This document shows positions 1 through 64,000 of a stretch of 64,000 bases of DNA, one piece after another. The stretch comes from Tropicimonas sediminicola. Lineage in GTDB: Bacteria; Pseudomonadota; Alphaproteobacteria; Rhodobacterales; Rhodobacteraceae. Every line of letters begins with the position of its first letter. Position 1 is the stretch's first letter. A program made the position numbers and the translations under genes. The notes under the pieces are model-generated. The model ran no database searches. It was not told where the DNA came from and saw nothing but the letters and a program-made list of their open reading frames with translations. The DNA is taken from positions 806,001 to 870,000 of the forward strand of contig NZ_FZOY01000001.1 in NCBI RefSeq assembly GCF_900188335.1, written 5' to 3'.

Positions 1-1
1 C

Positions 2-865
2 GAGGCTTGCACCGGCGCATTTTATTGGCAGCGCCAGTTCGAGGCGCTTGGCCATGAGGTCCGGATCATCGCGCCGCAGCACGTCAAGCCTTTTGGTCGG
101 CGGCAGAAGAATGACCGCAACGATGCCGAGGCCATCGCGATTGCAGTCGTCCAGCCCCGCATGCGGTTCGTGCCGAAGAAAAGTGTCGCCCAGCAGGATG
201 TGCAGACCCTGCATCGGGCGCGGCGGCGCATGGTCAATCACCGAACCGCATTGGTCAGTCAGATGCGTGGCATTTTGCTTGATCGTGGGATCGCCTTCGG
301 GCAGTCGATCACGCGGGCTCGCGCCATGATCTCTCGGATCATCGAAGACGAGAGCAATGAGCTCACGAAGCTTTGCCGCGAGACCCTGTCATCCCTCCTG
401 GCATTGATGGCCGAGATCGACATGCGGGTCCGGGAGTTCGACAGACGCATCGACCAAGTCTACCGGGAGAGTGAGGCCTGTCGCCGGGTGGGGAAGATAC
501 GTGGTGTAGGGCCGAAGACTGCCACTGCCGTCGTTGCCGCGATCGGGGATGGCCGCGACTTCGACAACGGTCGACACATGGCTGCCTGGCTGGGACTGGT
601 CCCGCGCCAGCATTCCAGCGGAAACCGAACAGTCCTGATGGGGATCAGCAAACGTGGCGACCAGCATCTGCGAACTCTGCTGGTCCATGGCGCCCGCGCG
701 GTCGTTCGAACTGCAGTCGGCAAGACGGATCGGTTCAGCCAATGGGTGAATGAGCTCCGGGAGCGCCGCGGGACGAACCGCGCCATCGTGGCCGTCGCCA
801 ACAAGAATGCGCGCATCATCTGGGCACTGCTGGCCAAGAATGAGGAATACCGTCCCGCAACCTGA
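2..865 (+). CDS. IS110-family transposase, 5' end beyond the window
   Basis: This is a DEDD-type recombinase of the IS110/IS1111 family, which moves insertion sequences through a bridge-RNA-guided reaction rather than a DDE transposase mechanism. The frame is open from base 2, so the start codon lies outside the window. Near the visible N-terminus the motif RNDAEAIAIA is the second acidic motif of the RuvC-like domain. After a helical coiled linker the C-terminal transposase_20 domain is clear: an HhH-like GVGPKTATAVVAAIGD, then GLVPRQHSSGNRTVLMGIS and a GDQHLRTLL segment with the serine-bearing core. The reading frame is intact to the TGA at 863-865. Placement in the IS1111 subgroup is from memory of that clade and is less certain than the family. 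Confidence 0.9.
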   Translation, partial: EACTGAFYWQRQFEALGHEVRIIAPQHVKPFGRRQKNDRNDAEAIAIAVVQPRMRFVPKKSVAQQDVQTLHRARRRMVNHRTALVSQMRGILLDRGIAFGQSITRARAMISRIIEDESNELTKLCRETLSSLLALMAEIDMRVREFDRRIDQVYRESEACRRVGKIRGVGPKTATAVVAAIGDGRDFDNGRHMAAWLGLVPRQHSSGNRTVLMGISKRGDQHLRTLLVHGARAVVRTAVGKTDRFSQWVNELRERRGTNRAIVAVANKNARIIWALLAKNEEYRPAT

Positions 866-1048
866 CGCGGAACGGTTCAAGGTGCAGGCGAGAGAGGAAA
901 TGACCCGACCGGACGGTCCCGGTGCATGGAGACCCTGGCTTTTATAAAGGCCTTTGAGGCCGACCATTTGTTGAGGGCCATGCTTCGCGGATTACCCATT
1001 TGGGCGCGCCGACATCGACCGGCGACGCCGGATAGATGTCAGCACCCG
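866..1048. other. Non-coding stretch downstream of the IS110 transposase
   Basis: About 180 bases with no convincing reading frame separate the IS110 transposase from the IS3 remnant. It should contain the right end of the IS110 element. It includes short self-complementary patches such as TTTATAAAGG around 941-950 and CGACCGGCGACGCCGG around 1016-1031. In IS1111-type members the bridge RNA lies in the non-coding end downstream of the transposase, so this is where it would be expected. I cannot fold it or define its borders by eye. Confidence 0.3.
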
Positions 1049-1231
1049 TCATCGATCGGAGGCCGCCTCGAAAAGCTTGCATAGGGAGAGCCGTCCATAG
1101 ATGTAATAGGTCGCATCGCTGACACCGACTGCACGACACGCCGCCCGAACGTCGTTTCCCTCCGCCAGCTTCAGTTCGATCTCGCGCAACAGCTTCAGGA
1201 TGTCTTCGTCCGAATAACGCTTCCGAGCCAT
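1049..1231 (-). pseudogene. IS3-family orfA remnant
   Basis: The start at 1231 gives MARKRYSDEDILKLLREIE and then a helix-turn-helix (VRAACRAVGVSDATYY), the usual N-terminus of IS3-family OrfA, which binds the IS ends. Homology stops after the second tyrosine. The last 17 codons are unrelated, and no orfB (DDE integrase core) follows, so the element is a broken end fragment. An AGGAG lies directly upstream of the ATG. Confidence 0.75.
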
Positions 1232-1286
1232 CTCCTGTCCCCCTTCCTCGGCCAAATTAGTGGCCCAGTTTTAGGGGGCAATGACA
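1065..1286 (-). mobile_element. IS3-family terminal fragment
   Basis: Read on the minus strand, the outer end begins TGTCATTGCCCCC followed by TAAAACTGGG, a typical IS3-family terminal repeat, and runs into the orfA start. The outermost base is about 1286. Tail-gene coding sequence resumes immediately beyond it. The inner end is lost somewhere near 1065-1105, where orfA homology stops. The fragment marks a past insertion followed by deletion. Confidence 0.65.
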
Positions 1287-3036
1287 ACCCTATCCGTTCT
1301 TTCCCGAACTGACCGATGTCTGGAGCGATGGCGAGAACTGGCGGCTGGGGCACTGGCTCACCGGCCGGCTCGGCTCCGCGTCGCTGGCCGCGCTGGTGCG
1401 CGATCTCTGCCTCCGGGCCGGGCTGACCGCCGATCAGATCGATGTCTCCGGTCTCTGGGGCGCCGTCGAGGGCTATGCCGTCACCGGGATCGAAGCGCCG
1501 CGCAATGCGTTGACCACGCTGGGACGGCATTTCGGCTTCGATGCGGTGGAGAGCGAAGGTGTCATCCGGTTCTTCATGCGGGGCCGTGCCGCGGTGGCGA
1601 CGCTGACCCTCGACGATCTGGTGGCCGCGGAGAGCGGCGAGCCGATCGAACTGACCCGCGCCCAGGAGACGGAACTGCCGCAGGCGCTCAAATGGAGCGT
1701 GACGCGGGCAGATGAGGATTATGACGCGGTGGTGGTCGAGGCGCGTCGCATCACTGTGGAGTCCTCGCGGATCAGCAGCGAGTCCTTCCCCATGGCGGTG
1801 CCGGCAGAGGAGGCGGAACGGCGTTGCCGGCGCGCGCTGATGGAGGCATGGGTCGGACGGGAGACGGCGAGCTTCCGGCTCCCGCCCTCCCGGCTCGCGC
1901 TGGATCCGACAGATGTGATCTGGCTCGATCATGACGGCAGGCTCACCGAATACCGCCTGACCTCCGTCGCTGATGGCGAGGCGCGCAATGTCGAGGTGAT
2001 CCGGCAGGATCGCGCCACCGCGACCCTCGCACCAGGCACGCCGCGAAGATCGACCCCGGAAGTGCCGGTGGTGTTCGGCGAGCCGGAGGTCGCCCTGCTC
2101 GATCTGCCGCAGATCTCCGAGGATGTCGCCCCGCATCGGCCGCTCGTCGCCGCTTTCTCTGCGCCATGGCCGGGCGAGATCGCGGTCTGGCGTTCCGCAT
2201 CCGGGGATGGCTTCGAATGGCTGACCGGCGTCACGTTTCCCGCGCAGATGGGCGTTCTGGTGTCCGATCTCTGGTCCGGCCCGGTGTCGCGTTTCGACCA
2301 TGGCAATGAGCTGATCGTGGACCTGAGGTCCGGCACGCTCGGCTCGGTCACCGACCTCGCTCTCTTTGCCGGGGCGAATGCCTTTGCCGTAGAGTCCGCG
2401 GCCGGCGTCTGGGAGATCGTCCAGGCGGGCACGGCGGAGCTTCTGGCGGAAGGGCGGTACCGACTCACGCGGCTGCTGCGCGGCCAACGCGGCACCGAAC
2501 ATGCCATCGGCAATCCGGCACCGGCCGGGGCGCGGGTGGCCGTGCTGGATACGAGCCTCGCGGCCCTGCCGGTCTCGGAGGCGGAACTGGGCATCGCCTG
2601 GAACTGGCGTGTCGGCCCGGCGAGCCATCCCGTTTCCGGCGACACCTACGTGGCGGAGAGCTTCACGCCCACCGGCGCTGGGCTGCGGCCGTTCTCTGTC
2701 GCGCATGTCGAGCAGCCCTGGCGCACGCCGAGGACACCCGGCGATCTGACCATCCTCTGGGTGCGGCGATCGCGGGCACTCTCGGCCGACAACTGGACCG
2801 CGCTCGAGGTTCCGATGTCCGAGCAGATAGAAGCCTACGAGGTGGAGATCCGCGACGGGGCGAGCGTGAAACGGACCCTGTCGGCCAACACCACCAGTGC
2901 CCTCTACACCGCCGCACAGCAGACCGCCGATTGGGGGGCGTTGCTCGGGCCGGGCGACAGCCTCGCCATCCGCATCTACCAGCTTTCCGCCCTGGTGGGC
3001 CGGGGAGCGCCCAAGACTGAAACGCTCTATTTCTAG
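1285..3036 (+). pseudogene. GTA/phage tail (host-specificity) protein, 5'-truncated
   Basis: The frame is open from the codon after the TGA at 1282-1284, at the IS3 terminus, and continues for about 580 codons. WRLGHWLTGRLGSASLAALV and the following beta-rich segment match the C-terminal part of gp15-type proteins of Rhodobacter gene transfer agents, the megatron or host-specificity tail protein. The GTA TIM-barrel domain that should precede it is missing. A later segment (LLAEGRYRLTRLLRGQRGTE) is the conserved tail-protein motif. An internal ATG at 1396 would give 546 residues, but no ribosome-binding site is evident there. I read this as a tail gene whose 5' half was removed by the IS event. 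It lies 12 nt upstream of the DUF2793 gene, as in many roseobacterial GTA-like clusters. Confidence 0.75.
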
Positions 3037-3048
3037 AAGGCTCAGCCC

Positions 3049-4167
3049 ATGTCCGATGCCACCACGAACCTCCTGCTGCCCTATCTGCTGGCCAGCCAGG
3101 CACAGAAACACGTCACCCTGAACGAGTCCCTCCGGCTGCTCGACGGGCTGGTGCATCTCTCCGTGCGCGGCACGGCCAGAACCGAACCGCCCTCCGATCC
3201 TGCAGACGGTGACCGCTTTCTGATTGCGTCAGGTGCGAGCGGAGAGTGGTCCGGATGGGACGGCAGTATCGCCTATTGTGTCGATGGTGTGTGGTTACGT
3301 CTGGCGCCACGGCCGGGCTGGCGGGTGTGGATTGAGGAGTTCGACGGATCAGCAAACTCTCCGGGGGAGAGTTTGCCCGGAGAACGGGTGCTGCTGGTCT
3401 GGGATGGCGCGGCCTGGGTGAGCATCCTGCCCACCGCGCTGCAGAACCTCTCCCTGCTTGGGATCGGCACCGAGGCGGACACGTCCAATCCCTTCTCGGC
3501 GAAACTGAACGCGGCACTCTGGACGGCGCTGGGCGCGGCCGAGGGCGGGACCGGTGATCTCTACTACACCATGAACAAGGAAGCCTCCGGCGACGATTTG
3601 GGGCTCACCCTCCAGACGGGCTATGTGACGAAGGCACTGCTCGGTCTCCTTGGCTCCGATGATTTCCGGCTCGCGGTCTCGGACGATGGCAGCACCTTCT
3701 TCGACGCGTTCAGTGTCGATCGGCTCAGCGGCATCGTCGATCAGCCGCGCCTTCCCCGCTTCAAGGGCTACACCAACTACGACAACTACGTCGGCGTCGA
3801 CACCTGGACAAAACTTGCAATCAACAACACCGACTACAACGACCAGTCCGCCTTCGACGCGACCAACAACTATTTCGTTGCGCCGGCGGATGGCACGTAT
3901 CTCTTCGGTGCCACGCTCTTGTTCAAGACGAATGGCAGCACATCCTCCCGGATGCGTGGGCGGCTGATGCGGAACGGCTCGACCGAGATCAGGGGCTCCT
4001 TCGGCGAGATCTCCGGCGCTCATGTCTCCGAAGCGACCGCGCTCTGGCTCCAGACCATGGTGGCGCTCAGCGCAGGCGATACTGTCGAGCTTCAGGCGTA
4101 TTTCCGGGCGGCGGATGGGTATTTCTCAGCGGATCACACGTCGTTCTGGGGCACGAAGATCGGGTGA
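3049..4167 (+). CDS. DUF2793 tail-associated protein with C1q-like C-terminus
   Basis: The N-terminal 130 residues are a clear DUF2793 domain: LLPYLLASQAQKHVTLNES, then DGDRFLIASGASGEWSGWDG, and WRVWIEEF. This family follows the tail genes of rhodobacterial GTAs and prophages. The middle (about 140-235) is variable. The last 135 residues (about residues 235-372), ending with FWGTKI, read like a C1q/TNF-type jelly roll, with alternating beta strands around YFVAPADGTYLFGATLLF and VALSAGDTVELQAYF. Such heads are used for receptor or carbohydrate binding at phage tail tips. An AGAAGG precedes the ATG. The gene seems intact, but its partner upstream is broken, so it may be orphaned. The C1q call is by motif and less certain than DUF2793. 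Confidence 0.8.
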   Translation: MSDATTNLLLPYLLASQAQKHVTLNESLRLLDGLVHLSVRGTARTEPPSDPADGDRFLIASGASGEWSGWDGSIAYCVDGVWLRLAPRPGWRVWIEEFDGSANSPGESLPGERVLLVWDGAAWVSILPTALQNLSLLGIGTEADTSNPFSAKLNAALWTALGAAEGGTGDLYYTMNKEASGDDLGLTLQTGYVTKALLGLLGSDDFRLAVSDDGSTFFDAFSVDRLSGIVDQPRLPRFKGYTNYDNYVGVDTWTKLAINNTDYNDQSAFDATNNYFVAPADGTYLFGATLLFKTNGSTSSRMRGRLMRNGSTEIRGSFGEISGAHVSEATALWLQTMVALSAGDTVELQAYFRAADGYFSADHTSFWGTKIG

Positions 4168-4293
4168 CTATCCGGGAACATATGGCATCCCACCAACAAT
4201 CGAAACAGAACACAAGTATCTAGCAAATCTATCTTTCAGGCCGTCTGATGCGCCCATTTTGATCGGAAAGAATCTGACGGGAACCTTTTTTGG

Positions 4294-5232
4294 TCAGCGA
4301 GCCATCGTCTCGCTCGGCAGCTCACCAAACATGGAACGATAGGCTCGGGCAAACTGGCCGCTGCTCAGGAAACCATGTTTGATGGCGATGTCCTTTACGG
4401 ACTGTCCCACTCGTTCTGACTTGAGCAAAAATTCCCGGCTGTAGGTCAGACGCGTTCGGTACAGGTAATCTCCGGGCGAGACGCCCTGGACCTCGGAGAA
4501 TGCCTGATGCAGCCGTGACTTGTTGACACCCGCGGCCTGGCACAGATCTGCAATTGATAAATTGGCATGGCCGGCCTGCCGGATCGCGTCCATTGCGTCT
4601 CTGACGATCTTCAAGTCACTGCGGTTTGCGACCAGGTGGCATGTATCTAGATCATCCATTTGGATCATCCAGTCTGCAATGGCAGATACCATGTCAGTTT
4701 CAATCGTACGCGGCATGCTCTGAAAATGATCTCCCGACGCGGAAACAGGTGAAGCCGCAATCGCCTTTGACAGGATTGAAATCAACTGTCGCCGGTGCTT
4801 TGCAGGGACGTCCATCTTTTTTTGTGAAGGTGCGCGTATCTGGTATTCTCCTCCGGTCAGAGCGGCCGCCGCGCTGGCCAAAACCGACCGGCGCACTCCG
4901 ACGGTCACGGCATCCCGTTGCTCCGTGACGGTGTCATATTCCTGAGTGCCATCGAGCTGGAACACGCTGTTCGGCTTGGCGGCCATGCCATTAAGAAGAT
5001 AGTCGCCTGCCCATGAAATCGGGACGAGAAAGCCAACCCATTGCGGCTCGGGCACCATGGTCCAGATCGACCGCGCGCCCGTCTTGAAGCGGACAATGAA
5101 ACTTTCGCGCCCTCGGACGTCGATGCTGGAAAGACCGAGGTCACCGGGCTCCAACTGAACGAGCACGGACTCCTCCACTGGGAGCCGTGACAAGTAGTCG
5201 TAGAAAGGTGTCCGATCTTTCCAATCGACCAT
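4294..5232 (-). CDS. AraC-family transcriptional regulator
   Basis: A 312-residue DNA-binding activator-type protein. The C-terminal third has the two helix-turn-helix motifs of AraC/XylS proteins: LSIADLCQAAGVNKSRLHQAF and VKDIAIKHGFLSSGQFARAYRSMFGELPS. The N-terminal 200 residues form a cupin-like sensing region with no recognised ligand motif. It is the only regulator next to the plus-strand envelope cluster starting at 5452. The 219-base gap between them carries a 15-bp direct repeat that could be its operator. I infer that it controls the porin and amidohydrolase genes; the inducer is unknown. Confidence 0.9.
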   Translation of the reverse strand: MVDWKDRTPFYDYLSRLPVEESVLVQLEPGDLGLSSIDVRGRESFIVRFKTGARSIWTMVPEPQWVGFLVPISWAGDYLLNGMAAKPNSVFQLDGTQEYDTVTEQRDAVTVGVRRSVLASAAAALTGGEYQIRAPSQKKMDVPAKHRRQLISILSKAIAASPVSASGDHFQSMPRTIETDMVSAIADWMIQMDDLDTCHLVANRSDLKIVRDAMDAIRQAGHANLSIADLCQAAGVNKSRLHQAFSEVQGVSPGDYLYRTRLTYSREFLLKSERVGQSVKDIAIKHGFLSSGQFARAYRSMFGELPSETMAR

Positions 5233-5276
5233 GTCTCATCCTGCAAGCGCACGTTCTCGTAACAATAGCATGTTCC

Positions 5277-5333
5277 GGATGATTTGCACCTTGGTTTGAT
5301 GCCCTGCCCAAGGCGACTGGATGATTTGCACCT
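5277..5333. promoter_or_regulatory. Pair of 15-bp direct repeats between the AraC gene and the porin gene
   Basis: GGATGATTTGCACCT occurs at 5277-5291 and again, perfectly, at 5319-5333. The copies start 42 bp apart, four turns of B-DNA, so both would face the same side of the helix. This is the arrangement expected of an AraC-type activator with tandem half-sites. They lie about 120-175 bp upstream of the 5452 start and just upstream of the regulator start at 5232. Confidence 0.55.
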
Positions 5334-5451
5334 CGATTCCTGTTCGTGGCCCACCGTTGCTCTGACATCCTTTGATAATTCCCTCCGCGCGGAGGTAGCC
5401 AGAGAAAGACACAAGACTTGTCAACCAATTAAGCTTCAGTGGGAAACCATC

Positions 5452-6267
5452 ATGCATCGATCGAAACGCCTAGAGACGAAGCTCGCATCGCGCTTGATGA
5501 CGTCTTGCTTTTTTGCAATGTCTTCGTCTTTGGCCTTCGCGGATGCGGATCTCGCCAAGCAGCTTTCGAACCCCGTGGCGAGCTTGATTAGCGTCCCGTT
5601 CCAGTTCAACTACGACGACGGCATCGGCCAGAACGACACCTCGCGCCGGACGCTGCTGATCGAGCCGGTCTTTCCGTTCGACATCGGAGAGAACTGGAAC
5701 CTCATTTCGCGGACGATCATTCCCCTTGTCGACATCGAGGCTCCGGCGCCGGGGCTCGACGACATTTCGGGGCTGGGAGACATCCAGCAGTCCCTTTTCT
5801 TCTCCCCCAAGCAGCCTGTTGGCGGGTGGATCCTTGGCTTCGGTCCGATCGCCCTCTTGCCAACGGCAACCGACGACGCGCTTTCCAGCAAGCAGTTTGG
5901 CCTTGGTCCGACCGCCGTTGCGCTTCGGCAGGCAAACGGCTGGACGTTCGGCGGGCTGGTCAACCACATCTGGGGCATCAACGAACCGGATGATCGCGAG
6001 CAATACAACACGACCTTCGTGCAGCCCTTCCTGACCTATACGACGCCGGATGCGTGGACCTTCTCGTTGAACACGGAATCCACCTACGACTGGAACGCCG
6101 AAGAATGGAGTGTTCCGGTCAATGCCGGCGTCAGCAAGCTCGTAACCTTTGGCAAGCAACCAATCAGCTTCCAGCTCGCAGGCCGGCGCTATCTCGATGT
6201 CGATGGAAACGAGAACGGTCCCGATTGGGGGGCGCGTTTCAACGTGACTTTCCTTTTCCCGAAATAG
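5452..6267 (+). CDS. Outer-membrane porin-like transporter protein (MetA_deg-like)
   Basis: A 271-residue protein with a signal peptide ending near LAFADA (about residue 31), chosen because the longer upstream frame has no signal sequence. The mature part is a run of amphipathic beta strands with conserved patches PVASLISVPFQFNYDDG, NWNLISRTIIPLV and GLGDIQQSLFFSPK. It ends in a typical outer-membrane C-terminal strand (FNVTFLFPK). This matches the proteobacterial family annotated as transporter or phenol-degradation MetA-like porin. It opens the plus-strand cluster, 57 nt before the first amidohydrolase, and would admit the hydrolase substrate to the periplasm. No strong Shine-Dalgarno is visible, only GTGGGA about 12 nt upstream. 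Confidence 0.8.
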   Translation: MHRSKRLETKLASRLMTSCFFAMSSSLAFADADLAKQLSNPVASLISVPFQFNYDDGIGQNDTSRRTLLIEPVFPFDIGENWNLISRTIIPLVDIEAPAPGLDDISGLGDIQQSLFFSPKQPVGGWILGFGPIALLPTATDDALSSKQFGLGPTAVALRQANGWTFGGLVNHIWGINEPDDREQYNTTFVQPFLTYTTPDAWTFSLNTESTYDWNAEEWSVPVNAGVSKLVTFGKQPISFQLAGRRYLDVDGNENGPDWGARFNVTFLFPK

Positions 6268-6323
6268 ACCGGCGGAGACACCTCCGGCGATCCTTAAAAA
6301 CCCGTTAGTGGAGACTTTTCAGA

Positions 6324-7871
6324 ATGCGCAAGAATTCCACCGCTCTCCTGCTTCTCGCGTCCCTTGCCTTTCCCACTGGGGCCTATGCACAGTCCTTTGA
6401 CCTTGTCATCGCGGGCGGTCGGGTGATGGACCCCGAAACCGGCTTCGATGCCGTTGCCAACGTTGGCATCAACAATGGCTTCATCACCGAGATCACCGAC
6501 CAGGAACTCGAAGGCGCGCGGGTGATCGACGCCACCGGCCACGTGGTCGCCCCCGGTTTCATCGACTACCACTCACATGCTCAGTCCGAGTTCGGGCACA
6601 AGCTCTATGTTCGGGATGGCGTGACCACGCCGCTGGACCTGGAGGTGGGCGCGTTCCCGGTCAAGAACTTCTATGAATATTGGGACGGAAAGTCCTTCGT
6701 GAACTACGGGACCAACGTTGCGCATGTCGGCGCGCGTGTGGCGGTGCTCGACGGGCAGGAACCGGACGGACGTGTTCTCTACAGTCCGGCCCTCGGGGCA
6801 GCCATGCAGGACGGAGCGAAGTTCAAGACGAAGACCTTCGATCCGCTTGATGAGGGCGCGATCATCGAGGCGATCGAAACGGAGCTGAAGCAAGGTGGGA
6901 TCGGAATTGCCTATCCCATCGGGTACTACACCGTGGTTGGCAGCCCGGAACTCATGGGCGTTACCAGCTTGGCTGCCAAATACGATGTGCCAATCACCAC
7001 GCATGTCCGGTATCTGGCCCAAATCCCGCCCAGCGGCTTCATGGGCATCACGGAGATGCTGACCATTGCGCGCGAGAACAACGTGCCGATGCTGATCCAC
7101 CATGTGCAGAGCAACTGTCTTGGTCTGACAAAGCAATGCCTTGACCTGATCGACTCGGCCCGGGCCAACGGCCAGAAGGTGGTTGGCGAGTTCTACCCCT
7201 ATCAATATGCCGGCACCTATGTGGATGCCGATTACAATGCGCCGGGTTTCGAAGAGCGGATGGGCATTCAGGCTTCGGACTACAAGCTGGCGGCGACGGG
7301 CGAACCGCTGACGAACGAGGAATTCGATCGTCTGCGCAAGGAAGCGCCCGGAACCGATCTGCTGATGTACACCATGAAGCAGGAATACATCGACGAAGCC
7401 TTCGCCCGGCCGGGCGTGATCGTCGGATCGGACGGGATGCCGTGGATCATCACTGACGATGACGGGAACAAGCTTGGCTTTACCGCAACGTTCGACACGC
7501 CCTACGGCAAGGCGAACGGACACGCCCGCGGCGCAGGAACCCACGCGAAGATCCTGCGCATGGTGCGTGAGGAAGGGACGGTCTCGTTGATGGATGCCAT
7601 CTCCAAGATGAGCTACGAGCCGGCCTTGTTCCTTGAAGACCATGTGCCCCAAATGAAGATCCGCGGGCGCGTTCAGGAGGGCTCGGCCGCCGACATCACG
7701 ATCTTCGATCCCGAGACGGTGACCGATAACTCGACCCCCAAGATCGGCGAGAACTCTCTGCCCTCTACCGGCATTCCCTATGTCGTCGTGAATGGACAGG
7801 TCGTGGTGGACGACTCGGTCGTGCAGAACATTCCAGCGGGAGTTGCCATCCGGAATGCGCTCGCAAACTGA
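6324..7871 (+). CDS. Exported amidohydrolase, N-acyl-D-amino-acid deacylase-like
   Basis: A 515-residue metal-dependent hydrolase with a signal peptide (about residues 1-22, ending AYAQ), so it acts in the periplasm. It has the composite domain FDLVIAGGRVMDPETGF at the start and ITIFDPETVTDNSTP with VVVNGQVV at the end. The metal ligands read by eye are H83 and H85 (DYHSHAQ), H227 (ITTHVRY), H259 or H260 (LIHHVQ) and D370 (GSDGMPW). Their spacing follows D-aminoacylases. E107 sits where D-aminoacylase has its bridging cysteine. The expected reaction is hydrolysis of an N-acyl amino acid or related amide; the substrate is not known. GGAGA precedes the ATG by about 9 nt. Confidence 0.85.
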   Translation: MRKNSTALLLLASLAFPTGAYAQSFDLVIAGGRVMDPETGFDAVANVGINNGFITEITDQELEGARVIDATGHVVAPGFIDYHSHAQSEFGHKLYVRDGVTTPLDLEVGAFPVKNFYEYWDGKSFVNYGTNVAHVGARVAVLDGQEPDGRVLYSPALGAAMQDGAKFKTKTFDPLDEGAIIEAIETELKQGGIGIAYPIGYYTVVGSPELMGVTSLAAKYDVPITTHVRYLAQIPPSGFMGITEMLTIARENNVPMLIHHVQSNCLGLTKQCLDLIDSARANGQKVVGEFYPYQYAGTYVDADYNAPGFEERMGIQASDYKLAATGEPLTNEEFDRLRKEAPGTDLLMYTMKQEYIDEAFARPGVIVGSDGMPWIITDDDGNKLGFTATFDTPYGKANGHARGAGTHAKILRMVREEGTVSLMDAISKMSYEPALFLEDHVPQMKIRGRVQEGSAADITIFDPETVTDNSTPKIGENSLPSTGIPYVVVNGQVVVDDSVVQNIPAGVAIRNALAN

Positions 7872-7953
7872 AAAAGTTGACTGAAACACCTTCTCCCTGG
7901 TCGAGCATTGGCTTGGCCGGGGATCCCGCGTTTTTCGACAGGGAGAAAAGATC

Positions 7954-9579
7954 TTGGTTAAACAAAGCTCAGCAACCGCGCTTGCAACTCTTCTTGCTTT
8001 GTCCGTCTCTTCAACGGCCATTGCACAGGACTACGATCTCGTCATCACCGGCGGACGGGTCATGGACCCGGAGACGCTCTACGACGACATTGCCAATGTC
8101 GGGATCACCGACGGACGTATCGTCGAGATCTCGAAGGACACTCTGACTGGCGCGGACGAGATCGACGCCACGGGCCACGTCGTCGCGCCCGGCTTCATCG
8201 ATACTCATTTCCACTGGCAGGCACCGATCGGCTACAGGTTCGGGCTGCACGACGGGCTGACCAGCAGCATGGACCTGGAGATGGGCTGCGCTGCAAACCT
8301 CATCCCGGAATGGTATGCCGCGCGCGAAGGCGTTACGCAGGCCAACTACGGATGCGCGGCGAGCCACGAGATCGCGCGTTCTATCGCCATCGACGGGGCC
8401 AGCGGAGACAACCTGCTGCGCGGCCCGATTGCTGTTCTGGAAACCCGCAAGCAATCCGGCTGGAGCCAGACCAAGGCAGATTATGACACTGGCAACGAGA
8501 TTCTGCGCATCCTCGACAAGGGCTTGCAGGACGGCGCGGTCGGGATCGGCAGCACGCTGGGCTACATGCGCAACAGTGTTACCTCGCGCGAGATGTTCGA
8601 GGTTCAGAAGGTCGCCGCCCGCTACGGCCGGCACACCGGCGTCCACACGCGTTTCACCCCGGACAATGCAACCAACGAGAATGTGGGCGCGCAGGAGGCT
8701 TTGGCCAACGGTCTCGCGCTCGACGCGCCGGTTTCGATCCTGCACTTCAACAATCCCGGCTACCGTTTGACGCATGAATTGCTGACACGTCTTTCCGAAC
8801 AGGGTCACAACGTCTGGGGCGAGGTCTATCCCTACTCGGCTGGGGCGACCACGGTGAACGCGGTCTTCATGCAGCCTGAAAACTGGGTAGACAGGCTTGG
8901 CCACAAATACGAGGACACGGTTCAGGACCCCATCACCGGTGACTTCTACACGACGGCGTCTTTTGAACAGGCCCTGCAGGACGACCCGACCCGCGAAATC
9001 ATCCTCTTCAAGATGCCTGAGGAGGACTCGGTGCGCTGGCTGACGCTGCGCGGCACGACGATGGCAAGCGACGCAATGGCCGGAACACCGATTTTCGGCC
9101 CTTGGGACACGCCGGCCGACCAGATTGGTAACACCCATCCGCGCACTTCGGGCGCGCGCGCCAAGGCGATCCGGCTGGCCCGCGAGAACGACATCCCGCT
9201 GATGCAGATCATGTCGATCCTCAGCTACAACGCCGCCAAACACCTGGGTGACACCGGGCTAAAGGCCATGCAGGAACGTGGTCGGCTGCAGGAAGGGATG
9301 GTCGCCGATATCGTCGTGTTCGACCCTGAAACGGTGACGGACAACTCGACCTATTCCGAAGGGCTGGTGCCGTCCACCGGGTTCAAGGCGGTTGTCGTCA
9401 ACGGTACCGTCGCGGTGCGGGACGACGAGTTGCTCAGCGTCTTTCCGGGCCAGCCGATACGCTTCGAGCCCGAGGCCGCGCCGCGCTTCGAGCCGGTGAG
9501 CGAGGAGGCTTGGAACCTCGAGTTTTCCACCGGAATGCCCGACATCGCCCCCGGCCTGCCGCCCGAGGGCGGCAATTGA
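7954..9579 (+). CDS. Second exported amidohydrolase of the D-aminoacylase type
   Basis: A 541-residue paralogue of the preceding gene. The start is TTG at 7954: AGGGAG lies 8 nt upstream and the product begins with a good signal peptide (MVKQSSATALATLLAL, cleavage near IAQ). The shared ends are YDLVITGGRVMDPETLYDD and VFDPETVTDNSTY. The metal motif is THFHWQ with His85 and His87. Later candidate ligands are in VHTRFTP, SILHFNNPG and MASDAM. It carries about 50 extra C-terminal residues (ending PGLPPEGGN) that the first copy lacks. Two adjacent, diverged copies suggest two related substrates or successive cleavage steps. Substrate unknown. Confidence 0.85.
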   Translation: MVKQSSATALATLLALSVSSTAIAQDYDLVITGGRVMDPETLYDDIANVGITDGRIVEISKDTLTGADEIDATGHVVAPGFIDTHFHWQAPIGYRFGLHDGLTSSMDLEMGCAANLIPEWYAAREGVTQANYGCAASHEIARSIAIDGASGDNLLRGPIAVLETRKQSGWSQTKADYDTGNEILRILDKGLQDGAVGIGSTLGYMRNSVTSREMFEVQKVAARYGRHTGVHTRFTPDNATNENVGAQEALANGLALDAPVSILHFNNPGYRLTHELLTRLSEQGHNVWGEVYPYSAGATTVNAVFMQPENWVDRLGHKYEDTVQDPITGDFYTTASFEQALQDDPTREIILFKMPEEDSVRWLTLRGTTMASDAMAGTPIFGPWDTPADQIGNTHPRTSGARAKAIRLARENDIPLMQIMSILSYNAAKHLGDTGLKAMQERGRLQEGMVADIVVFDPETVTDNSTYSEGLVPSTGFKAVVVNGTVAVRDDELLSVFPGQPIRFEPEAAPRFEPVSEEAWNLEFSTGMPDIAPGLPPEGGN

Positions 9580-9601
9580 GCCGCCGCGGGGAAATAAACG
9601 G

Positions 9602-10372
9602 ATGCGTGTGATCTTCGCGACAGCCTTCGCCATCCCCATGGGGATGGCCATGCTTGCCGCGGAGCCGGCCAGGATCGATTTCGACGATCTGGCGGACCCT
9701 GCGGCCCGCGCCTTCGTCGACCCCTATCTGGAGATGGGGCCGGAGCGAATGAACGAGCTCAGGACAGTCGTCCGGCTCGGCGCGCGGCTCGCAGAGACAG
9801 ACCTGTCCCCGGAGGACAGGCAGCGCCTCGAAGCGCGCCGCTCGGACGCCGAAGCGGCGCTCGCCGTTTCTGGCTTCGATATCGCGGCGCTTCTGGCGCA
9901 GCGCTGGACCGTCGCCCAAAAACGCAGGGAGGCGCAGATCGCCACGAACCCATTGCTCGAAGGCGCCGCAGTGCGCCTCGAAGGGTACCTGATCCCGGCC
10001 GGAACTGGCCCGGACGGCAGGGGGATCGGTTATCTCGTGCCGGTGGTCGGGATGTGCAGCCATATCCCCGCGCCGCCGCCCAACGAACTGGTACGGCTGT
10101 ACTTCGAGCCAGATAGTGGCACGGGTTCGATCTACCTGCCCGTCAGCGTGACCGGAACGCTCCGCGCCGAGGCGAGCGACGAGACGATCCATCTTCTCGA
10201 TGGAATGGTGCGCATGCAGAGCCTTTGGCGGCTGGACACGGATACCCTCGCTGCCGAAGGGCCCGTTCCCAAGGCCCGTAATACGATTGTCGCTCAAGAT
10301 CCCCTCGAAGCCCTCCCGGCGGAAGCAATCGGTCAAACGCATTCATCAAGCATAGGAGCAAGAAAGAAATGA
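9602..10372 (+). CDS. DUF3299-domain exported protein, copy 1
   Basis: A 256-residue protein with a probable signal peptide (first 19 residues) followed by an alpha-helical stretch and a C-terminal DUF3299 beta domain. The hallmark is GYLVPVVGMCSHIPAPPPNELV at about residues 143-164, with Cys152 and His154 positioned like the family Cys/His pair. The biochemical function of DUF3299 is not established to my knowledge. Family members often accompany MacB/FtsX-type ABC transporters. It overlaps the next amidohydrolase start by 4 nt (ATGA), so the two are translationally coupled. A paralogue lies at 15972-16625 next to such a transporter. Confidence 0.75.
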   Translation: MRVIFATAFAIPMGMAMLAAEPARIDFDDLADPAARAFVDPYLEMGPERMNELRTVVRLGARLAETDLSPEDRQRLEARRSDAEAALAVSGFDIAALLAQRWTVAQKRREAQIATNPLLEGAAVRLEGYLIPAGTGPDGRGIGYLVPVVGMCSHIPAPPPNELVRLYFEPDSGTGSIYLPVSVTGTLRAEASDETIHLLDGMVRMQSLWRLDTDTLAAEGPVPKARNTIVAQDPLEALPAEAIGQTHSSSIGARKK

Positions 10373-11715
10373 AACTATGGAACGGAACTGCGTCCCTGGT
10401 TGCTGTTGCGGCCATCTTTTCCGGCGCAGCCCAAGCACAGGAAGACACCTCTGACGGACCGATCCTGTTCACCAACGTTGACGTTTTCGACGGCGTCAAC
10501 GAAGCCCTCATTGAGGACGTCAACGTCGTCGTCACCGACAACGTGATCACTCAGATATCGTCCGAAGATCTTTCGGTTGCCGGCGGCATGGTGATCGATG
10601 GTGAGGGCCACACGCTGATGCCCGGACTGATCGACTCGCACACGCATCTTATGTTTTCCGGGATCACGTTTCCCGAGGTCCTCTTCCAGCGACCGGGCTA
10701 CGGGATGATCCAGGGCGTTGTAATCGCAGAACAAACGCTGATGAACGGCGTTACGACTGTTCGTGATATGGCTGGAGACGTGTTTGACCTGAAGCGGGCA
10801 ATCGATGAAGGCACAGTCCCCGGTCCGCGGGTCTATCCCTCCGGTGCCATGATTTCTCAGACCAGCGGGCATGCCGATTTCCGGCTCCCCGTCGAACCCA
10901 ATCCAACCATAACCGGTACGATGACGGTCCCTGGGCAGAAGGGCGCCGGATTGGTCGTCGACGGTGTGCCGCTCATGCTCGCCGCAACGCGTGAACAGCT
11001 TCGCCTTGGCGCCTCACAGATCAAACTCGCGATCAGCGGTTCGGTCAGCGGCATCAACGATCCGCTCGACACGACGCAGTTTACCTTGGAGGAAATCGAA
11101 GCGGCGGTGGCGGCCGCAGAGAATTGGGGCACCTACGTTACCGTACATGGCTACTCGACCCGCGCCGTCAACCAGGCCATCGATGGCGGGATCAAGTCGG
11201 TTGAGCATGGCCAGCTTCTCGACGAAGCCACGTTACAGCGCATGTCGGACGAAGGGGTCTGGCTCAGCATCCAGCCATTCACATTGTGCAATGAGCCCGG
11301 GCTGACCCCGGAGCAGAACGCCAAGCAAGCAATCGTCTGCGAAGGAACCGGCAAGGTCTACGAGGCAATCAAATCCTTGCCCGACCTCAAAGTTGTGCAC
11401 GGAACCGACATCTTCATCAGCCCCGGAAAAGGCATCGGTGTCAGTGAAGAAGTAGAGCAATTGGAGCGCCTTCTGGACTGGTTCACACCCTATGAAATCC
11501 TGAAGATGACCACCGGCAATGCGACGGAATTGCTGCAACTGTCCGGGCCGCGCAATCCGTATCCCGGCGTTATCGGACGGGTCGAATTGGACGCGCTGGC
11601 CGATCTCCTGCTCGTCGAAGGTAACCCGTTGGAAAGCCTCGATCCGGTTACTGACCGCAACAACATCAAGATCATCATGAAGGACGGCGTGATTTACAAG
11701 AACACGCTGAACTAA
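10369..11715 (+). CDS. Third exported amidohydrolase, imidazolonepropionase/prolidase-like clade
   Basis: A 448-residue protein with a signal peptide (cleavage near AQAQED) and an amidohydrolase barrel of a different branch from the two upstream. The motifs are PGLIDSHTHLMF (His91, His93), a KLAISGS segment carrying the likely carbamylated lysine, VTVHGYS, SVEHGQLL, and HGTDIF with the catalytic aspartate. Members of this branch hydrolyse Xaa-Pro or N-acyl dipeptides and related amides. An AGGAG lies upstream and its start overlaps the DUF3299 stop. A hairpin follows the stop codon. With the other two it gives the cluster three periplasmic hydrolases, which argues for stepwise breakdown of one imported compound. 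Confidence 0.85.
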   Translation: MKLWNGTASLVAVAAIFSGAAQAQEDTSDGPILFTNVDVFDGVNEALIEDVNVVVTDNVITQISSEDLSVAGGMVIDGEGHTLMPGLIDSHTHLMFSGITFPEVLFQRPGYGMIQGVVIAEQTLMNGVTTVRDMAGDVFDLKRAIDEGTVPGPRVYPSGAMISQTSGHADFRLPVEPNPTITGTMTVPGQKGAGLVVDGVPLMLAATREQLRLGASQIKLAISGSVSGINDPLDTTQFTLEEIEAAVAAAENWGTYVTVHGYSTRAVNQAIDGGIKSVEHGQLLDEATLQRMSDEGVWLSIQPFTLCNEPGLTPEQNAKQAIVCEGTGKVYEAIKSLPDLKVVHGTDIFISPGKGIGVSEEVEQLERLLDWFTPYEILKMTTGNATELLQLSGPRNPYPGVIGRVELDALADLLLVEGNPLESLDPVTDRNNIKIIMKDGVIYKNTLN

Positions 11716-11721
11716 GCCTCT

Positions 11722-11760
11722 GGCGGGCGACGAGCAGACAGGTTTTGTCCGTCGCCTGCC
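11722..11760 (+). terminator. Stem-loop after the third amidohydrolase
   Basis: GGCGGGCGACG pairs with CGTCGCCTGCC shortly downstream, forming an 11-bp stem with one G-T pair. There is no T-run after it, so it may be a weak terminator or a processing/stability element separating the hydrolase genes from the next outer-membrane gene. Confidence 0.3.
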
Positions 11761-11853
11761 CACCAAATCCTGTCACTGGCTGCAAGTACCGCGTGATGTT
11801 TGCCACATGCCGGGCGCAGGCAGGCCGACGAGACATATTGAAAGGAACGGATC

Positions 11854-12612
11854 ATGAGTTTCTACACTACGCGTCGTGCTTCGGCGCTTGCAGCCATCGC
11901 GTTGATGGCCGCGCCGGTGAGCGCGTCGGCGCAGGACGCGATGTCGGACAGCTGGCAATGGGGCGCCGAGCTCTATTTCTGGGGCGCTTCTCTTGGCGGG
12001 GAAACGACGACCGGCACCGATATCGACATGGGGATCGACAAGATCATCGAAGATCTGAATTTCGGCCTCATGGGAACAGTTGCGGCGCAGAAGGGCAAAT
12101 GGACTGTCTTCGGCGATTTGATCTATTTGGATGTCGAGGAACAAGGCGACACCACTGTAGACGTCTTGGGCATGAATGTGGATATCGATGGCAAGGTCGA
12201 TCTTCGCGGTGTCATCAGCACTTTAGGCGCCGGTTATCGGGTCTATGAAGGAGCGGGAACTCAACTCGATATCACCGGCGGGCTTCGTTACCTCTGGCTC
12301 GACTCTACGATAGAACTCAGCGCGGCTGGTCTGAACGTGAAGGAAGAAGACTCGGGCACCAACATCGATGGGGTCGTCGGTTTCCGAGGCCAATCGGACA
12401 TCAATGAGAACTGGTACCTTTCCTACTACGGCGATGTCGGAACGGGTGAGAGCGATCTGACCTGGCAGGCCGCCGCAGCGATCAACTATCGTTTCCAGAA
12501 TTTCGATGTCGCCTTGGGCTATCGGTACCTTGACTGGGAGTTTGACGACTTCGGCCCCTTCGACGACCTGAATCTCTCGGGCGCCTTCCTTGGGGCGAAG
12601 TTCCGGTTCTGA
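11854..12612 (+). CDS. Outer-membrane beta-barrel protein
   Basis: A 252-residue protein with a signal peptide (about residues 1-26, ending ASAQDA). The mature chain is built of alternating strands and glycine-rich turns and ends in AFLGAKFRF, an outer-membrane insertion signature with a terminal Phe. The segments WQWGAELYFWGASLGG and FDVALGYRYLDWEFDDFG resemble the small outer-membrane proteins found in alphaproteobacteria. AAGGAA precedes the ATG. It is the second of three barrel proteins in this cluster. Specific substrate unknown. Confidence 0.75.
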   Translation: MSFYTTRRASALAAIALMAAPVSASAQDAMSDSWQWGAELYFWGASLGGETTTGTDIDMGIDKIIEDLNFGLMGTVAAQKGKWTVFGDLIYLDVEEQGDTTVDVLGMNVDIDGKVDLRGVISTLGAGYRVYEGAGTQLDITGGLRYLWLDSTIELSAAGLNVKEEDSGTNIDGVVGFRGQSDINENWYLSYYGDVGTGESDLTWQAAAAINYRFQNFDVALGYRYLDWEFDDFGPFDDLNLSGAFLGAKFRF

Positions 12613-12666
12613 CACATTACGGTAGCTGGCGCTTTCGCATCGGCAGCGACGCTGGAAGCGCCACCG

Positions 12667-12702
12667 CTTCCTGACCTTTGATTTTGAGCAAAGGTCAGGA
12701 AG
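12667..12702. terminator. Perfect 14-bp inverted repeat
   Basis: CTTCCTGACCTTTG at 12667-12680 is exactly repeated as its complement at 12689-12702, with an 8-nt loop ATTTTGAG. AAAATATT follows. It sits in the 154-bp gap between two barrel genes. On RNA it forms a stable hairpin that could terminate transcription, stabilise mRNA ends or bind a dimeric regulator. Confidence 0.5.
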
Positions 12703-12766
12703 AAAATATTCGAACAAACAAGGATCGACCGGAATGGGAGCGGATTGCACTTGGACTGCGTACAGG

Positions 12767-13915
12767 ATGCGGAACGGCCTTGCCGCCTTCGCGGCATTCT
12801 GTGTGGGCGCAGCCGGACCAGGATCCGCCATTGCAGCTGACGCAGCCTTGAGGCCGGCGACGAAGACCGCGGGAGCCGTCGTCGATTCCGATTTCGGATT
12901 TCGAGCGGGGTCAACTATTCTCGCTCCGATCCCGTTCACAAACGATGTCATCGGTTCTGGCCTCACCCTTGGTGCCGGGTATCTCTTCACCTTGCCTGGT
13001 TCGAGACCCTCTGGCTTGGGTCTTGGCTACATGCAGACTTCGAACGGAACAGTCGGCTACGGCCTCGGTGGAATCGTCAATTTCGCTGATGGCAGGTGGA
13101 CACTCGGAGCCGCCGCCGTTGATGGCGACATCAACTACGACCTTCCAGTCGTGTTACCTTTTTTTGGTGAGCAAGACATTTCACTCACCCAGTCGGTAAC
13201 AGGAGGCGGTGTCCAACTTGGCTATAATTTCACACCGCAATTCGAGGCCTCGGCAACACTTGCGTATGTGGATACGGTTATCAAGCTTGACAGCGATCTC
13301 ATCGATGAACTTCCGGACTTCCTGCAGCCCGATCTTGATATCGAACTTGGTCGCCTGACCTTCGATCTAAAGTACGACACAAGGGACGATACGTTCTATC
13401 CGACGTCGGGTGTTGTCGGTTCTGCGGCGATCACCTTTGCAGAAGAAATCGACTCCGTCTTCAATGATCGATTTCAACTCGATGACCGCTCGTACATGAA
13501 AAACGTCTTCTCACTATCCGGCTACCGCTCGGTGGGAGAGAACGGCATCCTTGCCGGGAAGGCCGTGTTGTGCGGCACTTCCGACGACGCACCTTTTTTC
13601 GACACCTGCGGCGTTGGCTTCGTCGATGGTGCAAGGGGGTTCTCGGCGCTGAGTTATCTCGAGGATTACTCCGCCTCTGCGCAGGTTGAATTCCGCGGCC
13701 GATTGTCCCAGCGAATTGGTTACGTGGCCTTTGCCGATGTAGGCGGTGGAGGAGACAGCATTCGAGACATCTCCACTGACAATGGCGGCTACGCCGGCGG
13801 CCTTGGTGTCAGATTTCGCCTTTCGCAGCAATTCGCACTGGATTACTCGGCGGATTACGCCATCAACAATGACGGAGACGGGTTCCTCTATCTATATCTG
13901 GGACAGCGCTTCTGA
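12767..13915 (+). CDS. BamA/D15-type outer-membrane barrel without POTRA domains
   Basis: About 382 residues. The start at 12767 gives a clean signal peptide (MRNGLAAFAAF to AIAADA); an ATG at 12734 would add 11 residues in front of it. The C-terminal half has the surface-antigen D15 signature (FDLKYDTRDDTFYPTSGVVG) and ends YLYLGQRF with the terminal Phe needed for barrel assembly. POTRA repeats are absent, so it is a short barrel of the BamA superfamily rather than BamA or TamA itself. Its stop overlaps an ATG at 13915, and the ABC ATPase follows, suggesting co-transcription with an export system. Confidence 0.8.
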   Translation: MRNGLAAFAAFCVGAAGPGSAIAADAALRPATKTAGAVVDSDFGFRAGSTILAPIPFTNDVIGSGLTLGAGYLFTLPGSRPSGLGLGYMQTSNGTVGYGLGGIVNFADGRWTLGAAAVDGDINYDLPVVLPFFGEQDISLTQSVTGGGVQLGYNFTPQFEASATLAYVDTVIKLDSDLIDELPDFLQPDLDIELGRLTFDLKYDTRDDTFYPTSGVVGSAAITFAEEIDSVFNDRFQLDDRSYMKNVFSLSGYRSVGENGILAGKAVLCGTSDDAPFFDTCGVGFVDGARGFSALSYLEDYSASAQVEFRGRLSQRIGYVAFADVGGGGDSIRDISTDNGGYAGGLGVRFRLSQQFALDYSADYAINNDGDGFLYLYLGQRF

Positions 13916-13953
13916 TGTCGCCGGAAATCGGACTCCGGCATAGGGGAGAGTTG

Positions 13954-14658
13954 ATGGCAGTGATCGACAGTGGCGCGAAAGTCCTGAACGTCACCAAGCT
14001 TGAGTACGCCTGGAAAAAGGGAGATGTGCCTGTTCTGCGGATCGACGCGCTTGGCCTCGCGAAAGGGGAACGCGTGTTCCTCCGTGGTCCAAGCGGATCA
14101 GGAAAGTCGACGCTACTAGCAGCGATTGCCGGCGTCGTCGATATACCGACGGGCAGCATCTCTGTTGCCGGAACTGACGTCGGACAGCTCAGGGGCGGTG
14201 CAAGGGATCGGTTTCGAGTTAATCACATCGGATTGATCTTCCAGATGTTCAACCTGATCCCATGGCAATCGGCATTGGAAAACGTGCTGATGCCGTGCCG
14301 CTTTTCTCGACGCCGTCGTGAGCGGGCGGGCGCAGATCCGAAGCTATCCGCTCTGCGATTGCTCGACGAACTCGGACTATCAGACCCGGCCCTGGTTTCC
14401 GCGCCAGCCATGTCATTGAGTGTTGGCCAGCAGCAGAGGGTTGCGGCAGCACGCGCGCTCATCGGGGCCCCTGAACTTATCCTGGCAGACGAACCAACGT
14501 CAGCGCTCGATGAAGGTGCAAAGGCTTCCTTTCTGGACCTGTTGAAGCGAGAATGTGAATCGGTGGGCTCCGCACTTCTCTTTGTCAGCCATGATCGATC
14601 CCTTGAGCGGGGCTTCGATAGGGTGTTGGAGATTACGGAGGTCAACAAAGCATGGTGA
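13954..14658 (+). CDS. ABC transporter ATP-binding protein, LolD/MacB type
   Basis: The ATG at 13954 is preferred because AGGGGAG lies 5 nt upstream; a longer frame begins at 13915. About 234 residues. All ABC signatures are intact: Walker A GPSGSGKSTLL, Q-loop FQMFNLIPWQS, signature LSVGQQQRV, Walker B LILADEPTSALD, and H-loop FVSHDRS. The family drives FtsX-like permeases that do mechanical work in the periplasm rather than classical import. Its stop overlaps the permease start at 14652, so the two form one unit. Confidence 0.9.
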   Translation: MAVIDSGAKVLNVTKLEYAWKKGDVPVLRIDALGLAKGERVFLRGPSGSGKSTLLAAIAGVVDIPTGSISVAGTDVGQLRGGARDRFRVNHIGLIFQMFNLIPWQSALENVLMPCRFSRRRRERAGADPKLSALRLLDELGLSDPALVSAPAMSLSVGQQQRVAAARALIGAPELILADEPTSALDEGAKASFLDLLKRECESVGSALLFVSHDRSLERGFDRVLEITEVNKAW

Positions 14659-15953
14659 CCTCGCTTTCCTTGGCTGTTGGAAGCCTATGGAACCGGCGTT
14701 TTGTGGCGGCGCTCACCGTTCTTGCGATCGCGCTCAGTGTATTTCTGGTGATCGGCGTCGAGCGTTTGCGTGTTTCCGCGAAGGAGAGTTTCGCAAACTC
14801 GGCTTCGGGCATCGATCTGATTGTGGCATCGCGCGGCAATCCGGTGCAGGTCCTCATGGCGACGGTCTTTGGGGTGGGTTCGACTGGACCGGGCATCGAC
14901 TGGGACAGCTACGAGATGGTCGAGGCCCTGCCGCAAGTGGCGTGGGCGGTTCCGATTGCGATGGGCGACAACCACCGCGGCTATCCGGTTGTAGGCACTA
15001 CGCCAGAATATTTTGAGCATTTCAGACATAGCAACGGAAGACCACTCGCTTTCACATCAGGTCATTCCTTCTCGGAAGAAGACGGCGCTGTTATCGGAGC
15101 AGAGATCGCCACGCGCTTCGGCTATGAGATTGGCACGACTGTCGTCAATGCACATGGCGCGGGCGAGGTAGCCTTCGACCTGCACGACGAGGCCCCCTTT
15201 GTCGTCAGGGGAATTCTAATGCCGACGGGCACGGCCGTGGATCGCATGGTTTTCGTGTCGCTGGAGGGGTTCGACCAACTGCACGCCGAAAAAACCAAAA
15301 GTGTCGATCCGTTCGCGCAGGAAACAAGCGCCAATGCCGATCCCGTCGAGGACGCGACAGACAGCGTTGAGGCCGACCATCACGATCACGCCCATGAACC
15401 TGACAAGATCAACGCAATCTATGTCGGGTTGGCCGATCGCGGCGCGGTCCTTTCCATCCAAAGAGCCATTTCGGAATACGCCGCTGAACCTCTCAGCGCA
15501 GTGCTTCCAGCCATGGCGTTGATTGAACTATGGTCGATCACCGGCGCAGCAGAGCGGGCCATTGTGTTGATGGCATCGGCTGTTGCTTTGGCTGGCATCG
15601 TGGCGATGGTCGTCATGCTTTCGGCCTCGTTGGAGGTGCGCCGACGCGAATTTGCGATCCTGCGCTCCGTTGGAGCCACGCCCTTGCGCATCTTCTCTCT
15701 CATCGTTCTCGAAGCGGGGCTCGTGACGGTGGCGGGCCTGCTACTGGGATTAGTTTTGCTCGGAGCTCTGACTGCAATCTTGGAGCCGGTGCTACTTAGC
15801 CGGTTTGGGCTCCAGGTCGACGCAAGTGCATCTCTGTTGCGTGAAGGCTGGTTGTTGCTTGCAATCTTGATGGCCGGACTGGCCGCCAGCTTTGTTCCCG
15901 CCATCCGGGTCTATCGAATGACATTGGCCGATGGTCTATCCTTCAGGCTTTAA
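14652..15953 (+). CDS. FtsX/MacB-like ABC permease with His-rich periplasmic loop
   Basis: A 433-residue permease with one N-terminal membrane helix (about 18-37), a large periplasmic domain, and three C-terminal helices (about 290-425) carrying the FtsX motif RRREFAILRSVGATPLRI. The periplasmic domain contains an acidic, His-rich patch at about residues 240-250 (H243, H244, H246, H248 within EADHHDHAHEP), a likely metal-binding loop. GGAGG lies about 10 nt upstream. It overlaps the ATPase gene and is followed by DUF3299 copy 2. The same three-gene order, as I recall it, occurs in zinc-starvation operons of gammaproteobacteria, which suggests metal handling or lipoprotein release here. That is inference. 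Confidence 0.85.
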   Translation: MVTSLSLAVGSLWNRRFVAALTVLAIALSVFLVIGVERLRVSAKESFANSASGIDLIVASRGNPVQVLMATVFGVGSTGPGIDWDSYEMVEALPQVAWAVPIAMGDNHRGYPVVGTTPEYFEHFRHSNGRPLAFTSGHSFSEEDGAVIGAEIATRFGYEIGTTVVNAHGAGEVAFDLHDEAPFVVRGILMPTGTAVDRMVFVSLEGFDQLHAEKTKSVDPFAQETSANADPVEDATDSVEADHHDHAHEPDKINAIYVGLADRGAVLSIQRAISEYAAEPLSAVLPAMALIELWSITGAAERAIVLMASAVALAGIVAMVVMLSASLEVRRREFAILRSVGATPLRIFSLIVLEAGLVTVAGLLLGLVLLGALTAILEPVLLSRFGLQVDASASLLREGWLLLAILMAGLAASFVPAIRVYRMTLADGLSFRL

Positions 15954-15971
15954 CCCATGGGAGACGTGTCC

Positions 15972-16625
15972 ATGAATATAGTTCCACGTGCTATTTCAGT
16001 TAGCATTCTCGCAATCCTTGTCAGTGCGTCGACGAGCCTCGGAGCAGCACTTCAGATCGGTTGGGACGACCTCGCACCTCCACCAGCAACGTACGAAAAT
16101 CCCTTCGCGGACCTTACAAATGAGCAACTTGATGACCTGAGAACCGTTCTTCGCGCGCAATCCTTCACGGAGAAAGAACTCCCGAATGAATTGCAGACAA
16201 GCGCCGAAGCTGCCCGCCTGCGCCTGGAGGAACAGGACCTGGACATTGATTGGCTGTTCGAACAGCGCCAAATGATCATGGAGAAGCGACGTGATGAGGC
16301 GGTTTCGACGCGCCCGGATATGATCGGATCGGAAATCCGGATGCCAGGCTATCTGCTTCCGCTCGATCTTGAAGATGGTCGCGCTGTCGAATTCCTTCTT
16401 GTTCCCACAGTGGGGGCTTGCATCCATACGCCACCGCCGCCGGCGAACCAGATGGTGCATGTCCGCTATCCCGCGGGGGTCGAGGTTGCGGGCCTTTACA
16501 CGCCGATCTGGATCAGCGGTACACTTTCGTCGAACCTGTCGGAACAGACCGTCCGGTATTCCGACGGCGAGGCCCGGATCGAGGTCAGCTACGCGATGAA
16601 TGCTGATCTTGTCGAACCATTCTGA
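15972..16625 (+). CDS. DUF3299-domain exported protein, copy 2
   Basis: About 217 residues from the ATG at 15972, which has GGGAG about 8 nt upstream; an in-frame ATG at 15957 is less well placed. A signal peptide (to about SLGAA) is followed by a helical region and the DUF3299 motif VPTVGACIHTPPPPANQMV, where the Cys and His are conserved. This is the canonical partner of the ABC pair just upstream. The copy at 9602 has MCSHIPAPPPNELV in the same place, so both are probably functional paralogues. Molecular role unknown. Confidence 0.8.
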   Translation: MNIVPRAISVSILAILVSASTSLGAALQIGWDDLAPPPATYENPFADLTNEQLDDLRTVLRAQSFTEKELPNELQTSAEAARLRLEEQDLDIDWLFEQRQMIMEKRRDEAVSTRPDMIGSEIRMPGYLLPLDLEDGRAVEFLLVPTVGACIHTPPPPANQMVHVRYPAGVEVAGLYTPIWISGTLSSNLSEQTVRYSDGEARIEVSYAMNADLVEPF

Positions 16626-16664
16626 TGCGCCATTCTCGACAGGGTGCCCGAAGATGATACCGCG

Positions 16665-18572
16665 ATGTCGCGATTAGTTCGTGTTCTGGTTCTGGGACTG
16701 GCGGTTATCGGCCTGATTGCGGCTGTGACGGCTACCCTATCTGTGTCTACACTGGATAGCGCTCGGTCATTCGAAGCGGATCTACCGGCTGTGCGAACAG
16801 AGTCTCCAAAGCAAACCTTGGCGACATTCTCCACTCTAAAGGCGTTGTTGGAAGAATCGTTGGAGCGGTACCAGAGCGCACGCACGGGCGAGGAATTCGA
16901 TCGTATCGTTTCCCTTACCGATGAACTCACCTCCCTCATAGATCTGACTGACCAACCAGACGCCGTCAAAAGGCGCAATGGCTTGCTGACAGCTATGGTA
17001 CTTCTGGACGTCTGGGACATTATCCCGCCAGTAGATCTCGATACATTACCAGACAAATCTGCCATGATCGGCGATGGGCTTGGGACATACGTTGTTCCGG
17101 ACACGCCCATTCGCCTGTCGCGTATCGATGAAGGTGAGCGCGTCGGCGAGTTTTTGTTCGACGAAACAACGATACGAACCGCTCCCCGGTTTCTGGCCGG
17201 ACTGGACAGCGAAACGACCGCTGAAACTGGAGTGAACTGGAGAGCCGAACTCGAGCAATTCGCCGGGCCGTGGTTACCTGCCACGTGGGTCGGGTCGATC
17301 CCTCCATCATTCCAGAAGGATATCTGGGGCACGCCGCTTTGGAAGGTTGTCCTCTCGGTGGTGGCAGGCTTCCTTCTGTTCGTGGTCGCGGCGCTTGTCA
17401 GCGCTGCGCTACCCGTTGCGCGGCGTGGCAACCTGTTGCCCCCGATGTCCAAGCTGGTCTATTGCGCGTCGATCCTGCCAGTCCTTGTACTCTTTCACTA
17501 CCTCCTGACCCGCCAGATCAACGTCACCGGCAGGTTCGCCGATGGGGCGAACGCATTGTTGGCTGTCATATGGTTTGGAACGCTTGCGGCCATTTTCTGG
17601 AATGCAATCCTGGCCGGCGCGGCGGCAATCTGGTCTTCGCGAACTGGTTCTGGTGATGATGCGGGGGACAGTCTTGGTCAAATGGTCGCCCATCTGATCG
17701 CTCTCATTGGTGCGGTGTGGATCATCGCCTATGGCTTGCAATCCCTCGGATTTCCCGCGCTAAGCGTATTGGCAGGGCTCGGCATTGGCGGATTGGCAGG
17801 TGCCTTGGCAATTCGACCGACACTAGAGAACCTGATCGGTGGCTTTGTGCTATATATCGACAAACCGATCCGGGTCGGAGACTGGTGCGAGTTTGGGCCT
17901 TACAGTGGGATTGTCGAAAAGATCGGTGTCCGTTCCACCAATGTACGCGCTATGGATCGCACCATAATCTCGATTCCGAACGCTCAATTCGTAAATATGG
18001 AGCTGATCAATTGGGCTCGATGCGATCAGATGCTGATCAATCCCACGATCGGTCTGATATATAGTACAAGTTCGGATCAGCTGCGGTATGTACTGGCTGA
18101 GGCGCGCAGAATGGCAATCGCCCATCCCAGGATCGACAGTGATACCGTCCGGATCCGATTTGCGGGCTATGGCGAATCTTCTTTGAACATCGATGTCAGA
18201 GTCTACGCGCAGGTGACGGAATGGAACGAGTTCTTTGCCGTACGGGAGGACTTCCTGCTTCGCTTGAAGGATATTGTGGAGAGCGCCGGCACATCCTTCG
18301 CTTTCCCGTCTCGCACTCTCTATGTCGCTCGAGATACTCCACGAGATCCCCAGAAAACCTCCCATGCGGAAGATACAGTCGACAAGTGGCGACGAAGTAA
18401 GGAGTTTCCGTTTCCGATGTTCTCTAAGGCAGAACGCGACAAGGTCGACAACAGCTTGCGGTACCCTCCGTACGGTTCACCCGACAGCATCTTGGACGGA
18501 GCCGAAATGGCTTCAGGAAGCGAACCACTTTCGACACAGTCTGGAAAGCCTACGCCTGAAACTGGCGACTAG
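16665..18572 (+). CDS. MscS-type mechanosensitive channel with long N-terminal region
   Basis: About 635 residues; a GTG at 16644 is an alternative start. A hydrophobic N-terminus (signal or first helix) leads to a roughly 200-residue soluble segment, then several membrane helices. The MscS core follows: the pore helix LGIGGLAGALAIRPTLENLIGGF with Ala/Gly packing, DWCEFGPYSGIVEKIGVRSTNVRAMDRTIISIPN, and the cytoplasmic domain to about residue 560. The C-terminal 70 residues are polar. It releases small solutes at high membrane tension. Starting 40 nt after the DUF3299 gene, it is likely the last gene of the envelope cluster. The stretch 18573-18587 then runs into an IS remnant. Confidence 0.9.
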   Translation: MSRLVRVLVLGLAVIGLIAAVTATLSVSTLDSARSFEADLPAVRTESPKQTLATFSTLKALLEESLERYQSARTGEEFDRIVSLTDELTSLIDLTDQPDAVKRRNGLLTAMVLLDVWDIIPPVDLDTLPDKSAMIGDGLGTYVVPDTPIRLSRIDEGERVGEFLFDETTIRTAPRFLAGLDSETTAETGVNWRAELEQFAGPWLPATWVGSIPPSFQKDIWGTPLWKVVLSVVAGFLLFVVAALVSAALPVARRGNLLPPMSKLVYCASILPVLVLFHYLLTRQINVTGRFADGANALLAVIWFGTLAAIFWNAILAGAAAIWSSRTGSGDDAGDSLGQMVAHLIALIGAVWIIAYGLQSLGFPALSVLAGLGIGGLAGALAIRPTLENLIGGFVLYIDKPIRVGDWCEFGPYSGIVEKIGVRSTNVRAMDRTIISIPNAQFVNMELINWARCDQMLINPTIGLIYSTSSDQLRYVLAEARRMAIAHPRIDSDTVRIRFAGYGESSLNIDVRVYAQVTEWNEFFAVREDFLLRLKDIVESAGTSFAFPSRTLYVARDTPRDPQKTSHAEDTVDKWRRSKEFPFPMFSKAERDKVDNSLRYPPYGSPDSILDGAEMASGSEPLSTQSGKPTPETGD

Positions 18573-18587
18573 CGCGACGCAAGAATA

Positions 18588-19021
18588 GCGTTGTTGCGCA
18601 ACTCGCGCTTGAGGCGTGACTGCCCCTTACCCCGCTGACGTCATGCCACGCGGATGATCTCGGCGGTGCCGAGGGCGTTGAAGCGGTTCATAAGGGCGAT
18701 GCGGATATGGATCTCGGCGGTCTGGCGGTCGGGGTCTCTTGCCATGATGCGCTCGCCGAAGGCTTTCAGGCATCGCATCCGCGCCTCGATGCGGCTTCGG
18801 GCGTGATATCCCGTCCAGCGTTTCCAGAAGGCCCTGCCGTAATATCGCGTCGCGCGCAGGGTTTCGTTTCGGGCGCGTGCCGCCGGGCAGTCATCCTTCC
18901 ATAGCCGCCCGTTCTTGCGGATCGGAATGATCGGAATGGCCTGCCGTTCGATGATGGCCTTGTGGCAGCGGCGCGTGTCGTAGGCGCCGTCGTCAGACTT
19001 GTGCAAAAACGCCCGCAAGAA
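18588..19021 (-). mobile_element. IS5-family remnant (3' end of transposase plus IS terminus)
   Basis: The minus-strand frame 18641-19018 encodes the C-terminal 125 residues of an IS5-family DDE transposase: SDDGAYDTRRCH, IPIRKNG, a region around RIEARMRC with the catalytic Glu, and MNRFNALGTAEIIRVA at the end. The N-terminal half with the first Asp residues is absent. The sequence GCGTTGTTGCGCAA at about 18590-18603 resembles an IS5-group terminal repeat and gives the preserved end. The other end is cut at about 19018, directly before the symporter gene. Confidence 0.75.
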
Positions 19022-19153
19022 TAGAAAGATATGTTCAAGCGGCGAACATCTCGGGATGAGACCGACGCACTCAAAACAGTTGGAAATGGATTTTTAGATT
19101 ATGAAAAGATTATATTCTTCGAAACGCCCTGCCGTTTTCGCTTCCTAGCGCCG

Positions 19154-20017
19154 ATGAACGCGACAGTTGACCTTATTCTGCCGGCATCGCTTGCATTCAT
19201 TATGTTCGCTCTCGGTGTCGGACTGAAAATAAGTGATTTCGTTCGAGTTGTTGCGCAACCGAAAGCCGTCCTTGTCGGCTTGCTTTGCCAAATAGTTCTT
19301 CTGCCGGTTGTAGCATTAGTGATCGTATTGTCTTGGCCGTTGGAACCAGAGATTGCCATCGGGATCATTGTAGTGTCCGCAGCACCGGGAGGTCCAACCT
19401 CAAACCTTTTTACTCGTTTGGCGAGGGGTGATGTCGCGTTGTCGGTGACATTGACTGCTGTCTCTAGCCTGCTTTGTGTTCTGACAGTGCCTCCGCTGGT
19501 GTTTCTCGCTAGCGAGATGATTCTCAGTGAGGCGACAGAGGGGAACCTCGAACTCGGTCCGCTGGCAATTCGCTTGTTTCTGATGGTCACTCTTCCCGTG
19601 CTGGCAGGCATGGCGGTTCGCATGGTATCAAATACTTTTGCGCTTCGTGCACAACGGATCTTGCTGGTTGTTTCCGCATTAGCGTTTGCGTTGGTACTTG
19701 CCTTGGCAATCTACCAGACATGGGAATTGTTACCCGACTACATGCAAGTAAGCGGACTCGTCACAGCCGTTTTTTTGCTAGCAATGATGGCGATATCCTT
19801 CGCCGTCGCCACGGCTGCCTGTCTGAATAGAAAACAGCAAATTACAATCACGATAGAGTCAGGACTGCAAAACGCCACTCTGGCCATCGCAACTGCGGCG
19901 GTTCTGTTCGGGACCGGAAGAGAGATGATACCCGCCATTACATACGGCCTGATTGCATACGTGCCGATATTCGCAATTGTTATGTTCAGTCGGAACCGGC
20001 CAACCGGCAGCAACTAA
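19154..20017 (+). CDS. Bile-acid:sodium symporter family (SBF/BASS) transporter
   Basis: The start at 19154 (MNATVDLILPASLAFIMFALG) gives 287 residues and the normal BASS N-terminus; the open frame extends further upstream into IS-flanking DNA. Nine to ten hydrophobic helices are evident. The family hallmarks are GVGLKISDF, IVVSAAPGGPTSNLFTRLARGD (sodium-site helix crossover) and TIESGLQNATLAIATAAVLF (second crossover). It imports an organic anion with sodium. The gene has lower GC and more A/T-ending codons than the cluster upstream and is bounded by an IS remnant, so it may have been acquired separately. Confidence 0.85.
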   Translation: MNATVDLILPASLAFIMFALGVGLKISDFVRVVAQPKAVLVGLLCQIVLLPVVALVIVLSWPLEPEIAIGIIVVSAAPGGPTSNLFTRLARGDVALSVTLTAVSSLLCVLTVPPLVFLASEMILSEATEGNLELGPLAIRLFLMVTLPVLAGMAVRMVSNTFALRAQRILLVVSALAFALVLALAIYQTWELLPDYMQVSGLVTAVFLLAMMAISFAVATAACLNRKQQITITIESGLQNATLAIATAAVLFGTGREMIPAITYGLIAYVPIFAIVMFSRNRPTGSN

Positions 20018-20389
20018 TGCAAAAGAGAATAGCTATCCTAATCCTCTAGATTTCACATCATTTAAGCTCGCTCTTCCGTCGGAAGCGGACTCTGGACGCA
20101 TCTGTTCGACGTTTGGAATTCAGCTCTAAACGACCAGCTGCGGCCGATCACGTCGCGGTCGATGCACCCCTTCATCACGGAGACCCGCGCCCTTTGAAGT
20201 CTGCTTCGAGTTGAGCCGGCCAGATCTGAGAAGTTTAGAGTGCCCTGCATCCAACAGTTGTTTGCAAGGGAGCAAGTGAGCCAGGGCCGAGCAAACTACG
20301 CTACATGGGATCGCCTCCGGCTCCGATTCTCTGTTCCGTCCAGAGGACTCGTCAAACGTTGAGGTGGTGTTGATGTAAAACGCGACATC

Positions 20390-20420
20390 AAAAACTTGAT
20401 CGGCCGAAGCCGACTTCAAG
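20390..20420 (-). terminator. Intrinsic terminator downstream of the tRNA-fMet remnant
   Basis: On the minus strand a stem of two 5-bp blocks (CTTGA with TCAAG, TCGGC with GCCGA, one 2-nt bulge) with a TTCG loop is followed by a TTTTT run. It lies 25 nt beyond the 3' end of the tRNA-fMet remnant and is most simply its original terminator. Confidence 0.6.
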
Positions 20421-20443
20421 TCTTTGATATCGTGTGGGATTTT

Positions 20444-20500
20444 TGGTTGCGGGGGTAGGATTTTAACCTACGACCTTCAGGTTATGAGCCAAGCGAGCTC
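20444..20500 (-). pseudogene. Decayed 3' part of tRNA-fMet(CAT)
   Basis: On the minus strand this reads GGCTCATAACC (anticodon CAT), GGTCGTAGGTT and ATCCTACCCCCGCAACCA, matching the 3' two thirds of initiator tRNA including CCA. The T-loop reads TTAAAAT instead of TTCAAAT. Homology ends at about 20500, so the acceptor 5' strand and most of the D arm are missing. It cannot be a functional tRNA. It is what remains of a tRNA 3' end used as an attachment site, or of a broken tRNA gene. Confidence 0.7.
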
Positions 20501-20958
20501 TATTTTTTGCCGGAATAAGCGTCAATTGGTGACGTGCGGATCGCCATTCTCGACGCCCGCGTGGTGGTACTGGAAGGCGTGCCCAAGATGCTCGACCGGG
20601 AACCCGGCATCACCGTTACGGAGCACGTCTAGCAGGATCGGCGCCTCAAGAAGTTCTTACCCAATGTGGATGGCATCGTACAGGAGGGCAACGAGGCAAG
20701 CCTTCTGACCATGCTCGACCTGATGAAGGCGAGGCAGGATGCCGAGGAAGGCGCCGGCGCGTTCGATCATAGCGTGAAGAAGGGCCTGTTGATCCTGTCC
20801 AAGCGGAAGGAAGACATGTTGCAGGACGATTTGGCGTTCCGGCAAAGCCCGCCTTTGGCCCGGCGCCAGTCAAGTTCCCTGCCGGTGGGGTTCACCGGTG
20901 ACGAGGGCCCGGTCGCCATACCGCGACACGCAATTGCTCGAGCCCTTCCATCCCCCAG
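20501..20958. other. Region without a supportable gene
   Basis: Frames here are short or lack start sites. A stretch at about 20536-20631 translates as VRIAILDARVVVLEGVPKML and resembles the first strand and helix of a response-regulator receiver domain, but it stops at 20631. The next open frame is unrelated. I treat this as decayed island DNA. The preceding interval 20018-20389 also holds no gene I can support. Confidence 0.4.
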
Positions 20959-20988
20959 CCCCCGGGCGTGCGCCACTCGGCCCGGGGG
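20959..20988. terminator. GC-rich stem-loop before the small phage-type genes
   Basis: CCCCCGGGC pairs perfectly with GCCCGGGGG around a 12-nt loop. GAAA follows without a T-run. It separates the decayed segment from the small genes starting at 21007 and may insulate them. Confidence 0.4.
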
Positions 20989-21006
20989 AAACATTGGAGA
21001 ACGACG

Positions 21007-21288
21007 ATGCCCTACGTTGAGGTCTGGGTCGATGAATGCGACGGGACGTGTGGTCGCGCGACCCAGCAAGAGAAGACCATTCGCGAAACAATCCAGATGC
21101 TTCGCGACGGGCAGGTTGACGACGCGATCCGTAAGCTCGGGCTCGCCATCGATGACAAGGCCGAGAAGCGGGAGGTCGCCAAGGAGAACGAGCTTCGCGG
21201 CCTCTACCATCTGTGGCTTGCGGAGCCGATCCCGCGGCCCGAGTTCTTCTCCTTCGCTCACAGCAAGCGGCAGGCTACCGCAGCATGA
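21007..21288 (+). CDS. Small hypothetical protein of the integrase module
   Basis: 93 residues from the ATG at 21007, with GGAGA 6 nt upstream. It begins MPYVEVWVDECDGTC, with two cysteines near residues 10-15, followed by a helical segment (TIRETIQMLRDGQVDDAIRKLG) and ends in KRQATAA. Its stop overlaps the next gene start (ATGA). Proteins starting this way occur next to rhodobacterial prophage integrases, as far as I recall. Function unknown. Confidence 0.65.
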   Translation: MPYVEVWVDECDGTCGRATQQEKTIRETIQMLRDGQVDDAIRKLGLAIDDKAEKREVAKENELRGLYHLWLAEPIPRPEFFSFAHSKRQATAA

Positions 21289-21470
21289 GCGCGAACCTCG
21301 ATCCCATCGCGGCGCTTAGGCGTGACGCCGAATTGATCGACCGGGCTGTCGAGGATGCGAAGAGATTCGGCGCCGGATGGCTGATGGTCGACAGGAACGG
21401 CATCCTTCGGTGCGTGGATCCGGTGAAGGTCATCACAGTCGGCGCCAGGCCGAGCGACAAGGACAGGTGA
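21285..21470 (+). CDS. Small hypothetical protein of the integrase module
   Basis: 61 residues, start overlapping the previous stop by 4 nt. It has a helical N-terminus (MSANLDPIAALRRDAELIDRA) and a short beta part with GWLMVDRNGILRCVDP. It is followed 4 nt later by another small gene. Tight packing and conserved coupling suggest a real coding unit, possibly accessory to integration or excision. Function not recognised. Confidence 0.55.
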   Translation: MSANLDPIAALRRDAELIDRAVEDAKRFGAGWLMVDRNGILRCVDPVKVITVGARPSDKDR

Positions 21471-21474
21471 GAGC

Positions 21475-21642
21475 ATGGCAAACCGCCCCGCACTCGTGTC
21501 CATAGCCGACCTCCGCCGCGCAATGAAAGTTGGGGCAGAGTTCGGTATGGCTGTTATGGTGCGCCCAGACGGAACGGTGATAATCTCTCCGGTTCCAGAG
21601 GACGCGCCACGGCAGAACGAAGGGGCTGCGCTCGAATGGTGA
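21475..21642 (+). CDS. 55-residue protein overlapping the integrase start
   Basis: The frame starts MANRPALVSIADLRRAMKVG and ends GAALEW, overlapping the integrase ATG by 7 nt. GTGAGAG lies upstream. The small size, position directly before an integrase and helix plus beta-hairpin look (MAVMVRPDGTVIISP) fit an excisionase-like or regulatory partner. No family motif is certain. Confidence 0.55.
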   Translation: MANRPALVSIADLRRAMKVGAEFGMAVMVRPDGTVIISPVPEDAPRQNEGAALEW

Positions 21643-22724
21643 AGGTGGATTACCCAGGGTTGCTCAAGGAAATCCTGCCATCCGGCAATGTCCGGTGGCG
21701 CGTCCGTGTCGCCGGAGACAAGCGCCGACGAGTAGCCTTGCCGTGCGGGCCAGATGATCCGCGCTTTCTGGATGCCTACCTAGCCGCCAGGGCGGGGCAG
21801 GGGGCGCAGGCCGAGGAAGAGGCGGTTGTCGCTCGCGAAAACTCGGTCGGTTGGCTTTGGGGCCGGTTCGACACGCACATGAGCGCCCTGGTGCGCGCTG
21901 GCGCATTGAAGGCACCGACGCAGAAGCAGCGTCGACACCTGATCGGTCGATTCCTCGCCCATCCGCACAAGTCCGCGACCGTGGCGGATTTCCACATGAA
22001 CGTTCCCGAGCATGTCGTCATGGCATTCCTCGACACGTTGCTCGAAACGCCCGGCGCCCGGAAGAACACGCTCAATGCGATCCGCGCGATGTATCGCTTT
22101 GCCGATGAGCGGGCCATTCTGCGGCCCAGCCCCGTCGCGGCGATCCGCGCCTCTTACACATCGCAGGGCGGGGCAACGCCATGGTCGCTCGATGACCTTC
22201 GGAAATTCCGCCAACGGCATCCGCCCGGGACTGCCGCTCACATCGCCCTGACGCTCTTCATGTTCACCGCCTGCCGGGTCTCCGACGCGATCGTGCTCGG
22301 CACCACGAACGAGACGGAGGAAGACGGCGTGACGTGGCTTTCGTGGAAGCCGATCAAGTCCAGCGGTGGCGAAGTGTCCATTCCGATGATGCCGCCTTTG
22401 CTGCGGGCCGTGCGCGGCCGCACGGTGCAGCATGTCACCGGCACCTACATCCTCAGTTCTCACGGGCGCCCGTTTCGCTCGACCGACAGCTTCCGCAACC
22501 GCTTCAAGAAGTGGTGCGTCGAGGCGGGCTTGCCGGATCGCAGCCCGCACGGCATTCGAAAGGCTGCGGGGCACCTTCTGGCCCATGAGGGCGCGACCCA
22601 ATACGAGATCATGTCCATCCACGGACACGCCAATGCGGCGACCTCGGAAATCTACACGCGGGACGTTGAGCGTCGGCGCCTGGCGCGGGCCGCAGCGGCG
22701 CGGCTCTCCGGGCTCGACTGGTAA
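21636..22724 (+). CDS. Tyrosine-type site-specific integrase
   Basis: A 362-residue phage/island integrase. An N-terminal arm-binding and core-binding region (about 1-180) precedes a complete catalytic domain. It carries R214 (FTACRVSDAI), a beta-strand lysine region (WKPIKSSGGEV), H305 and R308 (SPHGIRKAAGH), H331 (HGHANAATSEIYTR) and the nucleophile Y340. It cuts and joins att sites in a tRNA gene. It points toward the 3' end of tRNA-Val, whose CCA lies 77 nt from the stop, and a pair of direct repeats fills that gap. All catalytic residues are present, so it may be active even though little cargo remains next to it. Confidence 0.92.
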   Translation: MVKVDYPGLLKEILPSGNVRWRVRVAGDKRRRVALPCGPDDPRFLDAYLAARAGQGAQAEEEAVVARENSVGWLWGRFDTHMSALVRAGALKAPTQKQRRHLIGRFLAHPHKSATVADFHMNVPEHVVMAFLDTLLETPGARKNTLNAIRAMYRFADERAILRPSPVAAIRASYTSQGGATPWSLDDLRKFRQRHPPGTAAHIALTLFMFTACRVSDAIVLGTTNETEEDGVTWLSWKPIKSSGGEVSIPMMPPLLRAVRGRTVQHVTGTYILSSHGRPFRSTDSFRNRFKKWCVEAGLPDRSPHGIRKAAGHLLAHEGATQYEIMSIHGHANAATSEIYTRDVERRRLARAAAARLSGLDW

Positions 22725-22725
22725 A

Positions 22726-22759
22726 GGTGTCCCACGCCGAGTTCGAAGGGTGTCCCACG
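22726..22759 (+). repeat. Direct repeat of GGTGTCCCACG near the attachment site
   Basis: GGTGTCCCACG occurs at 22726-22736 and 22749-22759, 23 bp apart, beginning just after the integrase stop and within 75 nt of the tRNA-Val 3' end. Repeats at this place are usually integrase binding sites. The role is inferred. Confidence 0.5.
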
Positions 22760-22800
22760 GCGCTCCGGGGCGTTGAAATCAGGGACATTTATGGAGGCGG

Positions 22801-22876
<76 letters not shown>

Positions 22877-23337
22877 GACGTCCGGCCTGATACCGCGACG
22901 CGCTGGCACTGTGCAAGGCCGATTCCTGATGACGGCAAGCAGCCGGCATGCCGCACCCATCCGAAGAAGGGTGGGCGGCAGGTCATCCCCATGAACCCGC
23001 CGCCCGATGCGCGCCGTGGCACGCAACCAGTTGCACGTGAGTGGTGCCGTCTTCGGACGCCCCTCTCTTTGAGGAGAGGTCGCCGTCATCCGGTGGCTGA
23101 AACGAGAAAGGCCACCAGGCACTGAACAGACGCGACTGCCAGCACCCCGGAACGGGAAACTCGGGAGTCCTCGGTCCCGGATCCTTCCCGGTGCCGCACA
23201 CCCTCAGTTCGGCGCGGTGCTGAGCCTTGTCTGCAGTGACCCGGATATAGGCGACCGGGGCGCACGGATTCAGTCCCGTAGTCGCGTGACAAATTGGGAA
23301 AGCGCTCGCCGAACGGTTTGGTGCGTCGCGCCGCCCG
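22877..23337. other. Intergenic region, nothing recognised
   Basis: 461 bases between tRNA-Val and the LuxR-type gene. The only structure I see is a 6-bp hairpin, CCTCTC-TTTGAG-GAGAGG, near 23062-23079. It should contain the tRNA promoter near its left end. No gene is supported on either strand. Confidence 0.4.
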
Positions 23338-24063
23338 TCAGGCCACGGCCTGCACGAGGCCGGCGCCCAGCCCCTTGACCGCCGCCGTCGTGCGGTCGTT
23401 CACGCCAAGCTTGCGGAAGATCCGTCGAACATGGGTGTCGACGGTATGAACCGAGATCCCGAGGATATCTGCGATCACCGAGTTGGACTTGCCCCGCGCG
23501 ATCCATTCCAGCACCTCCAGCTCGCGGGCAGTCATGCCGAGCGGGGTCTGCGGGGTGGTCGAGACCATGTTGCAATAGCAGAGATGCGCGGCCTGCGCGA
23601 CAAGCTGCAACTCGCGCAATGCGTCCGGCGACAGCCTGGGCGCACCCTCGGGAAAGCCGAGGTTCACGGTGCCGTTCCGGCAATCCGGGCCGAAGAGCTG
23701 CAGAATGACGCCGTCGCCGGACACTTCCTCGCGCAGGATGTCGAGAATTCTCAGCGCCTCCTCGGACAGTTCCGCCATCCTTTCGGTATCGGACCAGTAG
23801 AAGGGTTCGGTGGTGGCCAGGGCGATCAGAGCGATCGGGTTGTTGCGAAACAGCTCTTCCTCGATGAAGCGGGTCGCGAGGCGTTCGGGGAAACCGTCGT
23901 GGTAGATCGTCGGTTCCAGCTCGCTCTCGTAATCCGACAGGAAGTGACGATAGCTGACGCGTGTGGCGCCGCGTTCGTGGAAGAAGTCGAGTGTCGTCTT
24001 CCAGAGCGCATCGGTATCGGGGGCCTCGCGAAGACGGACGATGAATTCCTCGCAACTGACCAT
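23338..24063 (-). CDS. LuxR-family regulator with autoinducer-binding-like domain, no luxI nearby
   Basis: The start at 24063 gives 241 residues; AAGGGG lies about 6 nt upstream on the minus strand. Residues about 1-165 form an autoinducer-binding-type domain. The C-terminal LuxR helix-turn-helix is complete: LTARELEVLEWIARG-type sequence (here GMTARELEVLEW), then NSVIADILGISVHTVDTHV and IFRKLGV. In the ligand pocket the usual Asp-Pro pair reads Asn-Pro (FRNNPIAL) and the following Trp region is FYWSD, so acyl-homoserine-lactone binding is uncertain. No synthase lies in the window: it is a solo. It starts 11 nt after the phosphatase stop, so the two probably share a transcript. Confidence 0.88.
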   Translation of the reverse strand: MVSCEEFIVRLREAPDTDALWKTTLDFFHERGATRVSYRHFLSDYESELEPTIYHDGFPERLATRFIEEELFRNNPIALIALATTEPFYWSDTERMAELSEEALRILDILREEVSGDGVILQLFGPDCRNGTVNLGFPEGAPRLSPDALRELQLVAQAAHLCYCNMVSTTPQTPLGMTARELEVLEWIARGKSNSVIADILGISVHTVDTHVRRIFRKLGVNDRTTAAVKGLGAGLVQAVA

Positions 24064-24074
24064 CGACACCCCTT

Positions 24075-24668
24075 TCAAATGCGACTCCGTGGCCCCGACG
24101 GCAACCCGGTTTCGAGTCGGTCCTGACGCCCTTGGGCGACACGGTAAACCACGCCCTGGCAATCTTCCAAACCCGACATTGCCGAGACGTCGATGCCAAG
24201 CAGCGCCCCACGCAGGAATTGCGAGGTCACGCCATGGGTGATCACGATTGCCGGCTCACGCCGTTCCGACAGGAACTCCGCGATACGCGCCTGCATCTGC
24301 GCCACCGTCTCGCCGCCGGGTGCGGAGAATTTCCACAGGAACGGGTGAGAGTCGTCGGCGAGCTCCGGCCTGTCGGCGAGGATCTCTTCGCGCGTGAGGC
24401 CCTGCCATGCGCCCATGCCGATCTCCCCGAGGCGGGCGTCCACCACTGGCACCCGCCCCGGCAAGGCAAGTGCCGCCGTCGCCATTGCACGGCCGCTCGG
24501 GCTGCACAGGAGAGGAAGCCGGTCCGCCCCCGCGGCCCGCAGGATCTCGCCCTGGCGCTCCGCCTGTTCCCGACCGAGGTCGGTCAGCGGCGAGTCCAGC
24601 CGCCCCTGCATCCGTCCTGCAAGGTTCCAGTGGGTCTCGCCGTGGCGCAGGATATAGAGCTCCGGCAT
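24075..24668 (-). CDS. Histidine phosphatase (phosphoglycerate-mutase-like)
   Basis: 197 residues from the ATG at 24668, which has GAGG about 5 nt upstream; open sequence upstream adds a low-complexity leader without homology. The catalytic motif LRHGETHWNLAGRMQGRLDSPLTDLG is complete, with the phosphohistidine in RHGE. The second His is in IVITHGVTSQFLRG, and an Arg/Glu pair lies in LGEIGMGAWQG. The family removes phosphate from small metabolites or proteins; the substrate cannot be read from sequence. The LuxR-type gene follows directly. Confidence 0.9.
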   Translation of the reverse strand: MPELYILRHGETHWNLAGRMQGRLDSPLTDLGREQAERQGEILRAAGADRLPLLCSPSGRAMATAALALPGRVPVVDARLGEIGMGAWQGLTREEILADRPELADDSHPFLWKFSAPGGETVAQMQARIAEFLSERREPAIVITHGVTSQFLRGALLGIDVSAMSGLEDCQGVVYRVAQGRQDRLETGLPSGPRSRI

Positions 24669-24882
24669 CACCTCGGTGGCAGGGCGGCCACTGTCGGGGG
24701 AGTGCTGGCTGCTGGGGGAAACGAACTCGACCATCTGCCAGTTATCACCACGTCGCGCCCGCTGTTGCAATCGGTCTGGCCACGTGTGCTGACGCTCGTC
24801 GGAGCGAACCCAGAGGGCGTTGGACGCGGGCTCGCCGCCGGTTGGGGACTCACGACGCACCTGAGAGCCGTGGTGTTGGAAT

Positions 24883-25122
24883 TCACGATGTGAAAGGCGC
24901 GCCATTTCTTGCGACCTGGTTCGTGCCCATTGTCGTCACGAGAGTGAGGATCTGCGCCTGCATCCTGTGAACCATTTCGGTCTCTCGGGCTTGCTTAGGC
25001 GTGAGATTGGCGGATTTCGTGCAGTCGAAACGGGCCAGATCCTGCGCGTGGATCAAAAGGAATTGGCGTCCCGGCAGCGGAATGAAGCGTGTTTCGGAGT
25101 AATCCTCGGTAGTGATTCTCAT
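24883..25122 (-). CDS. Possible small hypothetical protein
   Basis: A 79-residue frame from the ATG at 25122 (a TTG at 25176 would add 18). It contains FIPLPGRQFLLIHAQDLARF and a helical stretch with LTPKQARETEMVHRMQAQIL. Codon choice is moderately like its neighbours. I do not recognise a family, and the gene may not be real. Confidence 0.3.
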   Translation of the reverse strand: MRITTEDYSETRFIPLPGRQFLLIHAQDLARFDCTKSANLTPKQARETEMVHRMQAQILTLVTTMGTNQVARNGAPFTS

Positions 25123-26248
25123 CCGATTCGGTAGGGAGATTTCCGGAAATGGGCTTCTGTGGATGATTTGAATCAAATGAGAAAGTTGTTTTTGCCTGTC
25201 GGGGCAGGTGATTCCGGCGTCTTCATTCTATGGAGGTCGCACCCGACCCTGCAGTCTGGAAGATTGGCGAACGACCAGACATTCGAAGATGTTGATCTGT
25301 TTTTTGCTTGGCTGATAAGTGCATGAAAAATTCTGAAAAATAACTGAGCCTGCTCAAGAACTGAGCGCAGACTGCGGGCGTCTCCCGTGGATTCCTGTCG
25401 CGATGCTGCATCTGCACGCGGTCTGGTTGGCGCGAAAGTTCAATTGCCGCCAAACCTTACTGTTTCCGAACGGGATACAAACTGTTCGCAATCTGTGCGA
25501 TTATTAACCATTTGGTATATGGCACGGTTAACCCGTTGGGGCGATTGGCCTGTCAGGGTTCCTCGCTTCCATGGGTGGGGTTGAATGTGAGTGCTGGTTT
25601 TCGGCCTTTTCGCATTTTCTCCAGGGTAAATGAATTTAAGGGGGCGCCCTGTAAGCGGGGCGTCTGGAGGACTGTATTTAGTACCGCTTGTGGGTATCCG
25701 CAGGGTGTGGATGGGGGATTTGTTTATGAGTCTTGGAGGACATTCTGTCTGCTGTTGCGCAAGTTCGCTCGAAACGGCAGAGACCATTTCTGGCACGAGT
25801 GTTGGTGTTGCATTTTTCGGGTGTTTTGAGGGTTTAGGTAAAGCCAATCCGAGAATACCCTTCGATCCAGGAATTGACGATGAGTTTCGTGACCTGCGCT
25901 GCCGCGAATCCAGCGAGCGCAGTCGGCCAGGGAAAACGAGCGTTCACCCGGAACCGTTCCGTCCAAAACGATACGATGCGGCCATTGCGGGAACGCCGGC
26001 GGATGTTCGTTTCGGGCATCTCATGCTGCGCCACCGCCGCCCGCTCCGCTGCTTCGCGGTCTTCCAGGCCTCGACGACTGGCCCCGGGGAATATCCAGAG
26101 CGGCCGCGGCGTCGGAACACGCGCGGGCAGCGAGGGCTGGCTGACCGGCATCTCCGAAGGTTCTGATTCTAGCCCCTTCGTTTCCTGAACGAATTCTCCA
26201 GCAAGCAAGTCAACCGGACTACGATTCATTTCGGAGTAGGACACAGTT
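25123..26248. promoter_or_regulatory. Long AT-richer leader upstream of the giant dockerin protein gene
   Basis: More than 1.1 kb with no supported gene precedes the giant gene. From about 25180 to 25800 it is clearly richer in A/T than its surroundings, with runs such as GTTTTTGCC, TGTTTTTTGC and GAAAAATTCTG. Near 25635-25665 a GGGGCGCCC/GGGGCGTC pair can form a stem. The last 350 bases are GC-rich again and open in several frames without a convincing start. AGGACACAG and GGAG just upstream of 26249 act as the ribosome-binding region. A long untranslated leader or multiple promoters would fit a tightly regulated surface protein. No known riboswitch consensus was recognised. Confidence 0.35.
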
Positions 26249-29200
26249 ATGGCCATTACTCAGACGTTTTCGCAAACCACGCTGACCGGAACCAACCTCA
26301 CCAACCCGACGTCGTTGCAGATCGGTCCGGATGGACGGCTTTATGTCTCCCAACAGAACGGGATCATCAAGGTCTACGATCTCACCAAGTCCGGAGACAC
26401 CTGGGTGGCCTCGAATGAAGAGACGATCACCCTCATCAACGAGATCCCGAACCACGATGATGATGGCGACCTGAACACGAGCGTGACCAACCGCCAGGTC
26501 ACAGGGATTGTGGTCGAGGGAACCGCGGAGAACCCGATCCTGTACGTGAGTTCGAGCGATCCGCGGATCGGGGCAGGGGGGAGCGGGAACGACTCGAACC
26601 TCGACACGAACTCGGGGATCATCTCGCGTCTGACATGGAATGGCACTTCGTGGGACAAGGTCGATCTGGTGATCGGCCTTCCGCGGTCTGAAGAGAACCA
26701 TTCGACCAACGGCATGGACATCCGCCTCGAACAGGTGGAGGTCGCGCCGGGCGTCTTCGAGACGCACGAGATCATGTACGTCATGTCGGGCGGCCATGAC
26801 AACAAGGGCGCCCCGTCCAACAATTTCGCTTACACGCCAGAGTATTACTACTCGGCCGCGATGCTGCGGATCGATCTGACGCAACTCGCGGAAATGGAAC
26901 AGGAACTGCAGGCAAACGGCGGGCTGAACGGCGGAACTGCCTATGTGGATGAATACGTTTACGCCCTTCCGACATTGGACGACCCGACCCGCACCAACGT
27001 GACAGCCGTTACGGGTGATGGCGCGATCGACAGCGCGTCCGGCACCACGGGTGCGGCCGATCAGGAAGCCGGCGACACGTTTGGCGGCAACGACGGGCGG
27101 AACCAGGCGAAATACGATCCGGACGGGCCCGTGCAGGTCTATTCGCCGGGCTATCGGAATGCCTACGACGTGGTGATCACTGAAGCCGGGAACCTCTACA
27201 CCTTCGACAACGGTCCGAACAACGGCTGGGGCGGGGACCCCGTGGCATCCGACGGCACCGAGGTGACCAGCGACACCCAGGTCGCGACGAACCAGCCCAA
27301 TCTCACCGACAATACGAACGACTCCGACCCGGACAACCTCCACATCGTTCAGGAAGGCACCTATGGGGGCCATCCGAACCCGACCCGTGCCTCGGGCGCG
27401 GCGGCCGGCCTCTGGTCCGGCCAGGGGGGCGGGCTCAGCGAAGACGTCCAACTTACGCCCACGAGCGATCCGTCGAACGACCCCAACACGGTCTGGGACG
27501 ATCTGCCCGAGGATTGGGACACGATCACCGGCGGCATCACCAACCCGATCGAGGGCGTCTACTACGGGGGCGACAGCAATCCCGGCCCGAAGGACGAGTC
27601 CCTCCTGTCGATCGGCTCCTCGACCAATGGCATCACAGAGTACACCGCCGACAACATCGGTGACGGTGGGCCCGGCACCGAATACCTGGCGACCGTCTCC
27701 TTCAACGGCAACCTGACGCTGATCGAGGTCGCGACGGACGGCACGGCCGCAGGGTCTACCGTCACTGACACCGAGACGATCAGCGTCGGCGGCACGCCGC
27801 TCGACGTCACCGCCCTGGACAACGGCGGGATTCCGGGCAGCGGCGGCACAGGGGCAGGGGCCATGTTTGTCGCGCAGATCGGTGCCGACAACATCATCGT
27901 GCTGGAGCCCGGCGATCCGCCGGGTATCGATCTCGATGCCGACAACGATGGCGTCCTGGACAAGAACGATCCCCTGCAGTTCGACCCGGACAACGGCACG
28001 CAGACCATCCTTCAGGGGGGGGAGACGCTGTTCTGGGACTTCAACCCGGCAGCGGGCAACAATCCCGGGCCGAGCGGCGAATACAACATCGGCATGAACG
28101 GCTGGATGATCGACGGGTCGGGCGAAATCAACCCGGACGTGCTGATCGACGACCCGAGCGCGGACCTGCTGACCGATCTGAACAACACGATCCGTGGCGG
28201 TGCTCCGGGCGTCGTGCAGATCAAGCAGGTGGACGACGGGGATGCCTACCAGGGCAACAATACGCAGAACGACGCCTTGCAGGGGGGCTTCACACCTGCC
28301 GCGGATGTGGGGACGTTCACCATTCGAGTGCCGATCTTCAATCCCTATTCCAGCGTGGGGCTCGATCAGAATTTCGGAGCGGTCGGGTTCGCGCTCGGTG
28401 ACGGATCGCAGCAGAACTACTTGAAGGTGATGGCCGGAGTCGGCGGCGGCGTTCCCCGCTTGCAGGTCTACTACGAAGAAGGCGACGCGGGCGTTGTGGA
28501 CATATCCGTCAATGGCTCTACGGATGCCGACTTCAACAATGCCGCGACGAATGCCTCGGGCAATTCGCTCTTCGAGCTCTATCTGACGGTCGATCTGACC
28601 CAAGGCACACCGACGGCGCAGGCCTATTACAACTACGAACTCACGCCGGGCGGCGGCATGGTCCTGGCCCAGCCCAAGGCAATCGGCGGTCCGATCACGC
28701 TGCAGGGCGAGGTTCTGAAGGCCGTGACCGGTCAGAAGACCATCCAGGACGAGAGCGGGAACGATCTGCCGTCCTCGGCCATCGTCACGTTGCTGGCGAC
28801 GTCCTTCGGGGCCGAAACGCCTTTCGAGGCGAATTTCGTCGACATGGAGATCACGTCGACCGCACAGGCCATCGCACCCGTTGCGCAGGATGACGAGTTC
28901 ACGGCCACGCCGGACCAGCCGGTCGTTATCGATGTCGCGGACCTTCTGGCCAACGACAGCGATGCGAACGCCACGGACACGCTCACGGTGACGGGTGTGT
29001 CGAACGCGCAGAACGGCTCTGTCGTTCTGGATGACAACGGCACCGCTGGCGACGCCACTGACGACCTTGTAATCTTCACTCCGAATGCCGGCTTCGAAGG
29101 CGACGCGACGTTCGAGTACACGGTTTCCGACGGCACCGGCCTGAACGATACCGCGATGGTCACCATTGCGTTGGCCAACCAGGTGCTGCTGTACCGGATC

Positions 29201-32200
29201 AATGCCGAAGCCGAGACGATTTCTGCGCTGCCCGGGTCTCCGCTAGACCCGAACGGTGAGGTCGACTGGGTCGGAATCGGCGGCACTGGGGCCGCGACTG
29301 TCGGCGGCGCGTCCGTCAACACAGGCACGATCAGCACGCAGAATACCTCCGGCCGCGCGACGACAGGTCCCTACGCGGTGCCCGACTACGTGCCGCAGGC
29401 GTTGTTCGAAAAGGAACGCTACGACCCGTCCAGCGGTGCCGAGATGGAGTGGGATTTTTCCGCGCCCACTCAGGGCACATATACGGTCAACCTCTTCATG
29501 GGGAATGGATACGGCGGGACCAGCCAACCCGGCGAAAGGGTCTTCGACATCTTCATCGAGGGACAACTCGTCGAGGACGACCTGGACCTGTCTGCCACGC
29601 TTGGTCACCAGGTCGGCGGGATGTTCACCTACGAGGTGCTCGTGACAGACGGCAACCTCGACATAGACTTCGGGCATGTTGTCGAGAACCCGCTCGTCAA
29701 CGGTATCGAGATCTACGGCCCGGCATCTGGTGCGCCGGTCGACACGACCGCGCCCCTGATCGCTGAGATCGACGTGCAGCCCTTGAGCACGCAGGCCGGA
29801 AACGACCAGCCGATCTCCGTTTTCGTGACCTTCACCGACAACGAAGGCGTCGATACGGACACGATCCTCGGTACCACCTTGTCGGTCAGCGGCGGCCCGA
29901 TCGGCAGCGATCCGACCACCGTGATCATCACGGGTGCCGATGGGGACCCGTCCATCGTTGCCGAGTACATCGTCGATGCACCCGACGGCGGCTGGCCCGC
30001 CAACACCCCCTACACATTCGAAGTGTCTGGCGTCACGGACGAAGCCGGCAACGCGGTCGTCGCAGCGGCGGAGGGGTATACCTTTGCCGCACCGGTCGAG
30101 CCGGGCGATGTGGTCTACAGGGTGAACGCCGGCGGCGCTCAGATTGCGGCCGGAGACGGCGGCCCGGCGTGGTCGGAGGACCAGTCCGCGAGCACTGCCA
30201 ACGGCTCTGCCAACACGGGGACGCCGTCCCAGTACCTCGATCTGACGGCCCCCGCGCAGGACACCACCTATGGAGCGGCCTTCACCGGGGCGAACAACAC
30301 CACCTTGCCCGACGCCATCTTCTCGACGGAGCGTTACAGCGAGGTCGCCAATCCCGACAACATGTCGTGGGATTTCGTCGTCGCGGACGGCGACTACATC
30401 GTCAATCTCTACTTCGCCGAGGTCTGGACCGGAGCGCAGAGCGCCGGCGCCCGGGTCTTTGACATCAATATCGAGAACATGTTGGTAGAAGACGATTTCG
30501 ATATCACGGCCGTCTTCGGCTGGAACACGGCTGACGTGCGTTCCTATGAAGTCACGGTTGCAGACGGGGTTCTCGATATCGATTTCCTGAAGGGGTCTGC
30601 CAACAACCCAAAGATCAGCGCGATCGAGATCGTCGCGGCGTCGGACGCGACACCGGTGGACAGTTTCAACGGCACCCCGGCTACGGGTGACGATTTCTCC
30701 AACGACAACCAGAACCCGGACGACGTCACGCTGAACCTTGGCGCGAACACGCTCGTGTCCAGTGCCGAGAACTCGGACTCCGACTTCATCACCTTCGAGG
30801 TCCAGGCCGGCCAGCAACTGACCGCTATCAACCTGCTCGACTTCGTGAACGAAGGCTCCAACGCGGTGTTCCTCGGCATCCAGCAGGGCGGCACGATGCC
30901 GAGCCAGTCGGACATCGAGAACGGCAGTGCAACGCTCGACGGCGGGCTCGTCTTCAACGAGACGCAGGTCGGCAACGACATCCTTCCGCTCCTGGCCTCG
31001 AACACGGTCGAGGGCGCCGGCCAGCCGACCAACGGGTTGTCGCTGCCACTGGGGCCGGGCGTCTACACGCTCTGGTTCAACCAGAACCAGGACCTGACGG
31101 TCAGCACGCTGGAGCTGGTGACCGAGGAAATCCCGGCCTCCACGGCCGCGGCAGAGATCCTCGTCGATACCACCGGCATCAACGGCTCCACCTACGGGAA
31201 CCAATCGTTCAACATCTCCAACACCGGCGACGTCGCCATCACGAAAGTGACCTTCGATCTTTCCTCGGCGATCCTGCCGGAGGTCGTGTTCGATCCGAAC
31301 GGCACCGCCGGCGACGGCACCGCCAAGGGCTTCACGCCCGACGGCGGCAGCGAAGTGACGACCGGCGTCACCGACCACAGCTTCACGGGCGCCTATGAAG
31401 GCGGATTCTACGGCCTCGAGATCGACTTCAGCGATTTCCAGAATGGCGAGACGCTGACCTTCGGGCTCGACGTCGACCCGATCAGCATCAAGGGCGCCGC
31501 GTCGCCGGGGCCGAATGCGTCCGGCTCGGTGTCGGGCTTCGAGCTGATCGGAAGCACCGTGACCGTGGAATTCGCGGACGGCACCTCCGTCACCAGCAAC
31601 CTGTTCGATGCCGGAAACGAGGCGGACGCCGTTGCGGTGGTCACCGCCGGTGCGCCCGAAGCGCCAACGATCGGCCTGCTCAACGGCGCGAGCCCCTCGA
31701 CGGTCAACAGCGCGAACCAGACCATCGTGATCCTCGGAACGCCGAACGCCGAGGTGACGTTGCTTCAGGTCGAGGCCGGCATGTTCATCGACGGGATCGA
31801 TGGTCCGAACGCACCGGACGGCTACGATGTGGACCCCTACGAGGCGAACAGCGCCATCAGCCGCACGGTGTTCACCGGAACGCTGGATTCCAATGGCCAG
31901 CTCGCCGTGCCGGTCACGCTGCTGGACAGCGATGACGAGGGCGGGCTGAACCACTTCGTCGCCGTGGTGAATGGCGCGGACGGTAAGACCAGCCAGACCA
32001 GCAACAAGATCGTGGTCGAGTTCGACGCCTCCGCCACAGGGCCGGGCGGGTCCTACCTGCCGAACGCGCAGGGCAACTTCATCTTCGAGGCCGAGGATGG
32101 CCTGAACAACGGGCCCGGCGGTTTCGAGATCAAGGATGCGTCTCAACTGGAGGCCGGCCACGCCCAGCCGTCCAACGACTACATCGAGACCTCAACCAAT

Positions 32201-35200
32201 CATTTCGGCAACAACGCAGGCAACGGCGAGACGCTGACCTACAAGTTCACGCCGGAAACCGACGGCTTCATCCGGATCAACCTGATCTCGAGCTATCAGG
32301 GGGCCGATGCGACGGAGGAAAACGACGCCTGGACCAAGATCCAGCTCGACGGTGTGGACATCCCCGCGCTGGACCGCTCCGTGCCGCTCGTCAGCAACAA
32401 CGGCTTCTACAAGACCTACCAGAGTGGCCAGGCCTCGACGGACTGGAAACTCGCCAACAAGAACGTCGACAACAACGGTCAGCCGATCGTCATTCCGGTC
32501 GAAGGCGGCAAGACCTACGACTTCCTGCTGTCCGAGCGTTCCGCAGGGTTCGAGATCGACAAGATCGCGCTCGAGTTCTTCGAGACCGACCCCGGCAACA
32601 CCAGCTTTGGCGGCTTCGCGAACCTGAACGGCCAGGAACTGTCCGAACTGGCCCTGCCCGGGGCCGAGATCTCGGGCCGCGTCTTTGCGGACGCGAACGA
32701 CAACAACGTCGACGACAGCGAGCCCGGAGTTGCCGGCGTCACCGTCGAGCTGCTCGACAGCGCCGGTTCTGTCGTCGCGACGGCAGTGTCCACCGACAAC
32801 GGCGGCTACGTCTTCGCGAACCTTGCGGACGGGACCTACTCGGTCCGCTTCCCGACCGATCTGAATGGCGACCCGCTGGTCCTGGCCAACCAGGGCGGTG
32901 ACGATACCGCCGACAGCGACGCGGACCCGTCGAACAACGGGGAAACCCAGCAGGTTACCGTGGTGGCAGGCGACGTCGTCTCCGATGTCGATGCCGGCTA
33001 TGACCGGGAGATCGTGCTGGTCGGCGCGGCGACGCTCGAGGTCACCGTGAACTCCGACAACGTTCAGTCCTCGAACTACGGCAACAATTCCTTCGTGCTG
33101 ACCAATGTCGGCGACAAGGATATCGCCAAGGTCGAGATCGACGTCACGAACGCGATCTTCACCGATGCGGTCTTCGACCCGTTCGGCGAGGCGGGCGATA
33201 CTGTCGCGAAACACCTCACGATCAACACAACTGGCGGCACCGGCGTGGATGCACCGGACCTCGGAACCAGCAGTGCGCCGGGTTCGAGCTATCTCGGTGC
33301 GGGCGGCATTCTGGGCTTCGAAGGGGTGCAGCTGACCTTCGACCCGAATTCCAGCGGTGGCTTCAACAGCGGGGAATCCGTCGGTTTCGCGGTCGACATG
33401 GACCCGAATTCCATCGCCGGCGCGACAAAATCCACGCTCGACAGCGGTGCGAGCCCGGCTTGGGATATCGGGGGCATCTCCGGGGCCGAGCTGATCGGCT
33501 CGACCTTCACCGTGACCTTCACGGATGGCAGCACGGCGACAGGCTATCTGAGCGGCGCGGGCAACCAGGCCGGCTCCAAGGGCCTCGCGAGCCAGGACTC
33601 GCCCGACTTGTCTCCGACCCTGACCGTCAACGGCCTCGTGCCGGGCGGCGTGGGCACATACCAGGACGGCGGCCCGAGCATCATCATCGATGGCCCGGCC
33701 GGCGAGACGGTGCGCGTGGTCGTCGCCAAGGGCATCATCCAGCCCGTCAACAACAACTTCCCCGATGATCCGAGCAATCCCAACGAGTATCACGACCAGC
33801 TCGATGCGCAGCTCGCAGCATTGGCGGCATCGGACTTCCCGGCCAACAACGCCGCCGAGTTCCTGACCGTGGACGTCGTTCTGACCGGAACGCCGCAGGA
33901 CATCTCCGGCCTGTTCGACTTCTCCCAGGTTACCCAGGGGCAGCAACTGGCGGTGGACGAGAGCACGCTCCCGCTCGGGATCGTCGCGGCGGTCATCGAC
34001 CCGACCAACAACGACCTGCCGAAAGGCCCGGTGACCGACTCCATCTACCTGACGCACAGCGTCAATGCCGATCCGGTCGCGCAGGACGACGCCTTCAGCG
34101 TGGACGAGAACGCGGCGATCGTGGGTGGCGATGTCTTTGCCGACAACGGCAACGGCCCGGACAGCGACGCCAACCTGACCGATGTGCTCACCGTGTCGGA
34201 GGTCAACGGCGTGCCCGGCGATGTCGGGGTCCAGGTCACGCTTCCGTCGGGAGCGCTGCTGACGCTGAACGGCGACGGCACGTTCGACTATGATCCGAAT
34301 GGCATCGACGTGCCGGCAGGCGAGATTGCGACGGATACGTTCACCTACACCATCTCGGATGGCAATGGCGGCGTCGACACGGCGACGGCAACCATCTCGA
34401 TCAACGGCGTGGTGAACCCGCTCGACATCGACGATGACGGCATCCTGAACACCGACGATCCCTTTGCCTACGACGGCAGCAACGGACTCGACCGGGTGCT
34501 GGTGGCCGGCGGGTCGTTCACCCAGGATTTCAACACGCCGACCGATCATCCGTTCGACGCCGATGGCGGTTTCACCGGCATTCTCGTGAACCAGGCCTTC
34601 GACTACGGGAACCCCACGGATCCGGCTGCGGACCCCTATGGCAACCGGACCAACGAGGCGGACGTGTCGATCTCCGGAGGGACGTTGAACGTCCTGTCCA
34701 CGGAAACCGACGCATTCTCCACCGGCACGGGCACCAACAACACGCTGGCCGATGGCTATCAGTCGGCTGTCGATGTCAGCGGCCTGACCACGTTCGAAGT
34801 GCACGCAAGGGCGAGCAGCGCCGATTGGTTGGCCTCGACCTCGCAGAATGGCTACTCCCAGTTCGGGATCACCCTTGGCGCGGGCGGGACGGATGACTTC
34901 GTCAAGCTGGTGATCAGTGACCGGGGCAACGGGGCGCCCGCCATCCAGATCGCGAACAACCAGTCGCTTGCCGTCGGAGAGCAGAATTACTCCGTCAACG
35001 CTGCGAACGGCCCGTCGGTCGACCTGTCTCTGGTCGGCGATATCGAATTCCGCCTGATCGTCGACAAATCGGCAGGTGCGAACGGCCAGGTAATCGGCCA
35101 GGTGGACTTCCTTGCGGCATCCGACGGTTCGCTGCTTACCTCCTTCACGTCCCCACCGGTGGATATCCTCGCGAACAGCTCGCTTCTGGATGCCATGGCC

Positions 35201-37660
35201 AACGACAACCCGCTCACCGGCGGCGAGGGGACGGGCGGGCTCGCCTACGGCATCTTCGTCTCCGACTGGAGCGGTTCCGGCGCCGCCAACCGTATCACGG
35301 CGAACTACGACTTCCTGACGATCCGGGCCCTCGACGATGTCATCGCGACGATCTCTGTCGACGATCCGACCCTGGTCGAGGATGGTGACACGGGCGAGAC
35401 CACGCTCAGCTTCACCCTCAGCTCGGATGCGCCGATCAGCGGCGATGCGGATGTCTCCTTCATACTGACGGGGACCACCGCCTCGGCGCCGGACAGCCCG
35501 GCCACGGTGACCTTCGTCAATGGTGTCGCGTCCATCGATGTGACCGTCGCCAACGACGACATGGCGGATGCGGACGACCTCATCGGCATCGAACTCACGG
35601 CCATCGCGCCGTCGACGGGCTCGGCCATCACCGCAACGCTGCAGCTTGGCGACACGATCGGCTTCGGCACAGTGGCCGAGGACGATGCGGCGCCCATGGG
35701 AGGCGACGACACCGCGAACACGCCGCTGGATCAGGCCCTTACCATCGCTGCCGCGGATCTGTTGTCGAACGACACGGATGCGGATGACACCGGTGCAGGC
35801 GCCCTGACAATCACCGGCGTCGGGACCGATGGCGCGGACGGTGGCACGGCCAACGGCGGCACCGTCGCGATCGACACCAATGGCGACGTGGTCTACACGC
35901 CGGCGGCGGGCTTCAGCGGGGAAGACACGTTCTCCTACGTGGTCAGCGACCCGGGCGGAAATACCGGAACCGCCACCGTCACCGTCTATGTGACCAACGT
36001 CGTCATCGACGCGACGATCCAGGTTTCGGGCGAGACGACCTACGGGACCAATTCGTTCGACATCGCCCTGTCGTCGGCGACCTCGGAAGGGGTCACGATC
36101 AAGTCGATCGAGTTCGACATCGGCACGGCGACCATGTCCTATGGTCTGGATCTCTCCGGCTCCAGCCCGTTCCTGGGCGCCGCCTGGGATCCGACCGGCA
36201 GCGCAGGCGACGCCGGCGCGCAGGGCCTGCAGTTCAACGACAACGTCGTCGGGCTGGTGGACCAGAACGGCGCCATTCTGCCTGCCACCGGATCGCCGGG
36301 CTTCACCGGAACAACGGGCATCTATCCCTTCGCTGACCAGCTTGCGGGCCCGATCGGTCCGGGCGGCTATCGGACGATGATACTGAACTTCGACAACTTC
36401 GATGTGGGCGAGGCCTTCGACTTCGGCATGGATATCGATCCGCAGTCGATCCAGGGCGCGTCCGGGACCGGCGAGGCCGGGGCCGTCTCCGGCGGCGAGA
36501 TCGCCGGGACGACGATCACCGTGACCTTCGATGACGGTTTCGGAAACGACATCGTCCTCACGCGGCAACTCGAACTGACCGGGCTCAACACCTCGCAAGC
36601 GACCTTCTCGAACGCCCAGGCGGTCTCCGCTCCGACTCTCGAAGTGGTTGGCGCGACCGATACGGCGCGCCGGGTCGAGACCTCGTCGGTCAACCATACG
36701 GTCGAGGTCAGCGGAGTGGTGCCGGGGGCGACGGTGGAGCTCTACCTCGTCGATGCGTCCGGCTACGAGAAGCACGGTGCGAACGGCTCGGCCACGCTCC
36801 CCTCGGATCTGTTCCATGGCAACGACATGGATGTGGCCCCGACAATCCTGTCTGCCGTCGCCGACGGCTCCGGGGTGGCGACCTTCGACATCACCCTGAA
36901 CGAGACGGACAACGGCGCAGCGCCCGCGACGGTGGATGGCCTGTTCTTCCTGTCGGCCGGCGTCGTGGACGGGCAGGGGAACCTGCTTAGCGCCCTGGCG
37001 GAACCGGCGGAGCTCAAGCTGGTGGAGGCCGCCAACCAGGCGCCCGAGATCACCTCGCTCGATGCTTTCCTCTTCACAGAAGGTCAGGCCGGAGCCGTCT
37101 TCACGGCGATGGCCACCGACCCGGAGAACGATCCGATCACCTTCGATCTGGGAGGTGCCGACGCCAGCCGGTTCTTCATCGACGCAACGACCGGGGAAGT
37201 GACGCTTGTCGATGCGCCGGTCTTCACCATCGCCGACGAAGACATCGCGACGGTGGAGGACGTGGTGCAGACCCTGAACATCTCGGTGATCGCGTCGGAC
37301 GGGCAGGACCAGACCGTGCAGGACGTGACGGTCGAGTTCCTGAAGGACAGCGACGGCGACACCGTCGCCGACCTGAACGACAACGCGATCCTCGTCGCCA
37401 ACACCGACCAGGCCGATAGCAACCAGGACGGCTACGGAGACGTGCTGGATGCGGATATCAACGGGGATGGCTTCGTCAGCATCCTGGATTTCTCGATCCT
37501 GTCGACGGCCTTCAACACGCAGCTTGGGGATCCGGGCTACGACGATCGTGCCGACCTGAACTACGACCTGGCGATCACCCTGACCGACTTCTCCGCGCTG
37601 TCGGCGCAGTTCAACACCGTCCTGCCCCAGCTGTCCTCGGTGGATCTGATCGAGATCTGA
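26249..37660 (+). CDS. Giant modular extracellular protein with sugar-dehydrogenase-like propeller and C-terminal dockerin
   Basis: 3803 residues, acidic, Asp/Asn/Gly/Thr-rich, no N-terminal signal peptide. Approximate order: 1-550 beta-propeller of the glucose/sorbosone dehydrogenase type (LYVSQQNGIIKVYDL, EENHSTNGMD, SPGYRNAYD, YGGHPNP). 557-578 TSP3-like Asp repeat. 585-870 lectin-like. 876-975 cadherin-like. 980-1162 and 1288-1465 malectin-like. 1168-1280 Ig-like. 1630-1810, 2259-2500 and 3254-3595 three copies of an unnamed module. 1932-2115 CBM6/35-like. 2142-2256 SdrD-B-like. 2610-2720 and 3150-3255 cadherin-like. 2725-3030 second TSP3 plus lectin-like unit. 3030-3148 Calx-beta-like. 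3597-3710 cadherin. 3740-3797 type-I dockerin with two Ca-binding loops (DINGDGFVSILDFS, DLNYDLAITLTDFS). It ends SSVDLIEI. The cohesin gene follows 43 nt later. I infer a secreted glycan-binding oxidoreductase-like protein docked on that partner. Confidence 0.85.
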   Translation: MAITQTFSQTTLTGTNLTNPTSLQIGPDGRLYVSQQNGIIKVYDLTKSGDTWVASNEETITLINEIPNHDDDGDLNTSVTNRQVTGIVVEGTAENPILYVSSSDPRIGAGGSGNDSNLDTNSGIISRLTWNGTSWDKVDLVIGLPRSEENHSTNGMDIRLEQVEVAPGVFETHEIMYVMSGGHDNKGAPSNNFAYTPEYYYSAAMLRIDLTQLAEMEQELQANGGLNGGTAYVDEYVYALPTLDDPTRTNVTAVTGDGAIDSASGTTGAADQEAGDTFGGNDGRNQAKYDPDGPVQVYSPGYRNAYDVVITEAGNLYTFDNGPNNGWGGDPVASDGTEVTSDTQVATNQPNLTDNTNDSDPDNLHIVQEGTYGGHPNPTRASGAAAGLWSGQGGGLSEDVQLTPTSDPSNDPNTVWDDLPEDWDTITGGITNPIEGVYYGGDSNPGPKDESLLSIGSSTNGITEYTADNIGDGGPGTEYLATVSFNGNLTLIEVATDGTAAGSTVTDTETISVGGTPLDVTALDNGGIPGSGGTGAGAMFVAQIGADNIIVLEPGDPPGIDLDADNDGVLDKNDPLQFDPDNGTQTILQGGETLFWDFNPAAGNNPGPSGEYNIGMNGWMIDGSGEINPDVLIDDPSADLLTDLNNTIRGGAPGVVQIKQVDDGDAYQGNNTQNDALQGGFTPAADVGTFTIRVPIFNPYSSVGLDQNFGAVGFALGDGSQQNYLKVMAGVGGGVPRLQVYYEEGDAGVVDISVNGSTDADFNNAATNASGNSLFELYLTVDLTQGTPTAQAYYNYELTPGGGMVLAQPKAIGGPITLQGEVLKAVTGQKTIQDESGNDLPSSAIVTLLATSFGAETPFEANFVDMEITSTAQAIAPVAQDDEFTATPDQPVVIDVADLLANDSDANATDTLTVTGVSNAQNGSVVLDDNGTAGDATDDLVIFTPNAGFEGDATFEYTVSDGTGLNDTAMVTIALANQVLLYRINAEAETISALPGSPLDPNGEVDWVGIGGTGAATVGGASVNTGTISTQNTSGRATTGPYAVPDYVPQALFEKERYDPSSGAEMEWDFSAPTQGTYTVNLFMGNGYGGTSQPGERVFDIFIEGQLVEDDLDLSATLGHQVGGMFTYEVLVTDGNLDIDFGHVVENPLVNGIEIYGPASGAPVDTTAPLIAEIDVQPLSTQAGNDQPISVFVTFTDNEGVDTDTILGTTLSVSGGPIGSDPTTVIITGADGDPSIVAEYIVDAPDGGWPANTPYTFEVSGVTDEAGNAVVAAAEGYTFAAPVEPGDVVYRVNAGGAQIAAGDGGPAWSEDQSASTANGSANTGTPSQYLDLTAPAQDTTYGAAFTGANNTTLPDAIFSTERYSEVANPDNMSWDFVVADGDYIVNLYFAEVWTGAQSAGARVFDINIENMLVEDDFDITAVFGWNTADVRSYEVTVADGVLDIDFLKGSANNPKISAIEIVAASDATPVDSFNGTPATGDDFSNDNQNPDDVTLNLGANTLVSSAENSDSDFITFEVQAGQQLTAINLLDFVNEGSNAVFLGIQQGGTMPSQSDIENGSATLDGGLVFNETQVGNDILPLLASNTVEGAGQPTNGLSLPLGPGVYTLWFNQNQDLTVSTLELVTEEIPASTAAAEILVDTTGINGSTYGNQSFNISNTGDVAITKVTFDLSSAILPEVVFDPNGTAGDGTAKGFTPDGGSEVTTGVTDHSFTGAYEGGFYGLEIDFSDFQNGETLTFGLDVDPISIKGAASPGPNASGSVSGFELIGSTVTVEFADGTSVTSNLFDAGNEADAVAVVTAGAPEAPTIGLLNGASPSTVNSANQTIVILGTPNAEVTLLQVEAGMFIDGIDGPNAPDGYDVDPYEANSAISRTVFTGTLDSNGQLAVPVTLLDSDDEGGLNHFVAVVNGADGKTSQTSNKIVVEFDASATGPGGSYLPNAQGNFIFEAEDGLNNGPGGFEIKDASQLEAGHAQPSNDYIETSTNHFGNNAGNGETLTYKFTPETDGFIRINLISSYQGADATEENDAWTKIQLDGVDIPALDRSVPLVSNNGFYKTYQSGQASTDWKLANKNVDNNGQPIVIPVEGGKTYDFLLSERSAGFEIDKIALEFFETDPGNTSFGGFANLNGQELSELALPGAEISGRVFADANDNNVDDSEPGVAGVTVELLDSAGSVVATAVSTDNGGYVFANLADGTYSVRFPTDLNGDPLVLANQGGDDTADSDADPSNNGETQQVTVVAGDVVSDVDAGYDREIVLVGAATLEVTVNSDNVQSSNYGNNSFVLTNVGDKDIAKVEIDVTNAIFTDAVFDPFGEAGDTVAKHLTINTTGGTGVDAPDLGTSSAPGSSYLGAGGILGFEGVQLTFDPNSSGGFNSGESVGFAVDMDPNSIAGATKSTLDSGASPAWDIGGISGAELIGSTFTVTFTDGSTATGYLSGAGNQAGSKGLASQDSPDLSPTLTVNGLVPGGVGTYQDGGPSIIIDGPAGETVRVVVAKGIIQPVNNNFPDDPSNPNEYHDQLDAQLAALAASDFPANNAAEFLTVDVVLTGTPQDISGLFDFSQVTQGQQLAVDESTLPLGIVAAVIDPTNNDLPKGPVTDSIYLTHSVNADPVAQDDAFSVDENAAIVGGDVFADNGNGPDSDANLTDVLTVSEVNGVPGDVGVQVTLPSGALLTLNGDGTFDYDPNGIDVPAGEIATDTFTYTISDGNGGVDTATATISINGVVNPLDIDDDGILNTDDPFAYDGSNGLDRVLVAGGSFTQDFNTPTDHPFDADGGFTGILVNQAFDYGNPTDPAADPYGNRTNEADVSISGGTLNVLSTETDAFSTGTGTNNTLADGYQSAVDVSGLTTFEVHARASSADWLASTSQNGYSQFGITLGAGGTDDFVKLVISDRGNGAPAIQIANNQSLAVGEQNYSVNAANGPSVDLSLVGDIEFRLIVDKSAGANGQVIGQVDFLAASDGSLLTSFTSPPVDILANSSLLDAMANDNPLTGGEGTGGLAYGIFVSDWSGSGAANRITANYDFLTIRALDDVIATISVDDPTLVEDGDTGETTLSFTLSSDAPISGDADVSFILTGTTASAPDSPATVTFVNGVASIDVTVANDDMADADDLIGIELTAIAPSTGSAITATLQLGDTIGFGTVAEDDAAPMGGDDTANTPLDQALTIAAADLLSNDTDADDTGAGALTITGVGTDGADGGTANGGTVAIDTNGDVVYTPAAGFSGEDTFSYVVSDPGGNTGTATVTVYVTNVVIDATIQVSGETTYGTNSFDIALSSATSEGVTIKSIEFDIGTATMSYGLDLSGSSPFLGAAWDPTGSAGDAGAQGLQFNDNVVGLVDQNGAILPATGSPGFTGTTGIYPFADQLAGPIGPGGYRTMILNFDNFDVGEAFDFGMDIDPQSIQGASGTGEAGAVSGGEIAGTTITVTFDDGFGNDIVLTRQLELTGLNTSQATFSNAQAVSAPTLEVVGATDTARRVETSSVNHTVEVSGVVPGATVELYLVDASGYEKHGANGSATLPSDLFHGNDMDVAPTILSAVADGSGVATFDITLNETDNGAAPATVDGLFFLSAGVVDGQGNLLSALAEPAELKLVEAANQAPEITSLDAFLFTEGQAGAVFTAMATDPENDPITFDLGGADASRFFIDATTGEVTLVDAPVFTIADEDIATVEDVVQTLNISVIASDGQDQTVQDVTVEFLKDSDGDTVADLNDNAILVANTDQADSNQDGYGDVLDADINGDGFVSILDFSILSTAFNTQLGDPGYDDRADLNYDLAITLTDFSALSAQFNTVLPQLSSVDLIEI

Positions 37661-37703
37661 CTTCGCGTCGATCGTAACCTGTTACCTTTTTGGAGCTTCC
37701 CAG

Positions 37704-40700
37704 ATGGCCCGTATTATCATTGATCTCGACATTCTGGCCCCCGGCGTTCAGTCGGTCGCCGAGCTTGAAGTCGGCGACACCTTTGAAGTGCAGATCCTGC
37801 TCGAGGCCGACGCAAACGAGCAATACGACGGCGCCGAGTTCCACATCGGCTACGATCCTTCGGTTCTGTCGGCGACGAGTGTCGTGAGCGAGGCCAGTGC
37901 CGAGCTTCCGATCGCCCTCATCCCGGCGTCTTTCGACAACACCTCGGGAGAGATCGATTTTTCCCGGGGCACTTTTTCGGCTGCGCCAAGTGGTGACCTC
38001 GTTCTGGCGACCTTTACTTTCGAAGTGGTCGGCGAGGGATCGACAGATCTTGCCTTCAGTGACTCCTTTCCATTCTCCGACGTGACATTCGGAGGCGTCT
38101 CCATCCTCGACGGCACGGATGGGGCCAGCGTGTCTGTAGGGGGCGAAAACACCCCGCCGGTGGCCAGCGACGACACGGCGAGCACGTCCGAGGACACGGC
38201 GGTGACGGTGTCGGTGCTCGACAACGACGGCGACGCGGATGGCGATGCGGTGGTGGTGACCGGGGCGTCGGATCCGGCGAACGGCTCGGTCGAGGTCAAC
38301 TCGGACGGCACGATCACCTACACGCCGGACGCCGAGTTCAACGGCACCGACAGCTTCACCTACGACGTCTCGGACGGCAACGGCGGCACCGACACCGCCA
38401 AGGTCGAGGTGACTGTGAACGCGGTGGACGACGCGCCGGTCGCGTCCGACGACACCGGTTTCTCGACGCCGTTCAACACGGCGCTGACGATCAACGCGGC
38501 GGACCTCCTCGTCAATGACGACGACGGCGATCCGGAGCTGACCCAGGCGCTCGGCGTGACCGGTGTCGGGTCGGCCTCGGGCGGCACGGTGGGGCTCGAC
38601 AACGGCGTCATCACCTTCACACCGACGCCCAGCAGCACCGGGGCAGCGAGCTTCGAATACACGATGACCGACGGGTCGGGCCAGAGCGCAACGGCGACGG
38701 TCTCGGTCAGCGTCGGCGCGAACACCCCGCCGGTGGCCAGCGACGACACGGCGAGCACGTCCGAGGACACGGCGGTGACGGTGTCGGTGCTCGACAACGA
38801 CGGCGACGCGGACGGCGATGCGGTGGTGGTGACCGGGGCGTCGGATCCGGCAAACGGGTCGGTCGAGGTCAACTCGGACGGCACGATCACCTACACGCCG
38901 GACGCCGAGTTCAACGGCACCGACAGCTTCACCTACGACGTCTCGGACGGCAACGGCGGCACCGACACCGCCACGGTCGAGGTGACGGTGAACGGCACGG
39001 CGCGCATGGTTCTGGACACCGACACCTCGGCCGCCGGCGTGCAATCGGTCGCGGACCTGGCCGTGGGGGACGGCTTCGAGGTGCTGGTGCTGCTCGAGAC
39101 CGGGGCGGGCCAGCAATACGACGCCGCCGAATTCCACCTCGACTTCGACCCCAGCGTTCTCGCTGCGACCGGCATCACGGTGCTGAGCGGCGCCGAGCTG
39201 CCGCTGGAGCTGGTTCCGGACGCCTTCGACAACACCGCCGGCACGGTCGACTTCGTGCGCGGCACGGTGTCGAACTTCCCGTCCGGCTCGCTCGCGCTGG
39301 CGACGATCAGCTTCGACGTGGTGGGCGCAGGCTCGACGGACCTCGCCTTCAGCGACGCCTTCCCGCGCGAGACCGGCGTGACCTTCGCCGGGTCCAGCAT
39401 CCTCGAGGGCACGGAGGGCGCGACCGTCAACGCGACCGCGCAGAACACCCCGCCAGTGGCCAGCGACGACACGGCGAGCACGTCGGAGGACACGGCGGTG
39501 ACGGTGTCGGTGCTCGACAACGACGGCGACGCGGATGGCGATGCGGTTGTGGTGACGAAGATCGCCGGTGTCGATGCGATCGTCGACGCGGCCATCTTGC
39601 TTTCCAGCGGCGCGACGGCGACGCTCCGGTCCGACGGCACGATCAGCTACGATCCCAATGGGGCGTTCGATGGCTTGAATGCCGGGCAGACCGGGGCGGA
39701 CAGCTTCAGTTACGTCATCGCGGATGCGCAAGGCGCCGAGGCGAGCGCTCAGGTCGACGTCAGCATCAACGGCAAGGATGAGACGCCCGGCGGTGACGGC
39801 ATCGGGCTGTGGCTGTTCGAGGACGGGTCGCCCGGGAAGGACGAGACAGCGCAGGACAACACGGCGCTGTTCCGCAACGGGGCCTTCGTGTCCGGCGGCG
39901 CGGCGCAGTTCGACGGGGCGAACGACTATGTCGAGATCCCCGACCTGCCGCTCTACGACCTCGAGGAGGGCAGCATCGCGATCACCCTGACCGTCGCCGA
40001 CCTGAACGGCCTGTCCGGCCTCTTCTCTCGGGACAGCTCGGGCTACGACGGCGGCGGCCATGTGAGCGCCTGGGTCGACAGCGGCGGCGCGGTGCTGGTG
40101 CGCCACCAGACGACGTCGACCTCCTATACGGTCGAGACGGCCGCCGGCGTGGTCTCGGAGGGCGAGCAGATCTCGCTGGTCTACCGGTTCAGCGACGCGG
40201 GCGGCATGGAGCTGCTCCAGGACGACGGCCTCGGCAACCTGACGCTCCTCGCGCAGAACGCCAGTGCCGACGTGAGCCTCGCCGGCAACGACGAGCCCTG
40301 GGTCGTCGGCGCGGCGCAATCCCGTTCCGGAGACGGCATCGCCGACAGGATCGAGGACTTCCTCGAAGGCTCCATCGACCGCTTCGAGATCTATACCGGG
40401 GCGCCGCCCTCGGTCGATCCGAACCTTCCGCCGACCGCGGCGCCCGACAGCGCCACGACGCAGGAGGACACCGCGCTCACGAACATCGCCGTGCTGGGCA
40501 ACGATGGCGACGCCGACGGCGACCTGCCGCTCGTCCTGGCCGGTGTGGTGCAGCCGGCGAACGGCACGGTGACGCAGAATGCGGACGGGACGCTGAACTA
40601 CACGCCCGACGCCGATTTCTTCGGCACCGACGTGGTGCTCTACACGGTCCGCGATGCCCGCGGCGCGACCTCGCAGGGCGTTCTGACCATCGAGGTCAGC

Positions 40701-41618
40701 CCGGTCGACGATCCGGCCATCGCCAACGATGACAGCGGTGCGACGCTGGTGAACACGCCCGTCGCGATCTCGGTCCTGGCGAACGATGTCGATGTCGACG
40801 GCCCCGCGCCGAGCATCGCAAGCTTCGACGCGACCTCCGCCAACGGCGGGACGATCACCAGCGCCGGCGGGGTGCTGACCTACACCCCCGCGGCGGGGTT
40901 CGAGGGGGCGGACAGCTTCGGCTACACCCTCGCAGGCGGCGACAGCGCGGTGGTGACGGTCAACGTGTCGGACGTGCCGCAGCCGGAACCCGGCATCGGG
41001 CTGTGGCTGTTCGAGGACGGGTCGCCCGGGAAGGACGAGACAGTGCAGGACAACACGGCGCTGTTCCGCAACGGGGCCTTCGTGTCCGGCGGCGCGGCGC
41101 AGTTCGACGGGGCGAACGACTATGTCGAGATCCCCGACCTGCCGCTCTACGACCTCGAGGAGGGCAGCATCGCGATCACCCTGACCGTCGCCGACCTGAA
41201 CGGCCTGTCCGGTCTCTTCTCGCGGGACAGCTCGGGCTACGACGGCGGCGGCCATGTGAGCGCCTGGGTCGACAGCGGCGGCGCTGTGCTGGTGCGCCAC
41301 CAGACGACGTCGACCTCCTATACGGTCGAGACGGCCGCCGGCGTGGTCTCGGAGGGCGAGCAGATCTCGCTGGTCTACCGCTTCAGCGACGCGGGCGGCA
41401 TGGAGCTGCTCCAGGACGACGGCCTCGGCAACCTGACGCTCCTCGCCCAGAACGCCGGCGCCGACGTGAGCCTCGCCGGCAACGACGAGCCCTGGGTCGT
41501 CGGCGCGGCGCAATCCCGCTCCGGAGACGGCGTCGCCGACAGGATCGAGGACTTCCTCGAAGGCTCCATCGACCGCTTCGAGATCTATACCGGGGCGGAC
41601 GATTTCATCTTCGTCTGA
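37704..41618 (+). CDS. Two-cohesin scaffold-like protein with cadherin-type and LamG-like repeats
   Basis: 1304 residues, GGAG 9 nt upstream, no signal peptide. Residues 2-143 and 432-580 are cohesin-like: VGDTFEVQILLEAD, AEFHIGYDPSVLSAT, FDNTSGEIDFSRG, LATFTFEVVGEGSTDLAFSD, each repeated with variation in the second copy. Between and after them lie cadherin-like units at 149-242, 243-341, 342-431, 580-696 and 903-1096 (SDDTASTSEDTAVTVSVLDN type). Two LamG/concanavalin-like domains at 699-900 and 1097-1298 (GIGLWLFEDGSPGKDE, AQFDGANDYVEIPDLPLYDL) are almost identical in DNA. It ends GADDFIFV. Cohesins bind dockerins; the gene just upstream ends in one. The LamG and cadherin parts suggest glycan or surface attachment. 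It could anchor the giant protein and other dockerin proteins. Pairing is inferred from adjacency. Confidence 0.85.
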   Translation: MARIIIDLDILAPGVQSVAELEVGDTFEVQILLEADANEQYDGAEFHIGYDPSVLSATSVVSEASAELPIALIPASFDNTSGEIDFSRGTFSAAPSGDLVLATFTFEVVGEGSTDLAFSDSFPFSDVTFGGVSILDGTDGASVSVGGENTPPVASDDTASTSEDTAVTVSVLDNDGDADGDAVVVTGASDPANGSVEVNSDGTITYTPDAEFNGTDSFTYDVSDGNGGTDTAKVEVTVNAVDDAPVASDDTGFSTPFNTALTINAADLLVNDDDGDPELTQALGVTGVGSASGGTVGLDNGVITFTPTPSSTGAASFEYTMTDGSGQSATATVSVSVGANTPPVASDDTASTSEDTAVTVSVLDNDGDADGDAVVVTGASDPANGSVEVNSDGTITYTPDAEFNGTDSFTYDVSDGNGGTDTATVEVTVNGTARMVLDTDTSAAGVQSVADLAVGDGFEVLVLLETGAGQQYDAAEFHLDFDPSVLAATGITVLSGAELPLELVPDAFDNTAGTVDFVRGTVSNFPSGSLALATISFDVVGAGSTDLAFSDAFPRETGVTFAGSSILEGTEGATVNATAQNTPPVASDDTASTSEDTAVTVSVLDNDGDADGDAVVVTKIAGVDAIVDAAILLSSGATATLRSDGTISYDPNGAFDGLNAGQTGADSFSYVIADAQGAEASAQVDVSINGKDETPGGDGIGLWLFEDGSPGKDETAQDNTALFRNGAFVSGGAAQFDGANDYVEIPDLPLYDLEEGSIAITLTVADLNGLSGLFSRDSSGYDGGGHVSAWVDSGGAVLVRHQTTSTSYTVETAAGVVSEGEQISLVYRFSDAGGMELLQDDGLGNLTLLAQNASADVSLAGNDEPWVVGAAQSRSGDGIADRIEDFLEGSIDRFEIYTGAPPSVDPNLPPTAAPDSATTQEDTALTNIAVLGNDGDADGDLPLVLAGVVQPANGTVTQNADGTLNYTPDADFFGTDVVLYTVRDARGATSQGVLTIEVSPVDDPAIANDDSGATLVNTPVAISVLANDVDVDGPAPSIASFDATSANGGTITSAGGVLTYTPAAGFEGADSFGYTLAGGDSAVVTVNVSDVPQPEPGIGLWLFEDGSPGKDETVQDNTALFRNGAFVSGGAAQFDGANDYVEIPDLPLYDLEEGSIAITLTVADLNGLSGLFSRDSSGYDGGGHVSAWVDSGGAVLVRHQTTSTSYTVETAAGVVSEGEQISLVYRFSDAGGMELLQDDGLGNLTLLAQNAGADVSLAGNDEPWVVGAAQSRSGDGVADRIEDFLEGSIDRFEIYTGADDFIFV
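38148..38420 (+). repeat. Cadherin-type DNA repeat, copy 1
   Basis: A 273-bp in-frame unit (91 codons) nearly identical to 38721-38993; only a handful of bases differ. It encodes NTPPVASDDTASTSED and on to VEVTVN. A shorter third copy of the first 114 bp lies at 39444-39557. Confidence 0.85.
38721..38993 (+). repeat. Cadherin-type DNA repeat, copy 2
   Basis: Second copy of the 273-bp unit, offset 573 bp (191 codons) from copy 1. Near identity at silent positions points to recent duplication or ongoing gene conversion. Confidence 0.85.
39798..40403 (+). repeat. LamG-domain DNA repeat, copy 1
   Basis: A 606-bp in-frame unit (202 codons) from GGCATCGGGCTGTGG to ACCGGGGCG. It matches copy 2 at all but about ten bases, several of them silent. 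Confidence 0.9.
40992..41597 (+). repeat. LamG-domain DNA repeat, copy 2
   Basis: Second copy, offset exactly 1194 bp. Protein changes are few, such as ETAQDN to ETVQDN and NASADV to NAGADV. Recombination between the copies would delete one LamG plus the cadherin pair between them and keep the frame. Confidence 0.9.
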
Positions 41619-41636
41619 CCTGTCCAGGGATATGCC

Positions 41637-41661
41637 GGGCCAGCCTTTCGCAGGCTGGCCC
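41637..41661 (+). terminator. Stem-loop after the cohesin gene
   Basis: GGGCCAGCC and GGCTGGCCC form a perfect 9-bp stem with a 7-nt loop TTTCGCA, 19 nt after the stop. Only GCGTTCC follows, so it is a T-poor terminator candidate. Confidence 0.55.
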
Positions 41662-41793
41662 GCGTTCCATTCCACGTCGGATCGCACGCCGGGCAGGGTG
41701 TCAGCGGGCAAACCAGGCAAGGTGGCAGGGAGCATGACGCCACGGCTGCCGCTGTTTCCGGTGCCGCGCCCTGCGGCGGGCCGGGATAGGAAA

Positions 41794-41822
41794 GGCCCCG
41801 CCGGCGTGAAGCCGGCGGGGCC
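41794..41822 (-). terminator. Stem-loop after the nuclease-nucleotidase gene
   Basis: GGCCCCGCCGGC and its complement form a perfect 12-bp stem with loop GTGAA. On the minus strand it lies just past the stop at 41846 and is followed by TTTCCT. It also faces the cohesin transcript, so it may act in both directions. Confidence 0.65.
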
Positions 41823-41845
41823 GGATCGTTCCGCTATCCGTCCTG

Positions 41846-44800
41846 TCAGGCGATCAGGAAAGTGTCGGACATGAGGAAGTCGTCGATGGCGGCATCGAGG
41901 TCGGCGCCGGTCTGGTAAGCGAGGTTGACGATGCGAGTGTCGAGGTCCGGCCCGGTGTCGGCCACGTCGTAGGCGGTGTCCGCAGTGGCGTGGGTGTCGA
42001 GCAGGTATTCGGCGAAGGCATCCTGTTCGGTGCCGTCGTAAGCGAAGGTCGCATCGCCGCTCAGAACCTCGTCGTCCAGCCCGTCTCCATCCGTATCGGC
42101 GAGCGCGAGCTCGATCCAATCGGTGGGGAAGGGGTAGCCGTCGCCGCCGGTGGCGAGGAACCCGAGGGTGACCACGCCGTATTCCGCATCCGCATTGACT
42201 ACGACCCCGTCATTGACGAGCACCGCGCGGACATTGCCGCTCTCGTCGACGAAGGCTGCATCCTCGATCCGGGCGCCGGAGGGCGCGTCGGGGTCGAAGC
42301 TGAGCTGCAGGCCGGCGAGTTGCGGGAAGCGGCCGTTGACGTCCGGCAGCGCGGCCAGGCCGTGTTCCAGAACCGTCACGATCTCCGTCGCGGTCAGCGA
42401 GCCGACCACCAGGTCGTTGTTGAAGGACAGCGAGGTCTGGATGTCGTTCTGGCTGATGCCGCCGGCGGGCTTGGCGACGTTGCCGTCGCCGTCCAGGATC
42501 TCCTCGTTCGGCAGACGTTCGAACTCGGTGCCGCCCGCGGGGACCACGGTCTGGCCGATGGAGGCGCGAATGCCGCCGCCGTTCTTGAGCGAGAGCCAGA
42601 CATCGACGCTGTCCTGCATCTCGTTTGCATAGGCGAGGTTCGCATCCGCCGTGAGATCGCCGAGATTGGTCTCCTGCGTCCGCACCCCGTCGGGATCGTC
42701 CGAGGCGAAGGTGCCCGAGCGATTGCCGTTCAGGAAGACGTTGGAGATGCCGAAGACGTTGCTTTCCGTCGCGAGGATCTGATCCTGGATCGCGTCCGCG
42801 ATGGCCTGGACCTCGGGGTCGACGAGGTCTTCGGCGTTCAGATCGGCCACACCCTGCGCGTCGGTCGCATAGGCGCCCGAGATCTCCGGGTCGTAGGTCT
42901 CCGGGATGATGTTGCCATCGGCATCGAAGTCGACGACCAGCCGGCCGACATATTTGTAGCTGCCGTCGGTGTTGACCACCGCGGTGGTTGTGCCGCCGGC
43001 GTTCTCGATGAAGATCGGATATTCGCCCTGCGCGCTGTCGCCGTCGCGCAGTCGGTCGGTTTCGTCGAGGAGGCGGGTGTTCGACCCGCCGGCGACGATC
43101 ACGTCCACGTCCGTCAGGCGCGCGGCGAGTTCCTGCTTGATCGAAAGCTGCTGCATGTGGGCGAGCAGGATGACCTTGTTCATCTCCGGGTTCGCATCGA
43201 GCAGGGCGTCGACCTCGGCCTGGATCTCGGAGGCCAGGGCATCCAGTTCGGCGGCGGTCGGGATGGTGTCGGCCCAGAAGGGAGCGATGCCGACGTCACC
43301 GGGCGAGGAGATGCGGGCGAGCGTGGGCGTCGTCGCGCCGACGATGCCGAAGAGCTCTCCGCCTTCCTCGATCACCGTCGAGGAGGTGACGGCGTTGGCG
43401 ACCGGAGACAGCCCTCCCGCGACCATCAACGACGCCATGTTGGCGTCGGTCGAGAAGTCGAGATTGGCCGAAAGGTAAGGGAAGGCGGCACCGGTGAAGT
43501 CCATCCCTTCCAGGCTGGAGCCCACCAGCGCGGAAAAATCGCCCGCGGCATCGCCCGAGATCAGCCCGGCGAGCTGTGCCGTGCCGAAATCGAACTCGTG
43601 GTTGCCGAATGCGATGGCCTGCACGCCCAGCTCGTTCTGGATCTGCATGTCCGCGATGCCGGCAGTGCCGAAGACCGCCGCCGAGGCCTGGTAGAAGAGG
43701 CCCGGGATGAAGGCGTCGCCCGAGGACAGTGTCAGGGTGCCGTCGGCGCCCACGTCCTCGCCCCGCAGGGCGTTGAGAACAGCCGACAGGCGCGGCGCAT
43801 CCTCGACGGCCGCAGCGCCGGCTTCCTGGTCGGCGAAATGCAGCAGGCTGAGGGTGAAGTCCGGCGTCGGGTTGGTGACGCCGACTTCGGCCAGCTCGCT
43901 CTCGTAGGTGCCGTCGGAGACGCGGTAGGTGAAGTTCAGCTCGCTCACAGGCTTGGTCGCCTTGACGAGGATCGTGCCGTCGTCCTGCAGCTTGACGATG
44001 CCGACCTTCTTGCCGTCTTCCTCGATGAAGAAGGTCGGTTTCTTTCCGATGTCCTGACCGTTGATCTCGGAGATGAAGAGCGCCTTGCCGGTCGGGGCAT
44101 AATCGTTGGCGAGCAGGTCGAAGGCGTGGAACTTGTGGAAGTTCTCGGCCACAACGCGAAGCGTGTCATCTTCGGCCACCGGGGCGAAGTTGATCCGGGC
44201 CACGATCGGGTCATGGTCGGAGGCGCGCGTGTCGGTGGCGGCGAACTCGGCGTTGACGTGGACGTTGTCCACCTCGGTCACCTTCGCCAGCCCGTTGTCG
44301 ACCATGATGTGGTCGAGCGACTGGCTGTTGCCCTCGAAAATATAGCTGTAGCGCTCGTCCTCGGGCAGGAAGTTCGTCAGGTTGGTCAGTCCGGCGTCGG
44401 CGATGATCTCGGTCGGCGAAACGAACTCGAACTCGTTGAAATCGCCGAGCACGACCACCTGCGCCTCATCGCCGAGGCTTTCGATGTAATCGGCAATGAA
44501 CTGTGCCTGCTGCTTGCGCTGGTCGACGGAGCCGTTGATCGCGGGGTCTTCCTGCGCGTCGGCGGTGTCGAAGGGCTGGGTCGTCCCCATGATCGGCGCG
44601 GAGCCGCTCTTGGAGGAGAGGTGCACGTTGATGACCGTGAGGACCGGGCCATCCGTTGCGCCACCGCCGATGAACTGGAACTCCGCCACAAGCGGGATCC
44701 GCCCTTCGAAGAACGAGTACTCGTCGCCATCCCCGTCGACCAGCGTGCGCACGGACCCCTCGACGAGGCTGACGCGAGTCGTGTCGTAGAGGAAGGCGTT

Positions 44801-46480
44801 GCGGATGTCGCCGCCCGGCTGGCCACCGACCGGTCGGATGGTGTCGCCGTTGCCGTCGATATAGGTCGTCGGCACGTCGGGGGTGTCGATGAAGGCATAT
44901 TGCGGGCCGCCGGCAGCGGCGATTGCGTCGATCAGCGCCTGGAGCGTGCCGTCGGCAGAGGAGATGTCGCTGATGATCGAGCCATCGGAGTTCTGGATCT
45001 CCTGCAGGCCGATGATGTCCGGGCTGCCGAGGTTCTCCACGATCTGCGCCGCGATGGCATCGAAGCGCCCGTCGGCCACGTCGGTGTCGCCGTCGGCATC
45101 GTTCGGGTCGAGGTTGAGCACGTTGTAGGTGGCGATGGTCAGACCGCTGTCGGTTCGGGTCAGGCTGGTGGTCTCGCCCGTCAGACCGCCAGAGACGATC
45201 TGTGAGGTGAAGTCCACGGTCGGGATCAGCTCGTAATTGCCGAAGGCGAAGCTGAGAACGCCAGTCACGTCACCGAGCCGGTCGCCGACATTCACCTCCG
45301 GGAAGTCGAAGTTGAAGATGCCGGAATCCTCGTCGATCTGGATCCGCTCGGGGTTGAAGTCGCCTTCCGAGATGTTCAGCGTGCCGCGTTCGGACAGGAT
45401 CGGGTAACTGCCGGTGGCGGTCGGCACGACGCCGTAGATCTCGCCGAAGTAGCTGGTGCCGGAGGTCGCGACGAGGTCCTGCGCGGTGATCAGCATGCCC
45501 TCGAGGCTCTCGAAGAAGGCGAGAGCGTCGGCGATGGAGGTCGCGGGAACGACCCGGCCGTCGGTGCCGCCGAGCAGCACCGCCTCGGGAAGCGCGACGC
45601 CGGTGGCAAGCACGGAGATTTCCTGCACGTCGACCAGTTCGGTCGTCGGCTGGTTGCCGCTGCTGGCCCCGCCGGGCACGTATTCGGTGACGCTGGCCAC
45701 GATCTCGATCTCGTCGCCGACGCTGAGGCCGTGGGAGAAATCAAAGACGTAGATCGCGTCCGAGGTGGCATCGTCGCCGTCGCCGACCGCGGATTGCAGG
45801 TAGTAGCCGTTGGCGGACACGGCGGTGACGATGCCGGTGGTGCGCACAACCTCGCCATCGTAGTCCGAAGTCAGGCCGGAGCCCTGGATCTCGGAGATGG
45901 TCAGCTCCGTCGCCTCGATCTCTTCCTCGCCCGTGGCGCCGCTGTTGCGCGGGGCGTCGCTCGACGGATCGATGTTGAAATCGGCAAAGCGGAAGTCGGC
46001 GGCCGTGCTGCCCTCGCCGTCGACGAGGCGTATGAAGCCCGCTGGCAGGAAGGAGCCATCCGGCCCGATGACCGGCGCGCCGAAGAAGAAGCTGTCGCTC
46101 GCCCCACCATCCGTCACGGCGACTGCGTCGACAACAACTTCACCGCCGGTGACGCTGCCGCCCGCGAGAGAGGAGGTCTGGACAAGCGCGATGGTGTAGC
46201 TGGAATTCTCGATGGCGTTCTGTGCGATCTCGTAGTCCGGGGTGACGCCGTAGGCGCCGGCAACGAGGTTGTTGCCAAGCAGGAAGAAGCCGGTGTCCCC
46301 GATCACGGCCGAGGCATCGAGGTCCAGGCGGAAGTCGATGGTGCCGTTGGAGCTGCCGGCGTCGCTTTCGACGACGATCAGGCTGAGGCCCTCCAGGCTC
46401 TCGCCCGGCGTTCCGAATATCTCGATAAACTCGGCATCCGCTCCGGTCGTGCTGCCCACAACCCTGTTCAACTTAACCAT
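41846..46480 (-). CDS. Extracellular DNase fused to 5'-nucleotidase
   Basis: About 1545 residues from the ATG at 46480 (MVKLNRVVGSTTGADAEFIE); no signal peptide. Residues 1-185 form a lamin-tail/LTD-like domain. About 190-440 is the OB-fold-bearing front of ExeM/EddB-type nucleases. About 445-780 is an endonuclease/exonuclease/phosphatase domain with TIATYNVLNLD, IIGLQEIQN, VINVHLSSK, VVLGDFNEF, SLDHIMVD and SDHDPIVA. After a linker, about 880-1500 is a calcineurin-type 5'-nucleotidase (LLHFADQEAG, LSSGDAFIPG, AFGNHEFD) with its C-terminal domain. The usual GGHSH motif reads GGSNTRL, a notable change. It ends SDTFLIA. Together the halves would cut extracellular DNA and strip phosphate from the nucleotides. 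It converges on the cohesin gene. Confidence 0.88.
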   Translation of the reverse strand: MVKLNRVVGSTTGADAEFIEIFGTPGESLEGLSLIVVESDAGSSNGTIDFRLDLDASAVIGDTGFFLLGNNLVAGAYGVTPDYEIAQNAIENSSYTIALVQTSSLAGGSVTGGEVVVDAVAVTDGGASDSFFFGAPVIGPDGSFLPAGFIRLVDGEGSTAADFRFADFNIDPSSDAPRNSGATGEEEIEATELTISEIQGSGLTSDYDGEVVRTTGIVTAVSANGYYLQSAVGDGDDATSDAIYVFDFSHGLSVGDEIEIVASVTEYVPGGASSGNQPTTELVDVQEISVLATGVALPEAVLLGGTDGRVVPATSIADALAFFESLEGMLITAQDLVATSGTSYFGEIYGVVPTATGSYPILSERGTLNISEGDFNPERIQIDEDSGIFNFDFPEVNVGDRLGDVTGVLSFAFGNYELIPTVDFTSQIVSGGLTGETTSLTRTDSGLTIATYNVLNLDPNDADGDTDVADGRFDAIAAQIVENLGSPDIIGLQEIQNSDGSIISDISSADGTLQALIDAIAAAGGPQYAFIDTPDVPTTYIDGNGDTIRPVGGQPGGDIRNAFLYDTTRVSLVEGSVRTLVDGDGDEYSFFEGRIPLVAEFQFIGGGATDGPVLTVINVHLSSKSGSAPIMGTTQPFDTADAQEDPAINGSVDQRKQQAQFIADYIESLGDEAQVVVLGDFNEFEFVSPTEIIADAGLTNLTNFLPEDERYSYIFEGNSQSLDHIMVDNGLAKVTEVDNVHVNAEFAATDTRASDHDPIVARINFAPVAEDDTLRVVAENFHKFHAFDLLANDYAPTGKALFISEINGQDIGKKPTFFIEEDGKKVGIVKLQDDGTILVKATKPVSELNFTYRVSDGTYESELAEVGVTNPTPDFTLSLLHFADQEAGAAAVEDAPRLSAVLNALRGEDVGADGTLTLSSGDAFIPGLFYQASAAVFGTAGIADMQIQNELGVQAIAFGNHEFDFGTAQLAGLISGDAAGDFSALVGSSLEGMDFTGAAFPYLSANLDFSTDANMASLMVAGGLSPVANAVTSSTVIEEGGELFGIVGATTPTLARISSPGDVGIAPFWADTIPTAAELDALASEIQAEVDALLDANPEMNKVILLAHMQQLSIKQELAARLTDVDVIVAGGSNTRLLDETDRLRDGDSAQGEYPIFIENAGGTTTAVVNTDGSYKYVGRLVVDFDADGNIIPETYDPEISGAYATDAQGVADLNAEDLVDPEVQAIADAIQDQILATESNVFGISNVFLNGNRSGTFASDDPDGVRTQETNLGDLTADANLAYANEMQDSVDVWLSLKNGGGIRASIGQTVVPAGGTEFERLPNEEILDGDGNVAKPAGGISQNDIQTSLSFNNDLVVGSLTATEIVTVLEHGLAALPDVNGRFPQLAGLQLSFDPDAPSGARIEDAAFVDESGNVRAVLVNDGVVVNADAEYGVVTLGFLATGGDGYPFPTDWIELALADTDGDGLDDEVLSGDATFAYDGTEQDAFAEYLLDTHATADTAYDVADTGPDLDTRIVNLAYQTGADLDAAIDDFLMSDTFLIA

Positions 46481-46684
46481 TTTTGTTTTGCCCCCACAGC
46501 AATACCTCACGACCATCGCGGGCGGAAAATGTGCGGGGGACAATCCTCAGGGAAGGTAACGCCCGGATGTCGGTGATCTGACAGTTTTGGGAAACCGGGG
46601 CTCGCCACTTGTGGGGCGTGCCAGCAGTTGGATCCCATCGCGTCTGACTGGAGAAGGCGGTTGGCAGGGCGCCATAGGTCGCGT

Positions 46685-46713
46685 GGCAGGGCGGCGCGGG
46701 GCGCCGCCCTGCC
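46685..46713 (-). terminator. Stem-loop after gabD
   Basis: GGCAGGGCGGCGC pairs perfectly with GCGCCGCCCTGCC around GGG, 22 nt past the gabD stop. There is no T-run. It closes the leftward GABA operon. Confidence 0.55.
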
Positions 46714-46734
46714 AGGTTGTCGTTCACAAGGGCG

Positions 46735-48213
46735 TCAGACCGAGGTGCAGATGTATTTCATCTCGAGGAATTCCTCGGTCCCGTGGTGGCTGCCCTCGCG
46801 GCCGAGACCGGATTGCTTCACCCCGCCGAAGGGGGCGACCTCGGTCGAGATCAGGCCGGTGTTGACGCCCACCATCCCGTATTCCAGCGCCTCGGACACC
46901 TTGGTCACGCGGCTCAGGTCGCGGGCGTAGAAATATGCGGCGAGGCCGAAGATCGTGTCGTTCGCCAGCTCGATCACCTCTTCGACCGTCTCGAAGCGGA
47001 AGAGCGGGGCGAGGGGGCCGAAGGTCTCTTCCTGGGCAAAAGCCATGTCCTTGCTTGCCCCGGTGACGATGGTCGGCTGGAAGAAGGTCCCGCCAAGCGC
47101 GTGACGGGCGCCGCCGGTGATGACCTTGCCGCCCTTCGACACCGCGTCGGCGATATGCTCCTCGACCTTCTCGACCGCGGCCTCGTTGATCAGCGGGCCG
47201 AGTTGGGAGCCTTCGGCGAGCCCGTCTCCCACCTGCATCTTCTCCACCGCAGCGGCGAGTTTCTCGGCAAAGGCGTCATAGACGCCGGCCTGCACGTAGA
47301 GCCGGTTGGCGCAGACGCAGGTCTGGCCGTTGTTGCGGTATTTCGAGATCATCGCCCCCTCGACGGCGGCATCGAGGTCGGCGTCGTCGAAGACGATGAA
47401 GGGCGCGTTGCCGCCGAGCTCCATCGAGCATTTCATCACCTGGTCGGCGGCCTGCTTGAGCAGGATGCGCCCGACCTCCGTGGAACCGGTGAAGGTGAGC
47501 TTGCGGACCTTCGGGTTCTCGCAGAACTCCTTGCCGATGTCGGAGGAGCGGGACGAGGGGATCACCGAGAAGACGCCCGCGGGGATGCCGGCGCGGTCCG
47601 CCAGCACGCCGAGCGCGAGGGCCGAGAGCGGCGTTTCGGCCGCGGGGCGGGAGACAAAGGCGCAGCCGGCGGCGAGCGCCGGCCCGGCCTTGCGGGTGAT
47701 CATCGCGTTGGGGAAGTTCCAGGGCGTGATGGAGGCGGCCACGCCGATCGGCTGGCGGATCACGGTGATCCGTTTGTCGCGCTGGTGGCCGGGGATGGTC
47801 TCGCCGTAGATCCGCTTGGCCTCTTCGGCAAACCATTCGACGAAGGATGCGCCATAGAGGATCTCGCCGCGGGCCTCGGCATGGGGCTTGCCCTGTTCCA
47901 CGGTCAAAATCGTGGCGAGGTCGTCGGCGTGTTCGACCATCAGGTCGTACCAGCGGCGCAGTACGGCGGCGCGTTCCTTGCCTGTCCAGCTCGCCCAGTC
48001 CTTCTGCGCGGAATATGCGGCATCGATCGCGCGAGCGGTCTCCGCGCGGGTCAGGTCGGCCACGCGGGCGATGACGTTCCCGTTGACGGGGTTGGTCACC
48101 TCGAAGGTGGCGCCGTTGTCGGCGTCGGCCCAGTTGCCGGCGAGATAGGCCTTCGTCGCGAGCAGCTCGGGATCCTTAAGCAGGCCCTTCAGTTCGGTCG
48201 GTGTGTCGAGCAT
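46735..48213 (-). CDS. gabD: Succinate-semialdehyde dehydrogenase
   Basis: A 492-residue aldehyde dehydrogenase of the GabD clade that oxidises succinic semialdehyde to succinate with NAD(P)+. Motifs: TPWNFPNAMITRK (cofactor and substrate), FTGSTEVGRIL (dinucleotide binding), MELGGNAPFIVF with the general-base Glu, NNGQTCVCANR with the nucleophilic Cys, and EETFGPLAPLF. The adjacent CVC pair resembles the redox-sensitive cysteines of GabD. It is the third gene of a leftward operon behind two class III aminotransferases, which supports GABA or omega-amino-acid catabolism. The length is standard for the family. Confidence 0.92.
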   Translation of the reverse strand: MLDTPTELKGLLKDPELLATKAYLAGNWADADNGATFEVTNPVNGNVIARVADLTRAETARAIDAAYSAQKDWASWTGKERAAVLRRWYDLMVEHADDLATILTVEQGKPHAEARGEILYGASFVEWFAEEAKRIYGETIPGHQRDKRITVIRQPIGVAASITPWNFPNAMITRKAGPALAAGCAFVSRPAAETPLSALALGVLADRAGIPAGVFSVIPSSRSSDIGKEFCENPKVRKLTFTGSTEVGRILLKQAADQVMKCSMELGGNAPFIVFDDADLDAAVEGAMISKYRNNGQTCVCANRLYVQAGVYDAFAEKLAAAVEKMQVGDGLAEGSQLGPLINEAAVEKVEEHIADAVSKGGKVITGGARHALGGTFFQPTIVTGASKDMAFAQEETFGPLAPLFRFETVEEVIELANDTIFGLAAYFYARDLSRVTKVSEALEYGMVGVNTGLISTEVAPFGGVKQSGLGREGSHHGTEEFLEMKYICTSV

Positions 48214-48258
48214 GGGAACTCCCTTGGTGTCAGTGCGTTGCTTGGGCCGGCCGCCGTG

Positions 48259-49587
48259 TCAGGCCGCCGCGAGCGCCTTCGAGATAGCGCCGTCCAGCTT
48301 GTCGACCAGCTCGTCGAGCTGGGTGTCCTCGATAATGAAGGGAGGAGCGAGCAGCACGTGGTCGCCTTGCCGGCCGTCGATGGTGCCCGACATCGGATAG
48401 CAGATCAGCCCGGCCTCGAAGGCCGCTTTCTTGATCTTGCCGGCCAGGCCCTTCGAGGGATCGAACGGCGCCTTGGTTTCGCGGTCCTCGACAAGTTCGA
48501 TGCCGCGGAACAACCCGCGCCCGCGCAGGTCGCCCACATGGGCATGCTGTCCGAACCGGTCGGCCAGCCTGGCGGCCAGCGCCTCGCCCTGCGTCTTCAC
48601 CCGCGGCAGCAGGTCCCGGCCAAGGATCGCGCCCACCACGGCCCGCCCGGCGGCTGCGGCCGCGGGATGGCCCATGTAGGTGTGTCCGTGCTGGAAAAAG
48701 CCCGAACCGTTGATCAGCGCGTCGTAGATCTCGGAGGAGCAGAGCATCGCGCCGATCGGCTGGTAGCCGGCGCCGAGGCCCTTGGCGATGCAGGCGATGT
48801 CAGGCGCGACGCCGTCCTGTTCGCATGCAAAGAGCGTGCCGGTGCGGCCCATGCCGCACATCACCTCATCGAGGATCAGCAGCACGCCGTAGCGGTCGCA
48901 GATCTCGCGGATGCGCTTGAAATAGCCCGGGGCAGGGGTGAGGGCGCCGGCGGTCGCACCGACCACGGGCTCTGCCATGAAGGCCATGACCGTTTCGGGG
49001 CCGACCCGCAGGAGTTCGGCTTCCAACGCGTCGGCGGCGCGGCGGCCGTATTCCTCGGCGCTCTCGCCGGGCTGGCGCAGGCGGTATTCGTAGCACGGGT
49101 CGATATGGCTCATGTCGAGCAGCAGCGGCCCGAACTGCGCCCGGCGCCACTCGTTGCCCCCTGCGCTCAGCGCGCCGATGGTGTTGCCGTGGTAGCTTTG
49201 CTTGCGGGCGATAACGCGGCCGCGCTGCGGCTCGCCCTTTTCGACCCAGTACTGCCGTGCGAGCTTGATCGCGGCTTCTGTGGCCTCGGAGCCGCCGGAC
49301 ACCAGGTAGACCCGGTCCAGCCCGGCCGGCGCATTCGCGATCAGGATGTCGGCCAGATCCTCGGCCGGTTTCGAGGTGAAGAAGCCGGTGTGGGCAAAAG
49401 CGAGCTGGTCGAGCTGGCCCTTGACCGCCTCGATGACCTCCCGGTCGCCATGCCCGAGGCAGGAGACCGCCGCGCCGCCCGAGGCGTCGAGATACTGCTT
49501 GCCGGTCTCGTCGATCAGGTAACAGCCCTGTCCGGAGACGGCCATCGGCGGGAGCTGGCGGGTGTGGCGGGGAAAAATGTGGGACAT
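48259..49587 (-). CDS. Class III PLP aminotransferase, omega-amino-acid type
   Basis: A 442-residue fold-type-I enzyme. The phosphate-binding VSGGSEATEAAIKLARQYW, SYHGNTIGALSAGG, the LILDEVMCGMGRTG aspartate, the PLP lysine in CIAKGLGAGYQPIGA and the HGHTYMGHP segment are all present. It transfers the amino group from an amine or omega-amino acid to an acceptor such as pyruvate or 2-oxoglutarate. The sequence is of the broad aspartate-aminotransferase-family/BioA-like group, so the substrate is uncertain; putrescine, beta-alanine or a diamine would fit the context. It lies between gabT and gabD, 45 nt from gabD. Confidence 0.88.
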   Translation of the reverse strand: MSHIFPRHTRQLPPMAVSGQGCYLIDETGKQYLDASGGAAVSCLGHGDREVIEAVKGQLDQLAFAHTGFFTSKPAEDLADILIANAPAGLDRVYLVSGGSEATEAAIKLARQYWVEKGEPQRGRVIARKQSYHGNTIGALSAGGNEWRRAQFGPLLLDMSHIDPCYEYRLRQPGESAEEYGRRAADALEAELLRVGPETVMAFMAEPVVGATAGALTPAPGYFKRIREICDRYGVLLILDEVMCGMGRTGTLFACEQDGVAPDIACIAKGLGAGYQPIGAMLCSSEIYDALINGSGFFQHGHTYMGHPAAAAAGRAVVGAILGRDLLPRVKTQGEALAARLADRFGQHAHVGDLRGRGLFRGIELVEDRETKAPFDPSKGLAGKIKKAAFEAGLICYPMSGTIDGRQGDHVLLAPPFIIEDTQLDELVDKLDGAISKALAAA

Positions 49588-49669
49588 GGGTCACCTTCCT
49601 GGCTGGGCCTGACTGCGGTCTGCGCAATCGTGCAACCAAGTCTAGCACCCGTTGCGCGGCCCGGGAAAT

Positions 49670-49694
49670 CCGGCGCGGGACGGTCCCGCGCCGG
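49670..49694 (-). terminator. Palindromic stem-loop between gabT and the second aminotransferase
   Basis: CCGGCGCGGGAC and GTCCCGCGCCGG flank a single base, a near-perfect 25-nt palindrome 11 nt after the gabT stop. With no T-run it may attenuate rather than end transcription, or it may be a regulator site. Confidence 0.45.
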
Positions 49695-49705
49695 TCCTGA
49701 TCGAG

Positions 49706-51097
49706 TTACTCGGCCGCGATGGCCGCCGCAAGCGCGGCTTCGAAGATCGCCATGCCTTCGTCGATGATCGCGTCGGAGGCGGTCAGCGGCACCATGATTC
49801 GAATCGCGTTGCCGTCCATGCCGCAGGACAGCAGGATCAGGCCCCGCTCCAGGGCGCCGGAGACCACCGCCTTGGTCAGCGCCGCATCGGGCGTGGCATT
49901 GTCGAAATCGGTCACGAACTCCACTGCCAGCATCGCGCCGAGGCCGCGGATGTCCCACATCCGGTAGGGGGCGACGCGGGCGCCCATGTCCGCGAATCGG
50001 GCACGCAGGGTCTCGCCAAGGGCGGTGGAGCGGGCAAGCAGCCCCTCGGTCTCGATCGCCTCGATGGCCGCGAGCGCGGCGGCGCAGGCGACCGGGTTGC
50101 CGCCGTAGGTGCCGCCCAGCCCCCCGGGCTCGAGCGCATCCATCACTTCGGCGCGGCCGACGACGCCGGCCAGCGGGTAGCCGCCGGCGAGGCTCTTGGC
50201 GACCGTCATCAGGTCCGGCGCGACGCCGGAATGCTCGACGGCAAACCAGGTGCCGGTGCGGCCGAAGCCCGCCTGAATCTCGTCGGAAATCAGCAGGATG
50301 CCGTGCCGGTCGCAGATCGCGCGCAGCGCCTGCCACAGCTCGGCCGGAACCGGGTGATAGCCGCCTTCGCCGAGGACCGGCTCGAGGATGATCGCGGCCA
50401 CGCGGTCGGGCTGTGCATCGGTCTTGAACAGCATCTCGAGCGCACGGATCGAATCCTCCACCGTGATCTGCTCGCGCACGCTCGGAAAGGGCACGCGGAA
50501 GATGTCGGCGGGGAAGGGGCCGACGTCCTTCTTGTAGGGCGAGACCTTGCCGGTCAGTCCGAGCGTCAGAAGGGTGCGGCCGTGGTAGCCCGCGGTGAAG
50601 GCGATGACGCCGGGGCGGCCGGTGGCTGCGCGGGCGATCTTGACCGCGTTCTCAACGGCTTCCGCTCCGGTCGTGACCAGCAGCGTCTTCTTGGCGAAGT
50701 CGCCGGGGGCGAGCGCGTTCAGCTTCTCCGACAGCGCGACATAGGATTCGTAGGGAACGACCTGGAAGGAGGTGTGGGTGAACCGGTCCTCCTGCGCCTT
50801 GGCGGCGGCGACGACTTTCGGGTGACGGTGGCCGGTGTTCAGCACCGCGATGCCGCCGGCGAAGTCGATGTAGCGCCTGCCTTCCACATCCCAAAGCTCG
50901 GCATTCTCGGCGCGGTCCGCGAACACCGGCGCAGCCGAGGCGACACCGCGCGCGACAGCCGCCTGGCGTCGCTTCAGCAGGTCGGCATTCGAAGCGCCGC
51001 CGTCAACGGTTTGCGTTTTGGCGGCGCTCGCCCGGGGCGCCTTGCCCGTCGGTTTGGCGGCAGCCTTTTTCTTTCCCTTCACCGTCGTGGCGGTCAT
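49706..51097 (-). CDS. gabT: 4-aminobutyrate aminotransferase
   Basis: 463 residues from the ATG at 51097, which has AGGAGG 7 nt upstream. A Lys/Ala/Pro-rich tail of about 35 residues (TTVKGKKKAAAKP) precedes the enzyme and is unusual for GabT. The body is standard: FAGGIAVLNTGHRHPKV, VTTGAEAVENAVKIARAAT, AFTAGYHGRTLLTLGLTGK, ILEPVLGEGGYHP, LISDEIQAGFGRTG and the PLP lysine in TVAKSLAGGYPLAG. It moves the GABA amino group to 2-oxoglutarate, giving succinic semialdehyde for gabD. It is first in its operon and divergent from the XRE-cupin regulator, which probably controls it. Confidence 0.92.
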   Translation of the reverse strand: MTATTVKGKKKAAAKPTGKAPRASAAKTQTVDGGASNADLLKRRQAAVARGVASAAPVFADRAENAELWDVEGRRYIDFAGGIAVLNTGHRHPKVVAAAKAQEDRFTHTSFQVVPYESYVALSEKLNALAPGDFAKKTLLVTTGAEAVENAVKIARAATGRPGVIAFTAGYHGRTLLTLGLTGKVSPYKKDVGPFPADIFRVPFPSVREQITVEDSIRALEMLFKTDAQPDRVAAIILEPVLGEGGYHPVPAELWQALRAICDRHGILLISDEIQAGFGRTGTWFAVEHSGVAPDLMTVAKSLAGGYPLAGVVGRAEVMDALEPGGLGGTYGGNPVACAAALAAIEAIETEGLLARSTALGETLRARFADMGARVAPYRMWDIRGLGAMLAVEFVTDFDNATPDAALTKAVVSGALERGLILLSCGMDGNAIRIMVPLTASDAIIDEGMAIFEAALAAAIAAE

Positions 51098-51136
51098 CGG
51101 TCGCCCTCCTCTTGAGGTCATGAATGATAAATATTC

Positions 51137-51160
51137 TTATTGTGCGCTTATTTTTATTGT
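51137..51160. promoter_or_regulatory. Two TTATTGT repeats in the divergent gabT/regulator promoter
   Basis: TTATTGT at 51137-51143 and 51154-51160, 17 bp apart, sit in a 228-bp AT-rich gap between the gabT start and the regulator start. They lie 40-63 bp upstream of the gabT ATG, where a repressor would act. Confidence 0.35.
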
Positions 51161-51325
51161 CAATCTGAATCCGGGCCGCTGTGAGCCCGTCTGGTCGCGC
51201 TCTATCCATCAATCTCTTAAAGCTTATTTATGCCAATGGCTTATGGATCTTCTCTAGAATTCCCTTGACCGGCGGCGCCTTCTGCCGCTTAATTTTTCGA
51301 ACGCACGATGAGTGAGGTGGGCTAG

Positions 51326-51895
51326 GTGGACGTTGGCGGCAGATTGAAGGAGGTGCGCGAGCAGCGCGGTCTTTCGCAGCGCGAACTGGCCGCCCGTGCC
51401 GGGCTGACCAACGGCGCGATTTCCTTGATGGAGCAGAACAAGTCCAGCCCGTCGGTGGCGTCGCTCAAGCGGTTGCTGGATGCCGTGCCGATGACGCTGT
51501 CGGAGTTCTTCCAGGAGGTCGAATCCTCGCCCACGCCGAAGCACTTCTACACGCGGGACGATTTCGTCGAGCTTTCGCCACAGGACGTCGGACTCGGGGC
51601 CGCGGCAGCGCGGGTGTCGTTGCGGCAACTTGGGGATGCATCGCGGCACGCGCTGCAACTTCTGCACGAAACCTACCCGCCCGGCTCGGACACCGGGCCG
51701 GAGTTCCTGACCCATGACGGCGAAGAGGCGGGAATCGTGGTCGAGGGGCTGATCGAGGTGACGGTCGGCGATGAAGTTCGTGTTCTAAACCCCGGTGATG
51801 GCTACCTTTTCGACAGCCGGTTGCCCCACCGGTTCCGAAATGCCTTCTCGGCGCCGTGCATCGTCATAAGCGCTTGCACGCCGCCGAGTTTCTGA
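51326..51895 (+). CDS. PuuR-like XRE regulator with cupin domain
   Basis: 189 residues from a GTG at 51326; GAGGTGG lies about 7 nt upstream and no ATG is available in frame. The N-terminal helix-turn-helix is complete (LKEVREQRGLSQRELAARAGLTNGAISLMEQNKSSPSVASLKRLLDA region). Residues about 110-185 are a small cupin barrel (HDGEEAGIVVEGLIEVTVG, DGYLFDSRLPHRFRN). This is the architecture of PuuR, the repressor of putrescine use in E. coli, whose ligand is putrescine. Divergence from gabT and position before a transporter operon support control of both. Ligand and sign of control are inferred. Confidence 0.88.
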   Translation: MDVGGRLKEVREQRGLSQRELAARAGLTNGAISLMEQNKSSPSVASLKRLLDAVPMTLSEFFQEVESSPTPKHFYTRDDFVELSPQDVGLGAAAARVSLRQLGDASRHALQLLHETYPPGSDTGPEFLTHDGEEAGIVVEGLIEVTVGDEVRVLNPGDGYLFDSRLPHRFRNAFSAPCIVISACTPPSF

Positions 51896-52057
51896 CGATT
51901 GGTCGCCCGTTCCGTGTGCGGAACGCGGCGTGAAGATGTCGCAGATGCGATACCTGTTGCCACACAAGATCAACCTGTTAGCGTTGGTTGGTGAACAGGA
52001 CTCGCGTTAAACATTGAGAGTCCGTCGCATGAGACGGTCACAATCAGGGAGAAAGAA

Positions 52058-53020
52058 ATGACCTCATTTCGCACCATTGCGGTCGCTGCTGGGATTGCGG
52101 TCGCCGCAACGGGCGCTGCGGCGCAGGAGCGTTTCATCACGATCGGCACCGGCGGACAGACCGGCGTGTACTTCGTGGTGGGGCAGTCGATCTGCCGCCT
52201 CGTGAACCGCGGCACCGCCGAGCACAATCTGAAGTGCACCGCGCCGTCCACCGGCGGTTCGATTGCCAACATCAACGCCATCTCGGCCGGCGACATGGAC
52301 ATGGGCGTGGCCCAGTCCGACTGGCAGTACCATGCCTACAACGGCAGCTCGGAATTCGAGGGCAAGCAGGTCGACAAGCTGCGGGCCGTGTTCTCGGTCC
52401 ATGGCGAGCCCTTCACCGTGGTTGCTCGTGCCGACAGCGGCGCGGCCACCTTCGACGACCTCTTCGGCAAGCGGGTCAACGTCGGCAACCCCGGCTCCGG
52501 CCAGCGCGCCACCATGGATGTCGTGCTGAACGCCATGGGCAAGTCTTCCTCTGACTTCGCCCTCGCCTCCGAGCTCAAGCCGGCCGAACAATCGGCGGCC
52601 CTCGGCGACAACAAGGTCGACGCGATCATCTACACCGTCGGCCACCCGAACGGCTCCATCCAGGAAGCCACCTCGACGGTGGATGCGGTGATCCTGCCGG
52701 TGACGGGCGAGGCGATCGACAAGCTGGTCGCCGACAACCCCTACTACGCCAAGGCCACCATTCCCGGCGGCATGTACAAGGGCACCGACAACGACGTGGA
52801 CACCTTCGGCGTCAAGGCGACCTTCGTGACCTCCGCCGATGTGCCGGATGACGTTGTCTATACCGTCGTGAAGGCCGTGTTCGACAACTTCGACCGGTTC
52901 AAGGGCCTCCATCCGGCCTTTGCGAACCTGCAGGAAGCCGACATGATCGCCGACGGCCTCAGCGCCCCGCTGCATCCGGGCGCTGAGCAATACTATCGCG
53001 AGCGCGGCTGGATCCAGTAA
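52058..53020 (+). CDS. TAXI-family TRAP transporter substrate-binding protein
   Basis: 320 residues with a signal peptide (cleavage at AAAQE, about residue 23) and AGGGAG 6 nt upstream. The TAXI hallmarks are at the start of the mature protein (FITIGTGGQTGVYFVVGQSICRLVN), followed by APSTGGSIANINAISAGDMDMGVAQSDW and GKRVNVGNPGSGQRATMDVVL. It captures a small organic anion or amino acid in the periplasm for the fused permease downstream. Glutamate-like substrates are common in the family. The downstream amidase and decarboxylase and the upstream GABA genes favour an amino-acid or amine-related substrate. Confidence 0.93.
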   Translation: MTSFRTIAVAAGIAVAATGAAAQERFITIGTGGQTGVYFVVGQSICRLVNRGTAEHNLKCTAPSTGGSIANINAISAGDMDMGVAQSDWQYHAYNGSSEFEGKQVDKLRAVFSVHGEPFTVVARADSGAATFDDLFGKRVNVGNPGSGQRATMDVVLNAMGKSSSDFALASELKPAEQSAALGDNKVDAIIYTVGHPNGSIQEATSTVDAVILPVTGEAIDKLVADNPYYAKATIPGGMYKGTDNDVDTFGVKATFVTSADVPDDVVYTVVKAVFDNFDRFKGLHPAFANLQEADMIADGLSAPLHPGAEQYYRERGWIQ

Positions 53021-53044
53021 CGCGCCGGAAGTAACGCGATCCGG

Positions 53045-53071
53045 GCGGCCCTGCCATACGGGCAGGGCCGC
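53045..53071 (+). terminator. Intercistronic stem-loop between TRAP binding protein and permease
   Basis: GCGGCCCTGCC and GGCAGGGCCGC make a perfect 11-bp stem with loop ATACG. Such hairpins keep binding-protein mRNA stable and lower expression of the permease. Confidence 0.6.
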
Positions 53072-53148
53072 TTCGGGCCGCACAACCCAACATCGGCCTG
53101 CATGAGGCGACCAATCGCGCCGGCGGCCGGGCGAACGGGGGCACGCCC

Positions 53149-55908
53149 ATGAGCGACGACAAGCAATTCGAGGCAGCGGCTGTCGAACAGGCAGCGGCGG
53201 GTCATGCCGGCCTCAGCCAGAGCGAACTCGACGAACTCGTCGCGTCCTCTGACACAGGTGGCAGATCGCCTTCCGCACCCATTGCGCGCCTGATCATGGT
53301 GACGGCGATCGTCTGGTCGCTGTTCCAGCTCTGGATCGCGAGCCCTATCCCCTTCATGATCGGCTTCGGCGTCTTCAACGACACCGAGGCGCGCTCCATC
53401 CACCTCGCCTTTGCCCTGTTCCTTGCCTATGCCGCCTATCCTGCGGCCCGCACGCCCGTGCAGCTTGCCCTCGCCGTGGGCGTTCCGGCGCTGTTGTCGG
53501 TGCTGTTCATGTACGGCGCCAAGGAAGGCACGTCTGTCTGGTGGGTGCCTCTGGTCGGACTGGGCGTGATCGCCGCGATCCTCCTCGGCTCGCCCAAGGA
53601 CCGGGTGCCGCCCTGGGAATGGGCGCTCGCCATCGCCGGCGCGGTCTCGTCGCTCTATCTCTACTTTGCCTATGATGCCATCGCTCAGCGGGTCGGTGCA
53701 CCGATCCTGCCCGACTTCGTGATCGCGGTGATCGGCCTTCTGATCCTTCTTGAGGCGACCCGCCGTGCCCTCGGGCCGGCGCTGATGATCGTCTCGACGG
53801 TCTTCCTCGTCTACACCTTCCTCGGCCCGCTGATGCCCAGCATCATCGCGCACAAGGGCAACAACCTCTCCGAGGTGGTGAACCATCAGTGGATCACCAC
53901 CGAAGGCGTTTTCGGCATCGCGCTCGGCGTGTCGACCTCCTTCGTCTTCCTCTTCGTGCTGTTCGGCTCGCTGCTCGACAAGGCCGGGGCCGGCAACTAC
54001 TTCATCCAGGTGGCCTTCTCGCTGATGGGCCACATGCGGGGCGGACCCGCCAAGGCGGCGGTCGTCTCCTCGGCGATGACCGGCCTGATCTCCGGCTCTT
54101 CCATCGCCAACGTGGTCACCACCGGCACCTTCACCATTCCGCTGATGAAGCGCGTTGGCTTCTCCGCCGAGAAGGCGGGCGCGGTCGAGGTGGCATCCTC
54201 GGTGAACGGTCAGATCATGCCCCCGGTCATGGGCGCTGCGGCGTTCCTGATGGTCGAATACGTGGGCATCCCCTATTTCGACGTGGTCAAGCACGCCTTC
54301 GTGCCCGCCGTGATCTCCTACATCGCGCTGGTCTACATCGTGCATCTCGAGGCGATGAAGGCCAACATGCAGGGGCTGCCGCGCGCCTACGAGCCCAAGC
54401 CGCTCGTCGCCTGGCTGATCTCGCTTGCCTTCACCATCGCGGCGATCTGCGCGCTGTCTTTCGCCGTCTACTTCACGATGGGCTGGATCCGGCCTGTCTT
54501 CGGGGCCGCGGCGGGATACGTGATCTTCGGCATGCTGTCCGTGGTCTATGTCGGGCTCCTCTACATCTCCTGTCGCGAGGAGCGGCTCAAGCTGGAGGAC
54601 CCGAACGCGCCGGTATCGAAACTGCCGCTGCCGGGGCCGACCATCCGCGCCGGTCTGCACTTCCTGCTGCCGGTGGTGGTGCTGGTCTGGGCCCTGATGG
54701 TGGACCGCCTGAGCCCGGGCCTCTCGGCCTTCTGGGCGGCCTCGTTCATGATCTTCATCCTGCTCACCCAGCGTCCGATCGAAGCGATCTTCCGCGGCGA
54801 GGGGAACCTCGGCGGCGCGCTTCGCAATGGTGTCCGCGAACTGATCGAGGGGCTGGAAGCCGGCGCACGCAACATGATCGGCATCGGCATCGCCACGGCG
54901 ACCGCCGGCATCATCGTGGGTGCGGTCAGCCAGACCGGTGTCGGTTCGGCGCTGGCGGACGTGGTCGAGGTGCTCTCGGGCGGCAACATCATGGCGATCC
55001 TGCTGCTCACCGCGATCCTCAGCCTGATCCTCGGCATGGGCCTGCCGACCACGGCGAACTACATCGTCGTCTCGGCGCTGCTGGCGCCGGTGATCGTGAC
55101 GCTCGGTCAGCAGAACGGGCTGATCGTGCCGCTGATCGCCGTGCACCTCTTCGTCTTCTACTTCGGCATCATGGCCGACGTGACGCCGCCGGTGGGCCTC
55201 GCCTCCTTTGCGGCTGCGGCGGTCTCGGGGGGCGATCCGATCCGAACCGGTGTCGTGGCGTTCTTCTACTCGCTGCGGACGGCGGCGCTGCCCTTCCTCT
55301 TCATCTTCAACACCGATCTCCTGCTGATCAATGTCGGGTGGGTGCAGGGCATTTTCGTCTTCATAACGGCGACGATAGCTATGCTGCTCTTCGCGGCAGC
55401 AACGCAGGGGTGGTTCCTGACCCGGAACCGGTTCTACGAAACCATCGCGTTGCTGCTGGTGGCCTTCACCTTCTTCCGTCCTGGCTTCTGGATGGACATG
55501 GTGGTGCCGCCCTTCGAGACGCTGCCGCCGGCGCAGCTCGAACAGGCGATGGAGGGCACCGAGGCGGGCAATGACCTGCGGCTCACCGTGAACGGGCTGA
55601 ACTCGGTCGGCGATCCGGTGACCTTCACCGCGCTCGTGCCGGTGCCGGAAGGGGAGACCGGCGCGGACAAGCTGCTGGCCTCGGGGATCGAGGCGGTCGA
55701 GCGGGACGGCAAGGTCATCATCGACAACGTCGCCTTCGACAGCCCCGCCCAGAAGGCCGGCCTCGACTGGGACCAGGAGATCGTGGAGGTCCTGGCGCCG
55801 AGCGCGCAGCCGTCCAAGTACCTGATGTACCTGCCGGCGCTCCTGCTTCTGGCCGGGATCATCATGCTTCAGCGGCGTCGTGCGACGCCGCTTCCGGCAA
55901 CCGCCTGA
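53149..55908 (+). CDS. TRAP transporter fused permease (4TM-12TM)
   Basis: 919 residues, GGGGG 8 nt upstream. After a polar N-terminus of about 45 residues there is a DctQ-like four-helix part and then the DctM part, with about 16 to 18 helices in all. The motifs MRGGPAKAAVVSSAMTGLISGS, VVTTGTFTIPLMKRVGF, NGQIMPPVMGAAAFLM, GMGLPTTANYIVVSALLAP and IMADVTPPVGLASFAAAA are diagnostic of TAXI-associated fused permeases. The last 170 residues are a DUF3394-type soluble extension with a PDZ-like segment (NVAFDSPAQKAGLDWDQEI) before a final helix. It works with the binding protein upstream, driven by an ion gradient. Confidence 0.93.
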   Translation: MSDDKQFEAAAVEQAAAGHAGLSQSELDELVASSDTGGRSPSAPIARLIMVTAIVWSLFQLWIASPIPFMIGFGVFNDTEARSIHLAFALFLAYAAYPAARTPVQLALAVGVPALLSVLFMYGAKEGTSVWWVPLVGLGVIAAILLGSPKDRVPPWEWALAIAGAVSSLYLYFAYDAIAQRVGAPILPDFVIAVIGLLILLEATRRALGPALMIVSTVFLVYTFLGPLMPSIIAHKGNNLSEVVNHQWITTEGVFGIALGVSTSFVFLFVLFGSLLDKAGAGNYFIQVAFSLMGHMRGGPAKAAVVSSAMTGLISGSSIANVVTTGTFTIPLMKRVGFSAEKAGAVEVASSVNGQIMPPVMGAAAFLMVEYVGIPYFDVVKHAFVPAVISYIALVYIVHLEAMKANMQGLPRAYEPKPLVAWLISLAFTIAAICALSFAVYFTMGWIRPVFGAAAGYVIFGMLSVVYVGLLYISCREERLKLEDPNAPVSKLPLPGPTIRAGLHFLLPVVVLVWALMVDRLSPGLSAFWAASFMIFILLTQRPIEAIFRGEGNLGGALRNGVRELIEGLEAGARNMIGIGIATATAGIIVGAVSQTGVGSALADVVEVLSGGNIMAILLLTAILSLILGMGLPTTANYIVVSALLAPVIVTLGQQNGLIVPLIAVHLFVFYFGIMADVTPPVGLASFAAAAVSGGDPIRTGVVAFFYSLRTAALPFLFIFNTDLLLINVGWVQGIFVFITATIAMLLFAAATQGWFLTRNRFYETIALLLVAFTFFRPGFWMDMVVPPFETLPPAQLEQAMEGTEAGNDLRLTVNGLNSVGDPVTFTALVPVPEGETGADKLLASGIEAVERDGKVIIDNVAFDSPAQKAGLDWDQEIVEVLAPSAQPSKYLMYLPALLLLAGIIMLQRRRATPLPATA

Positions 55909-55922
55909 CGGGAGGGAACGCG

Positions 55923-56348
55923 ATGTTTGCCAACGTACTTCTGCCGATCGACCTCAACCACCCGGCGTCCTGGACCAAGGCGCTGCCGATGGCGGTGAAA
56001 CTCTGCGGTTCGGAGGGCACGTTGCATGTGTTGGGCATCGTGCACGACCTGGGATCGGCGATGATCTCGTCCTTCCTGCCCGCGGATTTCGAGAAACGGG
56101 CGCTGCAGCAGATGAAGGAGCAACTCGACACCTTCTGTGACGAGAACGTTCCGGAGGGAACCAGCGTGGTCGTGCATGTCGAGCATGGCCATGTGCCGGA
56201 ACACCTGCTGCATGCGGCAAAGCAGGTGGGCGCCGATCTGATCGTGATGGCGTCCCACCCGCCGGACGACCTGCAGACGATGCTTGTCGGTTCCAACGCC
56301 GAGAAGGTCGTCCGCCATGCCTCCATCCCCGTGATGGTGGTGCGGTGA
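55923..56348 (+). CDS. Universal stress protein (UspA family)
   Basis: 141 residues, GGGAGG 7 nt upstream and 14 nt after the permease. It has the Usp fold: NVLLPIDLNHPASW at the first strand, HVLGIVHDLG, and the ATP-binding C-terminal VMASHPPDDLQTMLVGSNAEKVVRHASIPVMVV (G-2x-G-9x-G/S type). Usp genes often follow TAXI-TRAP permeases and modulate them in some halophiles. Here it is clearly co-transcribed, and transport control is inferred. Confidence 0.9.
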   Translation: MFANVLLPIDLNHPASWTKALPMAVKLCGSEGTLHVLGIVHDLGSAMISSFLPADFEKRALQQMKEQLDTFCDENVPEGTSVVVHVEHGHVPEHLLHAAKQVGADLIVMASHPPDDLQTMLVGSNAEKVVRHASIPVMVVR

Positions 56349-56436
56349 CAGCACGATCCACGACCTTTTGGCCCTCGGGCCGGATCAAGAGTTCTCTCGG
56401 GGAGGAGACGAACTTCCAACTGGAGAAATCACGAAT

Positions 56437-57405
56437 ATGACGCCTTTCGCCATTGCCGGGGTGCAGATGCATGTCGCGGCACTGCACTCCAACGTGGAGG
56501 CCATGCGCCACCGGATCGAGATCCTGATGGCGCGCTTTCCCTGGACGCAGATGGTTCTGTTTTCCGAGCTCGCGCCCTATGGCCCGCTCGACCGCTACGC
56601 GCAGCCCTTCCCCAACGAGGCGCTGGAGATCTTCCAGGAGGACGCCCGCCGCTACAAGATCTGGCTCATTCCAGGCTCGATGTTCGAGAAGCGCGAGGAC
56701 GGCCGGATCTACAACACGTCCGTCGTGATCAACCCCGAGGGGGAGATCGTGGCCAAGTATTCCAAGATGTTTCCGTTCCGGCCCTACGAGGCGGGGGTCG
56801 CGGCCGGCACCGAGTTCTGCGTGTTCGACGTGCCGGACGTCGGCCGGTTCGGCCTGTCGATCTGCTATGACATCTGGTTCCCGGAAACCACGCGGCAGCT
56901 CACCAGCCAGGGGGTCGAGGTGCTGCTGCACCCCGTCTTGACCGGCACCACCGACCGGGACGCCGAGATCGCAATCGCACGTGCGACCGCCGCGCAGTTC
57001 CAGTGCTATGTCTTCGACGTGAACGGCCTCGCGGCCGGCGGGGTCGGGCGCTCGCTCGTGGTAGACCCGGCGGCAACCGTGCTGCACCAGTCGGCCGGGC
57101 AGGAGGACATGTTCCCGATCGAGGTCGATCTCGACCAGGTCCGGCGCCAGCGCGAGACCGGCCTGAAGGGTCTTGGCCAGGTGCTCAAGAGCTTCCGGGA
57201 CCGCGATGCGGAGTTCACCGTCTATGACCGCGACAGCGGGGCCGATGCCTATCTCAAGACGCTGGGGCCGTTGGCGACGCCGGGGCAGGGGTCTGCAGCG
57301 GGGCTGAAGTCCACCGATCCGCGCACCGCATTGGGCTATCTGGAAAAGGCCGAAACGCCGCCGAAGAACTTTTCCGTCTTCCATGGCAAGACGGGATCGG
57401 ACTGA
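56437..57405 (+). CDS. Nitrilase-superfamily amidase/carbamoylase
   Basis: 322 residues from the ATG at 56437 with GGAG upstream. The Glu-Lys-Cys triad is complete: E44 (LFSELAPYG), K110 (KYSKMFPFRPYE) and C143 (LSICYDIWFPE). The enzymes hydrolyse non-peptide C-N bonds such as amides, N-carbamoyl groups or nitriles. The sequence is closest in feel to aliphatic-amidase and N-carbamoyl-hydrolase branches; the substrate is unresolved. Position between the TRAP transporter and a basic-amino-acid-type decarboxylase suggests processing of the imported compound or release of ammonia from an amide intermediate. The C-terminal 50 residues are an extra tail. Confidence 0.88.
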   Translation: MTPFAIAGVQMHVAALHSNVEAMRHRIEILMARFPWTQMVLFSELAPYGPLDRYAQPFPNEALEIFQEDARRYKIWLIPGSMFEKREDGRIYNTSVVINPEGEIVAKYSKMFPFRPYEAGVAAGTEFCVFDVPDVGRFGLSICYDIWFPETTRQLTSQGVEVLLHPVLTGTTDRDAEIAIARATAAQFQCYVFDVNGLAAGGVGRSLVVDPAATVLHQSAGQEDMFPIEVDLDQVRRQRETGLKGLGQVLKSFRDRDAEFTVYDRDSGADAYLKTLGPLATPGQGSAAGLKSTDPRTALGYLEKAETPPKNFSVFHGKTGSD

Positions 57406-57456
57406 CCGCGAACGGGTTCCGTCACGTGGCGCCATGACAACCAGGGAGGGGTTACC

Positions 57457-60219
57457 ATGAACGCGCAGACCGGGGAGCAGAAGCTCCCCACCATTCGGGA
57501 CTATTTCAGCGCCACTCAGCTGCGGGCCGACAGATGGAGCGCGCTGCGCGAAGCCTGCGAAGGGATGGAACGCCACGGGGTGAGCAGCAGGCAGGGCAAG
57601 AAGCTGCGCGCTGCCGCGTTGGATCTGATGGAAGCGCTGGCCCCGATCGAAACCTACTGGGCGTTTCCTGGCGCCGCGGTCTTCGAGAACCTGCGGCGTC
57701 TTCTGGCGCAGGAGAACATCGAGGATCTCTCGGTGTCGGTCCGCCGGATCGCCCGGGCCCTGACATCGGGCGCCTACCGGCGGCGTACCGTTCCGCTGAA
57801 TTCCTCCGAGATCGACAACGAGGACTACGAGGACGAGGCCGCGCTGTCGCCCGAAGCCCGCGCCCTCGGCAGGCCCTACTTCGAGGTTCTGATCGTCGAC
57901 GATGTTGCCGAGCAGCATGAACGCTTCCTGCGCTCCAGCCTGCAACGCATGCGGCGCAGCGAGGATCCGTTCATCTACGAGCCGGTGGTCGTTCCCTCTC
58001 TGGAGGACGCTCTGCTGGGGATCCTGTTCAACCACAATGTCCAGGCGGTGGTCATCCGCCCCGGCATCAGTCTGAAGTCCAAGAACAAGCTGCCCATCCT
58101 CGACGAATACGTGTCGCACCTGGGGCAGGACGAGGAAGTGGATTCGTTGGCGCCGAGCGAATTCGGGCCGGAAGCCTGCCGGCTGATCGCCAAGATCCGC
58201 CCCGAGCTCGACGCCTATCTGGTCACCGACCGTTCGGTTGAGGACATCGCCGGGCTGGATCTGGGCCGCTGCCGCAGGGTGTTCTACAATCAGGAGGACT
58301 TCCTGGAGCTTCATCTGAACATCCTTCGGGGCGTGACCGCGCGGTACAAGACACCGTTCTTCACCGCCCTAAAGGAATACTCCAAGCAGCCGACCGGCGT
58401 GTTCCATGCGATGCCGATCAGCCGCGGCAAGTCGATCACCCGGTCGCATTGGATCCAGGACATGGGCGCCTTCTATGGCCCCAACATCTTCCTGGCCGAG
58501 ACATCCGCAACGTCGGGCGGGCTCGACAGCCTGCTGGAGCCCCGAGGGCCGATCAAGGAAGCGCAGGACATGGCGGCCCGGGCCTTCGGCTCCAAGCAGA
58601 CCTTCTTTGCGACCAATGGCACCTCTACCTGCAACAAGATCGTGGTGCAGGCGCTGGTCAAGCCGGGCGACATCGTGCTGATCGACCGCGACTGCCACAA
58701 GTCGCATCACTACGGCATGGTGCTGGCAGGGGCCCGCGTGGTCTACATGGACAGTTATCCGCTCCATGAGTACTCGATGTATGGCGCGGTGCCGATCCGC
58801 GAGATCAAGCACCAGCTGTTGCAGCTCAAGGCGGAGGGCAAGCTCGACCGGGTGCGCATGGTTCTTCTGACCAACTGCACCTTCGACGGGCTGGTCTACA
58901 ACGTCCAGCGCGTGATGGAGGAATGCCTCGCCATCAAGAAGGACCTGATCTTCCTGTGGGACGAGGCCTGGTTCGCATTTGCGCGCTTCGGACCGAGCTA
59001 TCGTCTGCGGACGGCCATGCGAGTGGCCAACACGCTGCGGAGGACTCTCAAGACCGAGGAAACCGCGGCGGCCTGGGATGCCCAGCAGAAGCAGCTCAAG
59101 GACGCCGACGACGAAACCATCCTGAACACGCGGCTCGTGCCACCGCCGGACGCGCGCGTCCGGGTCTATGCCACGCAGTCGACGCACAAGACCCTGACAT
59201 CCCTGCGTCAGGGCTCGATGATCCATGTCAACGATCAGGACTTCAAGGGAGAGGTCGAGGAGGGCTTTCACGAGGCCTACATGACCCATACTTCGACCTC
59301 GCCGAACTATCAGATCATCGCTTCGCTCGATGTCGGGCGCCGGCAGGTGGAACTCGAGGGCTACGAATTCGTCCAGCGGCAGGTCGAGAGCGCGATGGCG
59401 ATCCGCCGCGCGGTGACCACCCATCCGCTGCTGAAGAAGTACTTCAAGCTGCTGACGCCAAGCGACATGATCCCGGAAGAGTACCGGGAAAGCGGAATCG
59501 AGAGCTACTACGACCCCGAACAGGGCTGGCTGGATACCTGGGAAATCTGGTCCACGGATGAGTTCGTGCTCGATCCGACACGCGTCACGCTCGCCGTGGG
59601 CGGGACAGGCTGGGACGGCGACACGTTCAAGACCAAGATCCTGATGGACAAGTACGGGATCCAGATCAACAAGACCTCGCGTAATACGGTCCTGTTCATG
59701 ACCAACATCGGAACGACCCGTTCGTCGGTCGCCTACCTGATCGAAGTTCTGGTCGAGATCGCGAACGAGCTCGACGACCTGCTCGACGATGCCTCAAGGA
59801 TGGAGCGCAGGTCGTTCGACAACCGGGTTGCGGCGCTGGTCGAACATGTGCCGCCACTGCCGGACTTCAGCCGCTTTCACGATGCGTTCCGGGATGCCGG
59901 CGAGACGCCAGAAGGCGACATCCGCTCGGCGTTCTTCCTCTCCTACACCGAGGAGAACTGCGACTACCTGCCGCTCGACGACCGGCTGATGGAGCGGCTC
60001 AACGCAGGCGAGGAGCTGGTCTCGGCCAGCTTCGTGATCCCCTATCCGCCCGGCTTCCCGATCCTGGTGCCGGGGCAGGTGATCAGCCCCGAGATCCTAG
60101 CCTTCATGCGGGCGCTCGACGTCTCGGAGATCCACGGGTTCCGGGCCGACCTCGGCCTTCGCGTATTCACCAAGGACGCGCTCGCGTCCCTCAAGTCCAG
60201 AGACTCGGAAGGGAGCTAG
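57457..60219 (+). CDS. Large Orn/Lys/Arg-type PLP decarboxylase
   Basis: 920 residues, longer than the roughly 715-755 of E. coli lysine, ornithine and arginine decarboxylases. GGGAGG precedes the ATG. Residues about 1-130 are an unassigned helical extension. About 140-290 is the receiver-like wing domain (VLIVDDVAEQHERFL). The PLP domain follows: TSATSGGLDSLL, FFATNGTSTCNKIVV, DRDCHKSHHYGMVLAG, LTNCTFDGLVYN, WDEAWFAFARFGP, and the PLP lysine K578 in YATQSTHKTLTSLRQGSM. The C-terminal domain runs to the end. It removes CO2 from an amino acid to give an amine. All PLP contacts look intact. An ATP-grasp gene follows 5 nt later, so they act together. The exact substrate is unknown. Confidence 0.88.
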   Translation: MNAQTGEQKLPTIRDYFSATQLRADRWSALREACEGMERHGVSSRQGKKLRAAALDLMEALAPIETYWAFPGAAVFENLRRLLAQENIEDLSVSVRRIARALTSGAYRRRTVPLNSSEIDNEDYEDEAALSPEARALGRPYFEVLIVDDVAEQHERFLRSSLQRMRRSEDPFIYEPVVVPSLEDALLGILFNHNVQAVVIRPGISLKSKNKLPILDEYVSHLGQDEEVDSLAPSEFGPEACRLIAKIRPELDAYLVTDRSVEDIAGLDLGRCRRVFYNQEDFLELHLNILRGVTARYKTPFFTALKEYSKQPTGVFHAMPISRGKSITRSHWIQDMGAFYGPNIFLAETSATSGGLDSLLEPRGPIKEAQDMAARAFGSKQTFFATNGTSTCNKIVVQALVKPGDIVLIDRDCHKSHHYGMVLAGARVVYMDSYPLHEYSMYGAVPIREIKHQLLQLKAEGKLDRVRMVLLTNCTFDGLVYNVQRVMEECLAIKKDLIFLWDEAWFAFARFGPSYRLRTAMRVANTLRRTLKTEETAAAWDAQQKQLKDADDETILNTRLVPPPDARVRVYATQSTHKTLTSLRQGSMIHVNDQDFKGEVEEGFHEAYMTHTSTSPNYQIIASLDVGRRQVELEGYEFVQRQVESAMAIRRAVTTHPLLKKYFKLLTPSDMIPEEYRESGIESYYDPEQGWLDTWEIWSTDEFVLDPTRVTLAVGGTGWDGDTFKTKILMDKYGIQINKTSRNTVLFMTNIGTTRSSVAYLIEVLVEIANELDDLLDDASRMERRSFDNRVAALVEHVPPLPDFSRFHDAFRDAGETPEGDIRSAFFLSYTEENCDYLPLDDRLMERLNAGEELVSASFVIPYPPGFPILVPGQVISPEILAFMRALDVSEIHGFRADLGLRVFTKDALASLKSRDSEGS

Positions 60220-60224
60220 ACCAG

Positions 60225-61676
60225 ATGCCCAAGAAGACGCTGAAGAACATCTCGGAGATCCGTCGATACTTCCACACCAATTCGGACCCGATCTATTTCG
60301 TCTCGGCCACCAACTTCAACCTGCTCGGGCTGGACGAATGGGTGAAGAATTTCAAGTACATCTGCTACATGGATTGCTTCGACGGCCGGCACCCGAACGT
60401 GCTGGTCCCCTCCGAGGTGCCGCATGACGAGTTCCAGTCCATCGAGGACATCAACAACTACCTGCTGCAGCACAAGGAGGTCGTCGACTACGTCAAGGCG
60501 CGCGGCGGCAAGCCCAAGTTCGTTTTCCTGATGTTCGACGAGAAGACCGAGAAGCTGGTCAAGGAACTGGGCGGCGAGGTCTGGTTCCCGAAGGCGCGGC
60601 TCCGGACGCACATGGACAACAAGATCGAGACCGTACGGGTCGGCAACAAGGCCGGTGTGCCCTCCGTGCCGAACACACTGTCCAAGGTGAAAAGCTACGA
60701 CCACCTGATGACGCTCTGCGAGAAAGCCGGGCTGGGCAACGACCTGGTTCTGCAATCGGCCTTCGGCGATTCCGGCCACACCACCTTCTTCATCAAGACC
60801 GAGGCGGATTTCCGCAAGCATGAGCACGAGATCGTCGGCCAGGGCGAGATCAAGATCATGAAGCGGATCGACTGCCGGGGCTCGGCGATCGAGGCCTGCG
60901 CCACCAACCAGGGCACCATCGTCGGCCCGCTGATGACCGAACTGGTCGGCTTCAAGGAACTGACGCCCTATCGCGGCGGCTGGTGCGGCAACGAGATCTT
61001 CTCGACCGCCTTCTCGCCCAAGCAGCGCCAGAAGGCCCGAGACCTGACCTTCCAGTTCGGCGAGCAGCTGCGCAAGGAGGGGTATCGCGGCTATTTCGAG
61101 CTCGACTTCCTGATCGACAAGAAGAGCGACGACATCTGGCTGGGCGAGTTGAACCCGCGCATCACCGGCGCCTCGTCGATGACCAACCACGCGGCCTTTG
61201 CCCATGCCGACGCGCCGCTGTTCCTGTTCCACCTGCTGGAGTTCTCGAAAAAGCCGTTCGACCTCGACGTGGACGAGCTGAACGCCCGCTGGGCGGACCC
61301 GGACATGATCGACAGCTGGTCGCAGATGGTCATCAAACACACCGAGGACAGCGTCGACATCATCACCCGCGCCCCGGAATCCGGCATCTATCGCATGATG
61401 CCCGACGGGCGGGTGGTGTTCGACCGGTTCGACTATCACCGGCGCGCGGTCGAGAGCGAGGACGAGGCCTTCTTCCTTCGGATCTCCAACATCGGCGACT
61501 ACCGCTACGAGGGGGCGGACCTCGGGATTCTCGTCACACGCGGGCGCTCCATGACCAAAGGTTTCAAGCTGACGGAAAAGTCGAAGCGCTGGATCGACGG
61601 GATCAAGAACGCCTATTCCGCCCGGCCGCTGCCCTCGGCGCAGGCCTACGAGGACCCGGCGTTCAAGATCATGTAG
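60225..61676 (+). CDS. ATP-grasp enzyme, biotin-carboxylase-like
   Basis: 483 residues, GGGAG 9 nt upstream, 5 nt after the decarboxylase stop. The ATP-grasp fold is visible: KARLRTHMDNKIETVRVGNKAGVP opening the central domain, LVLQSAFGDSGHTTFF as glycine-rich loop, EIKIMKRIDCRGSAIEACATNQG, and the magnesium-binding YFELDFLIDKK with WLGELNPRITGASSMTN. Such enzymes activate a carboxylate as acyl phosphate and join it to an amine or thiol. No biotin carrier or carboxyltransferase is nearby, so an amide-ligase role is more likely than biotin carboxylation. The last 120 residues are an extra domain. Confidence 0.82.
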   Translation: MPKKTLKNISEIRRYFHTNSDPIYFVSATNFNLLGLDEWVKNFKYICYMDCFDGRHPNVLVPSEVPHDEFQSIEDINNYLLQHKEVVDYVKARGGKPKFVFLMFDEKTEKLVKELGGEVWFPKARLRTHMDNKIETVRVGNKAGVPSVPNTLSKVKSYDHLMTLCEKAGLGNDLVLQSAFGDSGHTTFFIKTEADFRKHEHEIVGQGEIKIMKRIDCRGSAIEACATNQGTIVGPLMTELVGFKELTPYRGGWCGNEIFSTAFSPKQRQKARDLTFQFGEQLRKEGYRGYFELDFLIDKKSDDIWLGELNPRITGASSMTNHAAFAHADAPLFLFHLLEFSKKPFDLDVDELNARWADPDMIDSWSQMVIKHTEDSVDIITRAPESGIYRMMPDGRVVFDRFDYHRRAVESEDEAFFLRISNIGDYRYEGADLGILVTRGRSMTKGFKLTEKSKRWIDGIKNAYSARPLPSAQAYEDPAFKIM

Positions 61677-61779
61677 GCGGCGCGCGGTTGCTGAGGTAGC
61701 GCGACGCGCCGGGGGAGTGCGTCGCGCAGAGCGCCCGTTATCGGCTTGCGCCATTGCCGGATTGGGATCATCAGGAGGT

Positions 61780-62766
61780 ATGACGGTTCATTTTCGTGCC
61801 ATCGAGGAGGAGCTGCCGGGCCCGAAATGGGCGGCGCTGTTTTCCGAGTTCTGGCCAGCCTACAAGACCTGGTGGTCCCGCGAGGGCCTCACCACGCGAC
61901 CGACCTACAGCGAGAGCCGTGCCGCCATCCGGCGCAGCATGCCGGAGATTCTCGACCTCTACGACGAGCTGTGCGAGGCCGCCGGCGGCGGCGACTTGCA
62001 GGCGCGGTTCCTCAGCTTCTTTTGCCCGCCCCGCTACCTCTCGGGCTGCAGCCAGGCAATCTGGCCCGGCGACACGCCACTCCTGGTGCGCAACTACGAC
62101 TACGACCCCAGGGCTTTTGATGCGGTTCTGCTCAAGACGGGCTGGCAGGGACGCGGGGTCATCGGCACGTCGGACGGGCTGTTCGGACTGGTGGATGGCA
62201 TGAACGATGCCGGGCTCGCGGTGTCGCTGACCTTTGGGGGGCGCCGTGCGATCGGCGAGGGGTTCGGGGTCCCTCTCATCCTGCGCTACATTCTCCAGAC
62301 CTGCACGACGGCGGAAGAAGCCTGCGAGGTGCTGCGGCGCGTCCCTTGCCACATGAGCTACAACGTCACCGTGATCGATGCGGACCGGCAGTTCATGACC
62401 GCCTATCTCGCCCCTGACCGGCCCACGATGGTGGCCCATGTGCCGGTTGCCACCAATCACCAGGAGCGCGTCGAATGGGCGAGCCATGCCCGCCTGACGG
62501 CGACGGTGGAGCGCGAGCGGTTCCTGCTGCAGCGGCTGTCTCTGCACCCGGAAACCGAGGAACGCTTCCTGCACCATTTCCTTCAGCCGCCGCTCTATTC
62601 GACGGCCTTCGGATCCGGTTTCGGCACGCTTTACACCGCCGCCTACTGGCCGCGCGAGGGCACGATGCGGCTCCTCTGGCCGCACCACACCCTGCGGGCG
62701 AGCTTCGACGCGTTCACCGAAGGGGTGGTGTCGATCTCCTATCCCTTCGCGGACAGCTACATCTGA
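61780..62766 (+). CDS. C45-type autoproteolytic acyltransferase/hydrolase (Ntn fold)
   Basis: 328 residues from the ATG at 61780. A full AGGAGG sits only one base before the ATG, an unusually short spacing, but no other start fits. The sequence follows C45/acyl-CoA:6-APA acyltransferase-like proteins: LSGCSQAIWPGDTPLLVRNYDYDP, with C90 the probable nucleophile exposed by self-cleavage, GLVDGMNDAGLAVSLTFGGR, MSYNVTVIDA and VATNHQERVEWA. These enzymes form or break amides between an acyl group and an amine. Placed after a decarboxylase and an ATP-grasp enzyme, it may act on an N-acylated amine. Confidence 0.85.
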   Translation: MTVHFRAIEEELPGPKWAALFSEFWPAYKTWWSREGLTTRPTYSESRAAIRRSMPEILDLYDELCEAAGGGDLQARFLSFFCPPRYLSGCSQAIWPGDTPLLVRNYDYDPRAFDAVLLKTGWQGRGVIGTSDGLFGLVDGMNDAGLAVSLTFGGRRAIGEGFGVPLILRYILQTCTTAEEACEVLRRVPCHMSYNVTVIDADRQFMTAYLAPDRPTMVAHVPVATNHQERVEWASHARLTATVERERFLLQRLSLHPETEERFLHHFLQPPLYSTAFGSGFGTLYTAAYWPREGTMRLLWPHHTLRASFDAFTEGVVSISYPFADSYI

Positions 62767-62807
62767 GCGGCGAAGGTCGGTTTCCCGTCCAACACCCTGT
62801 GCCGGTT

Positions 62808-63752
62808 TTAGCGGATCCCGGTTCGCGGTAGGGGCTGCCCGAGTGAGGCCGGCGCGCCGCTTCGCGAGGCGAACCCGGCCAGCACGACGAGGGTCAGCGC
62901 ATAGGGCAGAACGATCAGCGCCTGCAGCGGCACGCCCGTCGGCATGAGCTGGGCACGCAACTGGAGCGCCTCGGCGGCGCCGAATAGAAGCGAGGCGGCG
63001 ACGATCCCCACCGGGTGCCGCCGTCCGAGGATCAGGATCGCGAGCGCGATGTATCCCCGCCCGGCCGTCATGTTGTCCAGAAACAGCCCCGTGGCGCTTA
63101 TCGACAGGAACGCCCCGCCAAGGCCCGCCAGCACGCCACTGGCCATGACGGCGAGGTAGCGGGTCCGGATGACGTAGAGGCCCAGCGTTGTCGCCGCGAC
63201 CGGGTGCTCGCCGACGGCCGAGACGGTCAGGCCGATGGTCGATCGGCACAGCACGACCCAGGACAGCAGCACAAGGCCGAGGGCCGCGTAGGTCAGTATG
63301 TCGTGGCTGAAGAGCAGCGGCCCGAGCACGGGGATATCGGCGAGCGGACCGAAGTCCAGCGGCTTGAAGGGCGTGATCCGCGGCGTCTCTGCGCCAGCCC
63401 GGAACGCCAGCCGGAACAGGAAGGCCGTGGTGCCGGCGACCAACAGGTTGATGGCAATGCCCACAACGACCTGGTTGGCCCGCAAGGTGATCGCGAAACA
63501 GCCGAGCAGCAGCCCGACGAGCCCGCCCACGACCATCGCCGCGGCCAGCCCGACGCTCAGCTGGCCGGACAGAAAGGTGAGCATGAACCCGGCGAAGCAG
63601 CCGGCCAGCATCATGCCCTCGAGCCCGACGTTGAGCACGCCGGAGCGTTCGGCAAAGACCCCGCCGAGGGCCGCGAGCAGGATCGGCATGCTCAGGCGCA
63701 CACTTGCCGAGAGGAACCCGGCGAAAACGGGATCGGTCAGGATCGACATCAT
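62808..63752 (-). CDS. ABC transporter permease, YufQ type
   Basis: 314 residues with about eight to nine membrane helices, of the branched-chain/BmpA-associated permease family: LGGVFAERSGVLNVGLEGMMLAGCF, the family loop, GLTVSAVGEHPVAATTLGL and RGYIALAILILGRRHPVG. Relatives import nucleosides or similar compounds with a YufP partner, an ATPase (YufO) and a lipoprotein. The start overlaps the stop of the upstream permease gene by 4 nt. The stop faces the C45 gene 41 nt away, so the two units converge with no clear hairpin between them. Confidence 0.92.
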   Translation of the reverse strand: MMSILTDPVFAGFLSASVRLSMPILLAALGGVFAERSGVLNVGLEGMMLAGCFAGFMLTFLSGQLSVGLAAAMVVGGLVGLLLGCFAITLRANQVVVGIAINLLVAGTTAFLFRLAFRAGAETPRITPFKPLDFGPLADIPVLGPLLFSHDILTYAALGLVLLSWVVLCRSTIGLTVSAVGEHPVAATTLGLYVIRTRYLAVMASGVLAGLGGAFLSISATGLFLDNMTAGRGYIALAILILGRRHPVGIVAASLLFGAAEALQLRAQLMPTGVPLQALIVLPYALTLVVLAGFASRSGAPASLGQPLPRTGIR

Positions 63753-64000
63753 CGTTGGGTCTCCGGGGCGGTGCGCCGGCGCAGGAGATGGCCGATCGCG
63801 GTGAAGAGCGCGCCCTGTCCGATCAGGAACAGCACCACCAGCGCCTGGATCATGGCGATGAGCGCCCCGGGCACGCCGAGCGCGCTTTCCATGGTCGAGG
63901 AGCCGATCTGCAGTGCGGCGAAGAGCGTTGCGGCCATCAGGACACCCAATGGGCTGGTGCGACCCAGCAGCGCCACGATGATCGCGGTATAGCCGAAGCC
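63749..64000 (-). CDS. ABC transporter permease, YufP type, 5' end beyond the window
   Basis: The C-terminal 83 residues of the first permease of the pair. The frame is open to the window end (GFGYTAIIVALLGRTSPLGV), with two hydrophobic helices and a basic tail, LRRRTAPETQR. GYTAIIVALLGR is the family signature. It forms the transmembrane heterodimer with the gene at 62808-63752. The ATPase and the binding protein should lie beyond the right edge. Confidence 0.88.
   Translation of the reverse strand, partial: GFGYTAIIVALLGRTSPLGVLMAATLFAALQIGSSTMESALGVPGALIAMIQALVVLFLIGQGALFTAIGHLLRRRTAPETQR

Follow-up and report, generated by a model that had tools for sequence, protein, structure and literature searches.

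Here we describe two adjacent genes in the window (the whole 64,000-nucleotide stretch of DNA analysed), the first encoding a protein that ends in a dockerin and the second a protein with cohesins, whose products, judged from their sequences, are probably the halves of a single long extracellular protein, rejoined by dockerin–cohesin binding. A similar protein is made as one chain in some relatives, which suggests that the clip probably holds two parts together outside the cell. If so, the noncovalent joining of a large extracellular protein would be a specific function for cohesin and dockerin beyond cellulosomes. With a single gene for each domain recognized by Pfam in the genome, and a covalent version of a similar protein in some relatives, this joining function can be tested free of many-partner ambiguity, making the pair a clean test case for the role of the clip outside cellulose-digesting machines.

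The first gene (P0001; 26249..37660; all features given here lie on the + strand) is an open reading frame for a multidomain, dockerin-ended protein of 3803 amino acids, and the second (P0002; 37704..41618) encodes the cohesin protein of 1304 amino acids, the last residues of which are DDFIFV. The two frames are both present on the same strand, in different frames, and are separated by 43 nt (37661..37703) with a GGAG ahead of the P0002 start codon; a promoter- or terminator-like site was looked for in this gap and none was found. The first-pass annotation, made from the sequence alone, had reported such a dockerin gene with a cohesin gene 43 nt downstream, and both frames and both Pfam families are indeed there; its remark that neither protein carries a visible cellulase also holds, with no enzyme domain over cut-off in P0001 or P0002 by Pfam, cellulases and glycoside hydrolases included. 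By hydropathy (values of 0.21 for P0001, 1.67 for P0002 and 2.74 for P0004), no signal peptide is evident at the P0001 N terminus, and neither protein has an evident membrane anchor.

Type I dockerins have Ca-loop ligands at positions 1, 3, 5, 9 and 12, and the loops usually carry two glycines. The P0001 dockerin (37454..37624) has two such loops, DINGDGFVSILD and DLNYDLAITLTD, at amino acids 3736 and 3769 (spacing 33); acidic Ca ligands are retained in both, and Y and L take the place of both glycines in the second, a point against the reading proposed here. Dockerin_1 (PF00404; cut-off 22.9 bits) is matched at 28.7 bits by the whole of P0001 and at 35.7 bits by its last 114 amino acids, and the PDB dockerin 2y3n_B at E 2.4e-8, bearing out the dockerin first assigned to this C terminus. 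A single-sequence AlphaFold model of the domain has a pLDDT of 34.4. Immediately N-terminal to it lie thrombospondin type 3-like Ca repeats (37346..37453; TSP_3, 22.5 bits, cut-off 25), supported by PDB matches to COMP/thrombospondin.

P0002 opens with cohesin 1 (37704..38141), which scores 37.2 bits against PF00963 (curated cut-off, 24.1 bits), and contains a second copy (38997..39437) at 22.0 bits. Of the two cohesin-like domains originally proposed, the first is thus clear, and the second, 60% identical to it, falls just short of the cut-off. Foldseek with an AlphaFold model of cohesin 1 returned cohesin entries at 49 of the best 50 of 62 PDB matches (E ≤0.001); among those best 50, the cohesin rows span E 1.0e-6 to 1.7e-4 and TMq 0.46–0.63, for a query with a pLDDT of only 64.7.

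Pairing on the cohesin–dockerin principle is well supported by the uniqueness of the Pfam matches, the adjacency of the genes and their recurrence in a second genome. At E 0.001, a search for further dockerins, as proposed with the original annotation, found the P0001 copy as the sole Pfam match in the 5.17-Mb genome, although divergent dockerins could escape; the two cohesin matches are both in P0002. In G406, a genome of the same family, the sole Pfam dockerin (G406:C98, 40.6 bits) lies at the end of an RTX-type protein that also has type 3-like repeats, and here too the next gene downstream encodes a cohesin (30.3 bits). Unlike P0002, the G406 cohesin protein is small, with a hydrophobic N terminus and a VPLPA-CTERM-like tail (19.9 bits, cut-off 25.35) that suggests an envelope anchor.

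Elsewhere both families are scarce. A set of 146 relatives and a set of 385 genomes from the class each yielded a single genome with cohesins, in both cases that of the window. Dockerins over cut-off but no Pfam cohesin occur in four other genomes of the 146 (G044, G050, G080 and G119), which calls for caution; at E 0.001 the numbers of dockerin matches per genome are 18, 2, 1 and 2, including a single match that falls below cut-off. In the first three of these, dockerin-like ends stand at protein C termini (a comparison that excludes L007, L008, L012, L013, L018 and L019), an arrangement expected if the domains formed no binding pair, with the dockerin serving as a Ca-folded cap at the C terminus and the cohesin as an extra β-sandwich spacer; the fifth-ranked Foldseek match, a CLIPPER spacer domain, points the same way. 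We consider this reading unlikely, given that a lone dockerin adjoins a cohesin gene in two genomes.

Among seven genomes with relatives of the N-terminal propeller-like domain of P0001, mostly metagenome-assembled genomes (MAGs) and of unstated completeness, neither a cohesin (0/7) nor a dockerin (0/7) exceeds its cut-off; this fits joint presence or absence, but weakly, because both families are rare anyway. One of the seven, G787 (Flavobacteriaceae), has a single sub-threshold match to each family (16.9 and 18.9 bits). G848 is a weak case, with a cohesin of 22.7 bits (25.5 bits with frame neighbours) that is absent from the whole-ORF scan, and dockerin-like ends of 22.3 and 17.8 bits, below 22.9. 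No cohesin was found in G317 or G150, although P0002 matches touched cohesin residues there. A contig scan with both cohesins, as two short patterns, confirmed no relative among 116 stretches, and on plasmids no match was found to the cohesin or dockerin of the window, to the G406 dockerin or to the G406 cohesin protein. Judged by titles and the opening lines of abstracts, none of the papers found deals with a dockerin–cohesin pair in the group of the window genome.

The remainder of P0001 begins with the propeller-like domain (amino acids 1–610; 26249..28078), which has relatives at eight loci in MAGs of several phyla. It had been called sugar-dehydrogenase-like, a label that is not borne out: GSDH is matched at a sub-threshold 15.9 bits (cut-off 25), and no PDB relative was found by sequence with the domain alone or as an eight-row profile (L048 and L054–L057 left out of the alignment). 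The malectin and cadherin assignments fared better, with a Pfam-supported cadherin-like/Big_9 domain (28865..29176) that the local profile also finds and two Pfam Malectin stretches, positioned by local profile at 29186..29719 and 30110..30637. Three copies of a module of about 350 amino acids, U, follow by local profile (31130..32098, 33011..34078 and 35939..37048), the third being the final large module ahead of the break; U matches no Pfam family above cut-off. Pfam also places SdrD_B domains in the pair. In P0002, three cadherin-like repeats (38145..38993; Pfam and local profile) separate the cohesins, and a fourth (39441..39770; local profile) precedes LamG-like module 1 (39798..40406; repeat and profile), two further cadherin-like repeats (40419..40973; local profile) and LamG-like module 2 (40992..41603). 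The window was the sole source of seed sequences for the U, cadherin and malectin profiles; for the propeller profile, G258 was used as well. The earlier LamG assignment is right in that a module of about 200 amino acids exists in two 99% identical copies, module 2 sharing 596 of 609 nt with module 1, but the name itself finds no backing: copy 1 has no Pfam LamG match at E 0.1, and a PDB search by sequence gave no match.

The case for a split protein comes from three one-chain relatives: G258:C68 (the same as L041, from a MAG titled Neomegalonema, in the same family as the window genome), G406:C79 and G012:C942. As in the window, a propeller, malectins and U modules are followed by LamG and cadherin modules in similar order, but in a single polypeptide. 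Their C-terminal series is U-LamG-cad4-LamG-cad2-LamG; that of the window is U-Doc || Coh-cad3-Coh-cad1-LamG-cad2-LamG, with the dockerin and cohesin at the break and a LamG module at that position in the relatives. Without its cohesins, P0002 reads cad4-LamG-cad2-LamG. The local profile finds no cohesin in the one-chain relatives. Its LamG counterpart matches them by construction, because it was partly seeded from them, and the independent check is BLAST with the window LamG-like module alone, which gave three matches in each one-chain protein (E 2e-12 to 0.003).

Counts of this end among relatives weigh against the split reading. Twelve other genomes of the family have the propeller, of which three show the one-chain LamG end, five are complete without it and four are cut off, giving 3/8 complete relatives; among the eight propeller-related loci the end occurs in one of four complete frames (L041, whose contig is G258:C68 and which thus counts in both sets), with L044, L046 and L047 lacking it. 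Frames ending at locus, stretch or contig limits are L042, L043, L045, L048, G015, G171, G405 and G409; for G015 the analysis covered a single contig out of three with matches, and L048 was omitted from the LamG-end count. LamG and cadherin modules are also promiscuous, as in L093 (cad4-LamG-cad4-LamG-cad2, without a propeller), and P0002 may therefore have been recruited instead of having split off.

We propose that P0001 and P0002 would form one co-transcribed operon and that the two chains would be exported separately by a type I-like route, without a signal peptide; their domains point to a surface or extracellular location. The C-terminal dockerin would then bind a P0002 cohesin in a Ca-dependent manner, restoring without a peptide bond a continuous protein of propeller, malectins and U modules, then cadherin and LamG modules, with a possible adhesive or glycan-binding role. 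With two cohesins, one P0002 could carry two P0001. Those same two cohesins would permit bridging, and neither chain is evidently anchored, features that suit binding in trans, from cell to cell or between released proteins, to give cell–cell or matrix contact; cell-contact roles are suggested for ANME archaea in PMC5244752 and PMC9012536. From the gene adjacency and the module-by-module match to the three one-chain relatives, which favour same-cell partners, we judge such contact unlikely.

The two cohesins might also make P0002 a true scaffoldin recruiting several different dockerin proteins, which is highly improbable with a single dockerin recognized by Pfam genome-wide and no enzyme domain over cut-off in the pair. 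A two-chain split protein fits better because of that single dockerin and the three one-chain relatives; of the scaffold on a lock-and-key principle envisaged in the first-pass annotation, the pairing is well supported and the word scaffold is less apt. A frameshift or assembly error that split one gene, leaving incidental end domains, would produce two neighbouring frames of this kind, and is rejected given recognizable domains at both ends, the start codon and GGAG that P0002 has of its own, and the same gene order in G406. For the family, we advance more tentatively, as a possibility somewhat short of even, that the clip replaced a peptide bond in a giant surface protein and that in G406 the two-gene clip ties an RTX protein to a cohesin anchored in the envelope.

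The pair shares with the clostridial cellulosome PF00963 and PF00404 matches over cut-off, a C-terminal dockerin with duplicated Ca loops and a match to the cohesin fold. It differs in having one Pfam dockerin gene, no cellulase or glycoside hydrolase domain over cut-off, no long cohesin array and a non-clostridial host, and we reject a cellulosome here. Like the archaeal pairs of Archaeoglobus fulgidus and ANME archaea, the window pair is not tied to cellulose use. The A. fulgidus cohesin and dockerin genes are neighbours, as in the window; we know of no single-chain counterpart for the archaeal pairs, and ANME genomes, unlike the window genome, have many copies. Archaeal versions are described as verified to bind in PMC9012536, which, with PMC5244752, terms the role of cohesin and dockerin outside cellulosomes not known or not clear. 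The ‘planctosome’ proposed for Nemodlikiaceae planctomycetes is modelled in PMC6461901 as a multi-protein, peptidase-bearing system that includes signal peptides and an LTD anchor, unlike the window pair, but the two are alike in combining cohesin and dockerin with thrombospondin type 3 repeats and in showing no evidence of cellulose degradation.

Two forward-strand genes, at 26249–37660 and 37704–41618, encode P0001 (3,803 aa) and P0002 (1,304 aa) and are separated by 43 nt, in which no promoter- or terminator-like sites were found. The first-pass annotation had proposed that P0001 ends in a dockerin and that P0002 carries two cohesins. The dockerin is borne out by the Pfam model Dockerin_1 (PF00404; 28.7 bits for the whole protein and 35.7 bits for the end alone, cut-off 22.9), and the same end matches by sequence both solved cellulosomal dockerins (2y3n_B, E = 2.4e-8) and thrombospondin-type calcium repeats (COMP, E = 3.2e-14). 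Ligand residues are retained in both calcium loops; the AlphaFold model of the dockerin has a pLDDT of only 34.4. For the cohesins (PF00963, cut-off 24.1), the proposal holds for copy 1 (37.2 bits), with copy 2, 60% identical to it, falling just under the cut-off (22.0 bits). An AlphaFold model of cohesin 1, of moderate quality (built from 2 sequences; pLDDT 64.7), retrieved cohesin entries as 49 of the best 50 of 62 PDB matches (E up to 0.001), the sole exception among those 50 being, at rank 5, CLIPPER, described as a domain of a fibrillar adhesin (PMC12617251).

In P0001, the N-terminal propeller-like domain is accompanied by cadherin-like domains, a pair of malectins and one SdrD_B domain. 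A module of around 350 residues, U, occurs three times (31130–32098, 33011–34078 and 35939–37048). U scores over the cut-off for no Pfam family. A local profile also detects it in relatives from the same family, from cyanobacteria and from Acidimicrobiia, and by sequence it is a candidate new domain family. After the last U come about 100 residues without assignment, thrombospondin type 3-like repeats and the dockerin. P0002 comprises a cohesin, three cadherin-like domains, a second cohesin, one cadherin-like domain, a LamG-like domain, two further cadherin-like domains and a second LamG-like domain. The LamG-like copies share 596 of 609 nt and a pair of cadherin copies 268 of 273 nt, a near-identity that indicates recent duplication.

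The propeller is present in 13 of 394 genomes of the same bacterial family (E 1e-20), including that of the window. Among the 12 others, three carry P0002-like modules at the end of the same chain: G258:C68 (4,411 aa, on the contig of locus L041), G406:C79 (a 3,864-aa frame) and G012:C942 (a 4,336-aa frame). Five have complete frames without LamG (G257, G402, G287, G189 and G147), and in four the frames are cut off (G015, G171, G405 and G409). The three single chains end alike, in U-LamG-cad4-LamG-cad2-LamG (cad, cadherin-like repeats), and the window LamG-like module, used on its own as a BLAST query, hits each of them at three places. In the window, the last U is followed by the unassigned stretch, the type 3-like repeats and the dockerin, and the second chain then runs cohesin-cad3-cohesin-cad1-LamG-cad2-LamG; without its cohesins, P0002 is cad4-LamG-cad2-LamG, and the chain break falls at the position of the first LamG in the single chains. 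By this fusion ('Rosetta stone') argument, P0001 and P0002 would act as one unit with a clip at the joint, the weak side of the argument being that LamG and cadherin modules are promiscuous. Among 11 further stretches picked for P0002 matches, none has the exact window series or, by local profile, a cohesin; one (L093, also from G258), without a propeller, has cad4-LamG-cad4-LamG-cad2.

Relatives of the propeller lie at eight named loci: in MAGs titled Neomegalonema, Hyphomonadaceae and Gammaproteobacteria (81–83% identity in the best segment), in two cyanobacteria, in one Acidimicrobiia MAG and at two loci of one Flavobacteriaceae MAG. None of the seven genomes behind them has a Pfam cohesin or dockerin over the cut-off, G787 having one sub-cut-off match for each; with both families so rare in general, their shared absence carries little weight. 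Searching the whole 5.17-Mb window genome for further dockerins (Pfam, E 0.001) returned only that of P0001, and its two cohesin matches are both in P0002. Across overlapping genome sets that all contain the window genome, cohesins were found in 1 of 146 relatives and, within the class, in 1 of 385 genomes (the window genome in each case); within the phylum they were found in 2 of 209 (with G848). Dockerins were found in 5 of the 146, the window genome among them. Assuming one gene of each kind and an estimated 5,000 or so genes per genome, the two would lie side by side by chance with a probability of about 2 in 5000. The other four dockerin-bearing relatives (G044, 18 matches; G050, 2; G080, 1; G119, 2, one under the cut-off) have no Pfam cohesin, which counts against a joined P0001–P0002 and shows that such a partner is not obligatory for a dockerin. 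We inspected 6 of the 18 in G044 and a single frame in each of G050 and G080; these represent a different type, in which the calcium loops are followed by a conserved tail. Adjacent genes in G044:C159 (L074:9365-18588; L011; L017) encode products with a common dockerin-like C terminus and the conserved tail GILLGNM.

Built from both window cohesins, the profile A1 matched two of the 394 family genomes, that of the window and G406; in G406 it gave one match, 10 of 12 candidates having been scored. G406 is also the only one of the 12 other propeller genomes with a Pfam dockerin, on a different protein: an RTX-type protein of G406:C98 with type 3-like repeats and a dockerin at its end. This dockerin scores 34.5 bits when the protein is scanned and 40.6 bits genome-wide, where it is the only match (E 0.001). 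The gene directly after that of the RTX-type protein (pair at L063:5582-9402) has a product of 191 aa that combines a hydrophobic N terminus, a cohesin (30.3 bits) and a VPLPA-CTERM-like tail (19.9 bits against a cut-off of 25.35), possibly an envelope tether. G848 is a weak third case: two genes, whose dockerin-like ends score 22.3 and 17.8 bits (both below cut-off), adjoin a cohesin that is itself marginal (22.7 bits, or 25.5 when its frame neighbours are included; absent when the whole ORF is scanned). Both gene ends there (L092:4357-13791) are duplicated and DVDxSG..DGVLILRRLNG-like, possibly a diverged pair system.

Neither P0001 nor P0002 has an evident signal peptide, and P0002 ends in an acidic-hydrophobic tail, presumably of the type I kind. 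Judged from sequence, both chains would most likely be exported, fold with calcium and join through dockerin and cohesin, the two cohesins leaving room for a pair of P0001 chains on each P0002. A role in glycan or surface binding is suggested by the malectin, cadherin-like and LamG-like modules.

Nearby, a convergent gene (41846–46543; 1,565 aa) encodes an endonuclease/exonuclease/phosphatase domain, which resembles ExeM/NucH at a score under the cut-off of that model, fused to a 5'-nucleotidase C-terminal domain. A phage-type integrase gene (21636–22876), which adjoins tRNA-Val, together with an IS110-type transposase (161–865), may mark a genomic island edge.

The P0001 and P0002 domains belong to the dockerin and cohesin families. 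Outside cellulosomes, these modules are reported to occur in all domains of life with functions not known or not clear (PMC5244752, PMC9012536), and a non-cellulosomal cohesin–dockerin assembly has been proposed in planctomycetes (PMC6461901). A cellulosome identity for the P0001–P0002 system was rejected. Among the papers listed in our literature searches, none was seen to describe such a pair in this bacterial group or a cohesin–dockerin joint replacing a covalent link.
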